NCBI RefSeq assembly: GCF_000422345.1
Contig: NZ_AULP01000002.1
Coordinates: forward strand, 186,001 to 250,000
From: Neomelitea salexigens DSM 19753
GTDB taxonomy: Bacteria > Pseudomonadota > Gammaproteobacteria > Pseudomonadales > Spongiibacteraceae
Length of the DNA: 64,000 bases
Direction of reading: 5' to 3'
The translations under genes and the position numbers were made by a program. The notes below the pieces were generated by a model. That model worked only from the letters and a program-made list of their open reading frames with translations, had not been told where the DNA came from and ran no database searches. Shown piece after piece: positions 1 to 64,000 of the stretch. The stretch's first letter is position 1. Each line of letters begins with the position of its first letter.

Positions 1-590
1 TAGAACAAGTGTCCCAGTTTGCCGGACTTTGTTGCCAGATACTTGGCATTATGGGGGTTTTGCCCAGTTTGCAAGGGCAGGCGTTCAACCACGTCGACGC
101 CCTGATCCGTCAGCGCATTGACCTTGCGAGGGTTGTTGGTCATCAAACGCACTTTGTTGATACCGAGCTCTTCGCACATGACTTTTAACAAGCTGTAGTC
201 ACGCATGTCTGCACCAAAGCCCAGGCGTTCGTTTGCCTCGACCGTATCGGCGCCTTCATCCTGAAGTTTGTAGGCGCGGATCTTATTCATCAGGCCAATG
301 CCGCGACCTTCTTGACGCAGATAGAAAATGGCGCCGCGACCTTCCTCGGCAATTTTCTCCATCGCCGCCTGAAGCTGGGAGCCACAGTCACAACGCATGC
401 TGAACAGGGCGTCACCCGTCAGACACTCTGAATGGATTCGGGCGAGCACAGGCGCACCGTCGCCGATATCACCAAGGCTTAATACAACGTGTTCTTTGCC
501 GAGTTCGGCGTCCTCGAAACCATGAATATCAAACACTCCCCAAGGGGTGGGAAGCTTGGAGGACTCAATAAAGCGGACCGCCACAGGCAT
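1..590 (-). CDS. ribA: GTP cyclohydrolase II (3' edge at window start)
   Basis: RibA converts GTP to 2,5-diamino-6-ribosylamino-pyrimidinone phosphate, formate and pyrophosphate, the first committed step of riboflavin synthesis in the cytosol. The frame has the start region [18 protein letters not shown], the zinc-binding [20 protein letters not shown] region with three cysteines, and the REGRGIGL nucleotide-binding segment. It ends in [11 protein letters not shown] with two bases of the next codon (TA) left, so either the stop lies one base outside the window or a few residues are missing. The 196 visible codons match the usual family length of about 196-205. The ATG follows GGAG with no spacing, so translation initiation is not typical, but MPV is the usual N-terminus in pseudomonads. 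It complements the RibBA at 25060, whose GTP cyclohydrolase half is degenerate. Confidence 0.95.
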
Positions 591-667
591 CTCCAAGAAA
601 AAATCCGGTCGCGCATTTTAGCAGCGACGCGCGCAGCAGGCGAGCCAGAATACGTAATTGGGCAGCC

Positions 668-935
668 AGGGCCTGTTAACACTAATTGAGTTACGCCTGT
701 TGCGGCTAAAAATTCGCCAATCCAGGAATGAGAAGAGAGGTTTGCTTATTCCAAATGAGCGACGAATGACGACGAGTGGTGGATTTTTAGCAACAACCCA
801 GAGGGCTGGCGCCATTTTTGCCCCCAGCGTTGTTGTCGGTCGCTTGTTTGGGCCCACCAGACTTCGCTTCCTCCGCCTAGCTGGAGGCAAAAATGACCTC
901 CAGCAGGTGCATCTCAATTAGTGTTAACAGGCCCT
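668..935. repeat. MITE-like element with 23-bp perfect terminal inverted repeats
   Basis: Positions 668-690 (AGGGCCTGTTAACACTAATT...) and 913-935 are exact reverse complements over 23 bp, enclosing about 220 bp. Just inside, similarity between the arms continues imperfectly (about 60 percent over the next 20-25 bases), as in many MITEs, and a separate hairpin CTGGAGG/CCTCCAG lies at 881-887 and 897-903. No transposase fits in the element. It sits between divergently placed ribA and the 3' end of the retropepsin gene, whose TAG stop (934-936) overlaps the right tip. If the central unit 681-922 is removed with one copy of GTTAAC, the remainder reads GGGCCTGTTAACAGGCCCTAG, almost identical to 59663-59683. 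The element family is not recognised. Confidence 0.75.
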
Positions 936-1566
936 AGGGAGCACTTAAGGTCATAATACTGCCGCGTTCTTGAAGATCGACATGCTCTAGAAAGCTCATT
1001 CCCAGCAGTATTACATGGGGGTAGTCACCATCCACCACCACAGCGGGAATATGGTGGCGCTCAATGCCGCCTACCGCCAGTTTGTCCAGTTTCACCGCAA
1101 AGCCGCGGCTGACACCAGACGCGGTGGCAATGCTAACCACTGGCGCGTCGTCGTAGCGAATACCTAATTGGCGGGCATGGCGAGCGCTCATTGCTACCTT
1201 GGTGGCGCCGGTATCCACCACCGCCTCGGCGCTGCGACCATTGATCTGCAGACGAGTGCGATATTCACGATTGCTGTTGCGCTGCAACACCACTTCCTGG
1301 CGTTCGCTCTCGGCATACAGCGTGCCAATACGTTTATTGAGAGTGAGGCGGTGGGTTTTGCCTTGATAACGCACCTGAGCAAATCGTGAATTCGCCAACA
1401 GCACTTTGGCCCCACCCGGGTGGCTACTGCCGGTGCGCACCAACTGCTGCTGGCCATTAACCTCCAGCAGCACCGCGTTTTTAAATAGTCCGCGCACAAT
1501 CAATTCGCTGGCGCTGGCTGTCGTAGCCGCCACCATCAATACTGCAACTATCGCCAGCTGTTTCAT
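934..1566 (-). CDS. Periplasmic retropepsin-like aspartic protease (TIGR02281 type)
   Basis: A 210-residue secreted protein with an N-terminal signal peptide (about residues 1-19, ending ASAS). The aspartic protease signature VDTGAT lies at residues 117-122 and a second family motif, LLGMSFL, at 187-193, as in the clan AA retropepsin-like proteins that carry one catalytic Asp and act as dimers. The region before the protease domain (20-100) holds a short beta-rich segment. Substrate is unknown; in proteobacteria these proteins are periplasmic or inner-membrane facing. The gene is alone: the LysR gene upstream ends 96 bases away and an inverted-repeat element abuts its stop codon. The fold assignment is firm, the cellular role is not. 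Confidence 0.85.
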   Translation of the reverse strand: MKQLAIVAVLMVAATTASASELIVRGLFKNAVLLEVNGQQQLVRTGSSHPGGAKVLLANSRFAQVRYQGKTHRLTLNKRIGTLYAESERQEVVLQRNSNREYRTRLQINGRSAEAVVDTGATKVAMSARHARQLGIRYDDAPVVSIATASGVSRGFAVKLDKLAVGGIERHHIPAVVVDGDYPHVILLGMSFLEHVDLQERGSIMTLSAP

Positions 1567-1662
1567 ACGCGCGATCTCAAAAATGGCTCTGTCTGATTAC
1601 TGTGTTTGGCTACGCGCATAGTAGCACCCACACAGCGCAGGTCGATACGATATCTCCACAGC

Positions 1663-2580
1663 TTAGCCAGCACCCGGCAATCGCTGACGCCTGAGTAACT
1701 CAATAAACCAACGGTGCCCTGCATCGCCGTTCAGGCTTAGCGGCCACATCAGCCAGACGGGTATCGGCGGCACCGGCAATGGAAAAGGCAGAACCTGAAT
1801 ATCGTAGGCCTCTGCGTATCGTCTGGCGAGCTCGCGGGGCATAGACGCCAGGGCATCGGTTTGCTCGACCACCGACGGCATCGCCGCGAAGTGCTGAACA
1901 TGAAGGTCGACCCGACGCTCAAGCTTCTGCCCACCCAACGCCAGTTCCAGCTGGCTGCGGTAACGACTGCGCTGGCGCAGCAAAATGTGGCCCTCTGCAA
2001 AATACTGTTGCGCAGATAAACTACCAGAGATACGCGGGTGGGAACCGGCGGCAATCACTACCAGCTCTTGCTCACCCAATAGCGCCGAGCACACCTTGTC
2101 TGACTCGACACGCACAAAGTCAATCACCGCATCGTATTCCAAACGCGACAGGGCTTTGGCCACGTCCTGCTGATCCAGCACCTCATTACGTAAACTCAAC
2201 CCCTGCCCCGCCCTCTGCAATAGGCGCAGCAAAGGGCCCAGCGCCGCCATTTCCATGTAGCCGTCAGCGAGTAGGCTGAACTCGCGCTCAGCCGAGGTCG
2301 GCGAAAATGCCTGCTCCACACTGAGTGCTTCAGAAATCAGCGCGAGGGCCTCTGCGACGGCCGCCTGAGCCGCCATCGCTCGCGGCGTTGGCCGCATCCC
2401 GCTGCGGGTGCGCACAAATAGCTCGTCTTTCATGGTCAGCCGCAAGCGCTGCAAGGCTGCACTGACAGCCGGCTGGCTCATACCGAGTTGCTCCGCCACC
2501 CGGGACAAGTTTTGCTCGCGCAGCAGCGCTTCAAACACCGTGAGTAAATTAAGGTCGACCGAGCGTAAATTCAGCTTCAT
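1663..2580 (-). CDS. LysR family regulator (NodD/PcpR-like subgroup)
   Basis: A 305-residue transcription factor. Residues 5-65 form the winged helix-turn-helix (DLNLLTVFEALLREQNLSRV, SQPAVSAALQRLR) with the VDLN start typical of the NodD/LinR-like LysR subgroup; the remainder is the effector-binding type 2 periplasmic-binding fold. It is divergent from the fatty acid hydroxylase-like gene at 2674 with 93 bases between start codons, so the desaturase is the obvious candidate target. The shared region is AT-rich and contains no operator that can be assigned by eye. The ligand is unknown. Confidence 0.88.
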   Translation of the reverse strand: MKLNLRSVDLNLLTVFEALLREQNLSRVAEQLGMSQPAVSAALQRLRLTMKDELFVRTRSGMRPTPRAMAAQAAVAEALALISEALSVEQAFSPTSAEREFSLLADGYMEMAALGPLLRLLQRAGQGLSLRNEVLDQQDVAKALSRLEYDAVIDFVRVESDKVCSALLGEQELVVIAAGSHPRISGSLSAQQYFAEGHILLRQRSRYRSQLELALGGQKLERRVDLHVQHFAAMPSVVEQTDALASMPRELARRYAEAYDIQVLPFPLPVPPIPVWLMWPLSLNGDAGHRWFIELLRRQRLPGAG

Positions 2581-2673
2581 AAATAATAGATATATAAATT
2601 ATCAAATTTACAAATACCCTAAATCCCGTAATCTGTCCACATCAGCCGCATATAACAGTAATCAGGAGCTGCC

Positions 2674-3534
2674 ATGACACTGCAACCCGCGCATTTCGTG
2701 ACACTATTTATAATTGTTTTTGCCCTATGGGAATGGCTCAGTGGCCGCGCCCGCGCCGAGCGCAAAAGCAAGGAAGATTGGCAAATGGCGGGCTTGAGTG
2801 CCGCCGGCATGGTGCTTATCCAACGGCCAGCACTGCTGTTTGGCATCGCTTGGATCGCAGGCCTCATCATTCCTCAGTATCAGGGCGGCCTAAGTTGGTT
2901 GGTAAGTGATTACTTCTGGCTAACACTCATCGGCTACATTGCTTTAGAGGAACTGTTCCACGGCCTTGGACACTGGTTTGCCCACGCCCGCCGGCCCAAA
3001 TCGCGCTGGCTACAACGCCTGCAAGGCCTCTACAAGATCGGCCATCGCCCGCACCATTTGTCGGGCGGTAACGACGGCAAGGGGCAATTAACGGTGACGC
3101 AGACCTTTGTCGAGCACTGGCTTTGGTGGTTCATCATGCCCAATTACTGGTTCCAGTTTTTGGCTCTATACCTGGGGCTCACAGAGGTGTTTATTATCGG
3201 CACGCTGTTCAAAGGCCTGTGGGCGGCTCACAACCACGTGAACTGGAACTATGACCTGTATTTCCTCAACCACCGCTGGGCCTGGGTGAGAAATAGTATG
3301 TACGCCCTGTGCCACATTTTCACCTTTCCGACGCAGCACCACCATCACCATGCCCGTGGCAAAAACTCAGGGAGCAACCTATGCAACCTGTTAGCGATCT
3401 ACGATTGGTTGTTGTTCGGCACATTGGTGATCGAGCGCGAGAAGCCCAAGGTCTATGGCTGGCGCCAAACCCCCGAAGAGGAGCACAGCGCCTTATACCG
3501 CTACTTTTACACCGACCTTGCTAAGCTTCGCTAG
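2674..3534 (+). CDS. Fatty acid hydroxylase / sterol desaturase family membrane protein
   Basis: A 286-residue integral membrane di-iron enzyme candidate. Hydrophobic segments lie near residues 6-22, 40-68, 80-95 and 150-182. The histidine clusters of the family are present: H96, H100 and H104 in the HGLGHWFAH stretch, HRPHH at 124-128, H186/H188, and a dense QHHHHH run at 221-226. AGGAG at 2664-2668, five bases before ATG, supports the start. The family uses O2 and electrons to hydroxylate or desaturate lipid or sterol substrates; the substrate here cannot be told. The gene is divergent from a LysR regulator and converges on thiDE, the two stop regions overlapping by four bases (3531-3534). 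Confidence 0.85.
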   Translation: MTLQPAHFVTLFIIVFALWEWLSGRARAERKSKEDWQMAGLSAAGMVLIQRPALLFGIAWIAGLIIPQYQGGLSWLVSDYFWLTLIGYIALEELFHGLGHWFAHARRPKSRWLQRLQGLYKIGHRPHHLSGGNDGKGQLTVTQTFVEHWLWWFIMPNYWFQFLALYLGLTEVFIIGTLFKGLWAAHNHVNWNYDLYFLNHRWAWVRNSMYALCHIFTFPTQHHHHHARGKNSGSNLCNLLAIYDWLLFGTLVIEREKPKVYGWRQTPEEEHSALYRYFYTDLAKLR

Positions 3535-4997
3535 TGAAGCGCCAGTAATTCGGCGACCACCGCCTCAGGGTCATCCGCCTCGGTAATCGCGGTGATCATC
3601 GCACAGCTCCCAACGCCCGTCGCCAGCACGTCGGAGGCCCGACGGCGGTCGATCCCGCCTATCGCAGTGAGGGTATAACGAGGAGACAGAATATCGACCC
3701 AGCGCCTGAGTTGGGTCAGGCCCTGGGCCCCAAAGCGCATCACCTTGCTGGTCGTCGGATAGACCGGACCAATCGCGATATAACTGGGTGACAGCGCATG
3801 CGCACGAGCGATTTCATAGTAGCTGTGCGTGCTCACGCCCAAGCGCAAGCCGGCAGCGGCGATAGCGCCGATGTCGGCAATATCCAGGTCTTCCTGACCC
3901 AGGTGTACGCCATAGGCTCCGGCGTCAATCGCCTGACGCCAGTAATCATTAATAAACACCCGCGCGCCGTATTGTTGGCCCAGTGCAACAGCACGCCGAA
4001 TTTCCTCATCGAGATTGCTCTGCTCGGGGATTTTAATGCGCAACTGGATCGTTTTAACACCGGCACGTAGCAAGCGCTCCAGCCACTCACTGCTATCCAC
4101 CACCGGGTACAAACCCAGTTCACCACCACAATCGGGAAACGCCTGAATCGGCGCGGCGGGCAACTGCCGACTCAAACGGGGAAAGTCCTCCAGCCGCTGA
4201 GGCCAGCCCAGGTGTACAACCGGGCCGGGGCCACCACCGAGCTGCACAGACAAACGTAGTCCCTGACTGACATAGGCCTTAGCAATGACTAAGGCATCAG
4301 CCAGTTCGTAGCCACGAGCGATCAGCGCCGCTATCGCCGACGATAGTGTACAGCCAGTGCCGTGGGTATTGAGGGTGTCGATGTTTTCACCACTCAGCCA
4401 GAAGCCACTCTCGCCATCGGTCCAATAGTCGTGACGACAGCCATCATCGGTGCTCAGGTGCCCGCCGGTTAGCAGCACAGAACGGGCGCCTAACACTACG
4501 ATATCCTGGGCGGCACGCTCTACGTCAGCCGGGGAGTTAATCTCACGGTTGAGCAGGGTTTCAGCTTCGCTGATGTTCGGGGTCAGTAGGTCGGCGCGCG
4601 GCAAGATTTTTTCGATCAGCGCCTCGCTGACACCGTCCTCCATCAACTGACCGCCACTGGTAGACACCATAACGGGGTCGCAAACCACAAAGCCGCGATA
4701 GTCAGCCAGGTACTTTGCCACCATCTCAACAACATCTTCGCCGCCGAGCATCCCCAGTTTTATCGCCGCCGCTTGCAGGTCACTGTCGAGCGCATTAATT
4801 TGCGCGGCAAGCGCTCGACGCGGCGTAATGGCCACATGCCCAACAGTAAAACTATTTTGCGCCGTTAATGCAGTAACCACTGAACAGCCGTGCACGCCAA
4901 AATCGTGAAAGCTGACCAAGTCCGCCTGAATACCGGCTCCGCCACCGGAATCCGAGCCGGCAATCGTCCATGCAATGGGCTTTGAATGACTCGCCAT
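3531..4997 (-). CDS. thiDE: ThiD-ThiE fusion: HMP(-P) kinase / thiamine-phosphate synthase
   Basis: A 488-residue bifunctional enzyme. Residues 1-265 are ThiD, which phosphorylates hydroxymethylpyrimidine twice: GSDSGGGAGIQAD near 14-26, CDPVM near 106-110, and the anion-hole motif GTGCT at 213-217. Residues 290-488 are ThiE, which joins HMP-PP and thiazole phosphate to form thiamine phosphate: QLR near 318-320, GVHLGQEDL at 363-371, GPVYPTTSK at 410-418 and AIGGI at 445-449. Both catalytic halves look intact. It is the last gene of the TPP-riboswitch-led operon, 36 bases after the glutathione S-transferase gene. ThiD-ThiE fusions are known in several bacterial groups. A ribosome-binding AAGG precedes the ATG by four bases. 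Confidence 0.95.
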   Translation of the reverse strand: MASHSKPIAWTIAGSDSGGGAGIQADLVSFHDFGVHGCSVVTALTAQNSFTVGHVAITPRRALAAQINALDSDLQAAAIKLGMLGGEDVVEMVAKYLADYRGFVVCDPVMVSTSGGQLMEDGVSEALIEKILPRADLLTPNISEAETLLNREINSPADVERAAQDIVVLGARSVLLTGGHLSTDDGCRHDYWTDGESGFWLSGENIDTLNTHGTGCTLSSAIAALIARGYELADALVIAKAYVSQGLRLSVQLGGGPGPVVHLGWPQRLEDFPRLSRQLPAAPIQAFPDCGGELGLYPVVDSSEWLERLLRAGVKTIQLRIKIPEQSNLDEEIRRAVALGQQYGARVFINDYWRQAIDAGAYGVHLGQEDLDIADIGAIAAAGLRLGVSTHSYYEIARAHALSPSYIAIGPVYPTTSKVMRFGAQGLTQLRRWVDILSPRYTLTAIGGIDRRRASDVLATGVGSCAMITAITEADDPEAVVAELLALH

Positions 4998-5033
4998 AAG
5001 GCCTTTTTACCTCTGATTAACCGTTGGAGCTTC

Positions 5034-5669
5034 CTACTCTGGACGAAATATGGCTTCGGCCTTGAACCACATCGGCCGGTCGCGCAGACGCAATAGATAT
5101 GCCTGAATATTGGCGTAGGGGCCAAGCACATCGCCACCCGAAGGCCCGGGAATCAGCGGCGAATCAAGCATCATTAGCGGAAAGGCCACCATAATATCGG
5201 CAGCGCTAAATTCACCGGCAATGTACTCTCTGTTCGCCAGCAACTTCTCCATGTACCCGAGTACCGTATCGAATTCACCGTGCACAAAGCTATTGTAGGC
5301 CGGGTTATCCACCCCACTCATACCGGCGATCATATTCATCAGCACTGGCGTCATCAGCGTTGACTCGGCCGCATGAAGCCAGTGCAGATACTCAATATAT
5401 TCCGGTGTCCCGGCGGCCGGCCGCAGCCGACCCTCGCCATACTTGTCGAGCAAATATTCCACGATGGCGCCGGATTCCGGGATCACCATGCCATCATCTT
5501 CAATGACCGGTGCTTTCCCCATCGGGCTGACCTCCCAAAGCGACGGTGGCGAGCGGAATGTCTCTGGGTCGCGGTCATGTTTGACCAGCTGATACTCCAG
5601 ACCGAGCTCCTCCGCCAACCAAATAATTCGATCTGAACGAGAGAGACCAAGATGATGGATCGTTAACAT
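5034..5669 (-). CDS. Glutathione S-transferase family protein inside the thiamine operon
   Basis: A 211-residue cytosolic protein with an N-terminal thioredoxin-like GST domain (residues 1-80; SPMGKAPVIEDDGMVIPESGA is the glutathione-binding region with the conserved cis-Pro and ES motif) and an all-helical C-terminal domain (90-205). The likely catalytic residue near the N-terminus is a serine (GLSRSDR). AGGAAGG four bases before the ATG supports the start. It lies between thiG (100 bases upstream) and thiDE (36 bases downstream), same strand, so it is probably cotranscribed under the TPP riboswitch. No thiamine function is known for GSTs; it may be a passenger, a detoxifier, or have an own promoter in the 100-base gap. 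Confidence 0.88.
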   Translation of the reverse strand: MLTIHHLGLSRSDRIIWLAEELGLEYQLVKHDRDPETFRSPPSLWEVSPMGKAPVIEDDGMVIPESGAIVEYLLDKYGEGRLRPAAGTPEYIEYLHWLHAAESTLMTPVLMNMIAGMSGVDNPAYNSFVHGEFDTVLGYMEKLLANREYIAGEFSAADIMVAFPLMMLDSPLIPGPSGGDVLGPYANIQAYLLRLRDRPMWFKAEAIFRPE

Positions 5670-5769
5670 GAAGCCTTCCTATGCTGAAATGGATTGGGGC
5701 GCGAAACCCGCCTACCATTGATAATAGCAGCGCTTTGCTATCGGTACCGGCCTCGCGCCGCGGTGATGT

Positions 5770-6567
5770 TTATTGGTGCCAAAACGGCATACCGAGCGTC
5801 GGTGTCGACGGTGAGGCGGTTTGCCGAGCTGGCATCGCTCCTGCACGATACGCCTTGCGGCCCGCAGAGAGTGCATCGCGAAACGCCTCGGCCATAGTAA
5901 CGGGCTGGCTGGCCTGGGCAACCGCGGTATTGAGCAATATGCCGTCGTATCCGAGCTCCATAGCCTGTACGGCATGGGACGGTTTACCAATGCCCGCATC
6001 CACGATCAACGGCAGCGACGGCAAGCGCTCACGAATGGTTTGTAAGTTGTAGGGGTTCATTAGCCCCCTGCCCGTACCAATTGGAGAGCCCCAGGGCATC
6101 AGCACTTCACAGCCGGCATCGCGCAGACGCTGGCAAACAACCAGGTCGTCAGTGCAATACGGGAAGACCTTAAAGCCCATCTTGCTCAATTGCTGGGCCG
6201 CTTCGATGGTGGCTATTGGATCCGGCTGCAAATTGTAGTCGTCACCAACAACTTCCAACTTCAACCAGTCCGTCTCAAAAAGCTCGCGGCTCATTTGCGC
6301 GAGCGTCACCGCCTCTTTCACGGTGTGACAGCCGGCTGTGTTCGGCAACAGGGTTTTACCAAGGCTTTTAATTTGCTGCCAAAATGCCTCTCCACCGCCA
6401 TGTTCAGGCGACTGACGGCGCAGACCGACGGTAATAATTTCGGCGCCCGAGGCCAAAATAGCCTCGCACATCACCTGCGGTGACGGATACAGCGCACTCC
6501 CTATCAACAGGCGACTGGTAAACGACTTACCGTAGAGGCTCCACGAGTCCTGCCGATCTACAGACAT
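5770..6567 (-). CDS. thiG: Thiazole synthase
   Basis: ThiG builds the thiazole phosphate ring of thiamine from deoxyxylulose phosphate, dehydroglycine and ThiS thiocarboxylate. The 265-residue TIM barrel has the family landmarks: LIGSALYPS near 20-28, [15 protein letters not shown] near 74-88, the WLKLEVV segment carrying the Schiff-base lysine near residue 102, [13 protein letters not shown] (here [13 protein letters not shown]) and [23 protein letters not shown] precedes the ATG. It follows thiS by 32 bases. Dehydroglycine is presumably supplied by the ThiO encoded upstream, since no thiH is present in the window. Confidence 0.96.
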
Positions 6568-6599
6568 GCTTTATTCCTCAATTTTCGAGCAAACGAGTG

Positions 6600-6803
6600 C
6601 TAGCCACCTTGCACGGGTGCCAGTACGTCTAGCTGATCGCCATCACACAGGCGGTGCTCGCCATAGCGTGAACGCGGCACAAAATCACCGTTTACGGCAA
6701 CCGCAACCTTGCCACTTTCAAAGCCCCACTCTGCAAGCAGCGCCGCCAGGGACTTCTGCTTGTCGCACTGCTTCTGCTGATTGTTCACACTGACGGCGAT
6801 CAT
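6600..6803 (-). CDS. thiS: Sulfur carrier protein ThiS
   Basis: A 67-residue ubiquitin-like protein ending in the diglycine tail (APVQGG) that is adenylated and converted to a thiocarboxylate before sulfur transfer to the thiazole. Length, the VNGDFVPRS segment and the terminal GG fit the family. Its ATG overlaps the thiO stop codon by four bases (ATGA), so the two are translationally coupled. The activating enzyme ThiF is not in this window. Confidence 0.95.
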   Translation of the reverse strand: MIAVSVNNQQKQCDKQKSLAALLAEWGFESGKVAVAVNGDFVPRSRYGEHRLCDGDQLDVLAPVQGG

Positions 6804-7876
6804 GACACTTGGACCCGTTCACACATACCTTGATCAAACTTTTCCAATGCCTGCTCCACGACATGAGGACTGAGCAGGTAGCCGTGGCGATAGAGGCCGT
6901 TCACTACCAAACGGCCCGGCTCAGCCATAACCACCGGTAGATTGTTTGGCATCGCCGGCCGGCAATGCGACCAGGCATGCTCTACCTCCGCTTCCGCAAA
7001 ACCACTGTGCAAGCTGTACAGCGCCGACAGCAACTCCAAATGGCTGCGCACTGTCACCGGCGCCATCGACTCGCTCTCGATCTCCGTGGCACCAATCACA
7101 TAGCGATTGTCCGGCCGCGGCGCGATGTAGAGCTTGTAGCGCGGGTGCATCAAGCGCACTGGACGCTGTAAGTTCACCTCTGGTGCACGCAGCCACAATA
7201 CCTCACCGCGCACGCCCCGCAGCCCCGCCAACTGCCCCTTGGCACCAATCCCGCGGCAATCGACAACGCAATCAAAATCTTGCCAGCGGCCCTGCGCATA
7301 CAGACGCCCCGGCTCAATATCAGTAACGTCGACGTGCTCGTGCCACTGGCCTGACAGTTTGGCGATGGCGTGATCGAGAGCACGAAGTAGCGCGCTATTA
7401 TCGAGGTAGCCCTCGTGGGGCAGAAACAAACCGTTGCGATAACGACCCGCTAACTCCGGCTCAAGTTCCGCGAGGCGCGCCGCAGTAAGTTGCTCAACAT
7501 CGGCCAAATTATCGGGCACTACCGCCTGCAACTGCTGGAGAAAGTGCGCCAGGGTGGACTGATCCAGTTCGTGCGCAACAACCACACTGCCATCAACGCG
7601 GCATGTGATATTCACGCCGGTTGCTTCGCTCAGCTCAGCAATGTGCTGTGGCCACCACGCGAGAGCGCGCAAGCCCCAGTCGAAAACCTGACGCTCGGCG
7701 CTCGCCACTTCCGTGTACGGCGCCAGCATCGACGCGGCGATGCGCGCCGCGCTCTGCTCGGCAGCGCGACTGCCGCGCTCAAAGATGCAGAGCCGGTGCC
7801 CACGCTGCAGCAATTTCCAAGCGAGCAAGCGCCCGAGCAAACCGCCACCAACAACGGCAATAGACATTGCGCTCAT
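6800..7876 (-). CDS. thiO: Glycine oxidase ThiO
   Basis: A 358-residue FAD-dependent amine oxidase that oxidises glycine to iminoglycine (dehydroglycine) for thiazole formation. The dinucleotide-binding motif VVGGGLLG lies at residues 8-15, followed by the ERGSRAAEQSAARIAASMLAP region and the C-terminal GLYRHGYLLSPHV segment typical of ThiO. It replaces the oxygen-sensitive ThiH, which agrees with an aerobic organism. It starts seven bases after the thiC stop and overlaps thiS by four bases. Confidence 0.93.
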   Translation of the reverse strand: MSAMSIAVVGGGLLGRLLAWKLLQRGHRLCIFERGSRAAEQSAARIAASMLAPYTEVASAERQVFDWGLRALAWWPQHIAELSEATGVNITCRVDGSVVVAHELDQSTLAHFLQQLQAVVPDNLADVEQLTAARLAELEPELAGRYRNGLFLPHEGYLDNSALLRALDHAIAKLSGQWHEHVDVTDIEPGRLYAQGRWQDFDCVVDCRGIGAKGQLAGLRGVRGEVLWLRAPEVNLQRPVRLMHPRYKLYIAPRPDNRYVIGATEIESESMAPVTVRSHLELLSALYSLHSGFAEAEVEHAWSHCRPAMPNNLPVVMAEPGRLVVNGLYRHGYLLSPHVVEQALEKFDQGMCERVQVS

Positions 7877-7882
7877 GCGCGC

Positions 7883-9793
<1,911 letters not shown>

Positions 9794-9849
9794 TCAGTGT
9801 TGTAAACACAGGGAGCAGATCGTCAGTAGAGACGGAATATGACTGAGGC

Positions 9850-9952
9850 GACCTTGTTCCCTACGCTGGCATTATCCAGATCAGGTGCAACGGGACTCGC
9901 TACGCGATCTCAGCCCTGGCCAATTTGGCCGTGACGGGCGCCCCGACAAGAG
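9850..9952 (-). promoter_or_regulatory. TPP riboswitch (THI element) in the thiC leader
   Basis: Read on the minus strand, the leader contains the hallmark blocks of the thiamine pyrophosphate aptamer in order: CGGGGCGCC near 9946-9938, GGCTGAGA near 9917-9910, CCCGTTGCACCTGATCTGG near 9894-9876, and ATAATGCCAGCGTAGGGAA near 9875-9857. The only change from the commonest form is GTTGCACC for GTTGAACC. Binding of TPP should repress the downstream thiC-thiO-thiS-thiG-GST-thiDE operon. No clear rho-independent terminator lies between aptamer and start codon, so control of translation initiation through the G-rich Shine-Dalgarno is more likely, which is usual in proteobacteria. Confidence 0.95.
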
Positions 9953-10025
9953 TTTGTCAGTGTAGGGTGGGGGCAAAGCAATGGCAAGAGGCAAGCGGCT
10001 TGGCGCCTCACCAACAACGAGCCAT

Positions 10026-10053
10026 AAAAAAAAGCCGCTACAGCGGCTTTTTT
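10026..10053. terminator. Bidirectional rho-independent terminator
   Basis: The stem AAAAGCCGC (10030-10038) pairs with GCGGCTTTT (10043-10051) around TACA, flanked by an A-run on the left and a T-run on the right. It ends the minus-strand transcript of the small DUF6447-like gene and shields the thiamine promoter region from it. Confidence 0.9.
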
Positions 10054-10072
10054 ACTCGGCTTACACAAGCGA

Positions 10073-10276
10073 TTATTGATTCACTTTTGGCAGGGCTTCT
10101 GACAATGCGCGAGCATAGGCATTGCGGGCTGTTTGCAGTACTGCCAAATCCTGTTGAGTTGTCGCGATCTTTTGATCGGCTACTCGCACATTCATAAGCT
10201 GATTTTTGGCTTCACTACTCAGTGATTCCAAGTCGTATTCTTTTCCATCAATAGTAATGGTTTGAGCTTGCGTCAT
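10073..10276 (-). CDS. Small DUF6447-like protein near the type I secretion locus
   Basis: A 67-residue soluble protein: an N-terminal beta-like segment TITIDGKEYDLESL followed by a long alpha helix (about residues 20-60) ending ALSEALPKVNQ. The KxYDLxxLSxEAKxQLxxxxxAxQ pattern is what I recall for DUF6447, a family of unknown function; the assignment is from memory. The gene has its own 228-base AT-rich upstream region and a strong terminator, so it is transcribed alone, but it is codirectional with the secretion cluster. GGAATTTTAATC precedes the ATG. A role as a small chaperone or partner of the secreted protein is speculation. Confidence 0.65.
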   Translation of the reverse strand: MTQAQTITIDGKEYDLESLSSEAKNQLMNVRVADQKIATTQQDLAVLQTARNAYARALSEALPKVNQ

Positions 10277-10504
10277 GATTAAAATTCCTTTTTTACTGTT
10301 TACAATCCATTGTTACCTTCCAAGCACCTCATTAGTCGTATTTAAAAAAACCATTGAGACACATTCCAGCACATTTAAACGCGCTTCCAAGTAAACTGCC
10401 GCTTATTAATTTATAGCAAAGCGCTAATACTTTGACGCAACAAATTTACCAGCTTTAAGGCATTGCCTCAAACAGAATTCATATAACCTTTCCGAGTACA
10501 TCAC

Positions 10505-11110
10505 TTAGTCACTTGAGGAAGAGAATAACTGATCGCGGTAGTTCGCGACCCTGGCTGCCGTTCGCTGCCTGTCCTCAGAATCTTGCTCCTGCATACTCCT
10601 GCGCAACTGGTCGGCAAGCAAAAGGTTTTCTGGGTGTTCGGCTATACGCGCCTCAACGGCCTGACTCCGCTGTTCATGCCTTATCCATAACGCACACATT
10701 TCCTCACGCTGCTTTTGAGCAATTAAGTCGCTAGCCGTCGGGGTATTCTTCTCAATATTTGAGCTATCATTTTTCTCATAACTAACATCCATTTGCGAAC
10801 GACTGTGCGCGAGATTCAATATTTTTTCTCGCACAAAAATCTCCTTTTCGGCTGCAAGCTTTCTCTCAACCGCTCCTATATAGTTCAAATTTTCTTCTGA
10901 ATCTATGCGGCTTAACTTTCCCGCCAATTCGCTTTCGAGTGACGTTTTTTCAGCTTGATACAAACTACCAATCGACTGGGCATCGTCACCGCTCCGTAAG
11001 CGCTCTACATACGCCCCAAATAATTGATGGAAATAGCTTTCATCCCCGCCATTAACCGTCTTATTCGAGGCTATAACGCCCGATACGGGCTCCGTCATAA
11101 TTGGCTTCAC
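10505..11110 (-). CDS. Hypothetical coiled-coil protein downstream of the secreted repeat protein
   Basis: I do not recognise this gene. From a GTG at 11110, with GGAGGG six bases upstream, it gives a 201-residue, highly charged, mostly helical protein without signal peptide or membrane segment; an ATG at 11164 in frame is possible but has no evident ribosome-binding site. Residues 50-110 and 130-190 have heptad-like spacing with many E, K, R and Q (for example LESELAGKLSRIDSEENL and the REEM...RSQAVEARIAEH region), and the tail is SSSSD. It lies between the terminator of the large surface protein and the DUF6447-like gene on the same strand. A cytoplasmic partner of the type I substrate is one possibility. 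Confidence 0.6.
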   Translation of the reverse strand: MKPIMTEPVSGVIASNKTVNGGDESYFHQLFGAYVERLRSGDDAQSIGSLYQAEKTSLESELAGKLSRIDSEENLNYIGAVERKLAAEKEIFVREKILNLAHSRSQMDVSYEKNDSSNIEKNTPTASDLIAQKQREEMCALWIRHEQRSQAVEARIAEHPENLLLADQLRRSMQEQDSEDRQRTAARVANYRDQLFSSSSD

Positions 11111-11230
11111 ATTGAGCCCTCCAGACAACTTATCCAGACTTTCCCTCAGCAAAAAACACGCCAATAAAAATATACTTAATATATCAATAATTTATTTTAT
11201 AGCGGAACACCAAAACGAAGGATAGCGGCA

Positions 11231-11255
11231 AAAAAAACCCGGCTTGCGCCGGGTT
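11231..11255 (-). terminator. Rho-independent terminator after the large surface protein gene
   Basis: On the minus strand AACCCGGC-GCAA-GCCGGGTT is followed by eight T. It lies 45 bases beyond the stop of the 1463-residue protein gene; a smaller hairpin, TTCCGC/GCGGAA, sits between them at 11271-11286. Confidence 0.9.
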
Positions 11256-11299
11256 ACCAACTCAGAGTAATTCCGCTTTCGCGGAAAACTTAAGTACGA

Positions 11300-14200
11300 T
11301 TAAGCGATTTCGATCCAGCCTGCACCAGAGTCAGCACCGCTTTCCAAGCCAACCAGGGCCGCCGTACCAGGCATTCCTACCAGCTCTACAACAGTGTCGT
11401 TCCCGCCATCCTGGAAAACAAAGACACTGTCTTTCTCATCCAGAATATTGTTGCCATCGGCATCATAGGTAAAGGCGACAGTGCTACCAGTGTTATTTAG
11501 GTTAGCCGCTAAGTAGCCCAGTGCATCCTGAAGACTGATGTCTCCCGCTCCAGTTCCCACATCCTTGGCATTGCCATTGAGATCGCTAAAATTCGCCACT
11601 CCATTCACAATATTGACTGAACCTGCTCCACCAACATTCGTGTCAGGATTAGCTACATTCGCGTTAGTTGCGACAATTGTGCTGGCCAAATCGAGAACAT
11701 CCTCACCTACAGCACCCAATGCATTAAAGCCAAACACCTGGTCCATGGCAGCAGCCGTTGATTCACCATCTGCAATTACTACAGTGTCTGAAGCACCGTC
11801 TACCACTTTAGAGTTTTGCATCGCAAACTTGTCAGCGCCAGCACCACCATTGAAGGTATCCGCGCCCATTCCGCCAATGGCTGCATCATTACCCGCACCA
11901 CCCCGGAAGTCGAGAGTACCTAATGCGCCAACCATGATGGCAACATCGTTGCCGTCACCACCGTCCACAGTCTGATTACTGCCATCGTTCCGGATGTACA
12001 AATCAGAGTTCGCAGTTGGCGCGGCAGCATTGCCATCTTTATCAAGGTCATTCACAAATGCACGGCGACCATCGAGAACGGCGGAGTCGGTATTTAGACT
12101 ATCGCCAGTCCAGCTAAGCGTTAGCGTAGAGCCAGCGCCTACAGCCAACATTTGGTCGACATCCCCCAGACCGAATCCCTGACCATCAACGTCGATCTGA
12201 ACTGATGTGATACCACCACCATCGAGCGATACGGTATTGGTTGCCGTGGTCGCGGCGTTACCTGAGTCAAAGTTATCTTGAACAGTATCAATACCCGTAC
12301 CTACGCTGTAGGTATCGTTACCAAACAGGCCTTGCACCAGGTCATTACCTGCACCGGAGAAGATAACGTTATCTCCGCGCCCACCCTGGATAGTGTCCCA
12401 GCCAGAGCCAGTCGTAATGGTGTCATTTTGCGCCGAACCAGTGATAACGTTGTTACCGTTGCCGCCGTCGATTTTAATACCCTTACCAGCGGAAGTTGCT
12501 GCACTGAACACATCATTACCGCGGCCCAACGTAACATTGGCTCCATCGCCCAGCGCAATCGCATCTGCAGTAAAGTTACCTTGCACTGAAGTAGCGTCCA
12601 GGCTCTTAAGAGTGTTGTTCAAAGCACCACCTGAGATGGTCTTAAGATCAACATTTCCTTGAGCTGAAACCGTCAGAGCAGACAGGTTTTTACCATAGAT
12701 GTTGTTGATGATCGTTTGTGCATTAGGCGCGCCTGCGGTGCGGTCTTCATCAGCTACGGTAACATTCATGGTTTTAACGCCATGTGCCGTCAGCTGACCT
12801 AGCTCGTACATGGTCGCACCAAAAATGACATCATCAAGCTGTGAATTAATGTTAACGGCTAGAGTGTCTCCCGTGTTGTTCGCAAGGGTTACGCCGTTGA
12901 ACACTGCCTGGGTTGACTCATCGTTAATCCACCCCTTGTATGCAGCATCACCGGCAACGGTGCTGCCAATGCCTGTCCAGGTTGGACTAGCAAGGCGAGC
13001 TGCCGCTTCAGCCTGGGAGCGATTAGCCGCAGTGTTGTCATTATCAACGTCCAAATCGGCCGAGAAGTTTAGCTCGCTCAAGGTCGTATCCGTTAGGGTG
13101 ATAACGTCTTTAGTTTCTGGTGTTACCACAAACGGTTCTGCTGCATTGTCGGCTTTTTGGGCTGTAATATTGTTATTACCAGTCCTATCCGTGGCGTTTG
13201 AGCCCATGATGACGAGGTTGTCTACGTCAGCATTGGCCATTCCCAAGCTAATTTTTTCAGAGGCAACAATATGCAGGTTCTCGATGTCGACAAGGTCCAA
13301 ATTCGCATCTTTGCTGAATGCTGCCCGAACAGTATCCACACCACCTTGGTCGCTAATTTTATCTGCAGAGTTAAAGCCATCAACCGTTGCGAACGTCAGG
13401 ATATCGTCACCGCTACCCAAGCGAATATCTTGGTTAGCGTTACCTACGGTCAAACGCAGATCACTTGCCTGAGCAGAGCCGTCTACCACGTTGCTAATCA
13501 GCGTTTGAGAGACGGTAAATTCATCACCAGCCTCACCACCACTCAACGTTAGCGTTCCAGTATGCTCAGCAGAGTTAATTAAATCGACGGTGTTAGATTC
13601 GATGTCATTATCGATAATAGTGATATTTTCAACACGACCATCATCTTTGATGGTGTTGCCATCACCATTATCACCATCTACATCCAAGCGGAAGTTGAAG
13701 AAGTTATTACCACGGGCGTCTGGATTCGGGTTATTGCGATCATCTTCAATAGTGATTGCAAACGTGTCACTACCTGTTGATGCATCCTTCAACTGAACAT
13801 CAACCAGAGGGTTGCTGGTACCGGTAATACCGTGATTCAGCTGAACACCATTTTGAGCCAGCGTAGATCCCAGATCACGCAGGTTAAACATGGCCGACCC
13901 AGCCTGTTCACCTCTCATCAATACACTAGTGAGGGACGAATCAAAGGCATCGAAATCCACCGTCTGTGCGCCGCTTTGCTGACGCAGTTCCAGGCTTTGA
14001 ATATTGCTAATTGCCGCATCATTCTCTACGCCTGCAGTGGTTACCAAACTGTTATTACCAGCGCCACCATCTAAAACATCACGGTTAGTCGGCGATGTGT
14101 CAGTCACAGTTTCCGAGGTCCAAAAGACGTCGTTTCCAGCACCACCTTGGATATTCGTGTGAACCATCGCACCCGAGTTTGATGGGTCAGCGTGCCCACC

Positions 14201-15691
14201 AAGCGCAGAGCTAATATCAATTTCCATATCACCCGTAAAGGCTGATGCATCAAGGCTCAAAAGCCCAACAGCGGAAGGATTATTGATAGCGCCAGTGTTG
14301 AACCGGTTTGCTTCAAATACGCCGCTTGGACTCGGAATCTCAGTGAGGTTAACGATTTTCAAGCTATCGCTACCAGTAATAACTAGTGACTCCATTTCGT
14401 TAACTGAGAAGGCATCTAAGTCGACGCCGTTTACCGCGTTAAGGTTGACCGTTTCAAAGCCTTCTGTGGCAGCACCCGTTCCGCGGCCAGATTGCCCAAC
14501 CATTTGAGCGAGCACGTCATCCAATTCGATATCAAGTGTATCGTTACCCGTCAGCACGCCTTGCTTATAGACGAAAGAAACGTTGACATCATCTGAGGCT
14601 GTGTTCGATACACGTAGATCAGCCACAGGAGTACTGATATTATCTACCGTAACCGCACCAGCATCTTGTGTAACGCGCTCAACATTAACCTTTTCGGTCG
14701 AGTCCGCATTACGCAGATCTAGAGTTGTGGTGCTGCCAGTCCAATCGATATTAATATTTTGGATATTGATCAGCTTAGGGGTAACAACCCACGAGGTTTG
14801 TTCATCGCCATTCTGGTGCCCCATTGTAACGTTCAAGGTATTGTCGGTTTTACCGGCAGTACCTGTGAGCACGTCTTCATCTTGCAGAGACAGAATACGG
14901 TCAGAGCCATCTGGAGTGAATACCATCGGGGCATCGAAAACGTCAGCAGTAGCAACATCAGTGCCACTGGTCAGCTGATACGCGCCTGGCGTGCCGCCAT
15001 TACCCGCTGGGTCAACGGTGATATTTACCGTTTGAGTAATGCTGGTTTTACCGTCTGAAATCACCACATCGAAGCTGTCGGTGCCGCTGAAGCCAGCATC
15101 GGGGGTGTAGGTGAATTGGTTGCTGCCGTTTACAGCTAATTGACCGTTTGCGGGCTGAGTGGGCGAGTAAGTCAGTGAATCGCCGTCTGCGTCGGTTGCG
15201 TTGATGGAGATAACGGTTGAGTCACCTTCGTCAACACTTACAGCCTGGCTGGCCGCCGCTTCTGGAGCACGGTTTGCAGGTGTGCTGGGCGATTTGCTAC
15301 CGCCGTTGTCGTCGTCATCGTCGTCTGAGGCTGCAACAATGGCCGCCGCACCGAGAACACCAGCACCGATCCACACGCCAGTCGGCACTGAGCCGCCGGA
15401 CGAACCACCGGTTGATGCGCCGCCAGATGACTGCGCGTTGGTGTCAGCCAGAACCATTGCCGCAACGCCATTGTCGGCAGCAGCAACTTCTACGGCTTCA
15501 GTTTGAATTGCGCCTTCGCTAAGCGCCACTTCCTCTTCCAGCTTCTTCTCATCGTCGAAGAGGCCTTCTACAGGTGCGGTTTCTAGTTCGGCTTGGGGGG
15601 CTACAGCAGCCGCCAATTCGGCAGACAATGTGTCGACAGCAGTCGTATCCACATCCACTGTAATTTGCTCACGCGTTCCTTGCTTTTTCAT
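11300..15691 (-). CDS. Large type I secreted surface protein with Ig/cadherin-like domain and RTX repeats
   Basis: A 1463-residue acidic protein, the presumed substrate of the adjacent type I secretion system. Residues 1-100 are an acidic N-terminal region ending in a Gly/Ser stretch; 104-121 form a hydrophobic Gly/Ala segment (GVWIGAGVLGAAAIVAA) directly followed by six Asp (123-128). Residues 143-228 are an Ig/cadherin-like domain (FTYTPDAGFSGTDSFDVVISDG... pattern at 193-214). The long middle (240-1050) is beta-strand-repeat sequence rich in N, D, T, V with few charged bases, resembling RsaA-like surface-layer proteins. Calcium-binding RTX nonapeptides (GGxGxDxxx) occur around 1070-1160 and 1240-1290. 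The C-terminus ends GAGWIEIA, free of Cys, as in type I signals. Cysteine is absent throughout. Could be an S-layer-like protein or an adhesin; no LapG-type TAAG cleavage motif was seen. Confidence 0.85.
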   Translation of the reverse strand: MKKQGTREQITVDVDTTAVDTLSAELAAAVAPQAELETAPVEGLFDDEKKLEEEVALSEGAIQTEAVEVAAADNGVAAMVLADTNAQSSGGASTGGSSGGSVPTGVWIGAGVLGAAAIVAASDDDDDDNGGSKSPSTPANRAPEAAASQAVSVDEGDSTVISINATDADGDSLTYSPTQPANGQLAVNGSNQFTYTPDAGFSGTDSFDVVISDGKTSITQTVNITVDPAGNGGTPGAYQLTSGTDVATADVFDAPMVFTPDGSDRILSLQDEDVLTGTAGKTDNTLNVTMGHQNGDEQTSWVVTPKLINIQNINIDWTGSTTTLDLRNADSTEKVNVERVTQDAGAVTVDNISTPVADLRVSNTASDDVNVSFVYKQGVLTGNDTLDIELDDVLAQMVGQSGRGTGAATEGFETVNLNAVNGVDLDAFSVNEMESLVITGSDSLKIVNLTEIPSPSGVFEANRFNTGAINNPSAVGLLSLDASAFTGDMEIDISSALGGHADPSNSGAMVHTNIQGGAGNDVFWTSETVTDTSPTNRDVLDGGAGNNSLVTTAGVENDAAISNIQSLELRQQSGAQTVDFDAFDSSLTSVLMRGEQAGSAMFNLRDLGSTLAQNGVQLNHGITGTSNPLVDVQLKDASTGSDTFAITIEDDRNNPNPDARGNNFFNFRLDVDGDNGDGNTIKDDGRVENITIIDNDIESNTVDLINSAEHTGTLTLSGGEAGDEFTVSQTLISNVVDGSAQASDLRLTVGNANQDIRLGSGDDILTFATVDGFNSADKISDQGGVDTVRAAFSKDANLDLVDIENLHIVASEKISLGMANADVDNLVIMGSNATDRTGNNNITAQKADNAAEPFVVTPETKDVITLTDTTLSELNFSADLDVDNDNTAANRSQAEAAARLASPTWTGIGSTVAGDAAYKGWINDESTQAVFNGVTLANNTGDTLAVNINSQLDDVIFGATMYELGQLTAHGVKTMNVTVADEDRTAGAPNAQTIINNIYGKNLSALTVSAQGNVDLKTISGGALNNTLKSLDATSVQGNFTADAIALGDGANVTLGRGNDVFSAATSAGKGIKIDGGNGNNVITGSAQNDTITTGSGWDTIQGGRGDNVIFSGAGNDLVQGLFGNDTYSVGTGIDTVQDNFDSGNAATTATNTVSLDGGGITSVQIDVDGQGFGLGDVDQMLAVGAGSTLTLSWTGDSLNTDSAVLDGRRAFVNDLDKDGNAAAPTANSDLYIRNDGSNQTVDGGDGNDVAIMVGALGTLDFRGGAGNDAAIGGMGADTFNGGAGADKFAMQNSKVVDGASDTVVIADGESTAAAMDQVFGFNALGAVGEDVLDLASTIVATNANVANPDTNVGGAGSVNIVNGVANFSDLNGNAKDVGTGAGDISLQDALGYLAANLNNTGSTVAFTYDADGNNILDEKDSVFVFQDGGNDTVVELVGMPGTAALVGLESGADSGAGWIEIA

Positions 15692-16104
15692 TTGTATCTC
15701 CCTGGGTACGAGTACTATCCGACATCCGCCGGAATCTCTACAGCAACTGATTTTGCAATCAGTATCCTGGTCAATAGCAAGCTATCCTGCCTGCCGTGTT
15801 ACGCGCTGTACTCAATCCTTGAAACAGACTTGCGTAACGTCGGTATGTACGAGTACCGACTTGACATAAACTTTTTCGAGTTTGAAAGGTACGTCAGCGC
15901 TGTCAACACGTCAATACCCTATAAAGCTGCTCGAAAGATTTTATCTTTAATTAAATCCTTTCGCTTTCCAGTTTGTTACAGCGCACTTTAATGATGCACT
16001 ATTAACAATCTTATTTAATATTTAAAGCGACACCACACTTTATTTTTCGAGTTTTTATAGCATAGTACAATGCCATAAAAACGCTACAAGATAATAAAAC
16101 TTTT
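15692..16104 (-). promoter_or_regulatory. 413-bp leader/promoter region of the large surface protein gene
   Basis: The stretch between the HlyD stop and the surface protein start has no credible gene. It is AT-rich at its upstream end. Near the gene it carries two related motifs: GTACGAGTAC then TATCCGAC at 15706-15723, immediately upstream of the GGGAG ribosome-binding site, and GTACGAGTAC then CGAC at 15847-15860, the latter inside the inverted repeat GTCGGTA/TACCGAC (15839-15845 and 15854-15860). An ACTGATT/AATCAGT hairpin lies near 15746-15763. A TTGACA hexamer occurs on the minus strand but without a good -10 at 16-18 bases, so the promoter itself is not assigned. Confidence 0.5.
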
Positions 16105-17283
16105 TTAGCGCTCGGTTAACGCTTCAGCACTGCCGCGGCGCAAGGGCTTAAGAATATACTGCGCAACCGTTCTATGGCCGGTAATAATCTCCGCCGTTGC
16201 TGTCATACCTGGTATCACCTCTATTGGTTCTATTCCCTTTCTTTCAGGTAACTGGGTGATCTTTACTTGCGCCCGGTAGTAAGGGTCTTCATTTTGACGC
16301 AGATCTTCATCAATCGTGTCAGGGCTCACATACACCACTTCACCTTCCAGCGCGCCATAAATGCTTGAATCGTAAGCATCTAACTTCACATTCGCTCTGA
16401 GCCCCGGTCTGACAAAGGCTACGTCTTTTGAATAAATTCGCGCTTCTATTAGTAAGGGTTCATCTGAGGGCACAATTTGTAATAGCTCATCGCCCGCTTT
16501 AAGCACCGCTCCCATCGTGGTAATGCGGATATTTTTAATACTGCCCGACATCGGCGCACGAATAATGGTTGCCGCCAACGCCTCTTGGCGCTGCTTGTAG
16601 ATTTGCAAGGTTTGTTCCAATTCCGCCTGGGTGCTCGCCAGTTCTTTTTGCGCGTCGCGGCGATATTCATTTTGCCTGTTAGTAAGCTCAGCGGTGAGCT
16701 CAACCACTTGGCGTCGCGCCGATAACACTTCTGACTGAGAGGCATCACCCGTGCGCGCCAACTGTTGCAAAGCGCTTAGCTCTTCCTGTGCAAGTCGCAG
16801 TGATTTTTTGACGCTGTTTCGCTCTTCGCGCTGCTGACGGAGGCGTCGCGTGTGCAGGTTCTTTTGTCGTTCGGCGAGGTCGCTTTCCCTTGCTACGGCA
16901 TCACTAAATTTCAGCGGCGTGCCGTTGAGCTCAGCGCGTAAGCGTTCCACGTTTGCCGTTAGATCCAGCACTTTGGAGCGGGTCTCAGCGGCATTGGCGG
17001 CAAAACGGGTGCGGTCCAGCTCCGCCAGAACGTCACCAGCATTGACCAGCTCACCCTCTTTCACATTCAAACTTTGCAGAACACCACCGTCCACTACCTG
17101 GACGATTTGCGAACGACTAGAAACGATCACCTCGCCACTGGCCCTTACCTGCTCATCCAGTACTGCCCAGTTCGCCCACGCGACACTGGCCACAACGGTC
17201 AGCCCCATTACCCATAGCATTCTGCCGGCCGCGCCAATATTGATGGGACGAGAGCGTGAGAATAAGTCCTCTGCGGATATCAT
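16105..17283 (-). CDS. HlyD family type I secretion periplasmic adaptor
   Basis: A 392-residue membrane fusion protein linking the ABC exporter to the outer-membrane channel. One transmembrane segment at residues 21-41 follows a short cytoplasmic tail; then a lipoyl-like half motif (VQVVDGGVLQSLNVKEGELVNAGDVLAELD region, 61-90), a long coiled coil (about 100-235), the second lipoyl half (APMSGSIKNI) and a beta-barrel region ending in the family signature VIPGMTATAEIITG near the C-terminus. Its ATG overlaps the ABC transporter stop by four bases (ATGA), showing translational coupling. It is the third gene of the tolC-ABC-hlyD operon. Confidence 0.95.
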   Translation of the reverse strand: MISAEDLFSRSRPINIGAAGRMLWVMGLTVVASVAWANWAVLDEQVRASGEVIVSSRSQIVQVVDGGVLQSLNVKEGELVNAGDVLAELDRTRFAANAAETRSKVLDLTANVERLRAELNGTPLKFSDAVARESDLAERQKNLHTRRLRQQREERNSVKKSLRLAQEELSALQQLARTGDASQSEVLSARRQVVELTAELTNRQNEYRRDAQKELASTQAELEQTLQIYKQRQEALAATIIRAPMSGSIKNIRITTMGAVLKAGDELLQIVPSDEPLLIEARIYSKDVAFVRPGLRANVKLDAYDSSIYGALEGEVVYVSPDTIDEDLRQNEDPYYRAQVKITQLPERKGIEPIEVIPGMTATAEIITGHRTVAQYILKPLRRGSAEALTER

Positions 17284-19499
17284 TGTCCACCCCCTACATT
17301 TACAACACCCGGGCCGTTTTGGCTGCCAGCTTTTTGAGCTTGGTTTTGCACAGCGGGTGCCGATGCATCCGCAAGCATTTCTTTGACGATTTCGCCGTTG
17401 TGAATGATGAATCCGCGATCCGCTAAACTCACCCAGGATTGCTTGTGAGTTGTAAAGATAACCGTGGTGTCACGGGGCAACCCCTGGATAATATCGATAA
17501 CTTTTTGCTCCAGTACCGAGTCCAGGCTGGCCGCAGGCTCATCAAGCAACCAGACTTTGGGATTTTGAAGTACCAGCCGCGTTAGCCCGACAGCTTGTCG
17601 CTGTCCGCCCGACATTCCAGCCCCGCCTTCAGTGATTGGAAGCTGCAGGCCCAACGGGTGGCGCTGCACAGCATCGAGAAGGCCTGTTTTTTCAAGTGCG
17701 GCGACGATCTCATCTTCGCTGGGCATACTCATCCCCAGGGTGAGGTTGTCGAGCAAGGTCCCGGAAATCAATTTCGGCTCTTGGGGAAGGTATCCAATGA
17801 CTTCACGCAACCAACTCTGCCGACAATGCTCGTAGTCGAGACCGGCGATACGGATCTCACCTTGATTTGGCGTGGCAATACCTGCAAACAATTTCAACAA
17901 CGTCGATTTTCCGCAGCCATTGCGACCCAACACGGCCACTTTACTGCCTGCATCAATGCGTAGCGCTTCAGCACTGAACTGCGGTAGCTGCGACCCCGTG
18001 TAGGCATACTTCACATCAACCAGTTCGAGGTCCAACGGCAGAGCATGGGTATTCGCTTCGCGCTTGGCATCCAGGTCACTCGGGCAGGACAGCACCTGAT
18101 CCAGCACTTGCAGGGAATACTTGGCATGGTGCCAACGCACCAGCAGGGCGGATATACCAGAGATACTTGCCAGCGCCCGTCCGCCCAAAATTGAGCAGGC
18201 GATTAAACCGCCCATAGTGAGTTCGCCAGTCTCAATGACATAGACACCGGTAATAATAATGGCCACGTAAGAGAGCTGTTGAAAGAACGCCGTGACAATC
18301 TGCACCACGGACGACACGTAATTGAGCTCTTCACCGCGGTCGCACGTTTCCCTTGTCGCGTTAATCCAGGCGTCACTAAATTTTGCCTCTCCACCCTGGG
18401 ATTTTATTACTTCACCGCTGGATACCGCCTCATAGAGCATTCCCTGGCGGCGCACGACTGCGTCATTATTTTCTTGTTGAATGCGCGCCAGTGGCTTGTA
18501 AGCCACCAGACCAATTAGCGTGCTTAACAACACAAATACCAACGGCACCAGAGCAACCGGGCCGGCTATCATATAAATCGCCGCCACAAACAAACCAACG
18601 AAAGGCAGGTCAACCAATGAGAACACCGTGGACGAGGTAAAGAATTGCTTCACCGATTCATAGTCCCTGACCTGTGCGACAAGTGAGCCCTGACGACTCG
18701 GGCGTCGATCTAACTTTAGGCCCAGCAAGCGCTCAAATATGTAGAGCGACAGTGCCTCGTCCAGGCGCTTGCCGGTCGCGTCCATAATTTTTAGGCGCAC
18801 CAGCTTAAAAATAACGTCAAACACATAGGCCACGCCCATACCAATTGCCAAAAACCACAGCGTGGCATAGGCAAAATTAGGAACAACTCGGTCGTATACC
18901 TGCATTGCAAACAGCGATGACATGACGGCAATAAGATTGATAAACACCGATACCAACGCGACCTTACCGAGCAGCGGCGCATGCGCCTTTATCGCAACAT
19001 GAATCGCCTCAGTCGCCTTACCGCGAGGCTCGCTTTCGATAAAGCTTTCATCCTCCTCTGCAGCAAGGGGCGCTACGGGAACCAATACCTCTGGGTTAGC
19101 CGGCAAACTGACGGGTTCTGCGCCCAACCATTTAACCACCATCGGCGACTCACTACTCGCCAGCTTGAGCACAACACCTATGCTATTCGCCGTAACCAGC
19201 CACGCCGGTAACTGGCCGGGCGACAATAAACCAGCCGTGCTGCTGGCGACGGCATGCCCCTTGAATAGCGACTTCCATGCGGCAATCAAGCGGTCGCGGC
19301 TGGTATTTGCCGTGACCTGCCCCCAGGCCTGCTCGGCTTCGTGCTTGGAGGCGTGCAAACCTCTGCGCCTTGCCATGTCCATTAGCGCTTTAGCAGCTAA
19401 GGGCATTGAAATATCCTGCTCATCGCTTGCCAACTCAGCGGGCTTAGGCCTTGCTTGCACTTCAACTTCAGCGGTGGATTCGGCGAGATTACTAGACAT
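17280..19499 (-). CDS. Type I secretion ABC transporter/permease (LapB-like, C39-like domain without Cys)
   Basis: A 739-residue exporter. Residues 30-150 form the N-terminal C39-peptidase-like domain; it has no cysteine before residue 386, so it cannot cleave a leader and is the substrate-docking type used for RTX proteins. Transmembrane segments lie at about 178-198, 212-232, 292-312, 315-335, 400-420 and 430-450. The nucleotide-binding domain shows Walker A GRNGCGKST (525-533), signature SGGQR (630-634), Walker B LLDEP (651-655) and switch His 685. It starts eight bases after the TolC-like gene and overlaps hlyD by four. A Gly-rich tail (VNVGGGQ) ends the protein. Confidence 0.95.
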   Translation of the reverse strand: MSSNLAESTAEVEVQARPKPAELASDEQDISMPLAAKALMDMARRRGLHASKHEAEQAWGQVTANTSRDRLIAAWKSLFKGHAVASSTAGLLSPGQLPAWLVTANSIGVVLKLASSESPMVVKWLGAEPVSLPANPEVLVPVAPLAAEEDESFIESEPRGKATEAIHVAIKAHAPLLGKVALVSVFINLIAVMSSLFAMQVYDRVVPNFAYATLWFLAIGMGVAYVFDVIFKLVRLKIMDATGKRLDEALSLYIFERLLGLKLDRRPSRQGSLVAQVRDYESVKQFFTSSTVFSLVDLPFVGLFVAAIYMIAGPVALVPLVFVLLSTLIGLVAYKPLARIQQENNDAVVRRQGMLYEAVSSGEVIKSQGGEAKFSDAWINATRETCDRGEELNYVSSVVQIVTAFFQQLSYVAIIITGVYVIETGELTMGGLIACSILGGRALASISGISALLVRWHHAKYSLQVLDQVLSCPSDLDAKREANTHALPLDLELVDVKYAYTGSQLPQFSAEALRIDAGSKVAVLGRNGCGKSTLLKLFAGIATPNQGEIRIAGLDYEHCRQSWLREVIGYLPQEPKLISGTLLDNLTLGMSMPSEDEIVAALEKTGLLDAVQRHPLGLQLPITEGGAGMSGGQRQAVGLTRLVLQNPKVWLLDEPAASLDSVLEQKVIDIIQGLPRDTTVIFTTHKQSWVSLADRGFIIHNGEIVKEMLADASAPAVQNQAQKAGSQNGPGVVNVGGGQ

Positions 19500-19507
19500 A
19501 CTTTGAC

Positions 19508-21016
19508 CTACTGCTCCTGGAGCGCTAATTCAATAGCCGGTGCTCCGGCATCTAATCGAGACCACATCATTCCGTGAAGGGCCAAACGCGTATTCGCCGA
19601 CCAATAGCTCTTTTTAATTGCAGAAATTTGCAGCAAGGCTTCGTGCGCCTCGCGGTGAGCGTTCAATACTTCTAACCACGCCTTTCTGCCCACTTTAAAC
19701 TGCCTTAAAAAGCTATCGACTAAGTTCACCGCCGCGCGCGCCGCTTCCACTTGCGCGTAAAACTGCTCTTGCGAGGCATTGCGTTCGGAATACGCGCTGC
19801 TGACGATGTCGGTGACATCGCGTTTGGAATAAACCAGGTCTTGCTCTGCGCCATGCAAACGCTGAAGAATTGCCCGGTAACTGTTATACCCCTTGAGGCC
19901 GCTGTCGCTGGAAAACTGCAGCACCAATTGCGTTGATGAGTCCGGCGTGAAATCCCCAGCAGATTGGTCGAGCTGCGTGCTGTACTGCAAGCTCAACTGC
20001 GGATACACCGCCGACTTAGCCACCTTTACCCGCGCTTTTTGCAGAGCAATTTCGGCGCCTGCGAGTTGTGGTGCGGGGTGGTACTTGATTGCCCGATCAT
20101 CAAGTATTTTGAACATTTCTTCATGGGACAGACGATAACGCTCAGCGGGCCAGCGCACCTCTCGCACAGAACGATGCAACAAAGACTCTAAGTGAAGGCG
20201 ACTGCGCAGCAATACCGATTTACTGGCCTGTAAGCCAGCCCGCGCCTGACTCAGCCGAGTCTGGGCGGTTTGAATATCAGCCTCCGGAGACACCCCTAAC
20301 GACGCACGACGACTAATCGTATCGAGCAAGGCCTGAAGATTATTGATATAGCGCGCCCACAGTTGGCCCTGCTCTTTCGCCAGCACAACATTCAGGTAGG
20401 CCTCACTGGTGTCTAAGGCCAAGTCCAGGCGTGTTTGATTCAGTTCGGCCAAAGCGCGATATTGTCCCGCTTCGGCCTCTTTTAGCTCTGCGGAGGTGCG
20501 CCCGCCCATCCACAACGGCTGGATAATATTGACCGTTGTGGCAGAGGCGTCGTTACTTGCCTGGCGAGCCGTGACCGACATATAAGGGTAAAAACCGCTG
20601 CGCGCCCCCGAAATTTCAAAGCCCGTGGCCTCAACCTCGGCCAGCGCCCGCACCACATTTGGGTGCTCACTCCACACGCTGGCTAACACCTGACCCAGGC
20701 TGAGCGCATCGGGCTTATCAGCGTCTTCGGAATACAGCTGAACACCAACACTCACCTCGCCGTTGGGCTCCATGGGTGCGAAAGCATAGGAATTGAGAAC
20801 CACGTCTTGATCATTCGACGGCGGGGCCATTGAGCGAAGCATAACTTCCGAATAAAGCACGCCCCGTTGATTTTTCTCCGGCAAGTTCGCCGATGATTCA
20901 GTGGTCGTCGAGCAGCCAGCGACCGACACGGCCACCAAGCCGCTAACCAGCATCATCCCCTTTCGGATAGCGACCATGGGCCGCGGAGTCATTCGATTTT
21001 TTGTTATCTGGGGCAT
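19508..21016 (-). CDS. TolC family outer-membrane channel lipoprotein of the type I system
   Basis: A 502-residue outer-membrane efflux-type protein. The N-terminus carries a lipobox, VAGC with Cys at residue 35, so it is probably a lipoprotein as are many LapE/TolC relatives. Two OEP repeats follow, one around residues 110-290 and one around 300-490, with the expected long helices. The first gene of the operon tolC-like, ABC, hlyD. The true start may be an internal Met (residues 14 or 21) because the N-terminal extension before the signal sequence is long; the first ATG has only a GGTGG directly upstream. A candidate promoter is at 21224-21252. Confidence 0.92.
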   Translation of the reverse strand: MPQITKNRMTPRPMVAIRKGMMLVSGLVAVSVAGCSTTTESSANLPEKNQRGVLYSEVMLRSMAPPSNDQDVVLNSYAFAPMEPNGEVSVGVQLYSEDADKPDALSLGQVLASVWSEHPNVVRALAEVEATGFEISGARSGFYPYMSVTARQASNDASATTVNIIQPLWMGGRTSAELKEAEAGQYRALAELNQTRLDLALDTSEAYLNVVLAKEQGQLWARYINNLQALLDTISRRASLGVSPEADIQTAQTRLSQARAGLQASKSVLLRSRLHLESLLHRSVREVRWPAERYRLSHEEMFKILDDRAIKYHPAPQLAGAEIALQKARVKVAKSAVYPQLSLQYSTQLDQSAGDFTPDSSTQLVLQFSSDSGLKGYNSYRAILQRLHGAEQDLVYSKRDVTDIVSSAYSERNASQEQFYAQVEAARAAVNLVDSFLRQFKVGRKAWLEVLNAHREAHEALLQISAIKKSYWSANTRLALHGMMWSRLDAGAPAIELALQEQ

Positions 21017-21334
21017 ACCACCAACTTAACCATTCCATGGGTTGGTGACACAGGGAGAAATAGACGGTGACAATCACGAGTGGATTCTCACGCTTTGCAC
21101 ACTATCCCTGTGCACCTTCGCGCCCACTGACATCCTCGTCAGCGCCCCAGCCTGGGGGATCGGCACGAATTTCCGCTTTAACAAAGAGTGATTGTTTTAC
21201 AACCACCCAAAAAACGATCCGCGATACTAGCAGACCGCCCTATACCGCGCAAACAACTGCACATCCGTGCAAATTAGCGCATTGCCATAATATATACACA
21301 GCCAATTTCTGCTGGCAAGCCTAGATGACATGTA
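21017..21334 (-). promoter_or_regulatory. Upstream region and candidate promoter of the type I secretion operon
   Basis: No gene is seen in these 318 bases. On the minus strand TTGCGC (21252-21247), a 17-base spacer and TAGTAT (21229-21224) form a plausible sigma-70 promoter reading toward the TolC-like gene, leaving a leader of about 200 bases. The 85-codon plus-strand open frame at 21067-21324 has the Ser/Thr/His-rich composition of non-coding sequence. The terminator of purT, which converges from nowhere here, is not needed since purT reads away in the same direction from upstream. Confidence 0.45.
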
Positions 21335-22516
21335 TTACAAATTTATTTTCACCGCTTCACTCGCAGCAATGGCTTTTGCCTTGGCGTCGTTTACATCCAC
21401 GCCGCGTGCCAAGGCAACCCCCATTCTTCTCTGGCCATTCACCTCTGGTTTGCCGAAGAGCCTCAGCTGAGTATCACTTTCTGCCAAGGCTTTATGGAGG
21501 TTGTCGAACCGCGTCGCGTTGGAAACGCCATCGACCAAAATCACCGCAGAGGCCGACGGCCCATGGTTAGCAATGTTGGGGATAGGCAAGCCGAGAATCG
21601 CGCGAGCGTGCAGAGCAAACTCTGACAGATCCTGCGAAATCAGTGTGACAAGCCCCGTGTCATGGGGGCGCGGGGACACCTCACTGAACCACACCTGATC
21701 GCCTTTTATAAACAGCTCTACACCAAACAGCCCCCAACCGCCGAGCGCTGCAGTGACGGATTCTGCAATAGACTTCGACGCCGCCAACGCCGCCTCAGAC
21801 ATCGCCTGGGGCTGCCAGGACTCTCGATAATCCCCAGCCTCCTGGCGATGACCAATAGGCGCACAGAAGCTGCAACCATCGCGGTGTCTGACAGTGAGCA
21901 GGGTAATTTCGTAATCGAAGTCGACAAAGCCTTCAACGATCACCCGCCCCGCCCCTGCGCGGCCACCCTGCTGGGCATAGTCCCAGGCCTTAGAAAGCTC
22001 TGATGCACTGCGCAGCAGGCTCTGCCCTTTGCCAGAAGAGCTCATAATGGGCTTAATCACGCAGGGAAAACCAATCGCCTCAACCGCGGCGCAAAAGTCA
22101 TCATAGTTGTCAGCAAAGCGATACGGCGACGTTGCAATACCCAGGGTTTCTGCCGCCAAGCGACGTATTCCTTCGCGATTCATAGTGAGTTGCGCCGCTC
22201 GTGCACTGGGCACCACATTAACGCCCTCGCGCTCAAGTTCTACCAGCACATCGGTCGCTATCGCTTCGATTTCTGGCACAACGTAGTCGGGCTTCTCTAA
22301 TTCGATAACCCTGCGCAGCTCGTCGCCATCAAGCATTGAAAAACAGTAACTTCGATCAGCCACTTGCATGGCCGGCGCATTTTCGTAGCGGTCACAGGCG
22401 ATAACCTCAACCCCCAGGCGCTGCAGCTCAATGGCGACCTCTTTGCCCAACTCGCCTGAGCCACACAACAGGACCTTGCAAGCACTGCTACTAAACGGCG
22501 TACCGATGGAAACCAT
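21335..22516 (-). CDS. purT: Formate-dependent GAR transformylase (PurT)
   Basis: PurT uses formate and ATP to formylate glycinamide ribonucleotide in purine synthesis, bypassing the folate-dependent PurN. The 393-residue ATP-grasp protein has the N-terminal [17 protein letters not shown] binding motif (about 20-36), [11 protein letters not shown], the ATP-grasp [12 protein letters not shown] loop (about 153-164), [17 protein letters not shown] and [13 protein letters not shown]. It lies 34 bases after pgpA on the same strand and may be the last gene of the riboflavin operon. Several bases before the ATG (GGTAG) are only a weak ribosome-binding match. Confidence 0.96.
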
Positions 22517-22550
22517 ACCTAGCTACCCTCACTACCAACACGTGTACTGA

Positions 22551-23024
22551 TCACAATAAAAGAAACGCCAACTGCAACACGACAAAGGCATAAAAGCCTG
22601 CCAATACATCGTCGACCATAATACCCAAACCACCGTGTACTTTTGCGTCAAGTACACGAATCGGCCACGGTTTCCAGATATCAAACAGGCGAAATAATGC
22701 GAAGCCGGCCACAACCCAATACCAACCCTGAGGCAGCAAAAACAGCGCGATCCATAGACCGATAAACTCGTCCCAAACGATGCCGCCGTGGTCGTGTACG
22801 CCCAGGGCTCGCGCCGTTTCACCGCAAAGGTAAATGCCTAACCCAAAAGCCGCGACCACCACTAAAATGTAGCTACTGGGCGGCAGGTACTGCAGCAAAT
22901 ACCAAAGCGGCAACGCAGCTAGCGAGCCAAACGTGCCCGGCGCCTTGGGCGACAAGCCGCTGCCGAACCCCAACGACAGTAAGTGTGTTGGATGGCGCAA
23001 ATAGCTAATCGGTATCTTTTTCAT
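22551..23024 (-). CDS. pgpA: Phosphatidylglycerophosphatase A
   Basis: PgpA removes phosphate from phosphatidylglycerophosphate to give phosphatidylglycerol in the inner membrane. The 157-residue protein has the family PKAPGTFGSLAALP motif (about 25-38), VWDEFIGLW (about 82-90) and the metal-binding VDDVLAG near 137-143, with three to four membrane segments. It starts six bases after the thiL stop, in the usual nusB-thiL-pgpA order. Confidence 0.95.
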   Translation of the reverse strand: MKKIPISYLRHPTHLLSLGFGSGLSPKAPGTFGSLAALPLWYLLQYLPPSSYILVVVAAFGLGIYLCGETARALGVHDHGGIVWDEFIGLWIALFLLPQGWYWVVAGFALFRLFDIWKPWPIRVLDAKVHGGLGIMVDDVLAGFYAFVVLQLAFLLL

Positions 23025-23030
23025 AACGCC

Positions 23031-23990
23031 TCAAAAATGTTGGTATCCCGCAGCGGTCTCATAGACAACGCCCTCGGCATCCAGGCACTTGAGCCCGGCG
23101 CCATCGATAACTTCCCCGATGCAGTGCAATGGCAATGCTAAGGTCTTTTCCAGTGCGCGAAGGTGGGCCTGATATTGCCCAGGAACAGTAAAACAAAGTT
23201 CGTAATCATCACCGCCGGACAGGGCATAGTCGACGCCTTGCGCAACATCGCGCAACCCCATCGCCACGGGCAGCCTCTCGGTATAAATGGTGGCGCCCAC
23301 GCCGCTTGCTCGCAGAATGTGACCAAGATCGGCCACTAAGCCATCGGAGATATCGACTGCCGCATTGGCTACACCGCGCAGTGCCTGGCCTAAGGCCAAA
23401 CGCGGCAATGGGGAATGGTAACGTTGAAGGTAGCCTTGCTGAGCATCTGTTGGCGAGAGCGTTTCAAGATAATCTAAGGCGGCTCTCGCGCCGCCCAGCT
23501 CACCGGAAACATAAACAAGGTCTCCGGGTCGCGCGCCATTACGCAACAGTGCCTGTCCCTTGGGCACGCTGCCCATGACTTGTAGGCTAAGACAGAGTGG
23601 GCCGCGAGTGGTATCACCACCCACCAAGGACACGCCGTAGCGCTCGGCCTCTGCGGCCAACACTCGGCTAAACTCTTGCAGCCAACTCTCGTTGAGCTCC
23701 GGCGCAGTCAGGGCAAGCGTAAAAGCCTCAGGGCAGGCGCCAGCCGCTGCTAAATCACTGATGCACACGGCCAGGGATCGCACCGCCAGCTTCGCCGGCG
23801 CGTAGTGGCGGGGAAAATGCACCCCCTCGACCAAGGTGTCCACCGACAACACCAGCTCTTCATCTGCCGCCGGCGAGAGCACCGCACAGTCGTCGCCGAT
23901 ACCATGACGGACAAACGATGAAGTCCGTGACAGGGGCTTAAAAAAGCGCTCGATCAGCGTGAATTCACCGGGGCGATTCGGCGTTGTCAT
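23031..23990 (-). CDS. thiL: Thiamine-monophosphate kinase
   Basis: ThiL phosphorylates thiamine monophosphate to the active cofactor thiamine pyrophosphate. The 319-residue protein has the GIGDDCAVL motif (about 27-35), LVEGVHFP, VGGDTTRG (about 118-125) and DISDGLVADL (about 212-221) of the AIR synthase-like fold. It is outside the riboswitch-controlled operon, so the final step of thiamine synthesis is regulated separately, as in most bacteria. It begins five bases after nusB. Confidence 0.96.
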   Translation of the reverse strand: MTTPNRPGEFTLIERFFKPLSRTSSFVRHGIGDDCAVLSPAADEELVLSVDTLVEGVHFPRHYAPAKLAVRSLAVCISDLAAAGACPEAFTLALTAPELNESWLQEFSRVLAAEAERYGVSLVGGDTTRGPLCLSLQVMGSVPKGQALLRNGARPGDLVYVSGELGGARAALDYLETLSPTDAQQGYLQRYHSPLPRLALGQALRGVANAAVDISDGLVADLGHILRASGVGATIYTERLPVAMGLRDVAQGVDYALSGGDDYELCFTVPGQYQAHLRALEKTLALPLHCIGEVIDGAGLKCLDAEGVVYETAAGYQHF

Positions 23991-23995
23991 CGTAC

Positions 23996-24475
23996 TTAGC
24001 CGTCGCGCCGTTTTTTCTCAGCGCCAACTTCCAATTCACGTGCGCTCGCCGCAACTTGATCTAACACACCATTAATGTAGCGGTAACCGTCTGTCGCACC
24101 GAAGCGCTTAGCGAGGTTTACCGTTTCGTTGATCGCCACCTTGTAGGGCACGTCGATACGGCACAGCAACTCGTAGCACCCCATGTACAACAGGCAGAGT
24201 TCGATGGGGTCCAGGTCATTGAGCTGACGATCGAGGTGGGGCTCAAAGGCCGCCTGCAGCTCGCTCAGTTTTGCCGGGATGTTATGCAGCAGCTCATGAA
24301 AGAAGGCCTTGTCGACATTCTTCATGTCGTAGTCCGTCTGGAACTGCGCCTCAATAACGTTTAGAGGCTGAGAGGCCATTTGCCACTGATAAAGTGCCTG
24401 CAAAGCGTAGTGCCGCGCTTTGCGGCGGGAGGCCGCCAGCTGATTTTTGGCGTGTTGCTCGGGGCGATTGGCCAC
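23996..24475 (-). CDS. nusB: Transcription antitermination factor NusB
   Basis: NusB binds boxA with NusE and supports rRNA antitermination. The 159-residue helical protein shows RRKARHYALQALYQWQ near 17-32 and the VPYKVAINETVNLAKRFG block (about 112-129) followed by YRYINGVLDQVA. It sits between ribH (70 bases upstream) and thiL (5 bases downstream), the standard gammaproteobacterial order. The tail is Lys/Arg-rich. Confidence 0.96.
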   Translation of the reverse strand: MANRPEQHAKNQLAASRRKARHYALQALYQWQMASQPLNVIEAQFQTDYDMKNVDKAFFHELLHNIPAKLSELQAAFEPHLDRQLNDLDPIELCLLYMGCYELLCRIDVPYKVAINETVNLAKRFGATDGYRYINGVLDQVAASARELEVGAEKKRRDG

Positions 24476-24545
24476 AATGTTACTCCAACTATAAAGAACC
24501 AGTGCGAACGAGTTGCCGCACCGTATTACCGCTCGTTAACCGCGT

Positions 24546-25007
24546 TTAAATTTGCTTGAGCAGGTTGACCATTTCGATGGCCGACATCGCAGCCTCTTCA
24601 CCTTTATTGCCGGCTTTAGTGCCCGCGCGCTCAATGGCTTGCTCAATGGTATCGACGGTCAAAACACCAAAAGATACGGGCACATTGTATTGCATTGACA
24701 CCTGCGCCAAGCCCTTAGTGCACTCGCCTGCCACGTATTCAAAATGCGGGGTGCCGCCGCGAATGACTGCACCGAGTGCGATGATGGCATCATACTTTTC
24801 AGTGGCGGCTACTTTTTGGCAAACCAGGGGAATTTCAAACGCACCCGGCGCACGAATGATCGTGATATCGTCTTCGCTAACGCCGTGACGACGCAGTGCA
24901 TCGCAAGCGCCTTCCAGCAGGCTTTCTACAACGAAGCTGTTCCAGCGACCCACTACAATGGCGAAAGAGCCCGCCACACCTGTAAATGTACCTTCGATTG
25001 TTTTCAT
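24546..25007 (-). CDS. ribH: 6,7-dimethyl-8-ribityllumazine synthase
   Basis: RibH condenses the pyrimidinedione with dihydroxybutanone phosphate to lumazine, the penultimate riboflavin step. The 153-residue protein has the RWNSFV start region, PGAFEIPL (about 50-57), the [16 protein letters not shown] active-site block (about 77-92) and [17 protein letters not shown] with the conserved C-terminal Lys-Gly region GNKGEEAA. It normally forms 60-mers or decamers. GGAACG precedes the ATG; the gene follows ribBA by 52 bases. Confidence 0.96.
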
Positions 25008-25059
25008 AACCGTTCCTTAAATGTATTCAATAAGCCTGGCGCTAACGCCTCACCTGCGC

Positions 25060-26184
25060 TCAGGAAAAATTCTCGGGGCTGACAAATTCAACGACTTCCA
25101 GGTCGAAACCTGAAATAGCGTTGTACTTCACTGGCGCGCCCATCAGGCGCAATTTGCCAACACCAACATCGCGCAATATCTGCGAGCCCAAGCCGATATT
25201 AAAGTAGGTATTTTGGTACTGCGCACTATCTCCCTGCTGGGGCGACTTCACACCGCGCGCAATATCCAGTTCGGCAAGAATATCCTGACCCTGCTCGCGA
25301 TTCGCCAGCAATACCAATACGCCGCCCTGCTCCGCCAAAACCGACAAACTGCGGTGCATATTCCAGCCGGTCGTCGAGCCAGGAGGCTGCGCCTGCAATA
25401 AATCGCGAACCGTAGAGCCCAAATGAACACGGGCCAAGGTAGGCTGCTCGGCGTCGATGTCGCCTTTTTGCAGGGCAAAATGCACCTCACCAGCCACTGA
25501 ATCGCGGTAGGCGTGCAGAATAAACTCACCGAAGTCGGTATTGATGGTGCCGCTGCTCAGCTTTTCGACGGTCTGCTCATTAAGCACCTGATAATGGATG
25601 AGGTCAGCAATCGTGCCCATCTTAAGGTCGTGCTCGGCAGCGAAGGTCTCGAGGTCTTCGCGGCGCGCCATCGTGCCGTCCTCGTTCATAATTTCGCAGA
25701 TCACACCGGTGGGCTCAAAACCGGCAAGCTTAGACAAATCACAGGCCGCCTCAGTGTGCCCTGCGCGGCTCAACACGCCGCCGGGCTCAGCCATTAGCGG
25801 GAAAATATGGCCTGGCTGAACAATGTCTTCCGCCACGGCATTGCGGGCCGCAGCGGTACGCACCGTGTGTGCGCGATCGGCGGCGGAAATGCCCGTCGTC
25901 ACGCCCTCGCGCGCTTCAATAGACAGCGTAAATTTAGTACCAAAGCCAGAGGCATTGCGGTCTACCATCAGCGGCAGCGCAAGCTGCTCGCAGCGCTCGC
26001 GCGTCATTGGCATGCAAATCAAGCCGCGCCCGTGGGTCGCCATAAAGTTGATATCCTGCGGCCGCACACACTCAGCAGCCATCACCAGATCGCCTTCATT
26101 CTCGCGATCCTCGTCATCCATCAAGATCACCATCTTGCCGAGACGGATGTCCTGAATCAGCTCTTCTACTGTGCTAAATGCCAT
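25060..26184 (-). CDS. ribBA: Dihydroxybutanone phosphate synthase with degenerate GTP cyclohydrolase II domain
   Basis: Residues 1-200 are RibB, which makes 3,4-dihydroxy-2-butanone 4-phosphate from ribulose 5-phosphate: [12 protein letters not shown] (23-34), [25 protein letters not shown] and [11 protein letters not shown] are all intact. Residues 205-374 align with RibA but the zinc-binding cysteines are gone: where RibA has HSECLTGD and CDCG, this protein reads [12 protein letters not shown] with no cysteine in the whole half. The domain is therefore predicted not to act as GTP cyclohydrolase, and the intact ribA at 1-590 would do that job. Such hybrids are common in proteobacteria. It starts one base after the ribE stop. 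Confidence 0.94.
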
Positions 26185-26185
26185 A

Positions 26186-26848
26186 TCATTTCGCCTTCAT
26201 AAAACCATTTTCGGCCAGCGTGGCCATTGTAATTCCGCCGCTATTACCGTGATCAGCCGCCGCGTCGAGCAGGCGCTCCAAATACCGTGCAATAACGTCT
26301 ACTTCCAGATTAACCCTGCCCCCAACGGCATACTGCGCAATAATCGTTTCAGCCGCGGTATGGGGCACAATATTCAAATCAAAGGCCGCCCCGTCGACAC
26401 GGTTTACCGTTAAGCTTACGCCGTCGACACAAATCGACCCTTTGTGGGCGATATATCGGGCTAGTTCGTCCGGCGCTTGAATGCGCACATTGATTGAGCG
26501 CGCATCCTTTTTCATTTCCACTATTTGCCCTACGCCGTCGACGTGACCACTAACGATATGCCCGTCAAAGCGGCTGCTCGCGAGCATCGCCCGCTCAAGA
26601 TTGACCGCAGCGCCAACACTGGCCTGGGCAAAATTGCTATGGGCCAGCGTTTCCCGGGACACATCTGCCCAAAAACCATCGCCGGGGAGTTCTACCACGG
26701 TTAAACAAACACCGCTTGTGGCAATGCTGTCTCCAAGCTTAACCTCGGCCAGGGGCAGCGAGCCGGTACGAATATACACTCGCAGGTCGCCATTGCGAGG
26801 TTGCATTGCGGCAATTTCGCCAACCGCTTCAATAATCCCGGTAAACAT
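26186..26848 (-). CDS. ribE: Riboflavin synthase, alpha subunit (cluster copy)
   Basis: Riboflavin synthase dismutates two lumazine molecules to riboflavin and the pyrimidinedione. The 220-residue protein starts MFTGIIEAVG and has two tandem lumazine-binding barrels (about 1-97 and 98-200), with GVCLTV and SGHVDGVG at the ends of the first and GVSLTVN in the second, and a C-terminal helix RYLERLLDAA. The ribD stop overlaps its ATG by one base. A second, distinct riboflavin synthase is encoded at 50648. Confidence 0.96.
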   Translation of the reverse strand: MFTGIIEAVGEIAAMQPRNGDLRVYIRTGSLPLAEVKLGDSIATSGVCLTVVELPGDGFWADVSRETLAHSNFAQASVGAAVNLERAMLASSRFDGHIVSGHVDGVGQIVEMKKDARSINVRIQAPDELARYIAHKGSICVDGVSLTVNRVDGAAFDLNIVPHTAAETIIAQYAVGGRVNLEVDVIARYLERLLDAAADHGNSGGITMATLAENGFMKAK

Positions 26849-27993
26849 CAGTTTTGCTCAACCTCTGCATCAACCACCTTTGGTCGACAGTGCCAACGCC
26901 AGTCACCCCCGATAGCGCGGCCGTCAATAATTTCTATGCGCTGTTTGTCGGCCATATTCTGAAGCGGCAAGGCCGCCAAACCCCGAGCATCGCTACCCAG
27001 CATGCAAGGCGCCACGTACACAAACCAATCATCAATCAAACCTGCCTGCAAAAATGCACCCGTCAGCGTTGCGCCGGCTTCCAGCATCACCTCGTTGCAG
27101 GCCCGCTCACCAAGGTGTTGCAGCAGCGACTCCAGACATACCCGGCCGCCGCCGTCCGCGGGCAGGCGCTGTATCTCTGCACCAGCAGCTTGTAGCGCCG
27201 CGGCCTTCGCGCCGTGATCGCTTACCGTTGCAATGAGGACATCGCCCCCACCTGAGAACAGCTTGGCACCCGGTGGAGTGCGGAGCTGCGAGTCCAATAT
27301 GACTCGCAGCGGCTGCCGCCATACCCCACCTTGATAATCGGCCAACGGTGAGCGAAAGCTGTCTGGCCGCACGGTGAACGCGGCGTCATCGTCGATAACC
27401 GTATCCACGCCACTGACAATGGCGCAGCTCTGCGCGCGCAGTCGCTGAACATCGGCACGCGCCTCTGGACCGGTAATCCACTGGCTTTGCCCATTGGCCA
27501 TCGCCGTTCGACCATCGAGGCTCATGGCCGACTTGGCCGTCACCCAGGGTAGCCCACCCGCAATGCGGCGAATGAAGCCCCGGTTTAATGCACGGGCTTC
27601 CTCTTCCAGCAGCCCACATTCTACGTCGATATTTGCCTCGCGCAGCATCGCAACACCCCGCCCAGCCACCAAGGGATTGGGATCACCGGTTGCAATCACC
27701 ACCCGCGTGACACCGGCGTTTATCAGCGCCTGAGCGCAGGGCGGTGTACGGCCAAAATGGCTGCATGGCTCGAGCGTGACATACGCCGTGCAACCCCTGG
27801 CGTCGTCGAGCTGGGCCAACGCATTCACTTCGGCGTGCCCCTCTCCGGCGCGCTGATGCCAGCCTTCTGCGACCAGCTGCCCCGCTCGGGTAATCACACA
27901 ACCGACCCGCGGATTGGGGCTCGTTGAATAACGACCGCGATCCGCCAACTGCAGGGCACGCGCCATCGCTTGTCGGTCGCTGAGGGAGATCAT
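26848..27993 (-). CDS. ribD: Bifunctional pyrimidine deaminase/reductase RibD
   Basis: RibD deaminates and then reduces the riboflavin pyrimidine intermediate. In 381 residues the N-terminal zinc deaminase domain carries HAEVNAL (about 54-60) and LEPCSHFGRTPPC (about 78-90); the C-terminal reductase domain (about 150-370) has AKSAMSLDGRTA, GVDTV and EAGATLTGAFLQAGL. It starts six bases after nrdR, as in many gammaproteobacteria, so the operon probably begins with nrdR. Confidence 0.96.
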   Translation of the reverse strand: MISLSDRQAMARALQLADRGRYSTSPNPRVGCVITRAGQLVAEGWHQRAGEGHAEVNALAQLDDARGCTAYVTLEPCSHFGRTPPCAQALINAGVTRVVIATGDPNPLVAGRGVAMLREANIDVECGLLEEEARALNRGFIRRIAGGLPWVTAKSAMSLDGRTAMANGQSQWITGPEARADVQRLRAQSCAIVSGVDTVIDDDAAFTVRPDSFRSPLADYQGGVWRQPLRVILDSQLRTPPGAKLFSGGGDVLIATVSDHGAKAAALQAAGAEIQRLPADGGGRVCLESLLQHLGERACNEVMLEAGATLTGAFLQAGLIDDWFVYVAPCMLGSDARGLAALPLQNMADKQRIEIIDGRAIGGDWRWHCRPKVVDAEVEQN

Positions 27994-27999
27994 CGGGGC

Positions 28000-28482
28000 T
28001 TACTTCAACTTATTAAGGTCTACGCCGCCGGGCTCGGCGGACAAACGGTCAATTTCGGCTCGAAATTCATCAAGATCCTGAAAGCTGCGGTACACGCTGG
28101 CAAAGCGCACATAGGCAACGTGATCCAGCGCTTTCAGCGCTTCCATCACCTGCTCGCCAACATCGCGACTGTGCACCTCGCGCTCACCGGTGGCTTGCAG
28201 CCGCCGCTTGAGGTCGCTGATCTCCGCTTCAATGCTCTCAACACTGACCGGGCGCTTCTCCAGCGCTTTGAGAATACCGGAGCGCAGCTTCTCTTCATCG
28301 AAAGGTTCGCGGGAGCCGTCCGTCTTGATCACTTTTGGCATTAACAGCTCAGCGCTCTCGTAGGTCGTAAAGCGCTCGCTGCATGAAAGGCACTCGCGCC
28401 GCCGACGCACCTGACCACCCTCAGCCACCAGGCGAGAATCAATCACTTTGGTATCGTCGAAACTGCAAAATGGGCAGCGCAC
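28000..28482 (-). CDS. nrdR: Transcriptional repressor NrdR
   Basis: NrdR represses ribonucleotide reductase genes in response to dATP/ATP. The 160-residue protein has the N-terminal zinc ribbon (C3, C6, C31, C34; MRCPFCSF and [12 protein letters not shown]) and an ATP-cone domain from about residue 49 ([16 protein letters not shown]) to 139. It leads the nrdR-ribD-ribE-ribBA-ribH-nusB-thiL-pgpA series and is divergent from the lytic transglycosylase gene at 28650, with 167 bases between them. Confidence 0.97.
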
Positions 28483-28649
28483 AAAAATGGCCCTCCAAAA
28501 ACGCAGAATTCTAGCAGCTCCGCTACTTCAGTGACAGTACAAGCACAAAAACCAACAGCGTTATGCTCGCGATTAGGGCTTGCGATACCGGGCGGCAACG
28601 CTAAACTCTGACATTTGTAGCACAAATATAAATAACGCAGGGATTCCGC

Positions 28650-29921
28650 GTGTCAAAAACAAACCGTAACCACCTCCTCGGCCTGTGCCTACTGAGCCTG
28701 GCCGCCACGACCTGCTTTGCCCAAGACAATGCCTTTGACGACAGTGCATTCGGCGACTTTGCCGGATCCTTGAGCGCAGAGTTTGCCGAGTTCGAGGCCG
28801 CTCAGACACAGGAATGGGATAGCTTCGTCAGCGAGATTCGCGCTGAGCACGATGCTTTTATCGCCGATTTAGAGCGCTACTGGGGCAATGAAACCGAGAG
28901 CAGCGACCGCAGCAAGTGGGTGGAGTACGCAAAGAATCGCCGTATTAAACGCACCGTCGACTTTGAAAAGAATCAAATTCGCATCTCCGTGCTGGGCACA
29001 CCGGCCCCTGAGGAGATGCAGCGCATCGTCAATCAGCAGCTACAAGCCGCACTGGAGACGCGCAGTAACCAGGCGAACCAGGAATACCCGATTGTGGCAC
29101 GCATGCAGGAAGCGGCTTCAGCACCGAAACGGCCACCTGTGCCCGTGGTAGCGGAGCTCAAAGAGCTCAGCGGACAAAAAACCGCCCCCAAAGCCGCCGT
29201 AGCATTGGCGAAAAAAGCCAAGATCGATGTTGTTGAGATTAAGCAGGCACCCGCCAAAAAGAAGGCAACCGCGCCAAGCAAACCTAAGCGCACTGTTACA
29301 GCGCCCGCACCCGCACCCGCACCCGCACCCGCACCCAAGGAAACCAAAGCCACCGTCGCGGTGATCGACCTTTCCGAGAGCTGGCCAGTGCGCCGCGCCC
29401 GGAAATACAGCGATGCCGTCACCCGCTTTGCGGCAGAAATGGACATTCCCCGCTCACTGGCCTTTGCCATCATGTATACCGAAAGCAGCTTTAACCCGGT
29501 CGCGGTGTCGCCGATCCCGGCCTACGGATTAATGCAAGTGGTACCGGGCAGTGCAGGTCGGGATGTGACGAAACTGCACTTCGGCAAAGAGCGCCTGCTC
29601 TCCCCCGACTACCTGTTTACCGCCGATAAAAACATTGAGGTCGGTATCGGGTATCTCAATATTTTGGACAAGCGCTACCTACGTAAAATTACCGACCCGC
29701 TGAGCCGAAAATACTGCACGATTGCCGCCTACAATACTGGGGCAGGCAACGTCGCCAAGGCATTTACCGGCAAACTCAACATTTCCAGAGCGTCAAAAAT
29801 CATCAATGAGATGTCGCCCGACGAGGTCTATAACACCTTGCGCACCAAGCTGCCCTACGAAGAAACGCGCAAGTACATCAAAAAAGTGACCGCCGCCGAA
29901 AAACAGTTTATGAGCTTGTAA
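28650..29921 (+). CDS. MltC-like lytic murein transglycosylase, periplasmic
   Basis: A 423-residue secreted protein. GTG start with AGGGA nine bases upstream; signal peptide 1-25 (cleavage likely after CFAQ; the Cys is not in a good lipobox, unlike E. coli MltC). Residues 30-150 resemble the MltC N-terminal DUF3393 domain (EFEAAQTQEWDSF, RYWGN, WVEYAKNRR...). A low-complexity linker with an Ala-Pro run (219-229) leads to the SLT domain (about 250-420) with catalytic E278 in YTESSFNP, GLMQVVP (293-299) and AYNTGAGNV (360-368). It should cleave peptidoglycan glycan strands to anhydromuropeptides. It is the first of a tight series of envelope genes; the next starts one base after its stop. Confidence 0.88.
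   Translation: MSKTNRNHLLGLCLLSLAATTCFAQDNAFDDSAFGDFAGSLSAEFAEFEAAQTQEWDSFVSEIRAEHDAFIADLERYWGNETESSDRSKWVEYAKNRRIKRTVDFEKNQIRISVLGTPAPEEMQRIVNQQLQAALETRSNQANQEYPIVARMQEAASAPKRPPVPVVAELKELSGQKTAPKAAVALAKKAKIDVVEIKQAPAKKKATAPSKPKRTVTAPAPAPAPAPAPKETKATVAVIDLSESWPVRRARKYSDAVTRFAAEMDIPRSLAFAIMYTESSFNPVAVSPIPAYGLMQVVPGSAGRDVTKLHFGKERLLSPDYLFTADKNIEVGIGYLNILDKRYLRKITDPLSRKYCTIAAYNTGAGNVAKAFTGKLNISRASKIINEMSPDEVYNTLRTKLPYEETRKYIKKVTAAEKQFMSL
29304..29333 (+). repeat. Five perfect CCCGCA hexanucleotide repeats in the transglycosylase linker
   Basis: Five tandem copies of CCCGCA encode the (Pro-Ala)n stretch of the linker between the DUF3393-like and SLT domains. Being a multiple of three, slippage would change linker length without breaking the frame. 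Confidence 0.9.
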
Positions 29922-29922
29922 C

Positions 29923-30675
29923 GTGGATAAAGTCGAACTTCACAATCAAAAAATTAGCGCTATCACTAACCGACTGCCCACGTGGTTAGTGTCGTTGGTC
30001 TTGCTGTTTGTCGGTCTCGGCAACTTCACCGACTCGATAGAGCTGATGAAAAACGTGTATGAGTCAATTTCCAGTAAGTTCAGCAACCAAGTGGAATACG
30101 ACCGTACCCGGCACGTGCGCGCAGGGTTAAACCTGGCCTATGTGCAAGATTATATTGGCGAGCCGCAGCTCCTGAAGGAACTCGATGGCGGCCTTCAAGT
30201 GCGCTACTACATTGATGAGAAGTACCTTATCTCTCTGTATACGCAGGGCGAACGCGTAAGCGCGTATTTAATTTTTGCCCGCGAAGACCATTTCCAGCCG
30301 GACATGCAGGGCATGAACGAACAGTCACTGGGCGACAGCCCGTTATTCCAACTTCGCCAGAATACCGACCGCGTTGCCTTTGAGCACTCGCGCAACATTG
30401 CCTACTTTCTGGAAAGCAAAGAAGTTAACTTTGGCGGCGGCTATCTCACGAACAGCTATTTAGGCTGGGTAAATTATGCGGCGCAGTTTGGCCCCAGCCC
30501 ATCGCCGCAGCTCGGCGCGCTCTACGAGGCAGAAATGCTCGGCGAAAACAGTGCGGGCAAATTAACAGCCGCCCGCGAGCATATACGTCCCAATGCCTTT
30601 GGCTATGGCGAGCTGAGCATTGAGCAACTTCAGCGCGGCTTACTTACCAGTGCCGAGCTGAGGTTTTTCGACTAA
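29923..30675 (+). CDS. ETEC_3214-like membrane-anchored protein of unknown function
   Basis: A 250-residue protein starting with GTG one base after the transglycosylase stop. A single membrane segment lies at about residues 18-36 (TWLVSLVLLFVGLGNF), preceded by a short cytoplasmic tail; the rest should be periplasmic. The part around 60-130 (HVRAGLNLAYVQDYIGEPQLL, YYIDEKYLISLYTQGERVSAYLI) resembles what I recall as the ETEC_3214 domain, whose function is unknown. Position in a run of envelope genes with one-base spacing suggests a role with the transglycosylase and the following lipoproteins. The family name is a recollection; the topology is read from the sequence. Confidence 0.7.
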   Translation: MDKVELHNQKISAITNRLPTWLVSLVLLFVGLGNFTDSIELMKNVYESISSKFSNQVEYDRTRHVRAGLNLAYVQDYIGEPQLLKELDGGLQVRYYIDEKYLISLYTQGERVSAYLIFAREDHFQPDMQGMNEQSLGDSPLFQLRQNTDRVAFEHSRNIAYFLESKEVNFGGGYLTNSYLGWVNYAAQFGPSPSPQLGALYEAEMLGENSAGKLTAAREHIRPNAFGYGELSIEQLQRGLLTSAELRFFD

Positions 30676-32201
30676 TGACTAACGGAACAAACTGGAAAAG
30701 AAGCCTCGCAGGCCTGCTGCCACTCACCCTGGCAGCCTGCTTGAGCGGCAACACCCAGCCGCAGAATACGGCGATCGCCGCCGGCCTTTCTTCACCGACA
30801 CCCCCGTTAAGCAAGGACATCACCTACGATGACCAAGACCTCGTGTCGCTATTCACCCACGCCAGCCTGCGGCGGTATGAGGGCGATTACCGAGGAAGTA
30901 ACCAAGCCCTTGAGCGCGCCTATCAACGCAGCGAAGAACTTTACACCCAACGGCTGAGCGAGTTTGGCAGCGCGAGCTTGCGCAAACCCGGTGCCCTGCC
31001 CTATCGCCCCAATTCACTTGAAGTTGGCTTTATCAGTTACCTGAAGGCGCTCAACCATTTCGCCACCGGCGCAGACAAACTCCCCCTGCAACAAAGGGAA
31101 GCGGCAGCAGTAGAAATGCGCCGCCTCGATGTGCTGCAAGGCGAAGCGCGCTTTCTCCAGGACATGGGCTTAGACAGCGACAAAAACCGCGACCTGGCAC
31201 AAATGGTGGTATCACTGTTTGCCGAACGCACGAACACAGAGTTAAGCCAGGGTATTGTCGATGTACAAAGCCCCTGGCTGTATGTCGTTTCCGGCATCGT
31301 CTTTGAAATCAATCAAGACCTGGACAGCGCCAGAATCAGCTACCAACGCGCCCTGGATGCGCTGCCAGAGGGCGACCTTTCGCCGCCGCACAGCAATGTA
31401 AAAGTGCTCGCTGAAGAGGGCGGTCTGCGCTGTATGCAACAACTCGGCGCAAGCGATCAAGCCATACAAGAGTCTGCCTTTGCCGCACCGACGCAAGACG
31501 GCGCGCCAACAACCAATAGCTGGCTGATTGAACATCTCGGCACACTTCCGACGAAAGCCCCTCTGGAAATGCTACTCACCGCCGACAGCATTCAACAGCG
31601 GCTGATCCTACGGCCAATGATTCGCGGCACAGATGCAGAAAAACGCCAGCAAAAGCAGCAATTTGCTGGACTGTCACTGCTGTACAGCAGCCCCTACAAA
31701 GATGCCATTGTCGTCGAGCTCGGCGACAACTGGAGCGCACTGGAAAGTCTCGGCCTTACCGACACAATCGGCGGCGGGATCCGTCTGTTTCTCGACTATT
31801 TCTCGGAGCCACAGCCTCACCAAGCCGCTAAAGTCATTGGTGAAAACGGCGCGTTACTGCAAAGCGTTGAACTGGCCGATATCGCTGGCGATCTCAAGCA
31901 CTACCAGACCCTCACGCTGAAACGCCGCTTCGAGGAAGCACTGCTGCGCGAAGTCAGTAAATCCGCGGGCTATAAATCGATAACCGGCGGCATTAAGTTA
32001 CCGTTTTCGCTCGGCGGTGCGCTGGCCACGTTCACCGCGGGCGCCGATTTACGCCAGTGGCAGCTTCTGCCAGCCAAGATACGCATCACGCCACTTCCTG
32101 CAGATTTAGCGGGCCGCCAACTTACCATCACGCGCGGCGACCGCGCTAACTCGCTGACGGTTCCCGCTGACAAGCGCCTAATCAGCATCGATCACTACTG
32201 A
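30675..32201 (+). CDS. COG3014-like TPR-type lipoprotein
   Basis: A 508-residue lipoprotein: signal sequence with lipobox LAAC (Cys near residue 22, mature CLSGN). Residues 50-260 are helical with spacing like tetratricopeptide repeats (LFTHASLRRYEGDYRGSNQAL..., AYQRSEELY, ISYQRALDALPEGD), and the C-terminal 200 residues look beta-rich. The pattern fits COG3014, an uncharacterised family that, as I recall, lies beside LpoB-like and LPP20-like genes in vibrios and relatives, exactly as here. Its ATG overlaps the preceding TAA by one base. It is predicted to sit on the inner face of the outer membrane. Function is not known. Confidence 0.8.
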   Translation: MTNGTNWKRSLAGLLPLTLAACLSGNTQPQNTAIAAGLSSPTPPLSKDITYDDQDLVSLFTHASLRRYEGDYRGSNQALERAYQRSEELYTQRLSEFGSASLRKPGALPYRPNSLEVGFISYLKALNHFATGADKLPLQQREAAAVEMRRLDVLQGEARFLQDMGLDSDKNRDLAQMVVSLFAERTNTELSQGIVDVQSPWLYVVSGIVFEINQDLDSARISYQRALDALPEGDLSPPHSNVKVLAEEGGLRCMQQLGASDQAIQESAFAAPTQDGAPTTNSWLIEHLGTLPTKAPLEMLLTADSIQQRLILRPMIRGTDAEKRQQKQQFAGLSLLYSSPYKDAIVVELGDNWSALESLGLTDTIGGGIRLFLDYFSEPQPHQAAKVIGENGALLQSVELADIAGDLKHYQTLTLKRRFEEALLREVSKSAGYKSITGGIKLPFSLGGALATFTAGADLRQWQLLPAKIRITPLPADLAGRQLTITRGDRANSLTVPADKRLISIDHY

Positions 32202-32209
32202 GTCAAATC

Positions 32210-32803
32210 ATGATGACCTTTCGCTCTCTTACTATCCTTATTCTTTCAGCGCTGCTGTGCGCCTGCGGAAGTAGCAACGTTAAACGCATGGAAAACGGCA
32301 GCCAACCCGCATTAACCGATCGCTGGAATGCCACCGACTCGCAACTTGTTGCCGAGGCACTGATCAGCGACATGCTGAGTTTCCCCTGGGCGAAATCAAG
32401 GGCGGACGGTTCACTACCTGTGATTGCGATTCAGCACATCAGCAATCGATCCCACGAGCAAATTGCAGTGGAAACCTTCATCAACTCGATCAAGCGTGAG
32501 TTGTTGCGCAGCGGGAAAGCGGAGTTTGTGGTGACCGGCGCAGAGCGCGAGCGTGTGCGCGACGAGAAGCTCGACCAGGAAATGTTTGCCAGCATGGAAA
32601 GCGCCGTTGAACTCGGCGAAGAGACGGCCGCCGGCTATGCACTGAGCGGTGTTATCACCTCATTAGTAGACCAGCTTGAGGGACAGCGCACGACCACCTA
32701 CCAAGTCGACCTAAAACTGATTGACCTTAAGAGCAACCGCGAAGTTTGGAACGGTCAAAAACAGATCCACAAATACAGCAAACGCGCGAGATTTGGCCTG
32801 TGA
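32210..32803 (+). CDS. LpoB-like penicillin-binding protein activator family lipoprotein
   Basis: A 197-residue outer-membrane lipoprotein with signal sequence and lipobox LCAC (Cys near residue 19). The mature part has the LpoB/CsgG-N-like fold pattern: PVIAIQHISNRSHEQIAVETFINSIKRELL, then AGYALSGVITSLVDQ and TTYQVDLKLIDLKSNREVWNGQKQI with the W near the C-terminus. LpoB in enterobacteria activates PBP1B, but distant members do other things, so activation of a synthase is not certain. It begins eight bases after the COG3014-like gene and overlaps the next gene by four bases. Confidence 0.8.
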   Translation: MMTFRSLTILILSALLCACGSSNVKRMENGSQPALTDRWNATDSQLVAEALISDMLSFPWAKSRADGSLPVIAIQHISNRSHEQIAVETFINSIKRELLRSGKAEFVVTGAERERVRDEKLDQEMFASMESAVELGEETAAGYALSGVITSLVDQLEGQRTTTYQVDLKLIDLKSNREVWNGQKQIHKYSKRARFGL

Positions 32804-33801
32804 AGCATCCACTTGTAGCCGCCAGCAAGCTCGCCGTCGCCAGTTTACTTATTGCCTGCAATACCGCGCTCGCCGCCGCGCCAGACTGGGTTAACCAACC
32901 ACCCCAGCGCAAGGGTTTTGTATTCGGTGTTGGCGCGGCCGACCTCTCACTTGGTCACGCAGCTGCCAGCGAGGCGGCCAAGCTCGCCGCTCGCAATGAA
33001 ATCGCCAGCAGTCTTAAGCTGCAAATTGGATCAGAGCTAACACTAAACAATATCTCCGACGAATCCGGCAGTCGCAGCGAGTTTAACAACAACATTCGCA
33101 TCCGCGTTCCCGACGTCGCCCTCTCCGACATTCGCATCATCAAAACTGGGGAGGTGGCAGAGCACCAAAGCTTATACAGTTTGGCCGAGCTGGACTTGGC
33201 AAAGGCTGCGGAACGCGTCGCCAGTGAAATTCGTTCACTGCTCGCGCAAACCTCCCCAGCCATCGACAGCACTTCGCTAGCCACTGCTCTGCGCGGCCAC
33301 TACCGCGCGCTAGAACGCCAGCTCAATTTTCAGTCATTGCTGTCCCAGTATCGACTACTCGACGGCAACCAGCCGTTTAACGATAGCGCACTCAACAATG
33401 ACGCCGAGCGGGCACTGAAATTTTTCGACAACTTGCTGATTCACATAGCGCCAAAGGATGAAGACAGCAAAAAAGTGGCGCGGAACATCGCCTCAGAACT
33501 GGCCGCGAAAGGCCTACAGGGCAGCGAAAGCGCTAATCAAGCGAAACTTCAGCTGTCCATGAACAGCCAGAGAAGGACGATGGAGCGCAATGGCGCGCAT
33601 TTTTGCCGGATAAAAACTGATGCGACACTCAGCGCGAATACACAACATTTGAGCGCCGCCAGTCGCTCGGCAAAAGCGGTTTCCGGCGACCCTGAAATTG
33701 CCTGCCAGAAAGCCGCGGCGAAGCTCAGCAAAGTTGTCGCCGCCGACATCATGAACACATTTTGGAACACATTAAAATCACCGTCACCAAAGCAAAACTA
33801 A
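32800..33801 (+). CDS. LPP20-family-like lipoprotein
   Basis: A 333-residue protein read from a GTG at 32800 that overlaps the LpoB-like stop (GTGA); an upstream in-frame ATG at 32746 would lie inside the previous gene. The N-terminus has a signal sequence with LIAC, a good lipobox (Cys near residue 20). The PDWVNQPPQRKGFVFGVG start of the mature part, followed by many Ala-rich helices with EAAKLAARNEIASSLKLQ and later a LYSLAELDLAKA strand, is the LPP20 pattern. The last 130 residues add a second region without recognised family. Together with the two genes before it, it completes a COG3014/LpoB/LPP20 trio. Confidence 0.75.
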   Translation: MKHPLVAASKLAVASLLIACNTALAAAPDWVNQPPQRKGFVFGVGAADLSLGHAAASEAAKLAARNEIASSLKLQIGSELTLNNISDESGSRSEFNNNIRIRVPDVALSDIRIIKTGEVAEHQSLYSLAELDLAKAAERVASEIRSLLAQTSPAIDSTSLATALRGHYRALERQLNFQSLLSQYRLLDGNQPFNDSALNNDAERALKFFDNLLIHIAPKDEDSKKVARNIASELAAKGLQGSESANQAKLQLSMNSQRRTMERNGAHFCRIKTDATLSANTQHLSAASRSAKAVSGDPEIACQKAAAKLSKVVAADIMNTFWNTLKSPSPKQN

Positions 33802-33832
33802 GACGGATAACACCACATAGAGGGTAAGTGAG

Positions 33833-34864
33833 ATGACGAGAAAGGCCTCGGCAATTGCACTGGCAGCCGCAATACTATCAAGCGGCGCACTGGCGCAAGA
33901 GCAAGATCAAGATCAAGATCAACGAGCGAGCTTTGGCGACGATGCTAGCTATAACTACTTTGGCGGCGTATCTGTCGGTTACAAATATCAGGAGCTAGAG
34001 GCGGACACGATCCGCGACGCCTACGTGAAAACGGTCGGCCTCAATATTCTGCAGTTCGAATGGTTTCCCGAGCAAGCCACCTGGATGCAGAACATTAGCT
34101 GGATGGCGGCGATTCGCCCCCGTCTGAGTTACGAGCTGACGCCCGGTGACAGTGCCGATCAGGATGAAATCGCCCAAGCGTCTGATTCAGAGAAAGAAGG
34201 CTGGACACGCTTTGTCGCCGACCTGAGCATCGATCCGATTCAGCTTTTCGGCGGCGAGAAATCCAACCACCGCATTGATATTAATTACGACGTACAGACG
34301 TTTTTGATTACGGTACAAGCAACACGTGATTATTTTTACGTAGAAGATAACGACGCCAAGCTGCTCACCGCCGGTGACAAAATTGACGTCAACACCACCT
34401 TCACCGAAGCGGTCATCGGCTATGCGGTTGAAGAGGAAGACCTGCGACTCATGGTGGGCTTTTTCTCCGTGGACTACGAAAAGCCGGTATCTAGCGATGT
34501 TTCCACACCCATCGAATCTATCTACAAAGGCAACTTCGAATCGCGCGGCATCTACATGGGCGGCTCAATACGCCTGTTTGGCAACCTGGACCTGAGCCTG
34601 CGCTACGATTATTCCTATGACGCTGAAGCCACTGTCGACGGTGGCACGTCACTAACTCGCGACGAGTTTGGCATTGAGGACAGCATTGAGTACGACGCCT
34701 ATACCCTCAATGCGGTTTACGATCTGCGCAAAACTACCATGAAACTACCAATGGAAGTCCGCTTCAGCTATATCCAGCGCCAGTTTGACGCCCTTGTTGA
34801 AGGCTCGACCGTGAACGACGACCGAATCTTCGGGGTTTCGTTGATCGGCAGCTTCACGCTTTAA
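33833..34864 (+). CDS. Outer-membrane beta-barrel-like protein, unknown
   Basis: A 343-residue secreted protein with a signal peptide (1-21, ending GALA) and a mature N-terminus of alternating Gln and Asp (QEQDQDQDQ). The rest alternates hydrophobic and polar residues with many aromatic girdle positions (YKYQELEAD, IRPRLSYELT, LRYDYSYDAEA, VRFSYIQRQF) and ends in a C-terminal aromatic/hydrophobic strand (GVSLIGSFTL), as barrels inserted by BAM do. About 12-16 strands seem possible. I do not recognise a family. It starts 31 bases after the LPP20-like gene with GGTAAG upstream, and is followed by a PKD lipoprotein 12 bases later. Confidence 0.8.
   Translation: MTRKASAIALAAAILSSGALAQEQDQDQDQRASFGDDASYNYFGGVSVGYKYQELEADTIRDAYVKTVGLNILQFEWFPEQATWMQNISWMAAIRPRLSYELTPGDSADQDEIAQASDSEKEGWTRFVADLSIDPIQLFGGEKSNHRIDINYDVQTFLITVQATRDYFYVEDNDAKLLTAGDKIDVNTTFTEAVIGYAVEEEDLRLMVGFFSVDYEKPVSSDVSTPIESIYKGNFESRGIYMGGSIRLFGNLDLSLRYDYSYDAEATVDGGTSLTRDEFGIEDSIEYDAYTLNAVYDLRKTTMKLPMEVRFSYIQRQFDALVEGSTVNDDRIFGVSLIGSFTL
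33902..33922 (+). repeat. CAAGAT hexanucleotide repeat
   Basis: Three tandem CAAGAT units plus CAA encode the Gln-Asp alternation at the mature N-terminus of the barrel-like protein. In-frame slippage would vary its length. Confidence 0.8.
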
Positions 34865-34876
34865 GAGGACCCAGTT

Positions 34877-37117
34877 ATGAAAAATCTGAAATTACTGACC
34901 GCCGCATCGCTAGCCCTAGGCCTGAGCCTGCAAGGCTGCGTGTTTGACGAATCGGGCACTGAGTACAAAGAGCCGAACGCCAATACCGAGCCCGTAATCA
35001 ACCTCAATTACGATTCACAATTGTCACTTAACACCTACCTAACGTTTGAGGACAATAGCGCGGATATCGTCGTGAACTTTGGCGCTCAGGAATTTCGCTT
35101 TCCCGATCGCTCAGAAATGCGTCTAAGAGGATTCGGCGACTTTGAAACGGATCGCGTTTGGAAAACCTCCGTTGTGGAAGATTCTCGCGGAATTAAAACC
35201 CTGCGCTTGGGATACTATGTCGTAACACCCAACAGCAACGACATCAGCGCGCCAGTTTTCCATAATTTTGCCAAGGACAGTCGCGGCAACATCTACTTGA
35301 CGGAAACTGCCGAGCAGCTGAAATCAGACTTGGGTGTGGCGCCCTTCAGACAGCCCCAACCCGCGCTCTTATTCCCCGCAAAGGTTGAAGTCGGAGACAG
35401 CTGGGTAGCCGGCCCCACCATCGTGCCGTTATTTTATAATTTCAGCTCTGGCACTGGCTGGACGGCAACGCTGATTGATGACGATGCAACGGCGCCGATC
35501 AGCGGCGAGCAGAACTGTATTGTTATCAAATACTACGGCGAACGTTTTTCCTACTATCTGTACTTGAAAGATGGCCTAGGCGTTGTAGAGTGGACCAACT
35601 CCTGGGAAGAAGGCCAGGACGGCACTGTGGTTCCTATCAACGGTTGGGCGCGCAGCAAAAACGGCGACGGCACCACAGCCATTGACTACACCAACTTCGG
35701 CTGGTCTTTCGATGATAGTAACCCCGTTGGTGCCGTGCTCTACTCCATCGGCCTGAAAGTCGTCGATGGCGAGGAAGCTAATGCTAATGCCACCACGACG
35801 TCGCCGGTCAATGACTCTGGCTACGACTTCACCCGAGTAATCGAAACCAGCGCTCCTGCTTCAAGCACCTATCCCGCCTTGCTCGACCTGCGCCTCCCAG
35901 ACGAGCGCGGGGAAGAGCGCATAGACTTTACCGAAAGCAAATGGGATAGCCTCGCAGGCAAATACTACCGACCACTGATCCGCATCAGCTTCAATGGCAA
36001 AACCTATTCAGCCGACCAAAGCAGCGGTAGCTTTGAGGTAGAAAAGCTGTACAACCAACCCTTTGGCCCTGCCCGTCTGGCCTTCCTCGGCCGCGGCACG
36101 CTGGTCAATGAAGCAGACGCCGCGGACAGCATGGAATTTGTCGGTTTATTGGAAGGCAACTACCTCAATGCCGGACCCGAAGGCCTGACCTCGGACTTTG
36201 CTATCTTTGGCCTAGGGCCAGATCGCCGCCTGCCTGCCGCCAAACCCGGCAGCACCTATCGCATTTACATTGGCTACGCGAACCTCAACGAGCCCTTGCG
36301 TGAGCTTTTGGAGATGGACCAGGCAAGCATTGATGAGTTCAATTTGGATGAGCCGCAACTGGGTTACACGAGCATCTGCTACGGCAATCGCACCAGCGAA
36401 GATGGCCCATGCGATAGTGGCAATGTTAGCTTTGAGATCCAAGTTCCCGAAGTGGAAGGCGAGCTCGGCTTCCGCATTGGCGGCAGAAGCAGCGCAGGCG
36501 AAATCCAATCTGCCAGTAAGCTGTTTTTCTTGCCTGTTAGCAAAGATGCTGGCAGTAAAGGAAAACTTACAGCGCGCCTGTTTGACCAATATAGCGATGT
36601 CATCCGCGGTTCACTCGATAACAACGGCGAGTTCAACACAGGTATTCTCAATGCCTTGTCGTCCGTGGCGCCAAACAGCAATATCGTCAAATACAGCTAT
36701 GATTTTGGCGATGGCGAAACGGTTGACGACGGTATCCCGCTGGGTGTCTACACCTACACGCAGGACGGCGAGTATCAGATCAAGCTCACCGTTACCGACG
36801 ACCAAGGCAATACCGCTACCGCCTCTCGCAAAGTCATTATCAGCGATACCGGTAAAGTGATTATTCGCAACATCGCCAATGATTTCGGAAGCGGCGCCTT
36901 CACCATCGGTATCGACAATCTCGACGAGCCAGACGGCTACTACGACTACTACAAATTCGTTATTCTCGACAAAGGCGAGGATGAAGTCTTCGAAGTGCCA
37001 GGCGGCGTGAACTACGTGGTCGATATTATCGATAATGGTGAAGTCGTATTTACCGAAGAGCGATTTGTAGGCAATGCCGAAGAAGAGGTTGTTGAGGTCG
37101 ATCTAGACCAAGACTAG
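34877..37117 (+). CDS. Large lipoprotein with C-terminal PKD domain
   Basis: A 746-residue lipoprotein: signal sequence with LQGC (Cys at residue 21) and a mature start CVFDESG. Residues 40-590 are beta-rich with no family I can name; a region near 475-505 holds two cysteines in TSICYG and GPCDSG. A PKD-like domain at about 604-656 shows YSYDFGDGE and YTYTQDGEYQIKLTVTDDQGN. The tail is strongly acidic (NAEEEVVEVDLDQD). It is cotranscribed with the barrel gene and ends before a strong bidirectional terminator. Surface exposure or periplasmic binding of carbohydrate/protein are both possible. Confidence 0.8.
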   Translation: MKNLKLLTAASLALGLSLQGCVFDESGTEYKEPNANTEPVINLNYDSQLSLNTYLTFEDNSADIVVNFGAQEFRFPDRSEMRLRGFGDFETDRVWKTSVVEDSRGIKTLRLGYYVVTPNSNDISAPVFHNFAKDSRGNIYLTETAEQLKSDLGVAPFRQPQPALLFPAKVEVGDSWVAGPTIVPLFYNFSSGTGWTATLIDDDATAPISGEQNCIVIKYYGERFSYYLYLKDGLGVVEWTNSWEEGQDGTVVPINGWARSKNGDGTTAIDYTNFGWSFDDSNPVGAVLYSIGLKVVDGEEANANATTTSPVNDSGYDFTRVIETSAPASSTYPALLDLRLPDERGEERIDFTESKWDSLAGKYYRPLIRISFNGKTYSADQSSGSFEVEKLYNQPFGPARLAFLGRGTLVNEADAADSMEFVGLLEGNYLNAGPEGLTSDFAIFGLGPDRRLPAAKPGSTYRIYIGYANLNEPLRELLEMDQASIDEFNLDEPQLGYTSICYGNRTSEDGPCDSGNVSFEIQVPEVEGELGFRIGGRSSAGEIQSASKLFFLPVSKDAGSKGKLTARLFDQYSDVIRGSLDNNGEFNTGILNALSSVAPNSNIVKYSYDFGDGETVDDGIPLGVYTYTQDGEYQIKLTVTDDQGNTATASRKVIISDTGKVIIRNIANDFGSGAFTIGIDNLDEPDGYYDYYKFVILDKGEDEVFEVPGGVNYVVDIIDNGEVVFTEERFVGNAEEEVVEVDLDQD

Positions 37118-37140
37118 TTAGCAGTACTATTGCAGCTACA

Positions 37141-37169
37141 AAAAAGCCCGCCATTGGCGGGCTTTTTTG
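37141..37169. terminator. Strong bidirectional terminator between convergent genes
   Basis: AAAAAAGCCCGCC (37141-37153) pairs perfectly with GGCGGGCTTTTTT (37157-37169) around ATT. It closes the plus-strand envelope operon and the minus-strand LPP20-like gene. Confidence 0.95.
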
Positions 37170-37217
37170 TGCGCTTGCGGTCACGACATCAGCGACCTAC
37201 TGCATTTAAGCGACGTA

Positions 37218-37793
37218 TTAGCGCGCCATTTCTTTGTTGAGCTCCTGTTGAGCTTGTGCGCCCTTAAATTGCTGCAAAAGCACCTCTCGGGTATCTGGCT
37301 GCACTTGGCGCTCACTCGCGGCCAACATGTTATCAAACAGTGCCAGGGTTTTATCGCGCCCCATTGTCACCAATACACACAGGTTTTTCTTACCGTCGAT
37401 TTCAACAAACTCCACACGCTCAGCTCGTGTACCGATCAGCGTCTGCTGGGTAAGTTGCTTCGCCACCGATGAGAAGGTTGAGCCGCTGGATACACCGCTG
37501 GACACATCCGTGCGCTCGCGAAATACCTTGTCCAAAACTGCAACTTTCGTTTCTAGCTGTTGGGCTAAATCCGTCCGCGCATTGGCAACAGCAAGCTGGC
37601 GGTCGATCGACATATTACTGGAATACGGCACGCACTGAGCACTGGCGAAACCATCGTCAATGTAAGGATTCATCACCCACTGAGGGAGTCCACCCGCACC
37701 TTGTTGTGACTGCTGCGTATCTGCTGCCTGCTCGGTGCTTGCACACGCCGTCATTAGCACTGCGCAAGTCACACCTATTATTTTCTTCTTCAT
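37218..37793 (-). CDS. Second LPP20-like lipoprotein
   Basis: A 191-residue lipoprotein from the ATG at 37793, which has GGAG six bases upstream; a longer reading from 37838 lacks a signal for initiation. The signal sequence ends MTAC (lipobox, Cys near 17). The mature part has the LPP20 sequence style: LPQWVMNPYIDDGFASAQC, then DRQLAVANARTDLAQQLETKV and a C-terminal NLCVLVTMGRDK strand. It converges on the envelope operon that itself encodes an LPP20-like protein, so the two may be functionally linked although transcribed separately. Confidence 0.78.
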   Translation of the reverse strand: MKKKIIGVTCAVLMTACASTEQAADTQQSQQGAGGLPQWVMNPYIDDGFASAQCVPYSSNMSIDRQLAVANARTDLAQQLETKVAVLDKVFRERTDVSSGVSSGSTFSSVAKQLTQQTLIGTRAERVEFVEIDGKKNLCVLVTMGRDKTLALFDNMLAASERQVQPDTREVLLQQFKGAQAQQELNKEMAR

Positions 37794-37960
37794 TAAGCAC
37801 TCCAATATCCACGAGTAATACACATCGACACAGTCCAAATTAGGCGCCGACGTATTTCGAGTTCCTGCTCGACTGTTGCATCTACGGCGCTCAGCAAGCA
37901 GACCAATTCATAGCAACACTCCATCTCCATTTTAGAGGGGAATGCAGCAAATGCACAGGC

Positions 37961-37986
37961 AAAAAAAAGCCGGGCAATGCCCGGCT
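37961..37986 (-). terminator. Rho-independent terminator of glyA
   Basis: On the minus strand AGCCGGGC-ATT-GCCCGGCT is followed by eight T. It lies 18 bases beyond the glyA stop. Confidence 0.95.
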
Positions 37987-38003
37987 CTTCAACCCAATTT
38001 ACA

Positions 38004-39266
38004 TTAAGCGTAAACGGGGTGGCGCTTACAAACCTCAAGCACCTTCGCTTTCACTTCTTCAATTTTTGCGCTGGCATCACCAGACTCGAGTGCTTCCAAT
38101 ACATCGCACATCCAGTTGGCCAGATCGATACACTCTGCTTCTTTGAAGCCGCGAGTTGTCACTGCCGGTGTACCTACGCGCAGACCACTGGTGATGAACG
38201 GTGAACGTGGATCGTTAGGAACCGCGTTTTTGTTCACGGTGATGTTGGCTGCCCCTAGCGCTGCATCAGCGTCTTTGCCGGTGTAAGGCTTGCCGATCAG
38301 ATCCACCAACATCAGGTGGTTCTCGGTACCGCCTGAAACAATATTGATACCGCGATCAATAAAAGTCTTGGCCATCGCTTTTGCATTGGCAACCACCTGC
38401 TTTTGGTAGTCGACGTACTCAGGGCTCATGGCCTCTTTAAAGCTCACCGCTTTAGCGGCAATCACATGCATCAGCGGGCCGCCCTGACCACCCGGGAAAA
38501 CAGCAGAGTTCAGCTTCTTCTCAATTTCTTCGTTGGCCTTTGCCAGGATCAAACCGCCACGCGGGCCACGGAGGGTTTTGTGAGTCGTGGTGGTTACTAC
38601 GTCGGCAAAAGGCATTGGGTTCGGGTAGATGCCCGCCGCGACCAGGCCCGCCACGTGAGCCATATCAACCATCAGGTAGGCGCCCACTTTGTCGGCGATT
38701 TCACGGAATTTCGCCCAGTTGACAATGCCCGAGTACGCGGAGAAGCCCGCCACAATCATTTTGGGCTTATGTTCTAGAGCCAAAGCCTCGACCTGCGCGT
38801 AATCGATTTCGCCCGTGTCGTTGTTCAGGCCATACTGCACAGCATGATAGGTTTTGCCGGAAAAGTTGGGCTTGGCGCCGTGGGTCAAGTGCCCACCCGC
38901 ATCCAGGCTCATACCCAGCACTGTCTCACCTGGCAGTACCAACGCTTGATATACCGCTGCATTTGCCTGCGAGCCTGAGTGAGGCTGAACATTTGCGTAG
39001 TCAGCACCAAACAGTGCCTTGGCGCGCTCAATGGCCAGAGACTCGGCTTTATCTACATACTCACAACCGCCGTAGTAGCGCTTGCCAGGATAGCCCTCGG
39101 CGTATTTATTGGTCAGCGCCGTACCCTGAGCTTGCATTACGCGGGGGCTGGTGTAGTTCTCGGAAGCAATCAGCTCGATGTGCTCTTCCTGACGAACCTC
39201 TTCTTCCTGGATTGCAGACCAAATATCGTCGTCGAAACCAGCTATCGTCATCTCTTTGTTAAACAT
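38004..39266 (-). CDS. glyA: Serine hydroxymethyltransferase
   Basis: GlyA interconverts serine and glycine with tetrahydrofolate, the main source of one-carbon units. The 420-residue PLP enzyme has [11 protein letters not shown] (about 31-41), [13 protein letters not shown] (about 55-67), [12 protein letters not shown] (about 203-214) and the PLP lysine in [13 protein letters not shown] (about 229-241). TACAAT in an upstream palindromic TTGTACAA (near 39310) is a plausible -10 for its promoter. It is monocistronic, bounded by a terminator. Confidence 0.97.
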
Positions 39267-39454
39267 AGAACCCCCGCAAGGCAGATACAGGCTAAGAAAA
39301 GCCGCGCATTGTACAATAAACGCGCGCCGCCGGCACCGTTTTAGGCCGCCAACTTTGTTACGCAGAGCGGTAGCGACTTAGATTCTTCGAATTTGCACTC
39401 TACAGCGCACCAACGCTCAGCTATGATGTCGCCAGAGAAACTGGAAATACTCAT

Positions 39455-39859
39455 ATGAATCAAACAGATATGCCGCCCCAGCAAATTAAGCTACACAAGA
39501 AATCACGCCTGCTGGAGCTCCGCTACGCCGACGGCAGTCACTACCAACTCAGCTGCGAATTTTTACGTGTCTTCTCACCCTCGGCGGAGGTACGCGGCCA
39601 CGGGCGCGGCCAGGAGGTATTGCAAACTGGCAAACTGAATGTGGAGATCCGCGATATTATTGCCGTCGGGAACTATGCGGTTCAGCTGGTGTTCGATGAC
39701 GGGCACGACAGTGGAATTTACTCTTGGCGCTACTTGCGGGAACTCGGTGAAAATTATCAAATCTTATGGGAGGGTTATCTCGCAGAGTTGCGGGCGGCAA
39801 ATGCCAGCCGCGACCCAGATGAGCAGGTCGTCACACTCGTCGACCCAAGCAAGGGCTAG
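39455..39859 (+). CDS. DUF971 protein (gamma-butyrobetaine hydroxylase-like N-terminal domain)
   Basis: A 134-residue soluble protein. The core (about 8-100) is the DUF971 domain found at the N-terminus of gamma-butyrobetaine hydroxylases: IKLHKKSRLLELRYADGSHYQLSCEFLRVFSPSAEV, later VGNYAVQLVFDDGHDSGIYSWRYLREL. Stand-alone members are common in proteobacteria and have been linked to iron-sulfur or P-loop functions, but no activity is established. The zinc-ligand cysteines of the hydroxylase are not evident (only C24 region). It is not operonic with neighbours: the next gene converges five bases after its stop. Confidence 0.9.
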   Translation: MNQTDMPPQQIKLHKKSRLLELRYADGSHYQLSCEFLRVFSPSAEVRGHGRGQEVLQTGKLNVEIRDIIAVGNYAVQLVFDDGHDSGIYSWRYLRELGENYQILWEGYLAELRAANASRDPDEQVVTLVDPSKG

Positions 39860-39864
39860 CGAAA

Positions 39865-40107
39865 TCAGTCTCTCAGGGAGATGGCCGGACGGAGATTAAC
39901 GCCGCCATCTTCCTCCAGGATACCAATGTTCATTCCTGTCGTATTTTCAACAACGACAACGGGCGGCTGAAAACGGGGACGACGAATAAACTTGATCTGC
40001 CAGCCAAAGTTTTCAATACGACGCAGTGACGTTCGCTGCAGCTCAGTAAGCAGCTCAGTAAGGTTGTGAGGCACAGGTTCCGCACCAACACGCTTTTCTT
40101 CAATCAT
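39865..40107 (-). CDS. Small conserved-looking hypothetical protein
   Basis: An 80-residue soluble protein with an N-terminal helix (LTELLTELQRTSLRRIENFG) and a basic beta-like part (WQIKFIRRPRFQPPVVVV, GILEEDG). The start has GGAGGGAGTGCGGCC upstream of the ATG, a strong ribosome-binding site, and codon use is like the neighbours. I recall similar short proteins in pseudomonads but cannot name a family. It converges on the DUF971 gene with five bases between stops and lies 108 bases from phoH. Confidence 0.6.
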   Translation of the reverse strand: MIEEKRVGAEPVPHNLTELLTELQRTSLRRIENFGWQIKFIRRPRFQPPVVVVENTTGMNIGILEEDGGVNLRPAISLRD

Positions 40108-40215
40108 GGCCGCACTCCCTCCAATTTAACGCCGAGTTGCATACCCCAACATTAATAAAGGCACAGTGCAGTGACTACCGCGGATTCACCCTATTGACAG
40201 ACGGCGAGGCAAGCC

Positions 40216-41601
40216 CTACAAATTTTCTTCAGCAAACGCCGCTAATCGAGATCGTTCTATGCCATTTACATGCATCACCCCGGCGTGGGCGAAGTGCTTA
40301 CTTTTTTCAACTAGGTACGTTAACCCGGAAGTAAGCGGCGAAATATATTTGTTGTCGATTTGCGCCAGATTTCCCAGCACCACGATCTTCGAGTTAACCC
40401 CCACCCGAGTGATAATCGACTTAAGCTGGAACTGGGTTAAGCCCTGCGCCTCATCAATGACAATATAGGCATTGTTGAACGAGCGACCGCGCATAAAGTT
40501 TAGTGATTTAAACTGTATATTAGCCTTGTCTTTCACATATTCGATGCTGCTGTAGGGCGACTCATCCCCCCCGTGTAACACCTCAAGATTGTCATCAAAG
40601 GCAGCAAGCCACGGCGCCATTTTTTCTTCCTCGGTGCCAGGCAAGAAGCCGATATCTTCGGCAATTGGCGGCGTCGACCGCGCCACAATCAACTTGTCAT
40701 ACCGCTTTTCTTCAAGTATCGCGTGCAAACCATAGGCCAGTGCGATTAGGGTTTTACCCGAGCCCGCCGGACCAGTGAGCACCGTCATATCGATATCCGC
40801 CTGGGCAATGAGAAAAAACGCCATCGCCTGTTCCATGTTGCGTGGCGTGAGGCCCCACAGGCTTTGGTGCATCAGCTGCTCAGGGCACAGATCCAATAAC
40901 TCAACCCGGTCATCATCTACCGCTCTCACCAAACCGGCAAAGCCACTGTCATCGTAGATGAACTGATTGATATGCACATGGGGAAGCACCGACCTGCTTA
41001 GAACATGTAGGGTTTGCGGCCCCTCCCGTAGCGTTTCCACACTGTCGACCTGGTCCCAGAATCGCCCGGCGAGGTGTTCATAGCCCTTCGCCATATACTG
41101 GATATCGTCCAGAACCCGGTCCCGTCGATAGTCCTCAACATTTTCCAGCCCCGACCCCTTGGCCTTCAAACGCATGTTGATGTCTTTGGTTACCAAGCAA
41201 ACGTAGGCCTTTGGATTTTTCACCTGTAAGTGCAAGGCAACATTAATAATCCGGTTGTCGTTCGCCTGCTGCTGGCTGCCATCCAGATACGGAGCCTCGG
41301 TATCGTGACTGATTAGTTGATCGGGAAAGATCGCCAGGGAGCCCGCAGCCTCGCCTTCACGTGCCGCCGGGATCGGCACCCCCTCCTGAATCTGCTTGGG
41401 GCTGGCCTTGAATAGAATCTTATCAATCGCATTGATCGCAATGCGCGCCTCACGGCTTACGTCCTTGTCACGCCGGTCCTTAATGTGATCAAGCTCTTCG
41501 AGAACCGTCATCGGCACGACCACACGGTGCTCATGGAAAGCACTCAGGGCCATCGGGTCATGCAATAAAACATTGGTATCCAGAACAAAGATTTTTTCCA
41601 T
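40216..41601 (-). CDS. PhoH family PIN-domain ATPase
   Basis: From the ATG at 41601 the protein has 461 residues and begins MEKIFVLDTNVLLHD, the first acidic motif of a PIN nuclease domain (about 1-145). A PhoH-type P-loop domain follows with Walker A GPAGSGKT near residue 276 and Walker B AYIVIDEAQ near 380. PIN-PhoH proteins such as mycobacterial PhoH2 are RNA helicase/ribonucleases; the physiological role in gammaproteobacteria is unclear. A longer frame from 41631 (ten extra residues) is less likely. No partner gene is near. Confidence 0.92.
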   Translation of the reverse strand: MEKIFVLDTNVLLHDPMALSAFHEHRVVVPMTVLEELDHIKDRRDKDVSREARIAINAIDKILFKASPKQIQEGVPIPAAREGEAAGSLAIFPDQLISHDTEAPYLDGSQQQANDNRIINVALHLQVKNPKAYVCLVTKDINMRLKAKGSGLENVEDYRRDRVLDDIQYMAKGYEHLAGRFWDQVDSVETLREGPQTLHVLSRSVLPHVHINQFIYDDSGFAGLVRAVDDDRVELLDLCPEQLMHQSLWGLTPRNMEQAMAFFLIAQADIDMTVLTGPAGSGKTLIALAYGLHAILEEKRYDKLIVARSTPPIAEDIGFLPGTEEEKMAPWLAAFDDNLEVLHGGDESPYSSIEYVKDKANIQFKSLNFMRGRSFNNAYIVIDEAQGLTQFQLKSIITRVGVNSKIVVLGNLAQIDNKYISPLTSGLTYLVEKSKHFAHAGVMHVNGIERSRLAAFAEENL

Positions 41602-41941
41602 CAGGGGCTCTCTACTGGCTGCAAGAAACAAATCGGACCATTGCTCAATAGCGCGACGAGCAACGTGGTGAGGATGTTTTGAGGAAGAGAAGACGGCGGC
41701 ATGGCTGCCCCCGCATAGCGGCTACCAAGCCTACAACTGATGGCCCATCGGGCCTTGTCGGAATGGGGCAAACGGCTGCTCCAATAAAGACATGCTGTCT
41801 TGAATATTAAAAGCTGCCGCGGTGATGTCAACTAAATCTGGTGCCTAATGCGCCCATAACCTCGGCGAGCAAGACGTGGCGGAGGTTTTCCGCTACCCTA
41901 TCGCCCCTTTCTCAGACCGAAAGCCAAGGTATCTCAACACC
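41602..41941. promoter_or_regulatory. Divergent phoH-rnb intergenic region
   Basis: These 340 bases separate the divergent phoH and rnb starts and should hold both promoters. A short GGCCC/GGGCC hairpin lies near 41742-41756. The open frame of rnb can be extended upstream to a GTG at 41876 and other small frames exist, but none looks like a separate gene. Confidence 0.4.
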
Positions 41942-43840
41942 ATGCTCGACCAAAACGCCCTGCAACAGCTAAAGCAGCTGAAAACCGACATCATTGAAAG
42001 TAAGGATCAGGGCGAAGGTGAGGTACGCGGCAGCCAGCGCCGCTTCGGCTTCGTGCGCCTGGATGATGGCCGGGATGTGTTTCTCCCCCCCGACGAGATG
42101 CTGCGCGTATTTCCCGGCGACCGGGTAAAGGTCAATGTGTTGACCGATGACAAGGGCAAGTTTAAGGGCGAGCTGGAGAAACTGGTCAATAGCCCTCTGA
42201 CAAGCTTTACAGGCCGATACATCGTTCGTGGCCAAGGGCACTTTGTGGAGCCTGACCTGCCCCGCTTTAATAAATTGCTCTTCATCCCGCCTTCTGAGCG
42301 CAAAAAAGCGCAACCCGGGGATTATCTGCACTGCAAAGTCCATCGCCACCCCTGGAAAGATGGCAAATCTCAAGTAAAAGTGCTGAGCAAAATCGGCAGC
42401 CCGGAAGACGCTGGCGTAGAGGGCAAGTATACCCTGTGCAAATTTGAGCTGCCTTTTGACTGGCCAGCCGAGGAAGAACTCATCGACCGTCGCGCAAACC
42501 AACGCGAGGACCTGCGCGACACGCCTTTTGTAACGATTGATTCTGCCAGCACGCGAGATATCGACGATGCAATCTACGCGGAGGCCAATGACGCCGGCTG
42601 GACGCTGCAAGTGGCGGTAGCCGACCCCGGCGCTTACATTGAAGCAGGCAGCGAATTGGACCGCGCCGCCCAGCAGCGCGCGAGTACGGTCTATCTACCA
42701 GGGTGTACTCAGCCCATGCTGCCCGAGCGCATCAGCCAAGACCTCTGCTCACTGGCAGAAGATGTTGAGCGCGCGGCCCTGGTTTGCAACATGCAAATTA
42801 GCCAAAGCGGCGAAATCAAAGATATTGCTTTCTCAGAAGCCCTGATTCGCTCCCACGCAAAACTTAGCTATGACGACGTCGCCGTCCATTTGGCAGGAGG
42901 CTCTCAGCTTCCTCACGCCAGTATTGAGGCGCTTCATCAAGCCTGCGGGGCGTTGCGCAAGTGGCGTGAAGAGAATGCCCTAATCATGCCCGAACAAGCA
43001 GACTTCCACTACGACTTAGACGAGCAGGGCCGCATCACTGCCATCGTCCGCCAAGATCGCAATGACGCCCACCGCCTGGTAGAAGAATGCATGCTCGCGG
43101 CCAACCGCAGCGCCGCATTATGGCTGCGCGAAAAGCGCGGCACCGACCGCGCTTTATACAATGGTCACGCAGGGTTTAGAGAAGAGCGCCTCGAAAGTAT
43201 CGGCAAGTTAGTCGACCAGTCCCTGCCAGAATATAGCGACGCGCCGGTTCAGGAACTCGACGGCTACCGGCGCGTATTGAGCGCCGCGTCTAAGGCAGAT
43301 AGCCCACTGCCGCTGCGCAGCATTATGGCTCGCATGCTTCAGCCTGGGGAGCTTAGCGCCGAACCACGCCCACATTTTGGCCTGGGGTTCGATTGCTACA
43401 GCACCTTCACCTCGCCGCTGCGTAAATACAACGACTTGGTTGTGCAGCGCTGCATTCGCGCCTGCCTGGACAACACCAGCGGCGGCGACTTAAGCGACAA
43501 CGCCATCGCTAAACTGCAAGAAAAGCTGCGCAATGTGCGCCAAGCCAGCCGGCAAATGGAGCAATGGCTGCAGTACCAGTATCTGGCCAAACAGCCTTCA
43601 GAGCAGACATACGCAGGCCACATTGCCCACCTCAATGGCGGCGGCTTTACCGTCGAGCTCCACGATAGCGGTATCAGCGGATTCGTGGAGGCTCGATCGA
43701 TTCCTGAAAAGCTCAGTTTCGACGCCGACACCCTGCGCCTTTATAACGACCAGCAAACCTATCAACTGGAGCAGGCAGTTACGGTGAAGGTGGCCGAGAT
43801 CGACCCCTTCCAGCGCAAGTTGCTGTTCACGCTCGCCTGA
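41942..43840 (+). CDS. rnb: Exoribonuclease II (RNase II/R family)
   Basis: From the ATG at 41942 the enzyme has 632 residues, close to RNase II (about 640); a GTG at 41876 would add 22 residues. It degrades single-stranded RNA 3' to 5'. Order: cold-shock-like OB domains (about 25-170; RRFGFVRLDDGRDVFLPPDEM), the RNB catalytic domain with IDSASTRDIDDAI (catalytic Asp cluster, about 201-213), LPERISQDLCSL and FTSPLRKYNDLVVQR, and a C-terminal S1-like domain (about 555-632). It converges on asnS, 22 bases away. Confidence 0.92.
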   Translation: MLDQNALQQLKQLKTDIIESKDQGEGEVRGSQRRFGFVRLDDGRDVFLPPDEMLRVFPGDRVKVNVLTDDKGKFKGELEKLVNSPLTSFTGRYIVRGQGHFVEPDLPRFNKLLFIPPSERKKAQPGDYLHCKVHRHPWKDGKSQVKVLSKIGSPEDAGVEGKYTLCKFELPFDWPAEEELIDRRANQREDLRDTPFVTIDSASTRDIDDAIYAEANDAGWTLQVAVADPGAYIEAGSELDRAAQQRASTVYLPGCTQPMLPERISQDLCSLAEDVERAALVCNMQISQSGEIKDIAFSEALIRSHAKLSYDDVAVHLAGGSQLPHASIEALHQACGALRKWREENALIMPEQADFHYDLDEQGRITAIVRQDRNDAHRLVEECMLAANRSAALWLREKRGTDRALYNGHAGFREERLESIGKLVDQSLPEYSDAPVQELDGYRRVLSAASKADSPLPLRSIMARMLQPGELSAEPRPHFGLGFDCYSTFTSPLRKYNDLVVQRCIRACLDNTSGGDLSDNAIAKLQEKLRNVRQASRQMEQWLQYQYLAKQPSEQTYAGHIAHLNGGGFTVELHDSGISGFVEARSIPEKLSFDADTLRLYNDQQTYQLEQAVTVKVAEIDPFQRKLLFTLA

Positions 43841-43862
43841 ACGCCAGCGTGAGTGACGCCCG

Positions 43863-45257
43863 TTAAAACTCCGCGTGCCTCGGCACGCGGGGGAAGGGAA
43901 TCGCGTCGCGGATATTGTCCATGCCGGTGATGTAATTCAACAGCCGCTCAAAACCCAGGCCGAAGCCAGCGTGAGGCACGGTACCGTAGCGGCGCAGATC
44001 ACGATACCACTCCAACCCTTCCAACTGTCGATCCTTCATGCGTTGGTCGAGAACATCCAGGCGCTCTTCACGCTGGCTACCGCCGATAATTTCACCAATG
44101 CCCGGTGCCAGCACATCCATGGCAGCCACCGTTCTGCCATCATCATTCAGGCGCATGTAAAACGCTTTAATATCTTTTGGGTAGTTACTGACGATTAGCG
44201 GCCCACCCACATATTGCTCACAAAGATAGCGCTCGTGCTCGGATTGCAGGTCTCGCCCCCATTCCACCGGGTAGTCAAAAGAGGTCTGCGCTGATGTGAG
44301 TATTTTCACCGCCTCGGTGTAATCCATGCGCGCGAACTCACGCTCAGACACCGCCTGCAAGCGCGACAGCACCGTGTCGTCGATATACTGATTAAAGAAA
44401 GCCAGGTCGTCTTCGCAGTGCTCCAGCACCTGCTTAATCAGGTAACGCAAAAAGTCTTCTGCCAGGGCGGCATCGTCATCAAGATTGGCAAAAGCTACCT
44501 CGGGCTCAACCATCCAAAACTCAGCCAAGTGCCGGCTAGTATTGGAATTTTCCGCGCGAAAGGTCGGCCCAAAGGTATACACCTTGCTCATCGCCAGGCA
44601 GTACGCTTCCGCATTAAGCTGCCCCGATACGGTAAGAAATGCCTCCCGGCCAAAGAAGTCCTGACTGAAGTCGACAGCGCCGTGGTTGTCGCGAGGCAAA
44701 TTTTGCAAATCAAGCGTGCTGACACGAAACATTTCTCCCGCGCCCTCACAGTCGCTGGCCGTTATCAGCGGCGTATTAATCCACTGAAAGTCGCGTTCAA
44801 AAAAGTAGCGGTGCACCGCATTGGCCAGCACCGTGCGCACACGCGTAATCGCGCCAAAGGTATTGGTACGTGGGCGCAGGTGCGCCACCCCACGCAGGTA
44901 TTCAAAACTGTGACGCTTTTTAGCGATGGGGTAAGTATCGGGGTCGTCGACCCAGCCGTAGACCTCGATCTCCTGCGCCTGAATTTCCACGCTCTGCCCC
45001 TTCCCCTGAGAGGCGACTAGCGTACCGACAACACTCAGCGAGCAGCCAGCAGTTAAACGCTGCACATCCGACTGATAATTGACCAACTCGCCCGGTGCCA
45101 CCACCTGCAAAGCGTACTGGGTAGAACCATCGTTCACCGCCAAGAAAGAGAAGCCGCCCTTGGAGTCTCGACGACTGCGCAACCACCCCTTTATCTCGAC
45201 CGTTGCACCCAGCTCTACGCTACCATTAATTAGCTTTTTAACCGACGTTCCCAGCAT
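43863..45257 (-). CDS. asnS: Asparaginyl-tRNA synthetase
   Basis: AsnRS charges tRNA-Asn. The 464-residue class IIb enzyme has an N-terminal OB-fold anticodon-binding domain (about 15-105; [23 protein letters not shown]), motif 2 [22 protein letters not shown] (about 214-235) and motif 3 [10 protein letters not shown] near the C-terminus (about 436-445), all AsnRS-specific rather than AspRS. Presence of AsnRS means asparagine-tRNA is not made only by amidation. It is divergent from the glycerophosphodiesterase gene with 132 bases between. Confidence 0.97.
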
Positions 45258-45389
45258 ATCCCTCCCCTGAACGCGTCTTAACCGCGCAGTTTCTCAAGCA
45301 ATAAAGCAAATAGTTGGCTATTGTGCATCAACCATCTTTTTCCTGTAAGACGTAACAGCTAAAGTTGCCCCCTTGGCAGGAAAGACCCT

Positions 45390-46124
45390 ATGCAGATCGA
45401 AAATTTTGTCGCCCACCGTGGCTGGCGGCGGCATTTCCCAGAGAACACCTTGCTGGCACTGCGCGAAGCGGCTCGCGCGGGCGCGGTTAAGCTCGAGCTA
45501 GATGTGCAGCTCAGTGCTGATGGGACACCGTTTATCTTCCACGACCCAGCGTTAACACGTTTGTGCCAACAACCCGGCATGATCTGGGACTATACGGCGG
45601 CCGAACTCGCAACGATGTCAGCCTATGAGCCCGAGCGTTTTGGAGACCAGTTCAGGGGCACGCCGCTCAGCCCCCTACGGGAGGTGACCGATTTACTCGA
45701 CGACTACCCGTCGGTAAATATTTATGTCGAGCTGAAAGGGGAAAGTCTCGCCCAGTTTGGCGCAAACGCCATGGTCACCGCGGTCACGCAAGCCCTGCAG
45801 GGCTATCAACACCGCTGTGTGCTCATCAGCTTTGAGCTCGACGCCCTGCTAGTTGCCAAGAACAACGGCTGGCAGCGGTGCGGCGCGGTTTTCGACTACT
45901 GGCCGGACTGGCAGCTGGCGTCGCTGGCTGAATTGACGCCTGAAATCGTGTTTATGGACCGCAACTGCGTCCCCGTAGAGACCGATCTGCGCACCCTGCC
46001 GCTACCGCTGCTGATCTATGAGGTAGGCAGCGCCCTTGAGGCCCGCGACTGGTTCGAACGCGGAGCCGCCGGAATAGAAAGTTTTAATATTGGCGAAGTA
46101 TTACAGGAGCTCCACCTTGTCTAA
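45390..46124 (+). CDS. Glycerophosphodiester phosphodiesterase (cytosolic, UgpQ-like)
   Basis: A 244-residue TIM-barrel enzyme that hydrolyses glycerophosphodiesters from phospholipid turnover to glycerol 3-phosphate. The catalytic region is intact: VAHRGWRRHFPENTL (His 9, Arg 10, Glu 17), LELDVQLSADGTPFIFHDPALTR (metal-binding Glu/Asp and the second His). No signal peptide, so cytosolic. The downstream gene overlaps by eight bases and encodes a glycerol-3-phosphate oxidising flavoprotein, so the pair forms a short pathway from glycerophosphodiester to dihydroxyacetone phosphate. GGAAAGACC precedes the ATG. Confidence 0.92.
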   Translation: MQIENFVAHRGWRRHFPENTLLALREAARAGAVKLELDVQLSADGTPFIFHDPALTRLCQQPGMIWDYTAAELATMSAYEPERFGDQFRGTPLSPLREVTDLLDDYPSVNIYVELKGESLAQFGANAMVTAVTQALQGYQHRCVLISFELDALLVAKNNGWQRCGAVFDYWPDWQLASLAELTPEIVFMDRNCVPVETDLRTLPLPLLIYEVGSALEARDWFERGAAGIESFNIGEVLQELHLV

Positions 46125-47295
46125 CGATATCCACACCGAAGTTGCCATCATTGGCGGCGGCGTTCAGGGCGCAGGCATTGCCCAAGCCGCAGCGGCAGCG
46201 GGCTACGACAGCTGTATTTTCGAGCGTGCAACCTGGGCGGCAGGCACCTCCCAGCGCTCAAGCAAATTAATTCATGGCGGTCTTCGCTATTTGGAAACGG
46301 CACAGTTCTCCCTGGTGTTCCACAGTCTGCGCGAGCGTGCCCAGCTGCTGCGCAACGCGCCAGAACTTGTCCGCCCAGTACCCTTTTATATACCCATTTA
46401 TAAAAATACCTCGCGCCGCCCGTGGCAAATTCGCGCCGGCTTGACGCTCTACTACTTGTTGAGTGGCGGCGGCCCGCTGGGGCATTTCCGCAAACTTAAG
46501 AAAGAAGAGTGGAACAACCTTGACGGCTTGGATACCAACGGCCTGCAGGCGGTATTCCAATACTGGGACGGTCAAACCGACGACCGGCTGTTAACCGAGG
46601 CCGTTGTCGACTCCGCCGCACAACTGGGCGCGCAAACCTTCACGGGCTGGGAGCTATTAGAAGCCAAAAAGAACGAAGATGGCTATTCGCTGACCTTCAA
46701 CACGGCTGACGGTGAGCGCCGCTGCCATTGTAAAAGCCTGGTTAATGCCACCGGGCCCTGGGTAAATCAAACGTCGCAGCGCATCGAAAACGCAGCGATG
46801 ACCGAGGAGATCGAACTTGTGCGCGGCAGCCATATCGTGGTCGATAAACGCCTCGGGCGTGGTGTCTACTACATGGAGGCTCCCAGCGACCGGCGCGCCG
46901 TTTTTGCCATGCCCTGGGGCGAGCATACACTGGTTGGCACCACCGAGGTCATTCACCGCGATGGGCCAGATAATATCGCGCCAAGCAACGATGAAATCAC
47001 CTACCTTCAAAATACGCTCAGCCACTTTTTCCCGGGTGAGAAACCCGCGCTTATCGACGCATGGGCAGGGCTGCGCGTTCTTCCACGTTCGGATGACAGC
47101 GCCAACAAACGCCTGCGCGACACATTCCTGATGTGTGACGACGAAAATAGCCCGAAAATCCTGTCGGTATACGGCGGCAAGCTCACCGCCTATCGTCACA
47201 CGGCAGAGCGGGTGCTCGGACTGCTGAGCAAACGCTTAGGCCCCCGGACACCGCGAGCAGATACCCGGCGCACGCCCCTCGCTCCCCGGCAGTGA
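46117..47295 (+). CDS. GlpD-like FAD-dependent glycerol-3-phosphate dehydrogenase, short form
   Basis: The best start is a TTG at 46117 (MSNDIHTEVAIIGGG), because AGGAG lies seven bases before it; the stop codon of the phosphodiesterase falls inside this start region. The 392-residue product has the FAD motif IIGGGVQGAG near residues 10-19, the GlpD signature ERATWAAGTSQRSSKLIHGGLRYL (about 35-60), and a C-terminal GKLTAYRHTAERV. E. coli GlpD has about 500 residues; the C-terminal helical domain is missing. The last residues TPLAPRQ differ from the LPG usual at that point; in the +1 frame the sequence continues LPGSEF and on to a stop at 47379. Confidence 0.85.
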   Translation: MSNDIHTEVAIIGGGVQGAGIAQAAAAAGYDSCIFERATWAAGTSQRSSKLIHGGLRYLETAQFSLVFHSLRERAQLLRNAPELVRPVPFYIPIYKNTSRRPWQIRAGLTLYYLLSGGGPLGHFRKLKKEEWNNLDGLDTNGLQAVFQYWDGQTDDRLLTEAVVDSAAQLGAQTFTGWELLEAKKNEDGYSLTFNTADGERRCHCKSLVNATGPWVNQTSQRIENAAMTEEIELVRGSHIVVDKRLGRGVYYMEAPSDRRAVFAMPWGEHTLVGTTEVIHRDGPDNIAPSNDEITYLQNTLSHFFPGEKPALIDAWAGLRVLPRSDDSANKRLRDTFLMCDDENSPKILSVYGGKLTAYRHTAERVLGLLSKRLGPRTPRADTRRTPLAPRQ

Positions 47296-47304
47296 ATTTG
47301 CTTG

Positions 47305-47336
47305 CATGGGAAGCGGCGACCCCGCCGTTTCCCATG
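47305..47336 (+). terminator. 14-bp stem hairpin after the glpD-like gene
   Basis: CATGGGAAGCGGCG (47305-47318) pairs with CGCCGTTTCCCATG (47323-47336) around ACCC, with a single G-U pair. It lies nine bases after the glpD-like stop. No T-run follows, so it is a stable end-protecting or attenuator-type hairpin rather than a canonical terminator. Confidence 0.6.
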
Positions 47337-47572
47337 TATTACAGCAATTTAACCCCCGCGACATGATGGCAGGGGCTTAAACAAATGATGAACTTTTGCT
47401 TAGAATTAATTTAACACACTGATTTTATTGAAATTATCCAGCATTCATAAGCTTAATTTTCGCCACCTTAGGCCACACACACGACGCCGGCTCCCCACCT
47501 CCCTGTAACCCCTGTTAAGCCGCTTTCTCCCTATACTGACCCTGTCATCAAGACATTCACAGGAGAAACAAC

Positions 47573-47695
47573 ATGGCTCATACATTGACTATCAACGAGA
47601 TCAACAAAGCAGAAGTGGTAACGGATATCGCAGCCCGTCTTGCACTGGCCAGCATCATTGCCGCCGGCTTTATTGCCAGCATCGTTGCACTGTAA
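47573..47695 (+). CDS. 40-residue single-span membrane microprotein, copy 1
   Basis: I do not recognise a family. ATG with AGGAG seven bases upstream (47561-47565) and a TATACT -10-like hexamer at 47532. The peptide has a polar amphipathic N-half (residues 1-21; EINKAEVVTDIAAR) and a hydrophobic helix (22-40; LALASIIAAGFIASIVAL) ending in Leu at the stop. It is paralogous to the next small gene: the shared pattern is E(I/M)N(K/N)AE(V/I)xx DI(A/T)AR and then SI(I/V)AAG(F/L)IA at matching positions. Conservation of the sequence between the two copies, the good ribosome-binding site and the tight tandem layout argue for real genes. Confidence 0.75.
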   Translation: MAHTLTINEINKAEVVTDIAARLALASIIAAGFIASIVAL

Positions 47696-47730
47696 AAAAA
47701 CCACAGCAGCAAAACCGAGAGGATCACACT

Positions 47731-47850
47731 ATGAAAGCGATCACTGCAACTGAAATGAACAATGCAGAAATTTATGCTGACATCACTGCTCGCGTGAGCT
47801 TTATCAGCATTGTCGCAGCGGGGCTTATTGCCTGCTTCATCGCGCTGTAA
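47731..47850 (+). CDS. 39-residue single-span membrane microprotein, copy 2
   Basis: Tandem paralogue of the gene 35 bases upstream. ATG with AGAGGA seven bases upstream (47718-47723). Residues 1-20 are polar (TEMNNAEIYADITAR) and 21-39 hydrophobic (VSFISIVAAGLIACFIAL), with a Cys in the helix in place of Ser in copy 1. At least 18 of 39 positions are identical with copy 1, and most others conservative, which is selection at protein level since third codon positions differ widely. Candidates are two-peptide membrane effectors, type I toxin-like peptides, or small membrane protein partners; none is established. Confidence 0.75.
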   Translation: MKAITATEMNNAEIYADITARVSFISIVAAGLIACFIAL

Positions 47851-48044
47851 ACGCTAGCCACTGCAGGCATACCACCTCCAACGCCGGCAGCTGAGTACAA
47901 ACCGTCGCCAGTCCATCACCATCGCGACGAAATGCCGCCCGCCACACCGGCGGGCAGTCAATTCCCCGCCACACTTTAACGCCCCTAGCAGAACCTGGTA
48001 TGCACGTTTTCTCAGGTGCTCCTTCCAATAAACAGTAGTGCGAA

Positions 48045-48821
48045 CTAAACCGCGTCTCTCTTGTGGCAGCACAACAAGTGAACATAGCGCCCCAAGGCCC
48101 AAAACGGCTCCTGAGCGCCGTACTGCCAGTCGATTTCAAGCATGTCGTCAACGCTGCGCTCGCGGCGTAATTGTCTGGACATCAGGTCATGACTGATGCG
48201 AACCCCTCGGCGCGACACCACCTCAAGACCCACCGCGGAAAGCGCCGCCTCGACATCCTGCGGCCGGCGGGGCGATGGCGGCGTTAAGCCTCCGGGGTGT
48301 CCGGCAAAATCCTCGTCACGCAGTTTGTATAAATTGCCCTTAATCATATTGCCCAATACCAATGCATTGAGGTTGTAGAACATCAACGACAGGTGGCCGC
48401 CCTCTTTCATACCGGCTGCCAGATGGCACAGCACTTGCTCCATATCTGCTACCCACTCCAGCACGGCATGACAGATCACCAACTGAAACTGCCCCTGAGC
48501 GGCCATACCTTGAATAGGCGCATGGGACAATGACAACTGCCCTGTGCGCCAGTATGAAGATAAACGCTCCCCTGCCAGATCAAGCATCTCCTGCGAAATA
48601 TCATTGAGCTCAAGCCGGTGCCCCTGCTCGAGAAAGACCTCGGCCATTTGCCCTAATCCACCGCCGGCATCCCAAATGCTTACCGGCTCACCACCAAAAA
48701 GCGCTGGCAGCTTCTCCTCGAGCTCTCGGCGGCAAATTGCCAGGCGAAGTTGGCCTTTCGGATTGCCATAGATATTGCGCTGAAAGCGTTGGGCAATTCC
48801 GTCAAAGTTTCGGTCGGACAT
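48045..48821 (-). CDS. cmoM: tRNA 5-carboxymethoxyuridine methyltransferase CmoM (SmtA-like)
   Basis: From the ATG at 48821 (MSDRNFDGIAQRFQRNIYGN) the protein has 258 residues, like E. coli CmoM (261). It methylates cmo5U34 of certain tRNAs with S-adenosylmethionine. The SAM motif I is IWDAGGGLGQMAEVFLEQGH (about 49-68), with LELND after it, VICHAVLEWV (about 111-120), and the family tail MLEIDWQYGAQEPFWALGRYVHLL. A longer frame up to 48968 would add a hydrophobic stretch without a start signal. Alternative: another SAM methyltransferase, but the start and tail match CmoM closely. Confidence 0.88.
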   Translation of the reverse strand: MSDRNFDGIAQRFQRNIYGNPKGQLRLAICRRELEEKLPALFGGEPVSIWDAGGGLGQMAEVFLEQGHRLELNDISQEMLDLAGERLSSYWRTGQLSLSHAPIQGMAAQGQFQLVICHAVLEWVADMEQVLCHLAAGMKEGGHLSLMFYNLNALVLGNMIKGNLYKLRDEDFAGHPGGLTPPSPRRPQDVEAALSAVGLEVVSRRGVRISHDLMSRQLRRERSVDDMLEIDWQYGAQEPFWALGRYVHLLCCHKRDAV

Positions 48822-48906
48822 TGGGCTAGCGTCAATGCAGAAAATGAGGCGGGCAGTGTAGAAGGTGATCGCCGCGACGGCAATTAAGGAGTAAACGCCA
48901 GAAACC

Positions 48907-48932
48907 AAAAAGCCGGCGCAAGCGCCGGCTTT
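48907..48932 (-). terminator. Terminator hairpin downstream of the YdcH-like gene
   Basis: AAAGCCGGCGC (48909-48919) pairs with GCGCCGGCTTT (48922-48932) around AA. Minus-strand transcripts from the gene at 49070 would end here, about 140 bases after its stop; a short A-run on the left gives a modest T-tract. Confidence 0.75.
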
Positions 48933-49069
48933 CTGAAAATTCGACTTCCACTGTCGCATCCAATCCATTGAATGCCTTAGTCTTCCTGACGACTGCTATT
49001 AGAGCAGGCTCGACGTTGGGCCAACAGGCGTTATCACCAGCCCGTGTTGTGAGATATATCTCACAAACA

Positions 49070-49270
49070 CTAGGCGTCAATGTCTGGAATCATCTCGCTG
49101 TGCAGGCGTTCGATCGTGTCTTTAATACGTAGTTTTTCTTTTTTTAGGCGCTGCAATAGCAACTGATTTTGCCAGGGATTCGACGCCAACAACGAAATTT
49201 CTTCGTCTAAGGCGCGATGCCGGCGCTTGAGCAGCAATAGACGCGCACCTGCAGAAAGGCAATTATCCAT
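49070..49270 (-). CDS. YdcH/DUF465 family small protein
   Basis: A 66-residue helical protein from the ATG at 49270; an upstream in-frame ATG at 49336 would give 88 residues. The sequence LLLLKRRHRALDEEISLLASNP, then LLLQRLKKEKLRIKDTIERL, is the DUF465 antiparallel helix pair with the conserved HRxLDxEI and KKxKLxxKDxI motifs. Function of the family is not known. It is monocistronic with its own terminator region. Confidence 0.85.
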   Translation of the reverse strand: MDNCLSAGARLLLLKRRHRALDEEISLLASNPWQNQLLLQRLKKEKLRIKDTIERLHSEMIPDIDA

Positions 49271-49484
49271 AGTACGGTCATTTTCCAGGGTTGGATCGAA
49301 GCCCTTATTGTTACTCCCCCGGCCATGCGAAAACAAGCGTCATCAGGACAAGCAACTGATCTTTTTCGTCACTGGGCAATGATAACTTACGCCATTGTTG
49401 CCCTCCACCGCCTTAGCAATACTGTAGTGCGTATTCATCGAACGGCACGCCAGCGGGTGTTGCCCTGATTCAGAGGCTTAGGTA

Positions 49485-50612
49485 ATGCAAACCGAACTAT
49501 GTAAAAAACTGGGTATCGAGTACCCAATCTTCGCATTCACTCACTGCCGTGACGTCGTGGTGGCCGTAAGTAAAGCCGGCGGTATCGGTGTACTCGGCGC
49601 GGTTGGCTTTTCGCCCGAAGAACTAAAAGAAGAACTTGATTGGATCGACGCCCACATTGGTGACCTGCCCTATGGCGTGGACATCGTTATCCCGCAAAAG
49701 TATGAAGGCATGGGCGATATGAGCCCCGAGGAGCTGGAAAAGCAGCTCTGGGATATGGTGCCCGAGGAGCACGTGGATTTCGCACAAAAACTGCTGGCGG
49801 ACCACGGCGTTCCCGAGTGGCCAGACGGTAGCAAGGGTATGGGCCTGCTTGGCTGGACAGAAGCCACAGCCACTCCACTGCTCAAAGAGGCCCTCACACG
49901 CCCCAAGTGTAAACTGATCGCCAACGCTCTCGGCACACCACCGGCTGACAAGGTCAAAATGATTCAAGACAGCGGCCGCCTGGTCGGCGCATTGTGCGGC
50001 AAGGTCAAGCAGGTAAAAGCCCACCGCGAAGCGGGTCTGGACTTTATCGTTGCCCAGGGCGGCGAAGGTGGCGGCCACACTGGTGATGTCGGCTCTATCG
50101 TATTCTGGCCACAGGCCGTAAAAGCGGCGGGCGACATCCCCGTACTGGCTGCTGGCGGTATTGGCAGCGGCGAACAAATGCTGGCGGCGATGGCGATGGG
50201 CTGCGCCGGTGCATGGAGCGGCTCACTGTGGCTGACCGTTGAAGAGGCGCACGCCGAACCCGCACAGAAAGAGTCGCTGCTAAAAGCAACCAGTGAAGAC
50301 ACTGTGCGCTCACGCTCCTGGACTGGGAAGCCCTGTCGAATGCTCAAGAATGACTGGACCGACGCGTGGTCGACCCCCGGCAACCCTGAGCCGCTGGGCA
50401 TGCCGCTGCAAGGCTTGGTTTCCGGCGACGGCATTCGTCGCACCGCCAAATATGCCGCGGTGGGTGAATGTCAAAAAGTTGCCTTCAACCCGGTAGGACA
50501 GGTCGTCGGGCAGATCAATGAGGTCGAGTCCACCCGCAATGTGGTGTTCCGCCTGATCAACGAGTACGTCGACGCACTGGATCGCATCAATAGCTTGATG
50601 CCAGACGCGTAA
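49485..50612 (+). CDS. Nitronate monooxygenase family FMN protein
   Basis: A 375-residue FMN-dependent TIM-barrel enzyme. Residues 8-40 (GIEYPIFAFTHCRDVVVAVSKAGGIGVLGA) are the NMO N-terminus; the active-site region VAQGGEGGGHTGDVGS holds the catalytic His near residue 198, and LAAGGIGSGEQMLAAMAMGC binds the phosphate. It may oxidise nitronates, but many members act on other carbonyl substrates. A longer insertion around 85-125 (EELEKQLWDMVPEEHVDF) and the RSWTGKPCRMLKNDW segment are shared with a subgroup near fatty acid or steroid degradation genes. It is transcribed alone with a terminator right after the stop. Confidence 0.9.
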   Translation: MQTELCKKLGIEYPIFAFTHCRDVVVAVSKAGGIGVLGAVGFSPEELKEELDWIDAHIGDLPYGVDIVIPQKYEGMGDMSPEELEKQLWDMVPEEHVDFAQKLLADHGVPEWPDGSKGMGLLGWTEATATPLLKEALTRPKCKLIANALGTPPADKVKMIQDSGRLVGALCGKVKQVKAHREAGLDFIVAQGGEGGGHTGDVGSIVFWPQAVKAAGDIPVLAAGGIGSGEQMLAAMAMGCAGAWSGSLWLTVEEAHAEPAQKESLLKATSEDTVRSRSWTGKPCRMLKNDWTDAWSTPGNPEPLGMPLQGLVSGDGIRRTAKYAAVGECQKVAFNPVGQVVGQINEVESTRNVVFRLINEYVDALDRINSLMPDA

Positions 50613-50623
50613 AAGACCCGAAC

Positions 50624-50649
50624 AACGGCGCCCTCAAGGCGCCGTTTTT
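50624..50649. terminator. Rho-independent terminator between convergent NMO and riboflavin synthase 2 genes
   Basis: AACGGCGCC (50624-50632) pairs with GGCGCCGTT (50638-50646) around CTCAA, followed by a T-run to 50649. Its right end overlaps the stop codon of the minus-strand riboflavin synthase gene. Confidence 0.92.
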
Positions 50650-51274
50650 ACTCCCGGTTTACCCCCTGCTCTGCCAACACCCTCTCCACTGTGTCGACAA
50701 TAACCTGGGTCTGACGGTCCACCTCGATATTCACTTCACTGCCCACCTCCAGTGCGCTTAAGTTAGTGCTGCGAAGCGTTTCCGGAATCAAACAGACGGA
50801 AAAAATACCGCGCTCTTTATCCATGCTCGCTACAGTTAGGCTGCAACCATGCAAGCCAATGAAGCCCTTGTGGAAAACATATTTACACAAGGCCTCGGGC
50901 AACTGGAAATACAAACTCACATTGTTTTCAGAACGCTGCACCTCACAGACTCTGGCCCGCCCATCAATGTGGCCGGAAATCAGATGGCCGCCGATTTCCG
51001 CCCCCTGCTTAGCGGAACGCTCAACATTGACGCTGTCACCCATTTTTAGCTGACCCAGCGTGGTGAGCGACAGCGTTTCCTGCATCGCGTCAAAGTGCAC
51101 TGTCGGCCCGTCAATGCGAGTGACCGTCATACATACGCCATTTAGCGCAATACTGGCACCAATGCTCAGCTCATCCTGCAGAGACTCGGGCAGATCCACG
51201 GCCAGGCGCCGCAACCCCGGTTCATCGACCAAACCACACAAGGGGAATGCGCCCTGAACAATGCCTGTATACAT
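50648..51274 (-). CDS. Second riboflavin synthase (E. coli RibC-type)
   Basis: A 208-residue protein with two lumazine-binding domains: MYTGIVQGAFPL at the start, NGVCMTV (about 46-52), GGHLISGHIDGRA (about 95-107), then GFIGLHGCSLTVASM (about 137-151) and the C-terminal QTQVIVDTVERVLA of E. coli RibC. It is more like the enterobacterial enzyme than the cluster-encoded ribE at 26186. It could be a functional duplicate, or an antenna-type lumazine protein; the conserved binding residues (MTxV, GHxxSGH) look intact. The gene is isolated from other rib genes and shares a terminator with the convergent NMO gene. Confidence 0.9.
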   Translation of the reverse strand: MYTGIVQGAFPLCGLVDEPGLRRLAVDLPESLQDELSIGASIALNGVCMTVTRIDGPTVHFDAMQETLSLTTLGQLKMGDSVNVERSAKQGAEIGGHLISGHIDGRARVCEVQRSENNVSLYFQLPEALCKYVFHKGFIGLHGCSLTVASMDKERGIFSVCLIPETLRSTNLSALEVGSEVNIEVDRQTQVIVDTVERVLAEQGVNRE

Positions 51275-51370
51275 CCATCAACTCCTGGCTAGTGATTGCA
51301 GCAATACTACGAATATCGCATTATGCGTGGCCAACAATTATCCGCAAAGTAATAACAACAAGAGGTGCCT

Positions 51371-51643
51371 ATGGGACTCCGCATAATGAACATTGCCACA
51401 CTGGTATTTTGGCTGGCTTTTGTGATCAACTTTTTCCAGCCCCTGGCTGGCGACAGCAGCCATTGGATCAACTGGGTCGGCTACGGCCTATTAGCCGCTC
51501 ACTTCTGTGAATGTCTCATCTTCAGCAAAGAGTTGCACCGCGATTACGCGAACAACCTAGCGCTGGGTTACATTACCGTGCTGCTACTCGGCCTTGGCCG
51601 AACGTCAGCGTGGCTGAATGAGCGTAAATCTACCGCAGTCTAA
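51371..51643 (+). CDS. DUF1145 family small membrane protein
   Basis: A 90-residue inner-membrane protein from the ATG at 51371 (GAGG seven bases before). Three hydrophobic segments: about 5-23 (NIATLVFWLAFVINFF), 35-52 (WVGYGLLAAHFCECLIF) and 63-80 (NLALGYITVLLLGLG). The pattern matches DUF1145, short proteobacterial membrane proteins of unknown function. It is followed 75 bases later by the ParA gene on the same strand. Confidence 0.75.
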   Translation: MGLRIMNIATLVFWLAFVINFFQPLAGDSSHWINWVGYGLLAAHFCECLIFSKELHRDYANNLALGYITVLLLGLGRTSAWLNERKSTAV

Positions 51644-51718
51644 GTCATCAGCCATAGCCCACAACCCGCGGAACTGCTAGCATTATCCACTTCGAACAAT
51701 GTGCAATAGGGCGAGTCA

Positions 51719-52513
51719 ATGAAGCGGGTTATCTTTAACCAAAAAGGCGGTGTGGGCAAAACAAGTATCAGCTGCAACCTTGCAGCTATCAGCGCCTGGA
51801 AAGGCTTTAAAACCCTGCTGATCGACTTGGACATCCAAGGCAACAGCAGCGAGTACCTCGTTGGTGAACAGTTTCGTGACCTCGACGACAATGCCGCCAG
51901 CTTTTTTAAGCAAAAGCTGGCCCTTTTTGGCAAGAGCAAAGACGCGGGTGACTGCGTATACGAAACCGAATTCGACAATCTCTACTTGATGCCTTCAAGC
52001 CCTGAGTTAGCAGTAATCGAGCGCGAACTCGAGAGCCGACACAAAATCTACAAACTCCGCGATGCCCTGCGCGAGCTGGAAAAAGAATATGAGCATATCT
52101 ATATCGATACGCCACCGGCATTGAATTTTTACAGCCGCTCAGCCCTGATTGCCGCCGACAGCCTGGTCATCCCCTTCGACTGCGATAGCTTTTCGCAGGG
52201 CGCGCTGATGGGCTTACTGGAAACCGTGGAGGAGATTCGCGAAGACCACAACCCAGGGCTGCATTTAGAAGGTATTGTGGTCAATCAGTTTCAGGCCCAG
52301 GCGAGCTTGCCCGCCCAATTGGTAGACAGCCTGCGTGCGAACGAGCTGCCCGTTTTCGAACAATACCTGAGCAGCTCTGTAAAAATGAAGGAATCACGCA
52401 ACCGGCAATTACCGCTTGTGCACCTTGCCCCCTCCCACAAACTTACGCAGCAGTTGATTGCACTGCACGACAGTTTGAGCGACAGCGGCAGCAAGGCCGC
52501 ACGCCGGGCATAG
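51719..52513 (+). CDS. Orphan ParA/Soj family ATPase
   Basis: A 264-residue MinD/ParA-type ATPase. The deviant Walker A KGGVGKT lies at residues 9-15 (IFNQKGGVGKTSISCNLA), Walker A' at LLIDLDIQGNSSEYL (about 33-47), and Walker B at IYIDTPPAL near 124-132. It has no ParB partner, parS site or replication genes nearby, so it is not the chromosomal segregation pair; orphan ParAs often position protein complexes such as chemoreceptor arrays or carboxysome-like cargo. The spacing to DUF1145 (75 bases) allows cotranscription. AGGGCGAG upstream of the ATG. Confidence 0.92.
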   Translation: MKRVIFNQKGGVGKTSISCNLAAISAWKGFKTLLIDLDIQGNSSEYLVGEQFRDLDDNAASFFKQKLALFGKSKDAGDCVYETEFDNLYLMPSSPELAVIERELESRHKIYKLRDALRELEKEYEHIYIDTPPALNFYSRSALIAADSLVIPFDCDSFSQGALMGLLETVEEIREDHNPGLHLEGIVVNQFQAQASLPAQLVDSLRANELPVFEQYLSSSVKMKESRNRQLPLVHLAPSHKLTQQLIALHDSLSDSGSKAARRA

Positions 52514-52521
52514 CACTGTAA

Positions 52522-52983
52522 CTAGGGCGTTGCTCGGCCGTTGATGCCGACAACGCCCTTCTTGACGACCGTCATATCCCCCAGGCCAAAGTTGCCCACA
52601 TCGGCACTCAACTTGAGCTCGTAATCCAGGTCGGCACCAACGTTACTCAGCAAATTGCGCAGCAAGCCAATACCACTGAGCAGGTTAATACCCACTGGCA
52701 CCTCAATATTGCTCTGACCATTCGCCGGCACCCGCACTTCTTCATTAAAGCTGCCCGATGCTAGCTTGCTGCCAGCCAGGTGCATTTCATAGCGCAGCCG
52801 CCCCAGATTCAGCTCAAAGCCATTTGGGTTATCCAACTGCAAGCCCACCAGCAATTGCTGCTGAAGACCGTTTGACGCACCCACATTAATGCGGGTTATC
52901 GCCACTTCTGGTTTGGTAATGGGACTAAAGCTTGCACAGGCACTCAATAGCAGCGCAATGGCAGCAACAAAAAATTTATTCAC
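52522..52983 (-). CDS. LEA type 2 (WHy-domain) lipoprotein
   Basis: A 153-residue lipoprotein with lipobox LSAC (Cys near residue 16). The mature part is a single LEA14/WHy beta-sandwich: VAITRINVGASNGLQQQLLVGLQLDNPNGFEL with the NPNGF motif (about 52-56), then LASGSFNEEVRVPANGQSNIEVPVGINL. In bacteria these are envelope proteins of unclear function. It converges on the ParA gene (eight bases between stops) and lies 60 bases after the OmpA gene. Confidence 0.85.
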   Translation of the reverse strand: MNKFFVAAIALLLSACASFSPITKPEVAITRINVGASNGLQQQLLVGLQLDNPNGFELNLGRLRYEMHLAGSKLASGSFNEEVRVPANGQSNIEVPVGINLLSGIGLLRNLLSNVGADLDYELKLSADVGNFGLGDMTVVKKGVVGINGRATP

Positions 52984-53043
52984 GGAATTTGCCTTGAAAA
53001 GAGAAGGGACGCCGAGCGGCGCCCCACGCAGAGAAGCAGTGAT

Positions 53044-53715
53044 TTACTGCTGCATTGGCAGCAGTTCAATCTCTACACGGCGGTTTTGAGCACGCCCAGA
53101 GGCAGTGCTGTTGTCCGCGATTGGGTCGCGAGGGCCATAACCCGTTGCGCGAATGCGGCTCGACGCAACACCCTGGTTCATGAAGTAGCGCGCTACGCTG
53201 CCTGCACGCTGCTCTGACAATGTCTGGTTGGTCTGAAAGCTGCCGGTCGAGTCTGTGTAACCGTTTACTTGCATCAGTGTTTTATCAAACTCTTTGGCCA
53301 CTAGCGCGACGCTGTCCAGCACACTGGTGAAACCACCCATGATGACAGAGCTACCGGTATCAAAAGTGATATTCCCCGGCATGATGAGCTTAATGGTATC
53401 GCCAACGCGCTGTACGCCGACGCCAGTGCCTTCCAAGCGGGCACGAAGTTTGGCTTCCTGGCGGTCCATGTAATAACCGTAGCCACCACCCGCAGCAGCG
53501 CCAGCTGCAGCGCCGATCAACGCACCTTTTTTACGGTCTTTCTTACTGGATACAGCCGCCCCTAGCACCGCACCCCCGAGAGCGCCCCAGCCGGCGCCTT
53601 TAGCGGTATTACTGGCTTTTTCTTCACCTGTGTACGGGTCGATGCTACACGCAGTGACAAATAGCGCGACGGTGATACATGCAACGAGGCGCATGGACTT
53701 CTGAATACGGATCAT
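53044..53715 (-). CDS. OmpA-family lipoprotein with glycine zipper (YiaD-like)
   Basis: A 223-residue lipoprotein from the ATG at 53715, preceded by AGGGGGAAAT. The lipobox is VTAC (Cys near residue 23). A glycine-zipper segment (about 42-80; GAGWGALGGAVLGAAVSS, GALIGAAAGAAAGGG) precedes the C-terminal OmpA peptidoglycan-binding domain with VNGYTDSTGSFQTNQTLSEQRA (about 150-172) and ATGYGPRDPIADNSTASGRAQNRRVE. Resembles YiaD/Pal-related proteins that tether the outer membrane to murein. Confidence 0.92.
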   Translation of the reverse strand: MIRIQKSMRLVACITVALFVTACSIDPYTGEEKASNTAKGAGWGALGGAVLGAAVSSKKDRKKGALIGAAAGAAAGGGYGYYMDRQEAKLRARLEGTGVGVQRVGDTIKLIMPGNITFDTGSSVIMGGFTSVLDSVALVAKEFDKTLMQVNGYTDSTGSFQTNQTLSEQRAGSVARYFMNQGVASSRIRATGYGPRDPIADNSTASGRAQNRRVEIELLPMQQ

Positions 53716-53851
53716 ATTTCCCCCTAACACTTTGGTATGTCTGTTTCTGCTACAGACTCTGACTCGATAATGGCACAAGCTTTCCAATAAAAAAGGGCCA
53801 CTATTCACATCCGGTATTATTACTGTGGCTTATGACAATTAAATAGTAGTC

Positions 53852-56584
53852 CTAGTTCAGCGGTGCGCGCCACTTTCCATCTCGATTGGCATCAAAGTAA
53901 ATGGGGTTACTCAGCGCCAGCGGACGCAAACCGGGGTAAAGCTGGCGGTAACGGTCACCCGCAGGCCCGCTTACCTCAACCACTACCCAGGCATCCTCCT
54001 CGACCACCAGCTCTATTACTTTGTGGTCGTTAGCCCGGCATGGCAGCTGACGATATATGCGACCGTTTACCCAAATTGTCATCTGCTCCAGCTCGACCCA
54101 GGGCGCAGAGCGCAGCTGCACATGTAACTCTGCCCTACGCCCCGCGAAGGTATCGCCAATACCCGCTCGTTGGTCACCCTCTCGCAGGGTAAGCGCCATA
54201 AACGGGCCGGTCGTCATAAAACTGCGCCCCTCAGACAGCGCCTCCACCAGCGCCGCCTCGCTGATGGGCAAGCCGCCCGACTCCGGAAGATAAATATAAT
54301 TTCTTGGGATCGCGGCGTGCTGACGACGACCATGGGAGTCGCTATTTCCCGTCGCACCGCGCCTGGCGCCCTGGTTCAGCAGCGAGAACCAGTCGTCACG
54401 CACTGTCTCATACACCTCAAATTCACTGCCGTTAAGCACTTCCAACAAGTCAAAATCAATATCGCGGGCACCGCTGGCCGGATCCACCTTCAGCAGGCTG
54501 TTATTGTTATCACTATTCAAGGGCAGTGCAGGGTCATACTCTTTCCCCACAGAAAGGTGCTCGAAAAACGCCAAGTCAGTGTCTAGCGGAGCAACAGCCC
54601 GTGGATGGTTTAGCTGAAACAGCGCGCCCGGATCGCGACGCTTAACATCGGCAATCAATTCGCGCAACGCTCTACCTTCAATTTTGGGAATACCGCCAGC
54701 GTATTGCTCCGGCCGCGCCTGCAGGGGAAATGCATTACTGTGGCCAATTGTGAACGGTGCCTTGGCAGTGTGCGCCATGCCCGTGAACTCACTGCCGACG
54801 ATAAGCTGCAGCACCCCGTTCAATCCCATCGCCGACACCGCACTCCGACCATCGACAATGCGATTGTGTTCTGATGCGACCAGAAGTTCGGCGCCCTGCG
54901 CGACAAAGCTGCGCAGGCGCTCTTGCAGGGGCAGTACCGAATCAAAGCTGGCGCCACTGTGAACGTGTAAATCAGCGCTTCGCCAGTCTTCGCTATACCA
55001 CGCTCGCTGGGGTGGCCGAATGGGCAACTCACTGCGCTGCCCGGCGACAACAGTCAGCAGGTATTCTTCGACGTCATATTCAATTCCGCGCCCCACCAGC
55101 ACGCGGTAGTGCCCCTCGGGTAAAGAAATACGCTCAGGGTCAGAGGGAACGCCGGCAAGGTCAATGCGATTCCCCTGATCTTCATTGCGCTGGGCAATCC
55201 CCCCTTCTGAAAACGCCAGCAAGTCGTCGCCAAACTCTGGGTCTGCCGTGCCGTTTACACCGAAAAAATACAAACTCATGGCAACATTGCGGGGCAAACT
55301 GAGTTCACCATTTTGGGTAAACAGCCAACGCCCCGAGTCATTGCGGCTATCCACCACCGATAACTCTCTCGCTTTGCGCTGCCCCCAGGGGGTCACTGCG
55401 CTAACCCTGACGCGCTGGGCACGATCGGGCAGGCGCACGCGAAAACTACCATCGGCATTAGGGCGCACCTGCGTTACGGCTCTTTCATGCCGGTCCCACA
55501 CCGAAAAGGACACCGCTTGGTGGCTGCTATAGCCACGCAGCTCGGGGCCCCGATAGATCTGGTCGGTGACCGATGCCACGTCGCTGCGCTTGCCTACCAC
55601 CACATTAAAGTTGGCGAGCAAGCGCTCCTTTTTGTCGATATCCATAAACCGGTTCTGCAACATCGACAACCAATTCAGGCGCTCACTTTGCATCCACAAA
55701 GGGCGCGTCATCCAGCCGTGCATACTGTAATCGGGAAACACCGCCAGGAACGTCGGTAGCGAGCGTCGTGTACCACTGGCAGTAATCAGCTCAGCCGACT
55801 CAAGCTGGACGCCATAACTGACCCCGGCCTCATAGGCGTCACTGCCAACCAGAATATTCCAGTCTGCGGGCATGAGACCATTGATCAACGAAGCGGTGTC
55901 GTGGCGATCTATCTGCTTTTGTGCAAAGCCCAATGTCGCCTCTGGCGTATAGCTCGAATAGCTAAAGGGCGACAGTGCCCGCTGCGAGTAGAGGGTAAAT
56001 AGACCGCTCAAACGCAGCGCAGGCCCCTCGGCATAACGGCTTATCTCTACCTGCACGTTCAGTGTTTGACTGTCTTCTTCAAGACGGTAGCGAACAATCT
56101 GACGCAAGCCGTCGCGCTGGCCCAGGGTAACGATTTCGGCACCACCATCACGAATTTCGGCGTGAATGCGCTGCACGGGAATCGCGGTGTCTTTGCTCAA
56201 ACCCGTCAGGAAATTGGCGTAGCTCCACTGGTCATCGTCCCGGTCACAGTAGCCAAGATCGACCAAGCTGCCACCGCCGCTAACGATGCCCGCGTCGTGT
56301 TCTACATCACTTATCGCCGCGCAAAGCACACCGTTACTGAGCCACCAATCACCCACGCCGGCAATCGCATCGGGCCCACCGCGGGGATAGCTATCCATCT
56401 TAGCCAACTGCATTTGCTCGGCACGCAACAGTGACGATACCGCCTCCGGCTCGGCATCCACATCAGGTAAAAATTCCAGCGGCGGGCGAACTAACGATTG
56501 CGCCAACACCGCAGAGGATAGCCCGCAGAAACATACGGCGAGCAAGGCTCGCGCGCGGCAAAAAAAGCGAGGGGGACGAGTCAT
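53852..56584 (-). CDS. Secreted CehA/McbA-type PHP metallohydrolase, 910 residues
   Basis: A large exported protein with a signal peptide (1-28, ending AVLA). Residues 30-500 form beta-rich regions without a family I can name (several sandwich-like stretches such as RVSAVTPWGQRK and GHYRVLVGRGIEYDV). The PHP-type metal site follows: DLHVHSG at about 537-543, ASEHN near 572, and GNSDSH near 745-750, the arrangement of the CehA/McbA family, which includes carbaryl hydrolases and other phosphoesterase-like enzymes. A final sandwich domain (about 800-910) closes it. Substrate unknown. It is codirectional with the alpha/beta hydrolase 36 bases upstream, so the two exported hydrolases are probably coexpressed. 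Confidence 0.85.
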   Translation of the reverse strand: MTRPPRFFCRARALLAVCFCGLSSAVLAQSLVRPPLEFLPDVDAEPEAVSSLLRAEQMQLAKMDSYPRGGPDAIAGVGDWWLSNGVLCAAISDVEHDAGIVSGGGSLVDLGYCDRDDDQWSYANFLTGLSKDTAIPVQRIHAEIRDGGAEIVTLGQRDGLRQIVRYRLEEDSQTLNVQVEISRYAEGPALRLSGLFTLYSQRALSPFSYSSYTPEATLGFAQKQIDRHDTASLINGLMPADWNILVGSDAYEAGVSYGVQLESAELITASGTRRSLPTFLAVFPDYSMHGWMTRPLWMQSERLNWLSMLQNRFMDIDKKERLLANFNVVVGKRSDVASVTDQIYRGPELRGYSSHQAVSFSVWDRHERAVTQVRPNADGSFRVRLPDRAQRVRVSAVTPWGQRKARELSVVDSRNDSGRWLFTQNGELSLPRNVAMSLYFFGVNGTADPEFGDDLLAFSEGGIAQRNEDQGNRIDLAGVPSDPERISLPEGHYRVLVGRGIEYDVEEYLLTVVAGQRSELPIRPPQRAWYSEDWRSADLHVHSGASFDSVLPLQERLRSFVAQGAELLVASEHNRIVDGRSAVSAMGLNGVLQLIVGSEFTGMAHTAKAPFTIGHSNAFPLQARPEQYAGGIPKIEGRALRELIADVKRRDPGALFQLNHPRAVAPLDTDLAFFEHLSVGKEYDPALPLNSDNNNSLLKVDPASGARDIDFDLLEVLNGSEFEVYETVRDDWFSLLNQGARRGATGNSDSHGRRQHAAIPRNYIYLPESGGLPISEAALVEALSEGRSFMTTGPFMALTLREGDQRAGIGDTFAGRRAELHVQLRSAPWVELEQMTIWVNGRIYRQLPCRANDHKVIELVVEEDAWVVVEVSGPAGDRYRQLYPGLRPLALSNPIYFDANRDGKWRAPLN

Positions 56585-56620
56585 TAAATATCCTTTTTCA
56601 TGAAAGGCCCCAAAAATGCG

Positions 56621-57754
56621 TTATGGCAGCTGTACGCTGACATCTGATTGCTCGGCCGGCAGTTGCTCGCCAAGAAAACGCTTAGCAGCCACACGCTGCT
56701 GCTGGCCTAAAGCGAAATGTGATTCTAAGAATGCATAAATCGCCAGGGTATTTAGCCAATGCTGACGAATCGGGTTCATCGCCGTCGGCAGCGGCATCTG
56801 CGTACACAGTTTGGGATGCTCAGCAAAAATTAAGCCCTCTTCCAAGCTGCCTAATTCGTGACTCCAATCATCGTCTTCGGTTTTCTCCAAGCCTTGATTG
56901 ACTTGCCGACAACCCAAACTGTCCGGGTTGTCCATCCATCGCAGGGCACGAGCCAAGCTGGCAAAGCCAGTGTGCGAAGCGCCATCAATGGTAACCAGTG
57001 TCGCACCGGGCACCCTCTGAGGAATATCGGCGGCATTATCCTGATAGCTGATCATCGGGTCTATGGGCGAGGCTATCATCATAAAAGGCAGTGGTCGGCT
57101 CTGGAAAAAAGCAGGGCCAAACATGTAGCTGGGCCCGGCAATCGACACCGCCGCACTGACACGGGGGTCGTGCAAACGCGGATGAAAGGCGACCATTGTC
57201 GATGTCATACCGCCCAGCGACAATCCAATCGCGGCAATACGCGAGTCGTCAATATGCTGGTAAAACTGGTTGCCCTGCTCGGCATTCCAGCTTAGGAATT
57301 GGTCAATCAGGAAACTGATATCTCCGGGCTGATTCACCACGTCTTTTACCAATGGGCCGCCAGGGGCATTAAAATTGGTAAGCGGGTAGTCCATTGCCGC
57401 CACAATATAACCGTGGCTGGCCAAATGCTCGGCCAAATAACGGCCGCCGGTTCGGTCCGACATAAAGCCGTGGCTATATATCACCAGTGGTGCGCGACCA
57501 TGCAGCACCTCGGGCAGCCATATACGCGTTTTCAGCTCGCGCTCATCGCTACCGGAAAAATCGCCATTCGCCTGCATAGGCCGCGTGTCGTCTACAAGCG
57601 TGACATCAAAAAATGTCACCTCTTGAGGGCCGGCTTGCAACCACTGCGCCGACGCCGAATCGGCCGCCAGAGGTTCAGGCTTTTTAGTAAAGACAAATAC
57701 GGCGGCAGCCGCCCCGACGAGCACCAAGAGTGCCAAAAGAATTTTCTTTAACAT
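56621..57754 (-). CDS. Membrane-anchored or secreted alpha/beta hydrolase (dienelactone hydrolase-like)
   Basis: A 377-residue protein with an N-terminal hydrophobic segment (3-22; KILLALLVLVGAAAAVFVF), probably a signal anchor. The alpha/beta hydrolase core shows VIYSHGFMSDRTGGRYLAEHL (oxyanion region, about 90-110), the nucleophile elbow GLSLGGM (Ser near residue 175) and ASHTGF with the catalytic His near 260. It resembles platelet-activating-factor acetylhydrolase/dienelactone hydrolase relatives that act on small esters. It immediately precedes the secreted PHP hydrolase gene. Confidence 0.88.
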   Translation of the reverse strand: MLKKILLALLVLVGAAAAVFVFTKKPEPLAADSASAQWLQAGPQEVTFFDVTLVDDTRPMQANGDFSGSDERELKTRIWLPEVLHGRAPLVIYSHGFMSDRTGGRYLAEHLASHGYIVAAMDYPLTNFNAPGGPLVKDVVNQPGDISFLIDQFLSWNAEQGNQFYQHIDDSRIAAIGLSLGGMTSTMVAFHPRLHDPRVSAAVSIAGPSYMFGPAFFQSRPLPFMMIASPIDPMISYQDNAADIPQRVPGATLVTIDGASHTGFASLARALRWMDNPDSLGCRQVNQGLEKTEDDDWSHELGSLEEGLIFAEHPKLCTQMPLPTAMNPIRQHWLNTLAIYAFLESHFALGQQQRVAAKRFLGEQLPAEQSDVSVQLP

Positions 57755-57831
57755 ATGCGGCTATCTTAGGAGAAACAGAAAGCCGTAACTTAACAAGAGC
57801 CGCGCCGCGACTCCACATTCGCCATCAATAT

Positions 57832-57870
57832 CGGGATAAAAAAGCAGCCAGAGGCAACTTTTTTATCCCG
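57832..57870 (-). terminator. 13-bp inverted repeat hairpin after fpr
   Basis: CGGGATAAAAAAG (57832-57844) and CTTTTTTATCCCG (57858-57870) are perfect inverted repeats around a 13-base spacer that itself can form GCC/GGC. It lies 20 bases beyond the fpr stop and upstream of the hydrolase gene. The A/T tracts inside the stem suggest a bidirectional terminator of unusual form. Confidence 0.6.
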
Positions 57871-57890
57871 CGACCACGCCTCTACCAGCC

Positions 57891-58664
57891 TCAGTGCTCA
57901 ACAAATGCCCGCTCAATCACGTAGTGCCCGTAGTCGCCCGCGCGCGTTTCGCGAAATCCCAGGCTGTGGAGCAACTGCGTACTCTCCTTTAGCATGGCCG
58001 GGCTGCCGCACAACATGAAGCGATCATGTTCGGGATTCAGGGCCGGCAAACCCACATCGGACATGAGTTTTCCGCAGCGTATTAAGTCTGTTAAGCGGCC
58101 ATTGTTGCGATACGCCTCTCGGGTTACCGTTGGGTAATACAACAGCTTGTCGCGCACCAGCTCGCCAAAGTACTCGTTGCCGGGCAACTCTTCACAAATC
58201 AGCTTTTGGTAAGCCAGCTCGCTCTGGTAACGAACCCCGTGGGTTAAAATCACCTTATCGTACTGCTCGTAGAGCTCCGGGTCTTTAATCAGGCTCATGA
58301 AGGGCGCCAAACCGGTTCCCGTAGAGAGCAGGTACAAGTTGCGCCCGGGCAACAGATTGTCTGCTATCAATGTTCCGGTCGGTTTACGGCTCACCAGCAC
58401 CTCGTCGCCCACGCGTATTTTTTGCAATTGCGACGTCAGCGGCCCATCGGGAACCTTAATACTGAAAAACTCCAGCTCATCTTCGTAGTTAGCACTCACC
58501 AGGCTGTAGGCACGCATTAGCGGGCGTCCGGCCTGCGGTAAACCGATCATGGTGAAGTGACCGTTTTTATATCGAAATGAAGGGTCGCGGCTGGTTTTAA
58601 AGCTGAACAGCGTATCATTCCAATGATGCACGCTCGTTACTCGCTCAGAACTTATCGTCTTCAT
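57891..58664 (-). CDS. fpr: Ferredoxin/flavodoxin-NADP reductase
   Basis: A 257-residue FAD enzyme that moves electrons between NADPH and ferredoxin or flavodoxin, important in oxidative stress and iron-sulfur repair. FAD motif RAYSLVSA (about 50-57), NADP-binding STGTGLAPFMSL (about 114-125), CGSPAML (about 220-226), and the C-terminal YVIERAFVEH typical of bacterial FPR subclass I from Pseudomonas and Azotobacter. It is divergent from a LysR gene, the arrangement of fprA-finR in Pseudomonas. Confidence 0.95.
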   Translation of the reverse strand: MKTISSERVTSVHHWNDTLFSFKTSRDPSFRYKNGHFTMIGLPQAGRPLMRAYSLVSANYEDELEFFSIKVPDGPLTSQLQKIRVGDEVLVSRKPTGTLIADNLLPGRNLYLLSTGTGLAPFMSLIKDPELYEQYDKVILTHGVRYQSELAYQKLICEELPGNEYFGELVRDKLLYYPTVTREAYRNNGRLTDLIRCGKLMSDVGLPALNPEHDRFMLCGSPAMLKESTQLLHSLGFRETRAGDYGHYVIERAFVEH

Positions 58665-58784
58665 TGCTCACCTCGTTGATACTGTGCTACTTGGCTGCTG
58701 CCATTGAATTTGCAGTTACTGTACGTCGCGGCTAACATATCGGCAAAACAACTTATTTGAATTTAAATAATCGGATCAATTGAT

Positions 58785-59663
58785 ATGCATTACACACTTC
58801 GCCAGCTAGAAGTCTTTCTCGCGGCCGCCCATACCGAGAACATCACTCGCGCCGCCCAACAGCTATCAATGTCCCAGTCCGCCGCGTCCAGCGCACTAAA
58901 AGACCTGGAGAAACAGTTTTCTATTCAATTGTTTGACCGCGTCGGTAAACGACTGCAAATCAATGAGTTAGGCCGCGCCCTCAGGCCGCAAGCGGAATCT
59001 TTACTCGACCAGGCACAGGCCTTAGAACACGCCTTTAAACAACATGACTGTATTGGTGAAATTAAAATTGGCGCTACGCTGACCATTGGTAATTACCTTG
59101 CCGTGGACATCATGGCGGAGTTCATTCAACGCCACCCCAGCGCCAGCGTGCAGCTGCATGTCGCCAACACGGAGGCCATCGGCCAACAGGTGCTCAGCTT
59201 TAATTTGGATATGGGGCTGATTGAAGGCGAGTTCCAACACCCCGATTTGGAGGTAACGCCCTGGCGAGAGGACGAGCTGCAAGTGTTTTGCAGCCCGCAG
59301 CACCCACTTGCCAAGAAAAGCTCATTGACAGACGACGACCTTGTAAAGGCTCAGTGGATACTGCGCGAGCCGGGTTCGGGTACACGCCAAGCGTTTGATC
59401 GCGCCATGCACGATCTGCTGCCAAACATGACAATTGGTCTGGAGCTGCAACATACAGAGGCAATCAAACGTGCGGTCGAGAACGGCTTGGGCATCGGCTG
59501 CCTGTCACGCGTCTCACTGGAAGCGGCCATAGATAGCGGCCGCATCATCGCTCTCCCTACTCCGAGTCGGGACCTGCGACGCAACTTCTACTTCATTTTG
59601 CACCGCCAAAAATACCGCAGCGAGGGGATCATTCGCTGGCTCGAGCTATGCCAAAACAGTTAG
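58785..59663 (+). CDS. LysR family regulator, FinR-like
   Basis: A 292-residue LysR protein. The winged helix-turn-helix occupies 1-60 (LRQLEVFLAAAHTENITRAAQQLSMSQSAASSALKDLE), the effector domain the rest (LREPGSGTRQAFDRAM is the CysB/CbbR-type ligand-binding loop). Position divergent from fpr with 120 bases between starts suggests it activates fpr under redox stress, as FinR does in Pseudomonas. The stop TAG lies at the edge of a palindromic repeat shared with the MITE-like element at 668. Confidence 0.88.
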   Translation: MHYTLRQLEVFLAAAHTENITRAAQQLSMSQSAASSALKDLEKQFSIQLFDRVGKRLQINELGRALRPQAESLLDQAQALEHAFKQHDCIGEIKIGATLTIGNYLAVDIMAEFIQRHPSASVQLHVANTEAIGQQVLSFNLDMGLIEGEFQHPDLEVTPWREDELQVFCSPQHPLAKKSSLTDDDLVKAQWILREPGSGTRQAFDRAMHDLLPNMTIGLELQHTEAIKRAVENGLGIGCLSRVSLEAAIDSGRIIALPTPSRDLRRNFYFILHRQKYRSEGIIRWLELCQNS

Positions 59664-59683
59664 GACCTGTTAACAGGCCCTAG
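59663..59683. repeat. Palindromic repeat GGACCTGTTAACAGGCCCTAG between convergent stop codons
   Basis: The palindrome GGACCTGTT/AACAGGCCC (one mismatch) occupies 59663-59680 and is followed by TAG. The LysR stop (59661-59663) and the MFS stop (CTA at 59680-59682) lie on its two edges. Sequence GTTAACAGGCCCTAG is identical to 923-937, the right end of the 668-935 element, and the whole matches that locus with its insert removed. It may be an empty target site, a solo remnant, or a short shared terminator-like palindrome. Confidence 0.75.
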
Positions 59684-60891
59684 TGAGCCTCTGCATAACT
59701 ATCCGCTTCCACCTGGCGAGCGTAGAGAGAGGGGCGCGGCAAGACTATTAGCGCCAGCACAGAGCAAAGCGCCATGGTTATTGTCATCGGCCACAACTGA
59801 TCACTGACAAAACGCGTGGACAGGGCGCTGACAAGCGCGCCAATTAAATACTGGCCACTGCCCAGCAACGCCGACGCAATGCCACTGTGCTTGGGAAAAA
59901 AGTGCAGGCAGCAGGCCTGGGTATTGCCCATAACCCCACCCAGAGCACCCACACTCACCACAATTAGCCCGACCACTAACCACAAAGGCGGGTTAAACGG
60001 TGTGACAAGCAGCAAACCGATGCACGCAACCCCCTGCAGCATCACCGCACCATAAAGTATTTTGGCCGCAGGCAAGGTATTGAGCAGATAGTTATTCACC
60101 CGGTTGGCGATCGCCAGGGTAACAATATTGGCCGCAAACAGAATCGAAAACACAGCCTCACTCTGCCCGTAGTGCTCCATATACACCACGGCGGAATTGA
60201 CTAGGAAGGTCATCATCACCGCGAAAGTCAGGCCTTGTACCAACACATAGCGCATAGCCACGCGGTGACGCAATACATGGCGATAGCGCTGCAACAAACT
60301 CTGCGCGGGCCCCGGTAATGCTGAGGCGTCGGTAACGTGGAGGAAGCGCCACGTTGCCAGTAGCACCACAGAGGCGTAGGCCGCCAAGGCAACGAAAACG
60401 GCTCGCCAGCCGCTCAAGGTATAGAGCAGCGTGCCCAGTGCTGGCGCGATGGCAGGCGCGAAGATCGTAATCAACGCGATCAGTGCGAACAGTTTGGCAG
60501 TCGCTTGCCCCTCCGTGTTATCGCGAATAATCGCCGGCACCACAACGGAAGCAAAACCACCGCCGACAGCCTGCAATACCCGGGCGAACCAAAAGACCTC
60601 CAGGCTTTCAGCAAAGGCCAGAATTACGCTGGCGACAAAAAAGATCGCCAAACCACCAAACAATACCGGCCGGCGGCCCCAGTAGTCACTGAGGGGCCCG
60701 CCGCAAAACTGTCCAAAGCTCAGGCCCAAAATATACAGACTTACGGTGATCGCCAGCTGCTGCACCGGCACAGAAAAGTCCCGGGCGATAGCCGGAATTG
60801 TCGGCAAATACAGGTCGATAGCCAAAGGTGACAAGGCAAAAATCGACGCTAGCAGAAAGGTAATGGGCAGCGACACCGCTCGCGAATTCAT
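59680..60891 (-). CDS. Bcr/CflA-type multidrug efflux MFS transporter
   Basis: A 403-residue inner-membrane exporter from the ATG at 60891, which has TGGAG six bases upstream. About 12 transmembrane helices. The N-terminal ALSPLAIDLYLPTIPAIARDF (about 16-36), the loop motif GPLSDYWGRRPVLFGGL (about 64-80) and the drug:H+ antiporter motif C region VVPAIIRDN fit the Bcr/CflA family. It is divergent from a MarR repressor with a good candidate operator between. Confidence 0.93.
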   Translation of the reverse strand: MNSRAVSLPITFLLASIFALSPLAIDLYLPTIPAIARDFSVPVQQLAITVSLYILGLSFGQFCGGPLSDYWGRRPVLFGGLAIFFVASVILAFAESLEVFWFARVLQAVGGGFASVVVPAIIRDNTEGQATAKLFALIALITIFAPAIAPALGTLLYTLSGWRAVFVALAAYASVVLLATWRFLHVTDASALPGPAQSLLQRYRHVLRHRVAMRYVLVQGLTFAVMMTFLVNSAVVYMEHYGQSEAVFSILFAANIVTLAIANRVNNYLLNTLPAAKILYGAVMLQGVACIGLLLVTPFNPPLWLVVGLIVVSVGALGGVMGNTQACCLHFFPKHSGIASALLGSGQYLIGALVSALSTRFVSDQLWPMTITMALCSVLALIVLPRPSLYARQVEADSYAEAH

Positions 60892-60931
60892 AACGGCTCC
60901 AGTTAGGCAAGCGAGCAGAGTAACTGGCAAC

Positions 60932-60949
60932 TATCTTTCTAGCAAGATA
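60932..60949. promoter_or_regulatory. Candidate MarR operator
   Basis: The inverted repeat TATCTT-TCTAGC-AAGATA lies in the 90-base region between the divergent MFS and marR starts, 33 bases before the marR ATG. Dyad length and position are typical of MarR-family operators; binding would repress both genes. Confidence 0.55.
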
Positions 60950-60981
60950 AAATTCTTTTCCCACACGACGGAAACAACGCG

Positions 60982-61470
60982 ATGGACGACCGACGCATAG
61001 GCATTGCCGAGCTGCGTGAACAGCAACGCGAGAACTGGCCCCAAGCCTACAGAGATTGCCAACCTTCGATATTGAGACTGCTGCGAAGCGCCGATGACTA
61101 TTTGCGTGCCGGCAGCGAGCAGCTAGGCAGCCACAACCTATTGCCAGCAGAGTTTGATGTGCTCGCGGCACTGCGCCGCCAACCGCCGCCGCACTGCGTT
61201 AGCCCGACGGCACTGTGCAAGGCGTTGTTGATGAGCAGCGGCGGTTTAACCAAGCTGCTGAAACGGCTGGAAACGGCGGGCTTGATTGAGCGCCCCGCCA
61301 ATCCCGATGATGGCCGCAGCCAATTAGTGAAACTCAGCCCTTCGGGAATACGCCGTGCTGAACAGGCGATGACAACACTGTGTGAGCTGCAAAAACAGTG
61401 GCTCGCACCGCTGGCTGATGATCAGCGCCAACAGCTTAGCCAATTACTGGATCAGTTGTTGGCGCGCTAA
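60982..61470 (+). CDS. MarR family regulator of the divergent efflux gene
   Basis: A 162-residue dimeric winged helix protein. The DNA-binding core is SPTALCKALLMSSGGLTKLLKRLETAGLIERPANPDDGRSQLVKLSP (about 74-120), with recognition helix SSGGLTKLLKRLE and the wing NPDDGRSQLV. N- and C-terminal helices form the dimer interface. Neighbouring the Bcr/CflA gene it most likely acts as ligand-relieved repressor. GGAAACAACGCG precedes the ATG. Confidence 0.92.
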   Translation: MDDRRIGIAELREQQRENWPQAYRDCQPSILRLLRSADDYLRAGSEQLGSHNLLPAEFDVLAALRRQPPPHCVSPTALCKALLMSSGGLTKLLKRLETAGLIERPANPDDGRSQLVKLSPSGIRRAEQAMTTLCELQKQWLAPLADDQRQQLSQLLDQLLAR

Positions 61471-61486
61471 GAGTGCGCTTAGCCGC

Positions 61487-63124
61487 CTACCACTGCCAGC
61501 GCAAGCTCCAATAGAAATCGACTTCCTTGCTATCCAGGCGCGCCTCGTCGTCGACATCATCGGCCAGGGGCACTGCCGCCACCCAGTGACTACTCAAACC
61601 GTAGGGCATCTCCAAGCTCACCCCAAGGCCTGCATCGGCCAGGTTTTGCCACTCGCCGAGTTCATCGTCGGTGTCAGTAAACCTGGCGGCACCATACTCG
61701 ACAAACAGCGCAGGCGTTAACGTAAGATCGCGCCATGCGTACTCACGCTGAATCGCCATGCTGGCGTGCACACCGTCATCGCCAACAAGCGTGCCCGGCA
61801 ACCAGGCTGACAAGCTGCTGCCGCCACCCAGCACCCACTGGCGCTGCTGAGGCAGTTGTGTATTGTCGGTCCACTGTCCCTGCGCCGACAGCCGCAACTC
61901 CGTGTTGCCACTGAGTGCAAGCGTCATCGCCACCGCGGGCTTGGCAATCAGATACTCGGCGCTGCGTCGGCCAATCGCCACCTTCGCTGTTGGCTCTTGG
62001 CCAAGACTGCCATCGTCATCGCTCAACCCCAGCTCCGTGGCAAACTCCATTCGCGCGAATACCGGGCGACCCAACCACTGCTCGCGCAGGGTGTAGCGCG
62101 CACCGAGCTCCAGAGACACGAAGCGTTCCTCCAAAAGCGCATCGCCACCGGCTTGGGGCTCAATGCGTGAGTCCACATAGGAGAGGCGCTCAAAGACATT
62201 AAAACGACGCAGGGGGTTGCTAAACAGCAGTTGCTCACCACGCAGACTTGCCTGCTGAATCTCGGCATCCAGCGGCAGTGTCAGCACCTGCTGTTGAATA
62301 GGGCAACTAATCAATGGCGGCAGGCAAAACCCACCCCCGCTGCTCGTTACGACAACCTCGGGGGCGCGCTCATAACGAATATAGGATAGATCAATGCCGT
62401 AGAGCCCGTAGCGTAACGGCTGGTCGACGCTGACCTCGACTTGCTGGTAATCATCGCCATCACCAGTTTCACCCCAGTCGCGAATAACCGTTTGCGCATT
62501 GGCCTTCAGTTCGGTGCCAGTGGCAAAACGGTGGGCAAGACCCACACGGGCAAAATATCGCCCCAAAAACCGGCTACCGCGGTTATTGAGCTCCACATCA
62601 ACATCCGTGGCATCGCTATCGGCAGCCTCGCGCTCTACGAAGTCCAGAATCACCTCATTGTCTGCATGGGCCTCGTAGCTAATGCTGTACTCCAGCCCCG
62701 CTCGCTCCGCGTATATCGACGCGGGCACCCGAGCGCGGTCAAACTCGTGCAGTTGCAGGTTGTCATCACCTACCAGGCCAGAGAAAAAGTGGGTGAGCAA
62801 GGGCGCACCTCGAAGGCCCTTCACACGATTTTGAGAGACCATTACCGTCACGGTGTCGCCAAGCCGGAAATAACTCAGCCCCACTAACAGGTGCCCCATA
62901 TTGTAGTAGCGGCGACTCAATGCGGTGATCGCCGCAGAGGGGCTATCTGCGCCGTCCAGGATCGCCTGCAGCTGCGCCTCTGAAAGGTAAGGCGCTTCCT
63001 GAACACGCAGCAACACACCGTTAATCTCCCGCTGCACGTAGCTACCTTGGTATTGTTTCGCAAACTCGACTTGTTGTTGCGTCGCCAGCTGCGGCGGCAT
63101 CACGGGTGGCAAATCAATTGCCAT
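61487..63124 (-). CDS. Two-partner secretion outer-membrane transporter (TpsB, ShlB/FhaC/HecB family)
   Basis: A 545-residue protein. Residues 25-105 form a POTRA-like region (GSYVQREINGVLLRVQEAPYLSEAQLQAILDG, SRRYYNMGHLLVGLSYFR), followed by a 16-strand FhaC-type barrel with the QRQWVLGGGSSLSAWLPGTLVGDDG motif (the conserved L6-like loop region, about 426-450) and a terminal aromatic strand DFYWSLRWQW. AAGGAG eight bases before the ATG defines the start, yet no signal peptide is visible at the N-terminus (MAIDLPPVMPPQLATQ). Its TpsA substrate is probably beyond the right edge. It starts 38 bases after the OmpA/TSP3 gene. Confidence 0.88.
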   Translation of the reverse strand: MAIDLPPVMPPQLATQQQVEFAKQYQGSYVQREINGVLLRVQEAPYLSEAQLQAILDGADSPSAAITALSRRYYNMGHLLVGLSYFRLGDTVTVMVSQNRVKGLRGAPLLTHFFSGLVGDDNLQLHEFDRARVPASIYAERAGLEYSISYEAHADNEVILDFVEREAADSDATDVDVELNNRGSRFLGRYFARVGLAHRFATGTELKANAQTVIRDWGETGDGDDYQQVEVSVDQPLRYGLYGIDLSYIRYERAPEVVVTSSGGGFCLPPLISCPIQQQVLTLPLDAEIQQASLRGEQLLFSNPLRRFNVFERLSYVDSRIEPQAGGDALLEERFVSLELGARYTLREQWLGRPVFARMEFATELGLSDDDGSLGQEPTAKVAIGRRSAEYLIAKPAVAMTLALSGNTELRLSAQGQWTDNTQLPQQRQWVLGGGSSLSAWLPGTLVGDDGVHASMAIQREYAWRDLTLTPALFVEYGAARFTDTDDELGEWQNLADAGLGVSLEMPYGLSSHWVAAVPLADDVDDEARLDSKEVDFYWSLRWQW

Positions 63125-63162
63125 GTTCTTTCTCCTTAAACTGGAATTATCGGTATCACTAA

Positions 63163-64000
63163 CTATTCAGCTTGCAGGCGAAGCTCAACACGACGGTTGC
63201 GCGCCGGCTCGGCTGAACTTACCGGCTGCGCTTCGCCATACCCTCTTGCTCGCAAACGCTCACCGCTAACCCCTTTGCTTATTAAGTAGTCGCGAACGGC
63301 TCCCGCACGGCGCTCGGACAGGCGAAGGTTATAGGCCTCGCTGCCCGAACTATCGGTATGACCGGCAATTTCAATGCGCCCCGAAGGCGCTTCACGCAGG
63401 ACATCCACCACCAAATTCAACACGGCTTTCGCAGACGGACTCAACTGCCAGCGGCCACTGGCAAAATGCACCCCATCCAGACGCAATGGGCTTGCCGATT
63501 CCAAATGACAGCCATTAGCCATTACCCGATGTGACGGCGGTGTGCTTCGGCATTGGTCGTCGCGGTCACAGACGCCATCACCATCGCCGTCACGGCAATC
63601 GAGAGGGCCGGTCTGGGCATAGGCAACTTCATAGCGGGGGTCACGGTACTCCACCTCACCCAGCGCCGGCTGATCACCGCCCTCGGCAAGGGGTCCTGCC
63701 ACCAGCGCTTGGCTCGCCGGCGCATCCATCTCCGCCAGCTGGGAGCGCTCGCGCTCAGACATTCCCAACCCAGCAGGGGCTACCGGTGCCATAGAAACTG
63801 AGCCTCCCGACAAGGAGGCGTCGAGCGCCAACACGGTTTCGTCCAGAGCCAGCCCTGTTGTATCGCTCACTGCTGTTAACACCGGCAGCAGGCCTAATGC
63901 TCGGCTCAGGTCTGCCAATAAACCAGCGTGAACAGGTGCGCTGCTGCACGCCAAAACCAGGCCGATAACCAGCAAACGTTGGCGACAAAAAGGGCTGAAC
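63163..64000 (-). CDS. OmpA-family protein with TSP3 calcium repeats (5' end outside window)
   Basis: The reading frame continues to the right edge without a stop or clear ATG; a TTG at 63975 starts inside the signal sequence (RLLVIGLVLACSSAPVHA), so the real start is upstream of the window. After the signal come a low-complexity region, a thrombospondin type 3 repeat (DCRDGDGDGVCDRDDQC) and the OmpA C-terminal peptidoglycan-binding domain (IEIAGHTDSSGSEAYNLRLSERRA, RARGYGEAQPVSSAEPARNRRVELRL). Together with the TpsB gene 38 bases downstream it belongs to a two-partner secretion locus and may hold the exported protein near the cell wall. In the signal region ACSS could also be a weak lipobox. 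Confidence 0.88.
   Translation of the reverse strand, partial: FSPFCRQRLLVIGLVLACSSAPVHAGLLADLSRALGLLPVLTAVSDTTGLALDETVLALDASLSGGSVSMAPVAPAGLGMSERERSQLAEMDAPASQALVAGPLAEGGDQPALGEVEYRDPRYEVAYAQTGPLDCRDGDGDGVCDRDDQCRSTPPSHRVMANGCHLESASPLRLDGVHFASGRWQLSPSAKAVLNLVVDVLREAPSGRIEIAGHTDSSGSEAYNLRLSERRAGAVRDYLISKGVSGERLRARGYGEAQPVSSAEPARNRRVELRLQAE

Follow-up and report, generated by a model that had tools for sequence, protein, structure and literature searches.

The window (the whole stretch of DNA that was analysed, 64,000 nucleotides) contains a block of eight envelope genes, which may specify an outer-membrane scaffold of the LPP20/LpoB type that docks a dedicated murein hydrolase; we give this reading an even chance. 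The link of scaffold to enzyme is circumstantial, since most core loci have no enzyme linked to them and neither structure prediction succeeded, so that no interface was seen.

Seven plus-strand ORFs run in one direction from 28650 to 37117 (Table 1; the start of the large LPP20 gene was placed at a GTG). The spacing between successive genes is 1, -1, 8, -4, 31 and 12 bases, and the block is closed by a strong terminator, in agreement with the original prediction. None of 200 shuffles folded as well as the terminator hairpin, which has an A-run ahead and a T-run behind and could therefore serve both strands; it was missing from the list of a simple terminator scan. On both strands of the region 27-39 kb, 20 terminator-like matches were seen against 15.2 (sd 4.2) expected. 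No internal terminator stands out from this number, as had been predicted; a few weak plus-strand matches fall within operon genes. Just upstream of 28650, no sigma-70-like match was found on the plus strand. All seven predicted genes are present, but the set as first described omitted an eighth member, the small LPP20 lipoprotein gene on the minus strand, which in locus L074 is the eighth co-directional gene.

Table 1. Features of the envelope gene block, with positions in the window
Feature	Position	Strand	Evidence
MltC-like lytic transglycosylase (SLT), signal peptide	28650..29921	+	PF01464, 79.5 bits (cut-off 21.3)
ETEC_3214 domain protein, single N-terminal membrane segment (by eye)	29923..30675	+	NF043066, 106.2 bits (cut-off 35)
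TPR lipoprotein, COG3014, long form (gene 3)	30675..32201	+	homologues in 94 loci; TPR matches in relatives; lipobox LAAC by eye
LpoB-like lipoprotein (gene 4)	32210..32803	+	PF13036, 114.7 bits (cut-off 22.3); TIGR02722, 84.5, below 110.55
Large LPP20-domain protein, additional C-terminal region	32800..33801	+	PF02169, 33.0 (cut-off 25.9); family profile matches PDB 4kzs, 4.8e-11
Secreted protein, probable outer-membrane barrel (putative)	33833..34864	+	beta-periodic moment z 3.4; no Pfam or NCBIfam family above cut-off
PKD-domain lipoprotein (gene 7)	34877..37117	+	PF18911, 48.0 (cut-off 27); lipobox LQGC by eye
Mosaic middle of PKD gene, exchanged relative to S. marinus	35000..36650	+	identity 77-82%, median 96.4%
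Terminator hairpin common to convergent genes	~37138-37170	.	-29.5 kcal/mol, z -6.7
Small LPP20 lipoprotein, eighth member	37218..37838	-	carriers identical to operon's; family profile matches PDB 5ok8, 1.2e-13

The SLT, ETEC_3214, LpoB, LPP20 and PKD families named in the original prediction all scored above their curated cut-offs. The SLT contains the motifs TESSFNP, GLMQVVP and AAYNTG. It resembles MltC in that MltC structures are its nearest solved relatives (top PDB matches, 3e-39) and the MltC equivalog NF008670 is its best NCBIfam model; it differs in scoring 176.5 bits against the cut-off of 375 for that model, and in having by eye no clear lipobox of the kind expected for the MltC-type lipoprotein anchor. 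It reads as a soluble periplasmic enzyme. The MltC N-terminal domain (PF11873, cut-off 22.6) scored 22.0 in the window SLT, 42.1 in locus L095 and 30.4 in locus L214. Catalytic motifs are intact in all 11 linked SLTs, four of which are near-duplicates; high scores with the linked-SLT profile are by construction, because the same SLTs built it. That several lineages have the enzyme next to these lipoproteins, and that its catalytic motifs are kept, supports the murein cleavage that had been proposed. A restriction of ETEC_3214 to Spongiibacter was rejected, as it has matches in Pseudoalteromonas chromids; a phage search with it found none.

Four lipoproteins had been predicted, but among the seven gene products three are clear by eye (genes 3, 4 and 7). 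It is doubtful that the large LPP20 protein is a lipoprotein: its lipobox is ambiguous and the Cys is absent in two of three aligned Spongiibacter orthologues.

The gene that follows it probably encodes an outer-membrane barrel, since its product has the highest beta-periodic moment among the eight proteins (the PKD protein is second, 2.8); fold prediction with two sequences gave nothing usable (pLDDT 27.1). The middle of the PKD gene has been swapped by recombination relative to S. marinus (78-88% identity in coarser and three-way views), which would fit surface exposure of its product. Barrel and full-length PKD protein were seen together in four Spongiibacter genomes only, so that the dedicated barrel, predicted as a part of the complex, falls outside the conserved core. 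This sharing and the mosaic would suit an export or surface-display machine, with a CsgG-like ring for which the transglycosylase makes an opening in the wall, and with the PKD lipoprotein as cargo that is displayed through the barrel or next to it. On two Pseudoalteromonas chromids, a protein of the CsgG family that gives weak TPR matches does stand in a similar run beside LPP20 proteins, ETEC_3214 and SLT, which lends indirect support to the CsgG idea and is a likeness to the CsgG/HfaB secretion proteins. However, the window operon differs in that the CsgG domain (PF03783) was not found in it, and the other 90 loci examined are without barrel and PKD protein; we consider such a machine unlikely, although it is the best of the alternatives.

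For gene 3, which we take to be COG3014, no Pfam or NCBIfam model scored above cut-off. TPR_2 was matched by 32 of 40 aligned relatives at E<=0.1, and the sole TPR match of the window protein was TPR_12 at 0.096. Structure prediction of COG3014 with six sequences again gave nothing usable (pLDDT 31.8). The genome contains two PF02169 genes, both within this block; the small LPP20 protein scored 25.4 in the window search and 26.5 in the genome search (cut-off 25.9). The structure matched by its family profile, 5ok8, is the solved H. pylori Lpp20, and 4kzs is presumably HP1454.

The genome has no PF13036 match other than the LpoB-like gene, and a UB2H domain of the PBP1b type is present as well. 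It could thus be imagined that the LpoB-like protein activates the PBP1b of the cell, with the remaining proteins linking synthesis and cutting. This is improbable. The window protein falls short of the LpoB equivalog TIGR02722, whereas the two LpoBs of the short form that were tested exceed its cut-off (154.2 and 205.3), and UB2H is present in all 18 genomes examined in the genus against 12 of 18 for PF13036, which argues that PBP1b in the genus does not need a PF13036 protein.

Linkage was counted in 55 long-form COG3014 loci, for neighbours at most 5 kb from COG3014; 3 of the 94 loci, with lone or partial COG3014 surroundings (L105, L156 and L161), were left out. The LpoB-like gene was present in 53 of the 55, always on the same strand and within 113 bp in 52 of the 53, and the large LPP20 gene in 50. 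An MltC-like SLT was found in 10 (the enzyme of L111 is of the Slt70 type and was excluded from this count), and the small LPP20 gene in 15, excluding three Spongiibacter loci where it lies more than 5 kb away. The block thus splits in relatives, and its conserved core consists of the TPR lipoprotein, the LpoB-like protein and the large LPP20 protein; the expected conservation of neighbours held for this trio, but not for the barrel and the full-length PKD protein. In a tree without 8 of the 94 rows (L069, L070, L071, L072, L100, L105, L156 and L161) and with the window added, the SLT-linked lineages were scattered (5 label changes, at least 4 forced), and 39 of 51 long-form rows had neither SLT nor the second enzyme type, c12, within 5 kb. 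In all three Pseudoalteromonas chromid records, SLT and small LPP20 belong to a single run without COG3014, which in two of them includes ETEC_3214. Chance co-location was rejected, since the linkage recurs. The block lies between glyA and nrdR, which are adjacent in all 13 non-carriers in which nrdR was found, but an island of loosely related envelope genes travelling together without a common mechanism is very improbable, as SLT, ETEC_3214, small LPP20 and the core trio are found together again in distantly related genera and all eight genes have a dN/dS of at most 0.25 versus S. marinus.

An N-terminal segment is common to the SLT and c12, which would be suggestive support for docking. Against this, the c12 N-terminal profile significantly found only 1 of 13 SLTs, and with the SLT profile no c12 passed E 0.001. 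The c12 protein matched no Pfam or NCBIfam model at the limits applied, and none of its PDB matches was better than E 1.2; it is called 'transglutaminase-like' for motifs recognised by eye. Two HL-AS1 proteins looked similar to FlgT on visual inspection, but this found no support and was dropped.

Two known sets of lipoproteins appear akin to the proposed scaffold. In C. jejuni, cj0089-cj0090-cj0091 form an operon for a TPR lipoprotein (453 aa), a short lipoprotein (122 aa) and an LpoB homologue (207 aa), according to the available text of PMC3100323. Gene order and sizes agree with 28 COG3014-YcfL-LpoB loci, a comparison in which C. jejuni is known by description and not by sequence. This class has YcfL and is without LPP20 (0 of 28), whereas the window operon has LPP20, no YcfL among its families, and in addition SLT, ETEC_3214, barrel and PKD protein. 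H. pylori likewise has a TPR lipoprotein (HP0018, matched to COG3014 by description), an LpoB homologue (HP1457) and two LPP20-type proteins (HP1454 and HP1456); its genes are scattered. In the available parts of PMC11394524, deletion of HP0018 is described as making the cells less helical and causing hypervesiculation; MltD and AmiA, which are not MltC-like, co-precipitate with HP0018. These findings would favour the scaffold reading. Those of PMC11756786 report unaltered bacitracin resistance after deletion of hp1456, and no interaction between HP1454 and HP1456; both results would count against the scaffold reading. ETEC_3214, barrel and PKD protein are not reported in the available parts of either paper. 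The original prediction held that a common function of these lipoproteins is not described. This is partly right: in Helicobacter and Campylobacter, homologous proteins have each been investigated on their own (PMC11394524, PMC11756786 and PMC3100323, as available). An LPP20/SHS2-like fold is common to FlgP, Lpp20 and FlgT, as described in the available text of PMC12222027. The likeness to the FlgO/FlgP/FlgT rings lies in this fold; the difference is that no flagellar family occurs among the seven window genes (FlgT_M in the LpoB-like protein, 15.0, cut-off 31.2).

If a scaffold does dock the hydrolase, the eight genes would specify one envelope assembly. Its periplasmic scaffold, anchored in the outer membrane, would be built from the TPR lipoprotein, the LpoB-like lipoprotein and the LPP20 proteins, and would plausibly be oligomeric since FlgP, an LPP20-fold protein, forms rings. 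The scaffold would hold the soluble MltC-type transglycosylase, perhaps via the N-terminal segment of the enzyme, and wall cutting would be restricted to the scaffold site; the ETEC_3214 protein would provide the inner-membrane tether of the enzyme. Local wall remodelling and outer-membrane attachment would be the likely result, by which shape and vesiculation would be controlled. The Spongiibacter platform would bear in addition the barrel and the variable PKD surface lipoprotein.

Lipoproteins of the LPP20, LpoB-like and TPR kinds occur widely and are for the most part unexplained, and the Helicobacter and Campylobacter members were investigated one by one. If together they build a single scaffold that has a dedicated hydrolase, site-restricted, lipoprotein-docked wall cutting would unite the findings on vesiculation, shape and hydrolases. 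The operon of this marine bacterium encodes its own enzyme, which makes the hypothesis testable there, and the segment common to both enzymes offers a small docking hypothesis. More tentatively, there may be modular non-flagellar envelope platforms, in which a constant pair of MltC-like SLT and small Lpp20 sits on interchangeable scaffolds (TPR lipoprotein, LpoB-like and large LPP20; CsgG-TPR and a 277-residue LPP20; or unidentified proteins), transglycosylase and transglutaminase-like enzymes have a common N-terminal docking segment, and HP0018, HP1457, HP1456 and HP1454 are parts of one such machine.

BLAST with the window COG3014 protein found matches in 32 of 369 genomes (class) and 59 of 390 (order), lists that overlook short forms which have diverged, for example that of S. 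marinus. A viral-contig scan with a Pseudoalteromonas COG3014 protein yielded no relative, and plasmid searches with this protein and the window PKD protein found none. Within the genus, COG3014 (4/17), full-length PKD (4/18) and small LPP20 (4/18) occur in the same four genomes, that of the window included, and 13 of 17 Spongiibacter genomes manage without the operon, a further point against the scaffold reading. On a ribD-nrdR tree of 17 genomes, with weak deep forks, the carriers need two changes. Five further genomes of the genus match the PKD repeat only.

The original prediction of seven co-directional envelope genes was upheld: the genes are separated by gaps of 1, -1, 8, -4, 31 and 12 bp, and a symmetric hairpin (-29.5 kcal/mol, z -6.7) lies at the end of the operon. 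In a family-model scan the first five products were, in order, an SLT transglycosylase, an ETEC_3214 domain protein, a TPR lipoprotein, an LpoB-like protein and an LPP20 protein. These are followed by a protein with barrel-like periodicity, to which the scan assigned no family, and a PKD-domain lipoprotein. We take the TPR lipoprotein to be COG3014; TPR_2 matches at E ≤ 0.1 were present in 32 of 40 of its relatives. Together with an eighth gene the operon forms a block (see table), outside which a genome-wide family search showed no further PF13036 or PF02169 genes in the same genome.

Positions of the operon and related features (L-numbers are loci in relatives)
Feature	Sequence	Position	Remark
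Seven-gene operon	Window	28650-37117	Plus strand
Small LPP20 lipoprotein, eighth gene	Window	37218-37838	Convergent to operon
Sharp mosaic in PKD gene	Window	about 35000-36650	Relative to S. marinus
Site of the S. marinus insert	Window	37954-37959
5.8-kb insert of S. marinus	L112	about 900-6719	Beside operon, before glyA
Operon of congener G616	L074	7696-16985	Inverted versus glyA and nrdR
Four proteins, no confident family match (HL-AS1)	L214	1310-5822	Between LPP20 gene and SLT-small LPP20 pair
SLT starting MRRRDFLG	L093	6197-7384	Tat-like signal (by eye), differing from other SLTs
c12 protein	L084, L093, L098, L100, L101, L119, L135, L142		Near COG3014

The surroundings of COG3014 were compared in 94 loci, namely those of all genomes, other than the window's own, for which the class and order samples listed a COG3014 match, and of four named Pseudoalteromonas records. 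Leaving out three loci, 91 fell into three classes. The long form of COG3014, to which the window gene belongs, was present in 55 loci, with an LpoB-like protein in 53 (always on the same strand), a large LPP20 in 50 and a small LPP20 in 15. A short form with LPP20 was found in eight loci (all 8 with an LpoB-like protein and a large LPP20, 7 with a small LPP20), and a short form with YcfL/DUF1425 in 28 (YcfL itself detected in 27; an LpoB-like protein in all 28 and an LPP20 in none). Nowhere among the other 63 loci was a YcfL detected. As LPP20 and YcfL were never found in one class, they look like alternative partners of the COG3014 and LpoB-like proteins. When 87 COG3014 proteins were placed in a quick tree, one branch separated the YcfL class from all the rest, and another did so for the short LPP20 class.

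The closest solved relatives of the window SLT are MltC, although it scored under the MltC equivalog cut-off and showed no clear lipobox. An SLT lay within 5 kb of the core (COG3014, LpoB-like and large LPP20) in 10 of the 55 long-form loci, including three from Spongiibacter and four from Pseudoalteromonas, of which three are P. rubra strains. On the COG3014 tree the SLT label must be gained or lost five times, and no fewer than four of these changes are forced; linkage to the core has therefore been repeatedly gained or lost. Catalytic motifs were kept in all 11 linked SLTs.

Eight long-form loci, two of which also have an SLT, encode c12, a protein of about 450-535 residues whose motifs appear transglutaminase-like by eye; the five copies scanned (L084, L093, L098, L100 and L101) had no Pfam or NCBIfam match. 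A profile of the c12 N-terminal segment, run against 5135 ORFs, matched the SLT of Pseudoalteromonas HL-AS1 (4e-6) as the only outsider with E < 1, missing the remaining SLTs at this threshold. With the SLT N-terminal profile the five best non-SLT matches were all c12 (E 0.007-0.48), and profile comparison of the two segments gave 85% probability. The likeness between these segments is suggestive.

Versions without COG3014 were found on Pseudoalteromonas chromids. Those of HL-AS2 and P. xiamenensis carry, in one run, a CsgG-family protein with weak TPR matches, a 277-residue LPP20-like protein, ETEC_3214, SLT (34% and 32% identical to the window SLT, respectively) and small LPP20 (35% and 33%). 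The HL-AS1 chromid encodes an LPP20 protein, SLT and small LPP20 as well as four proteins that lack a confident family match. ETEC_3214 immediately adjoins SLT in the four Spongiibacter carriers and in both chromids in which it was detected. In the three plasmid records with small LPP20, SLT was adjacent in two and one gene off in the third.

We propose that the outer membrane lipoproteins form a scaffold that would capture and confine a soluble wall hydrolase, with the ETEC_3214 protein as a possible inner-membrane tie. LPP20 proteins share their fold with FlgP, which forms rings (PMC12222027). A study of the H. pylori TPR lipoprotein HP0018 reports hypervesiculation and reduced helical shape in its absence and co-precipitation of MltD and AmiA; its authors also point out that many enterohepatic species show synteny between this gene and that of HP1457, the LpoB homologue (PMC11394524). 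In C. jejuni a TPR lipoprotein, a short lipoprotein and an LpoB homologue are reported to make up one operon (PMC3100323). Against the scaffold, most core loci have no linked enzyme within 5 kb, structure prediction yielded no usable fold, and in H. pylori hp1456 deletion had no bacitracin phenotype and HP1454 showed no interaction with HP1456 (PMC11756786). That the LpoB-like protein acts as a PBP1b activator is a weaker explanation: UB2H was present in 18 of 18 genus genomes, a PF13036 protein in 12 of 18.

The component families are already known. A literature search, with subscription papers mostly outside its reach, found no paper under the term COG3014, nor was the SLT-LPP20-ETEC_3214 unit found by title or abstract start. 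Within that literature neither the genes as a unit nor the way this unit recurs in modular form appears to have been described.

By sequence comparison the genome of the window is a Spongiibacter genome: its COG3014 protein is 97% identical in S. marinus, and the operon alignment reached 94% over 17.3 kb. Within the genus COG3014 was detected in 4 of 17 genomes (own genome counted), and the same carriers have the full-length PKD protein and small LPP20 (4 of 18 genomes). In G616 the small LPP20 gene lies 12 bp past the PKD gene on the same strand, giving an eight-gene run. The block occupies the glyA-nrdR interval in carrier genomes; glyA adjoins nrdR in all 13 operon-less genomes (among 17 with nrdR found).

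Between the window and S. marinus, dS was 0.85 for the PKD gene and 0.08-0.19 for nine other genes compared; glyA had no match in the stretch used. Median identity over 121 windows of 250 bp was 96.4%. Seven windows fell below 85%, six of them forming a run at 35151-36650 within the PKD gene. At the two ends of this gene, over its initial 150 bp and its final third (which includes the PKD domain), identity to S. marinus is 95-98%; the neighbouring barrel protein is 98% identical. In the middle, S. marinus is closer to G556 than to the window. Recombination has exchanged the central part, as occurs in many surface proteins.

The S. marinus insert is itself a relative of the system, located beside it. 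It encodes an OMP barrel, a COG3014 of the short form, YcfL/DUF1425 and an LpoB that scores as a true one, and CACAGG is present at both ends.
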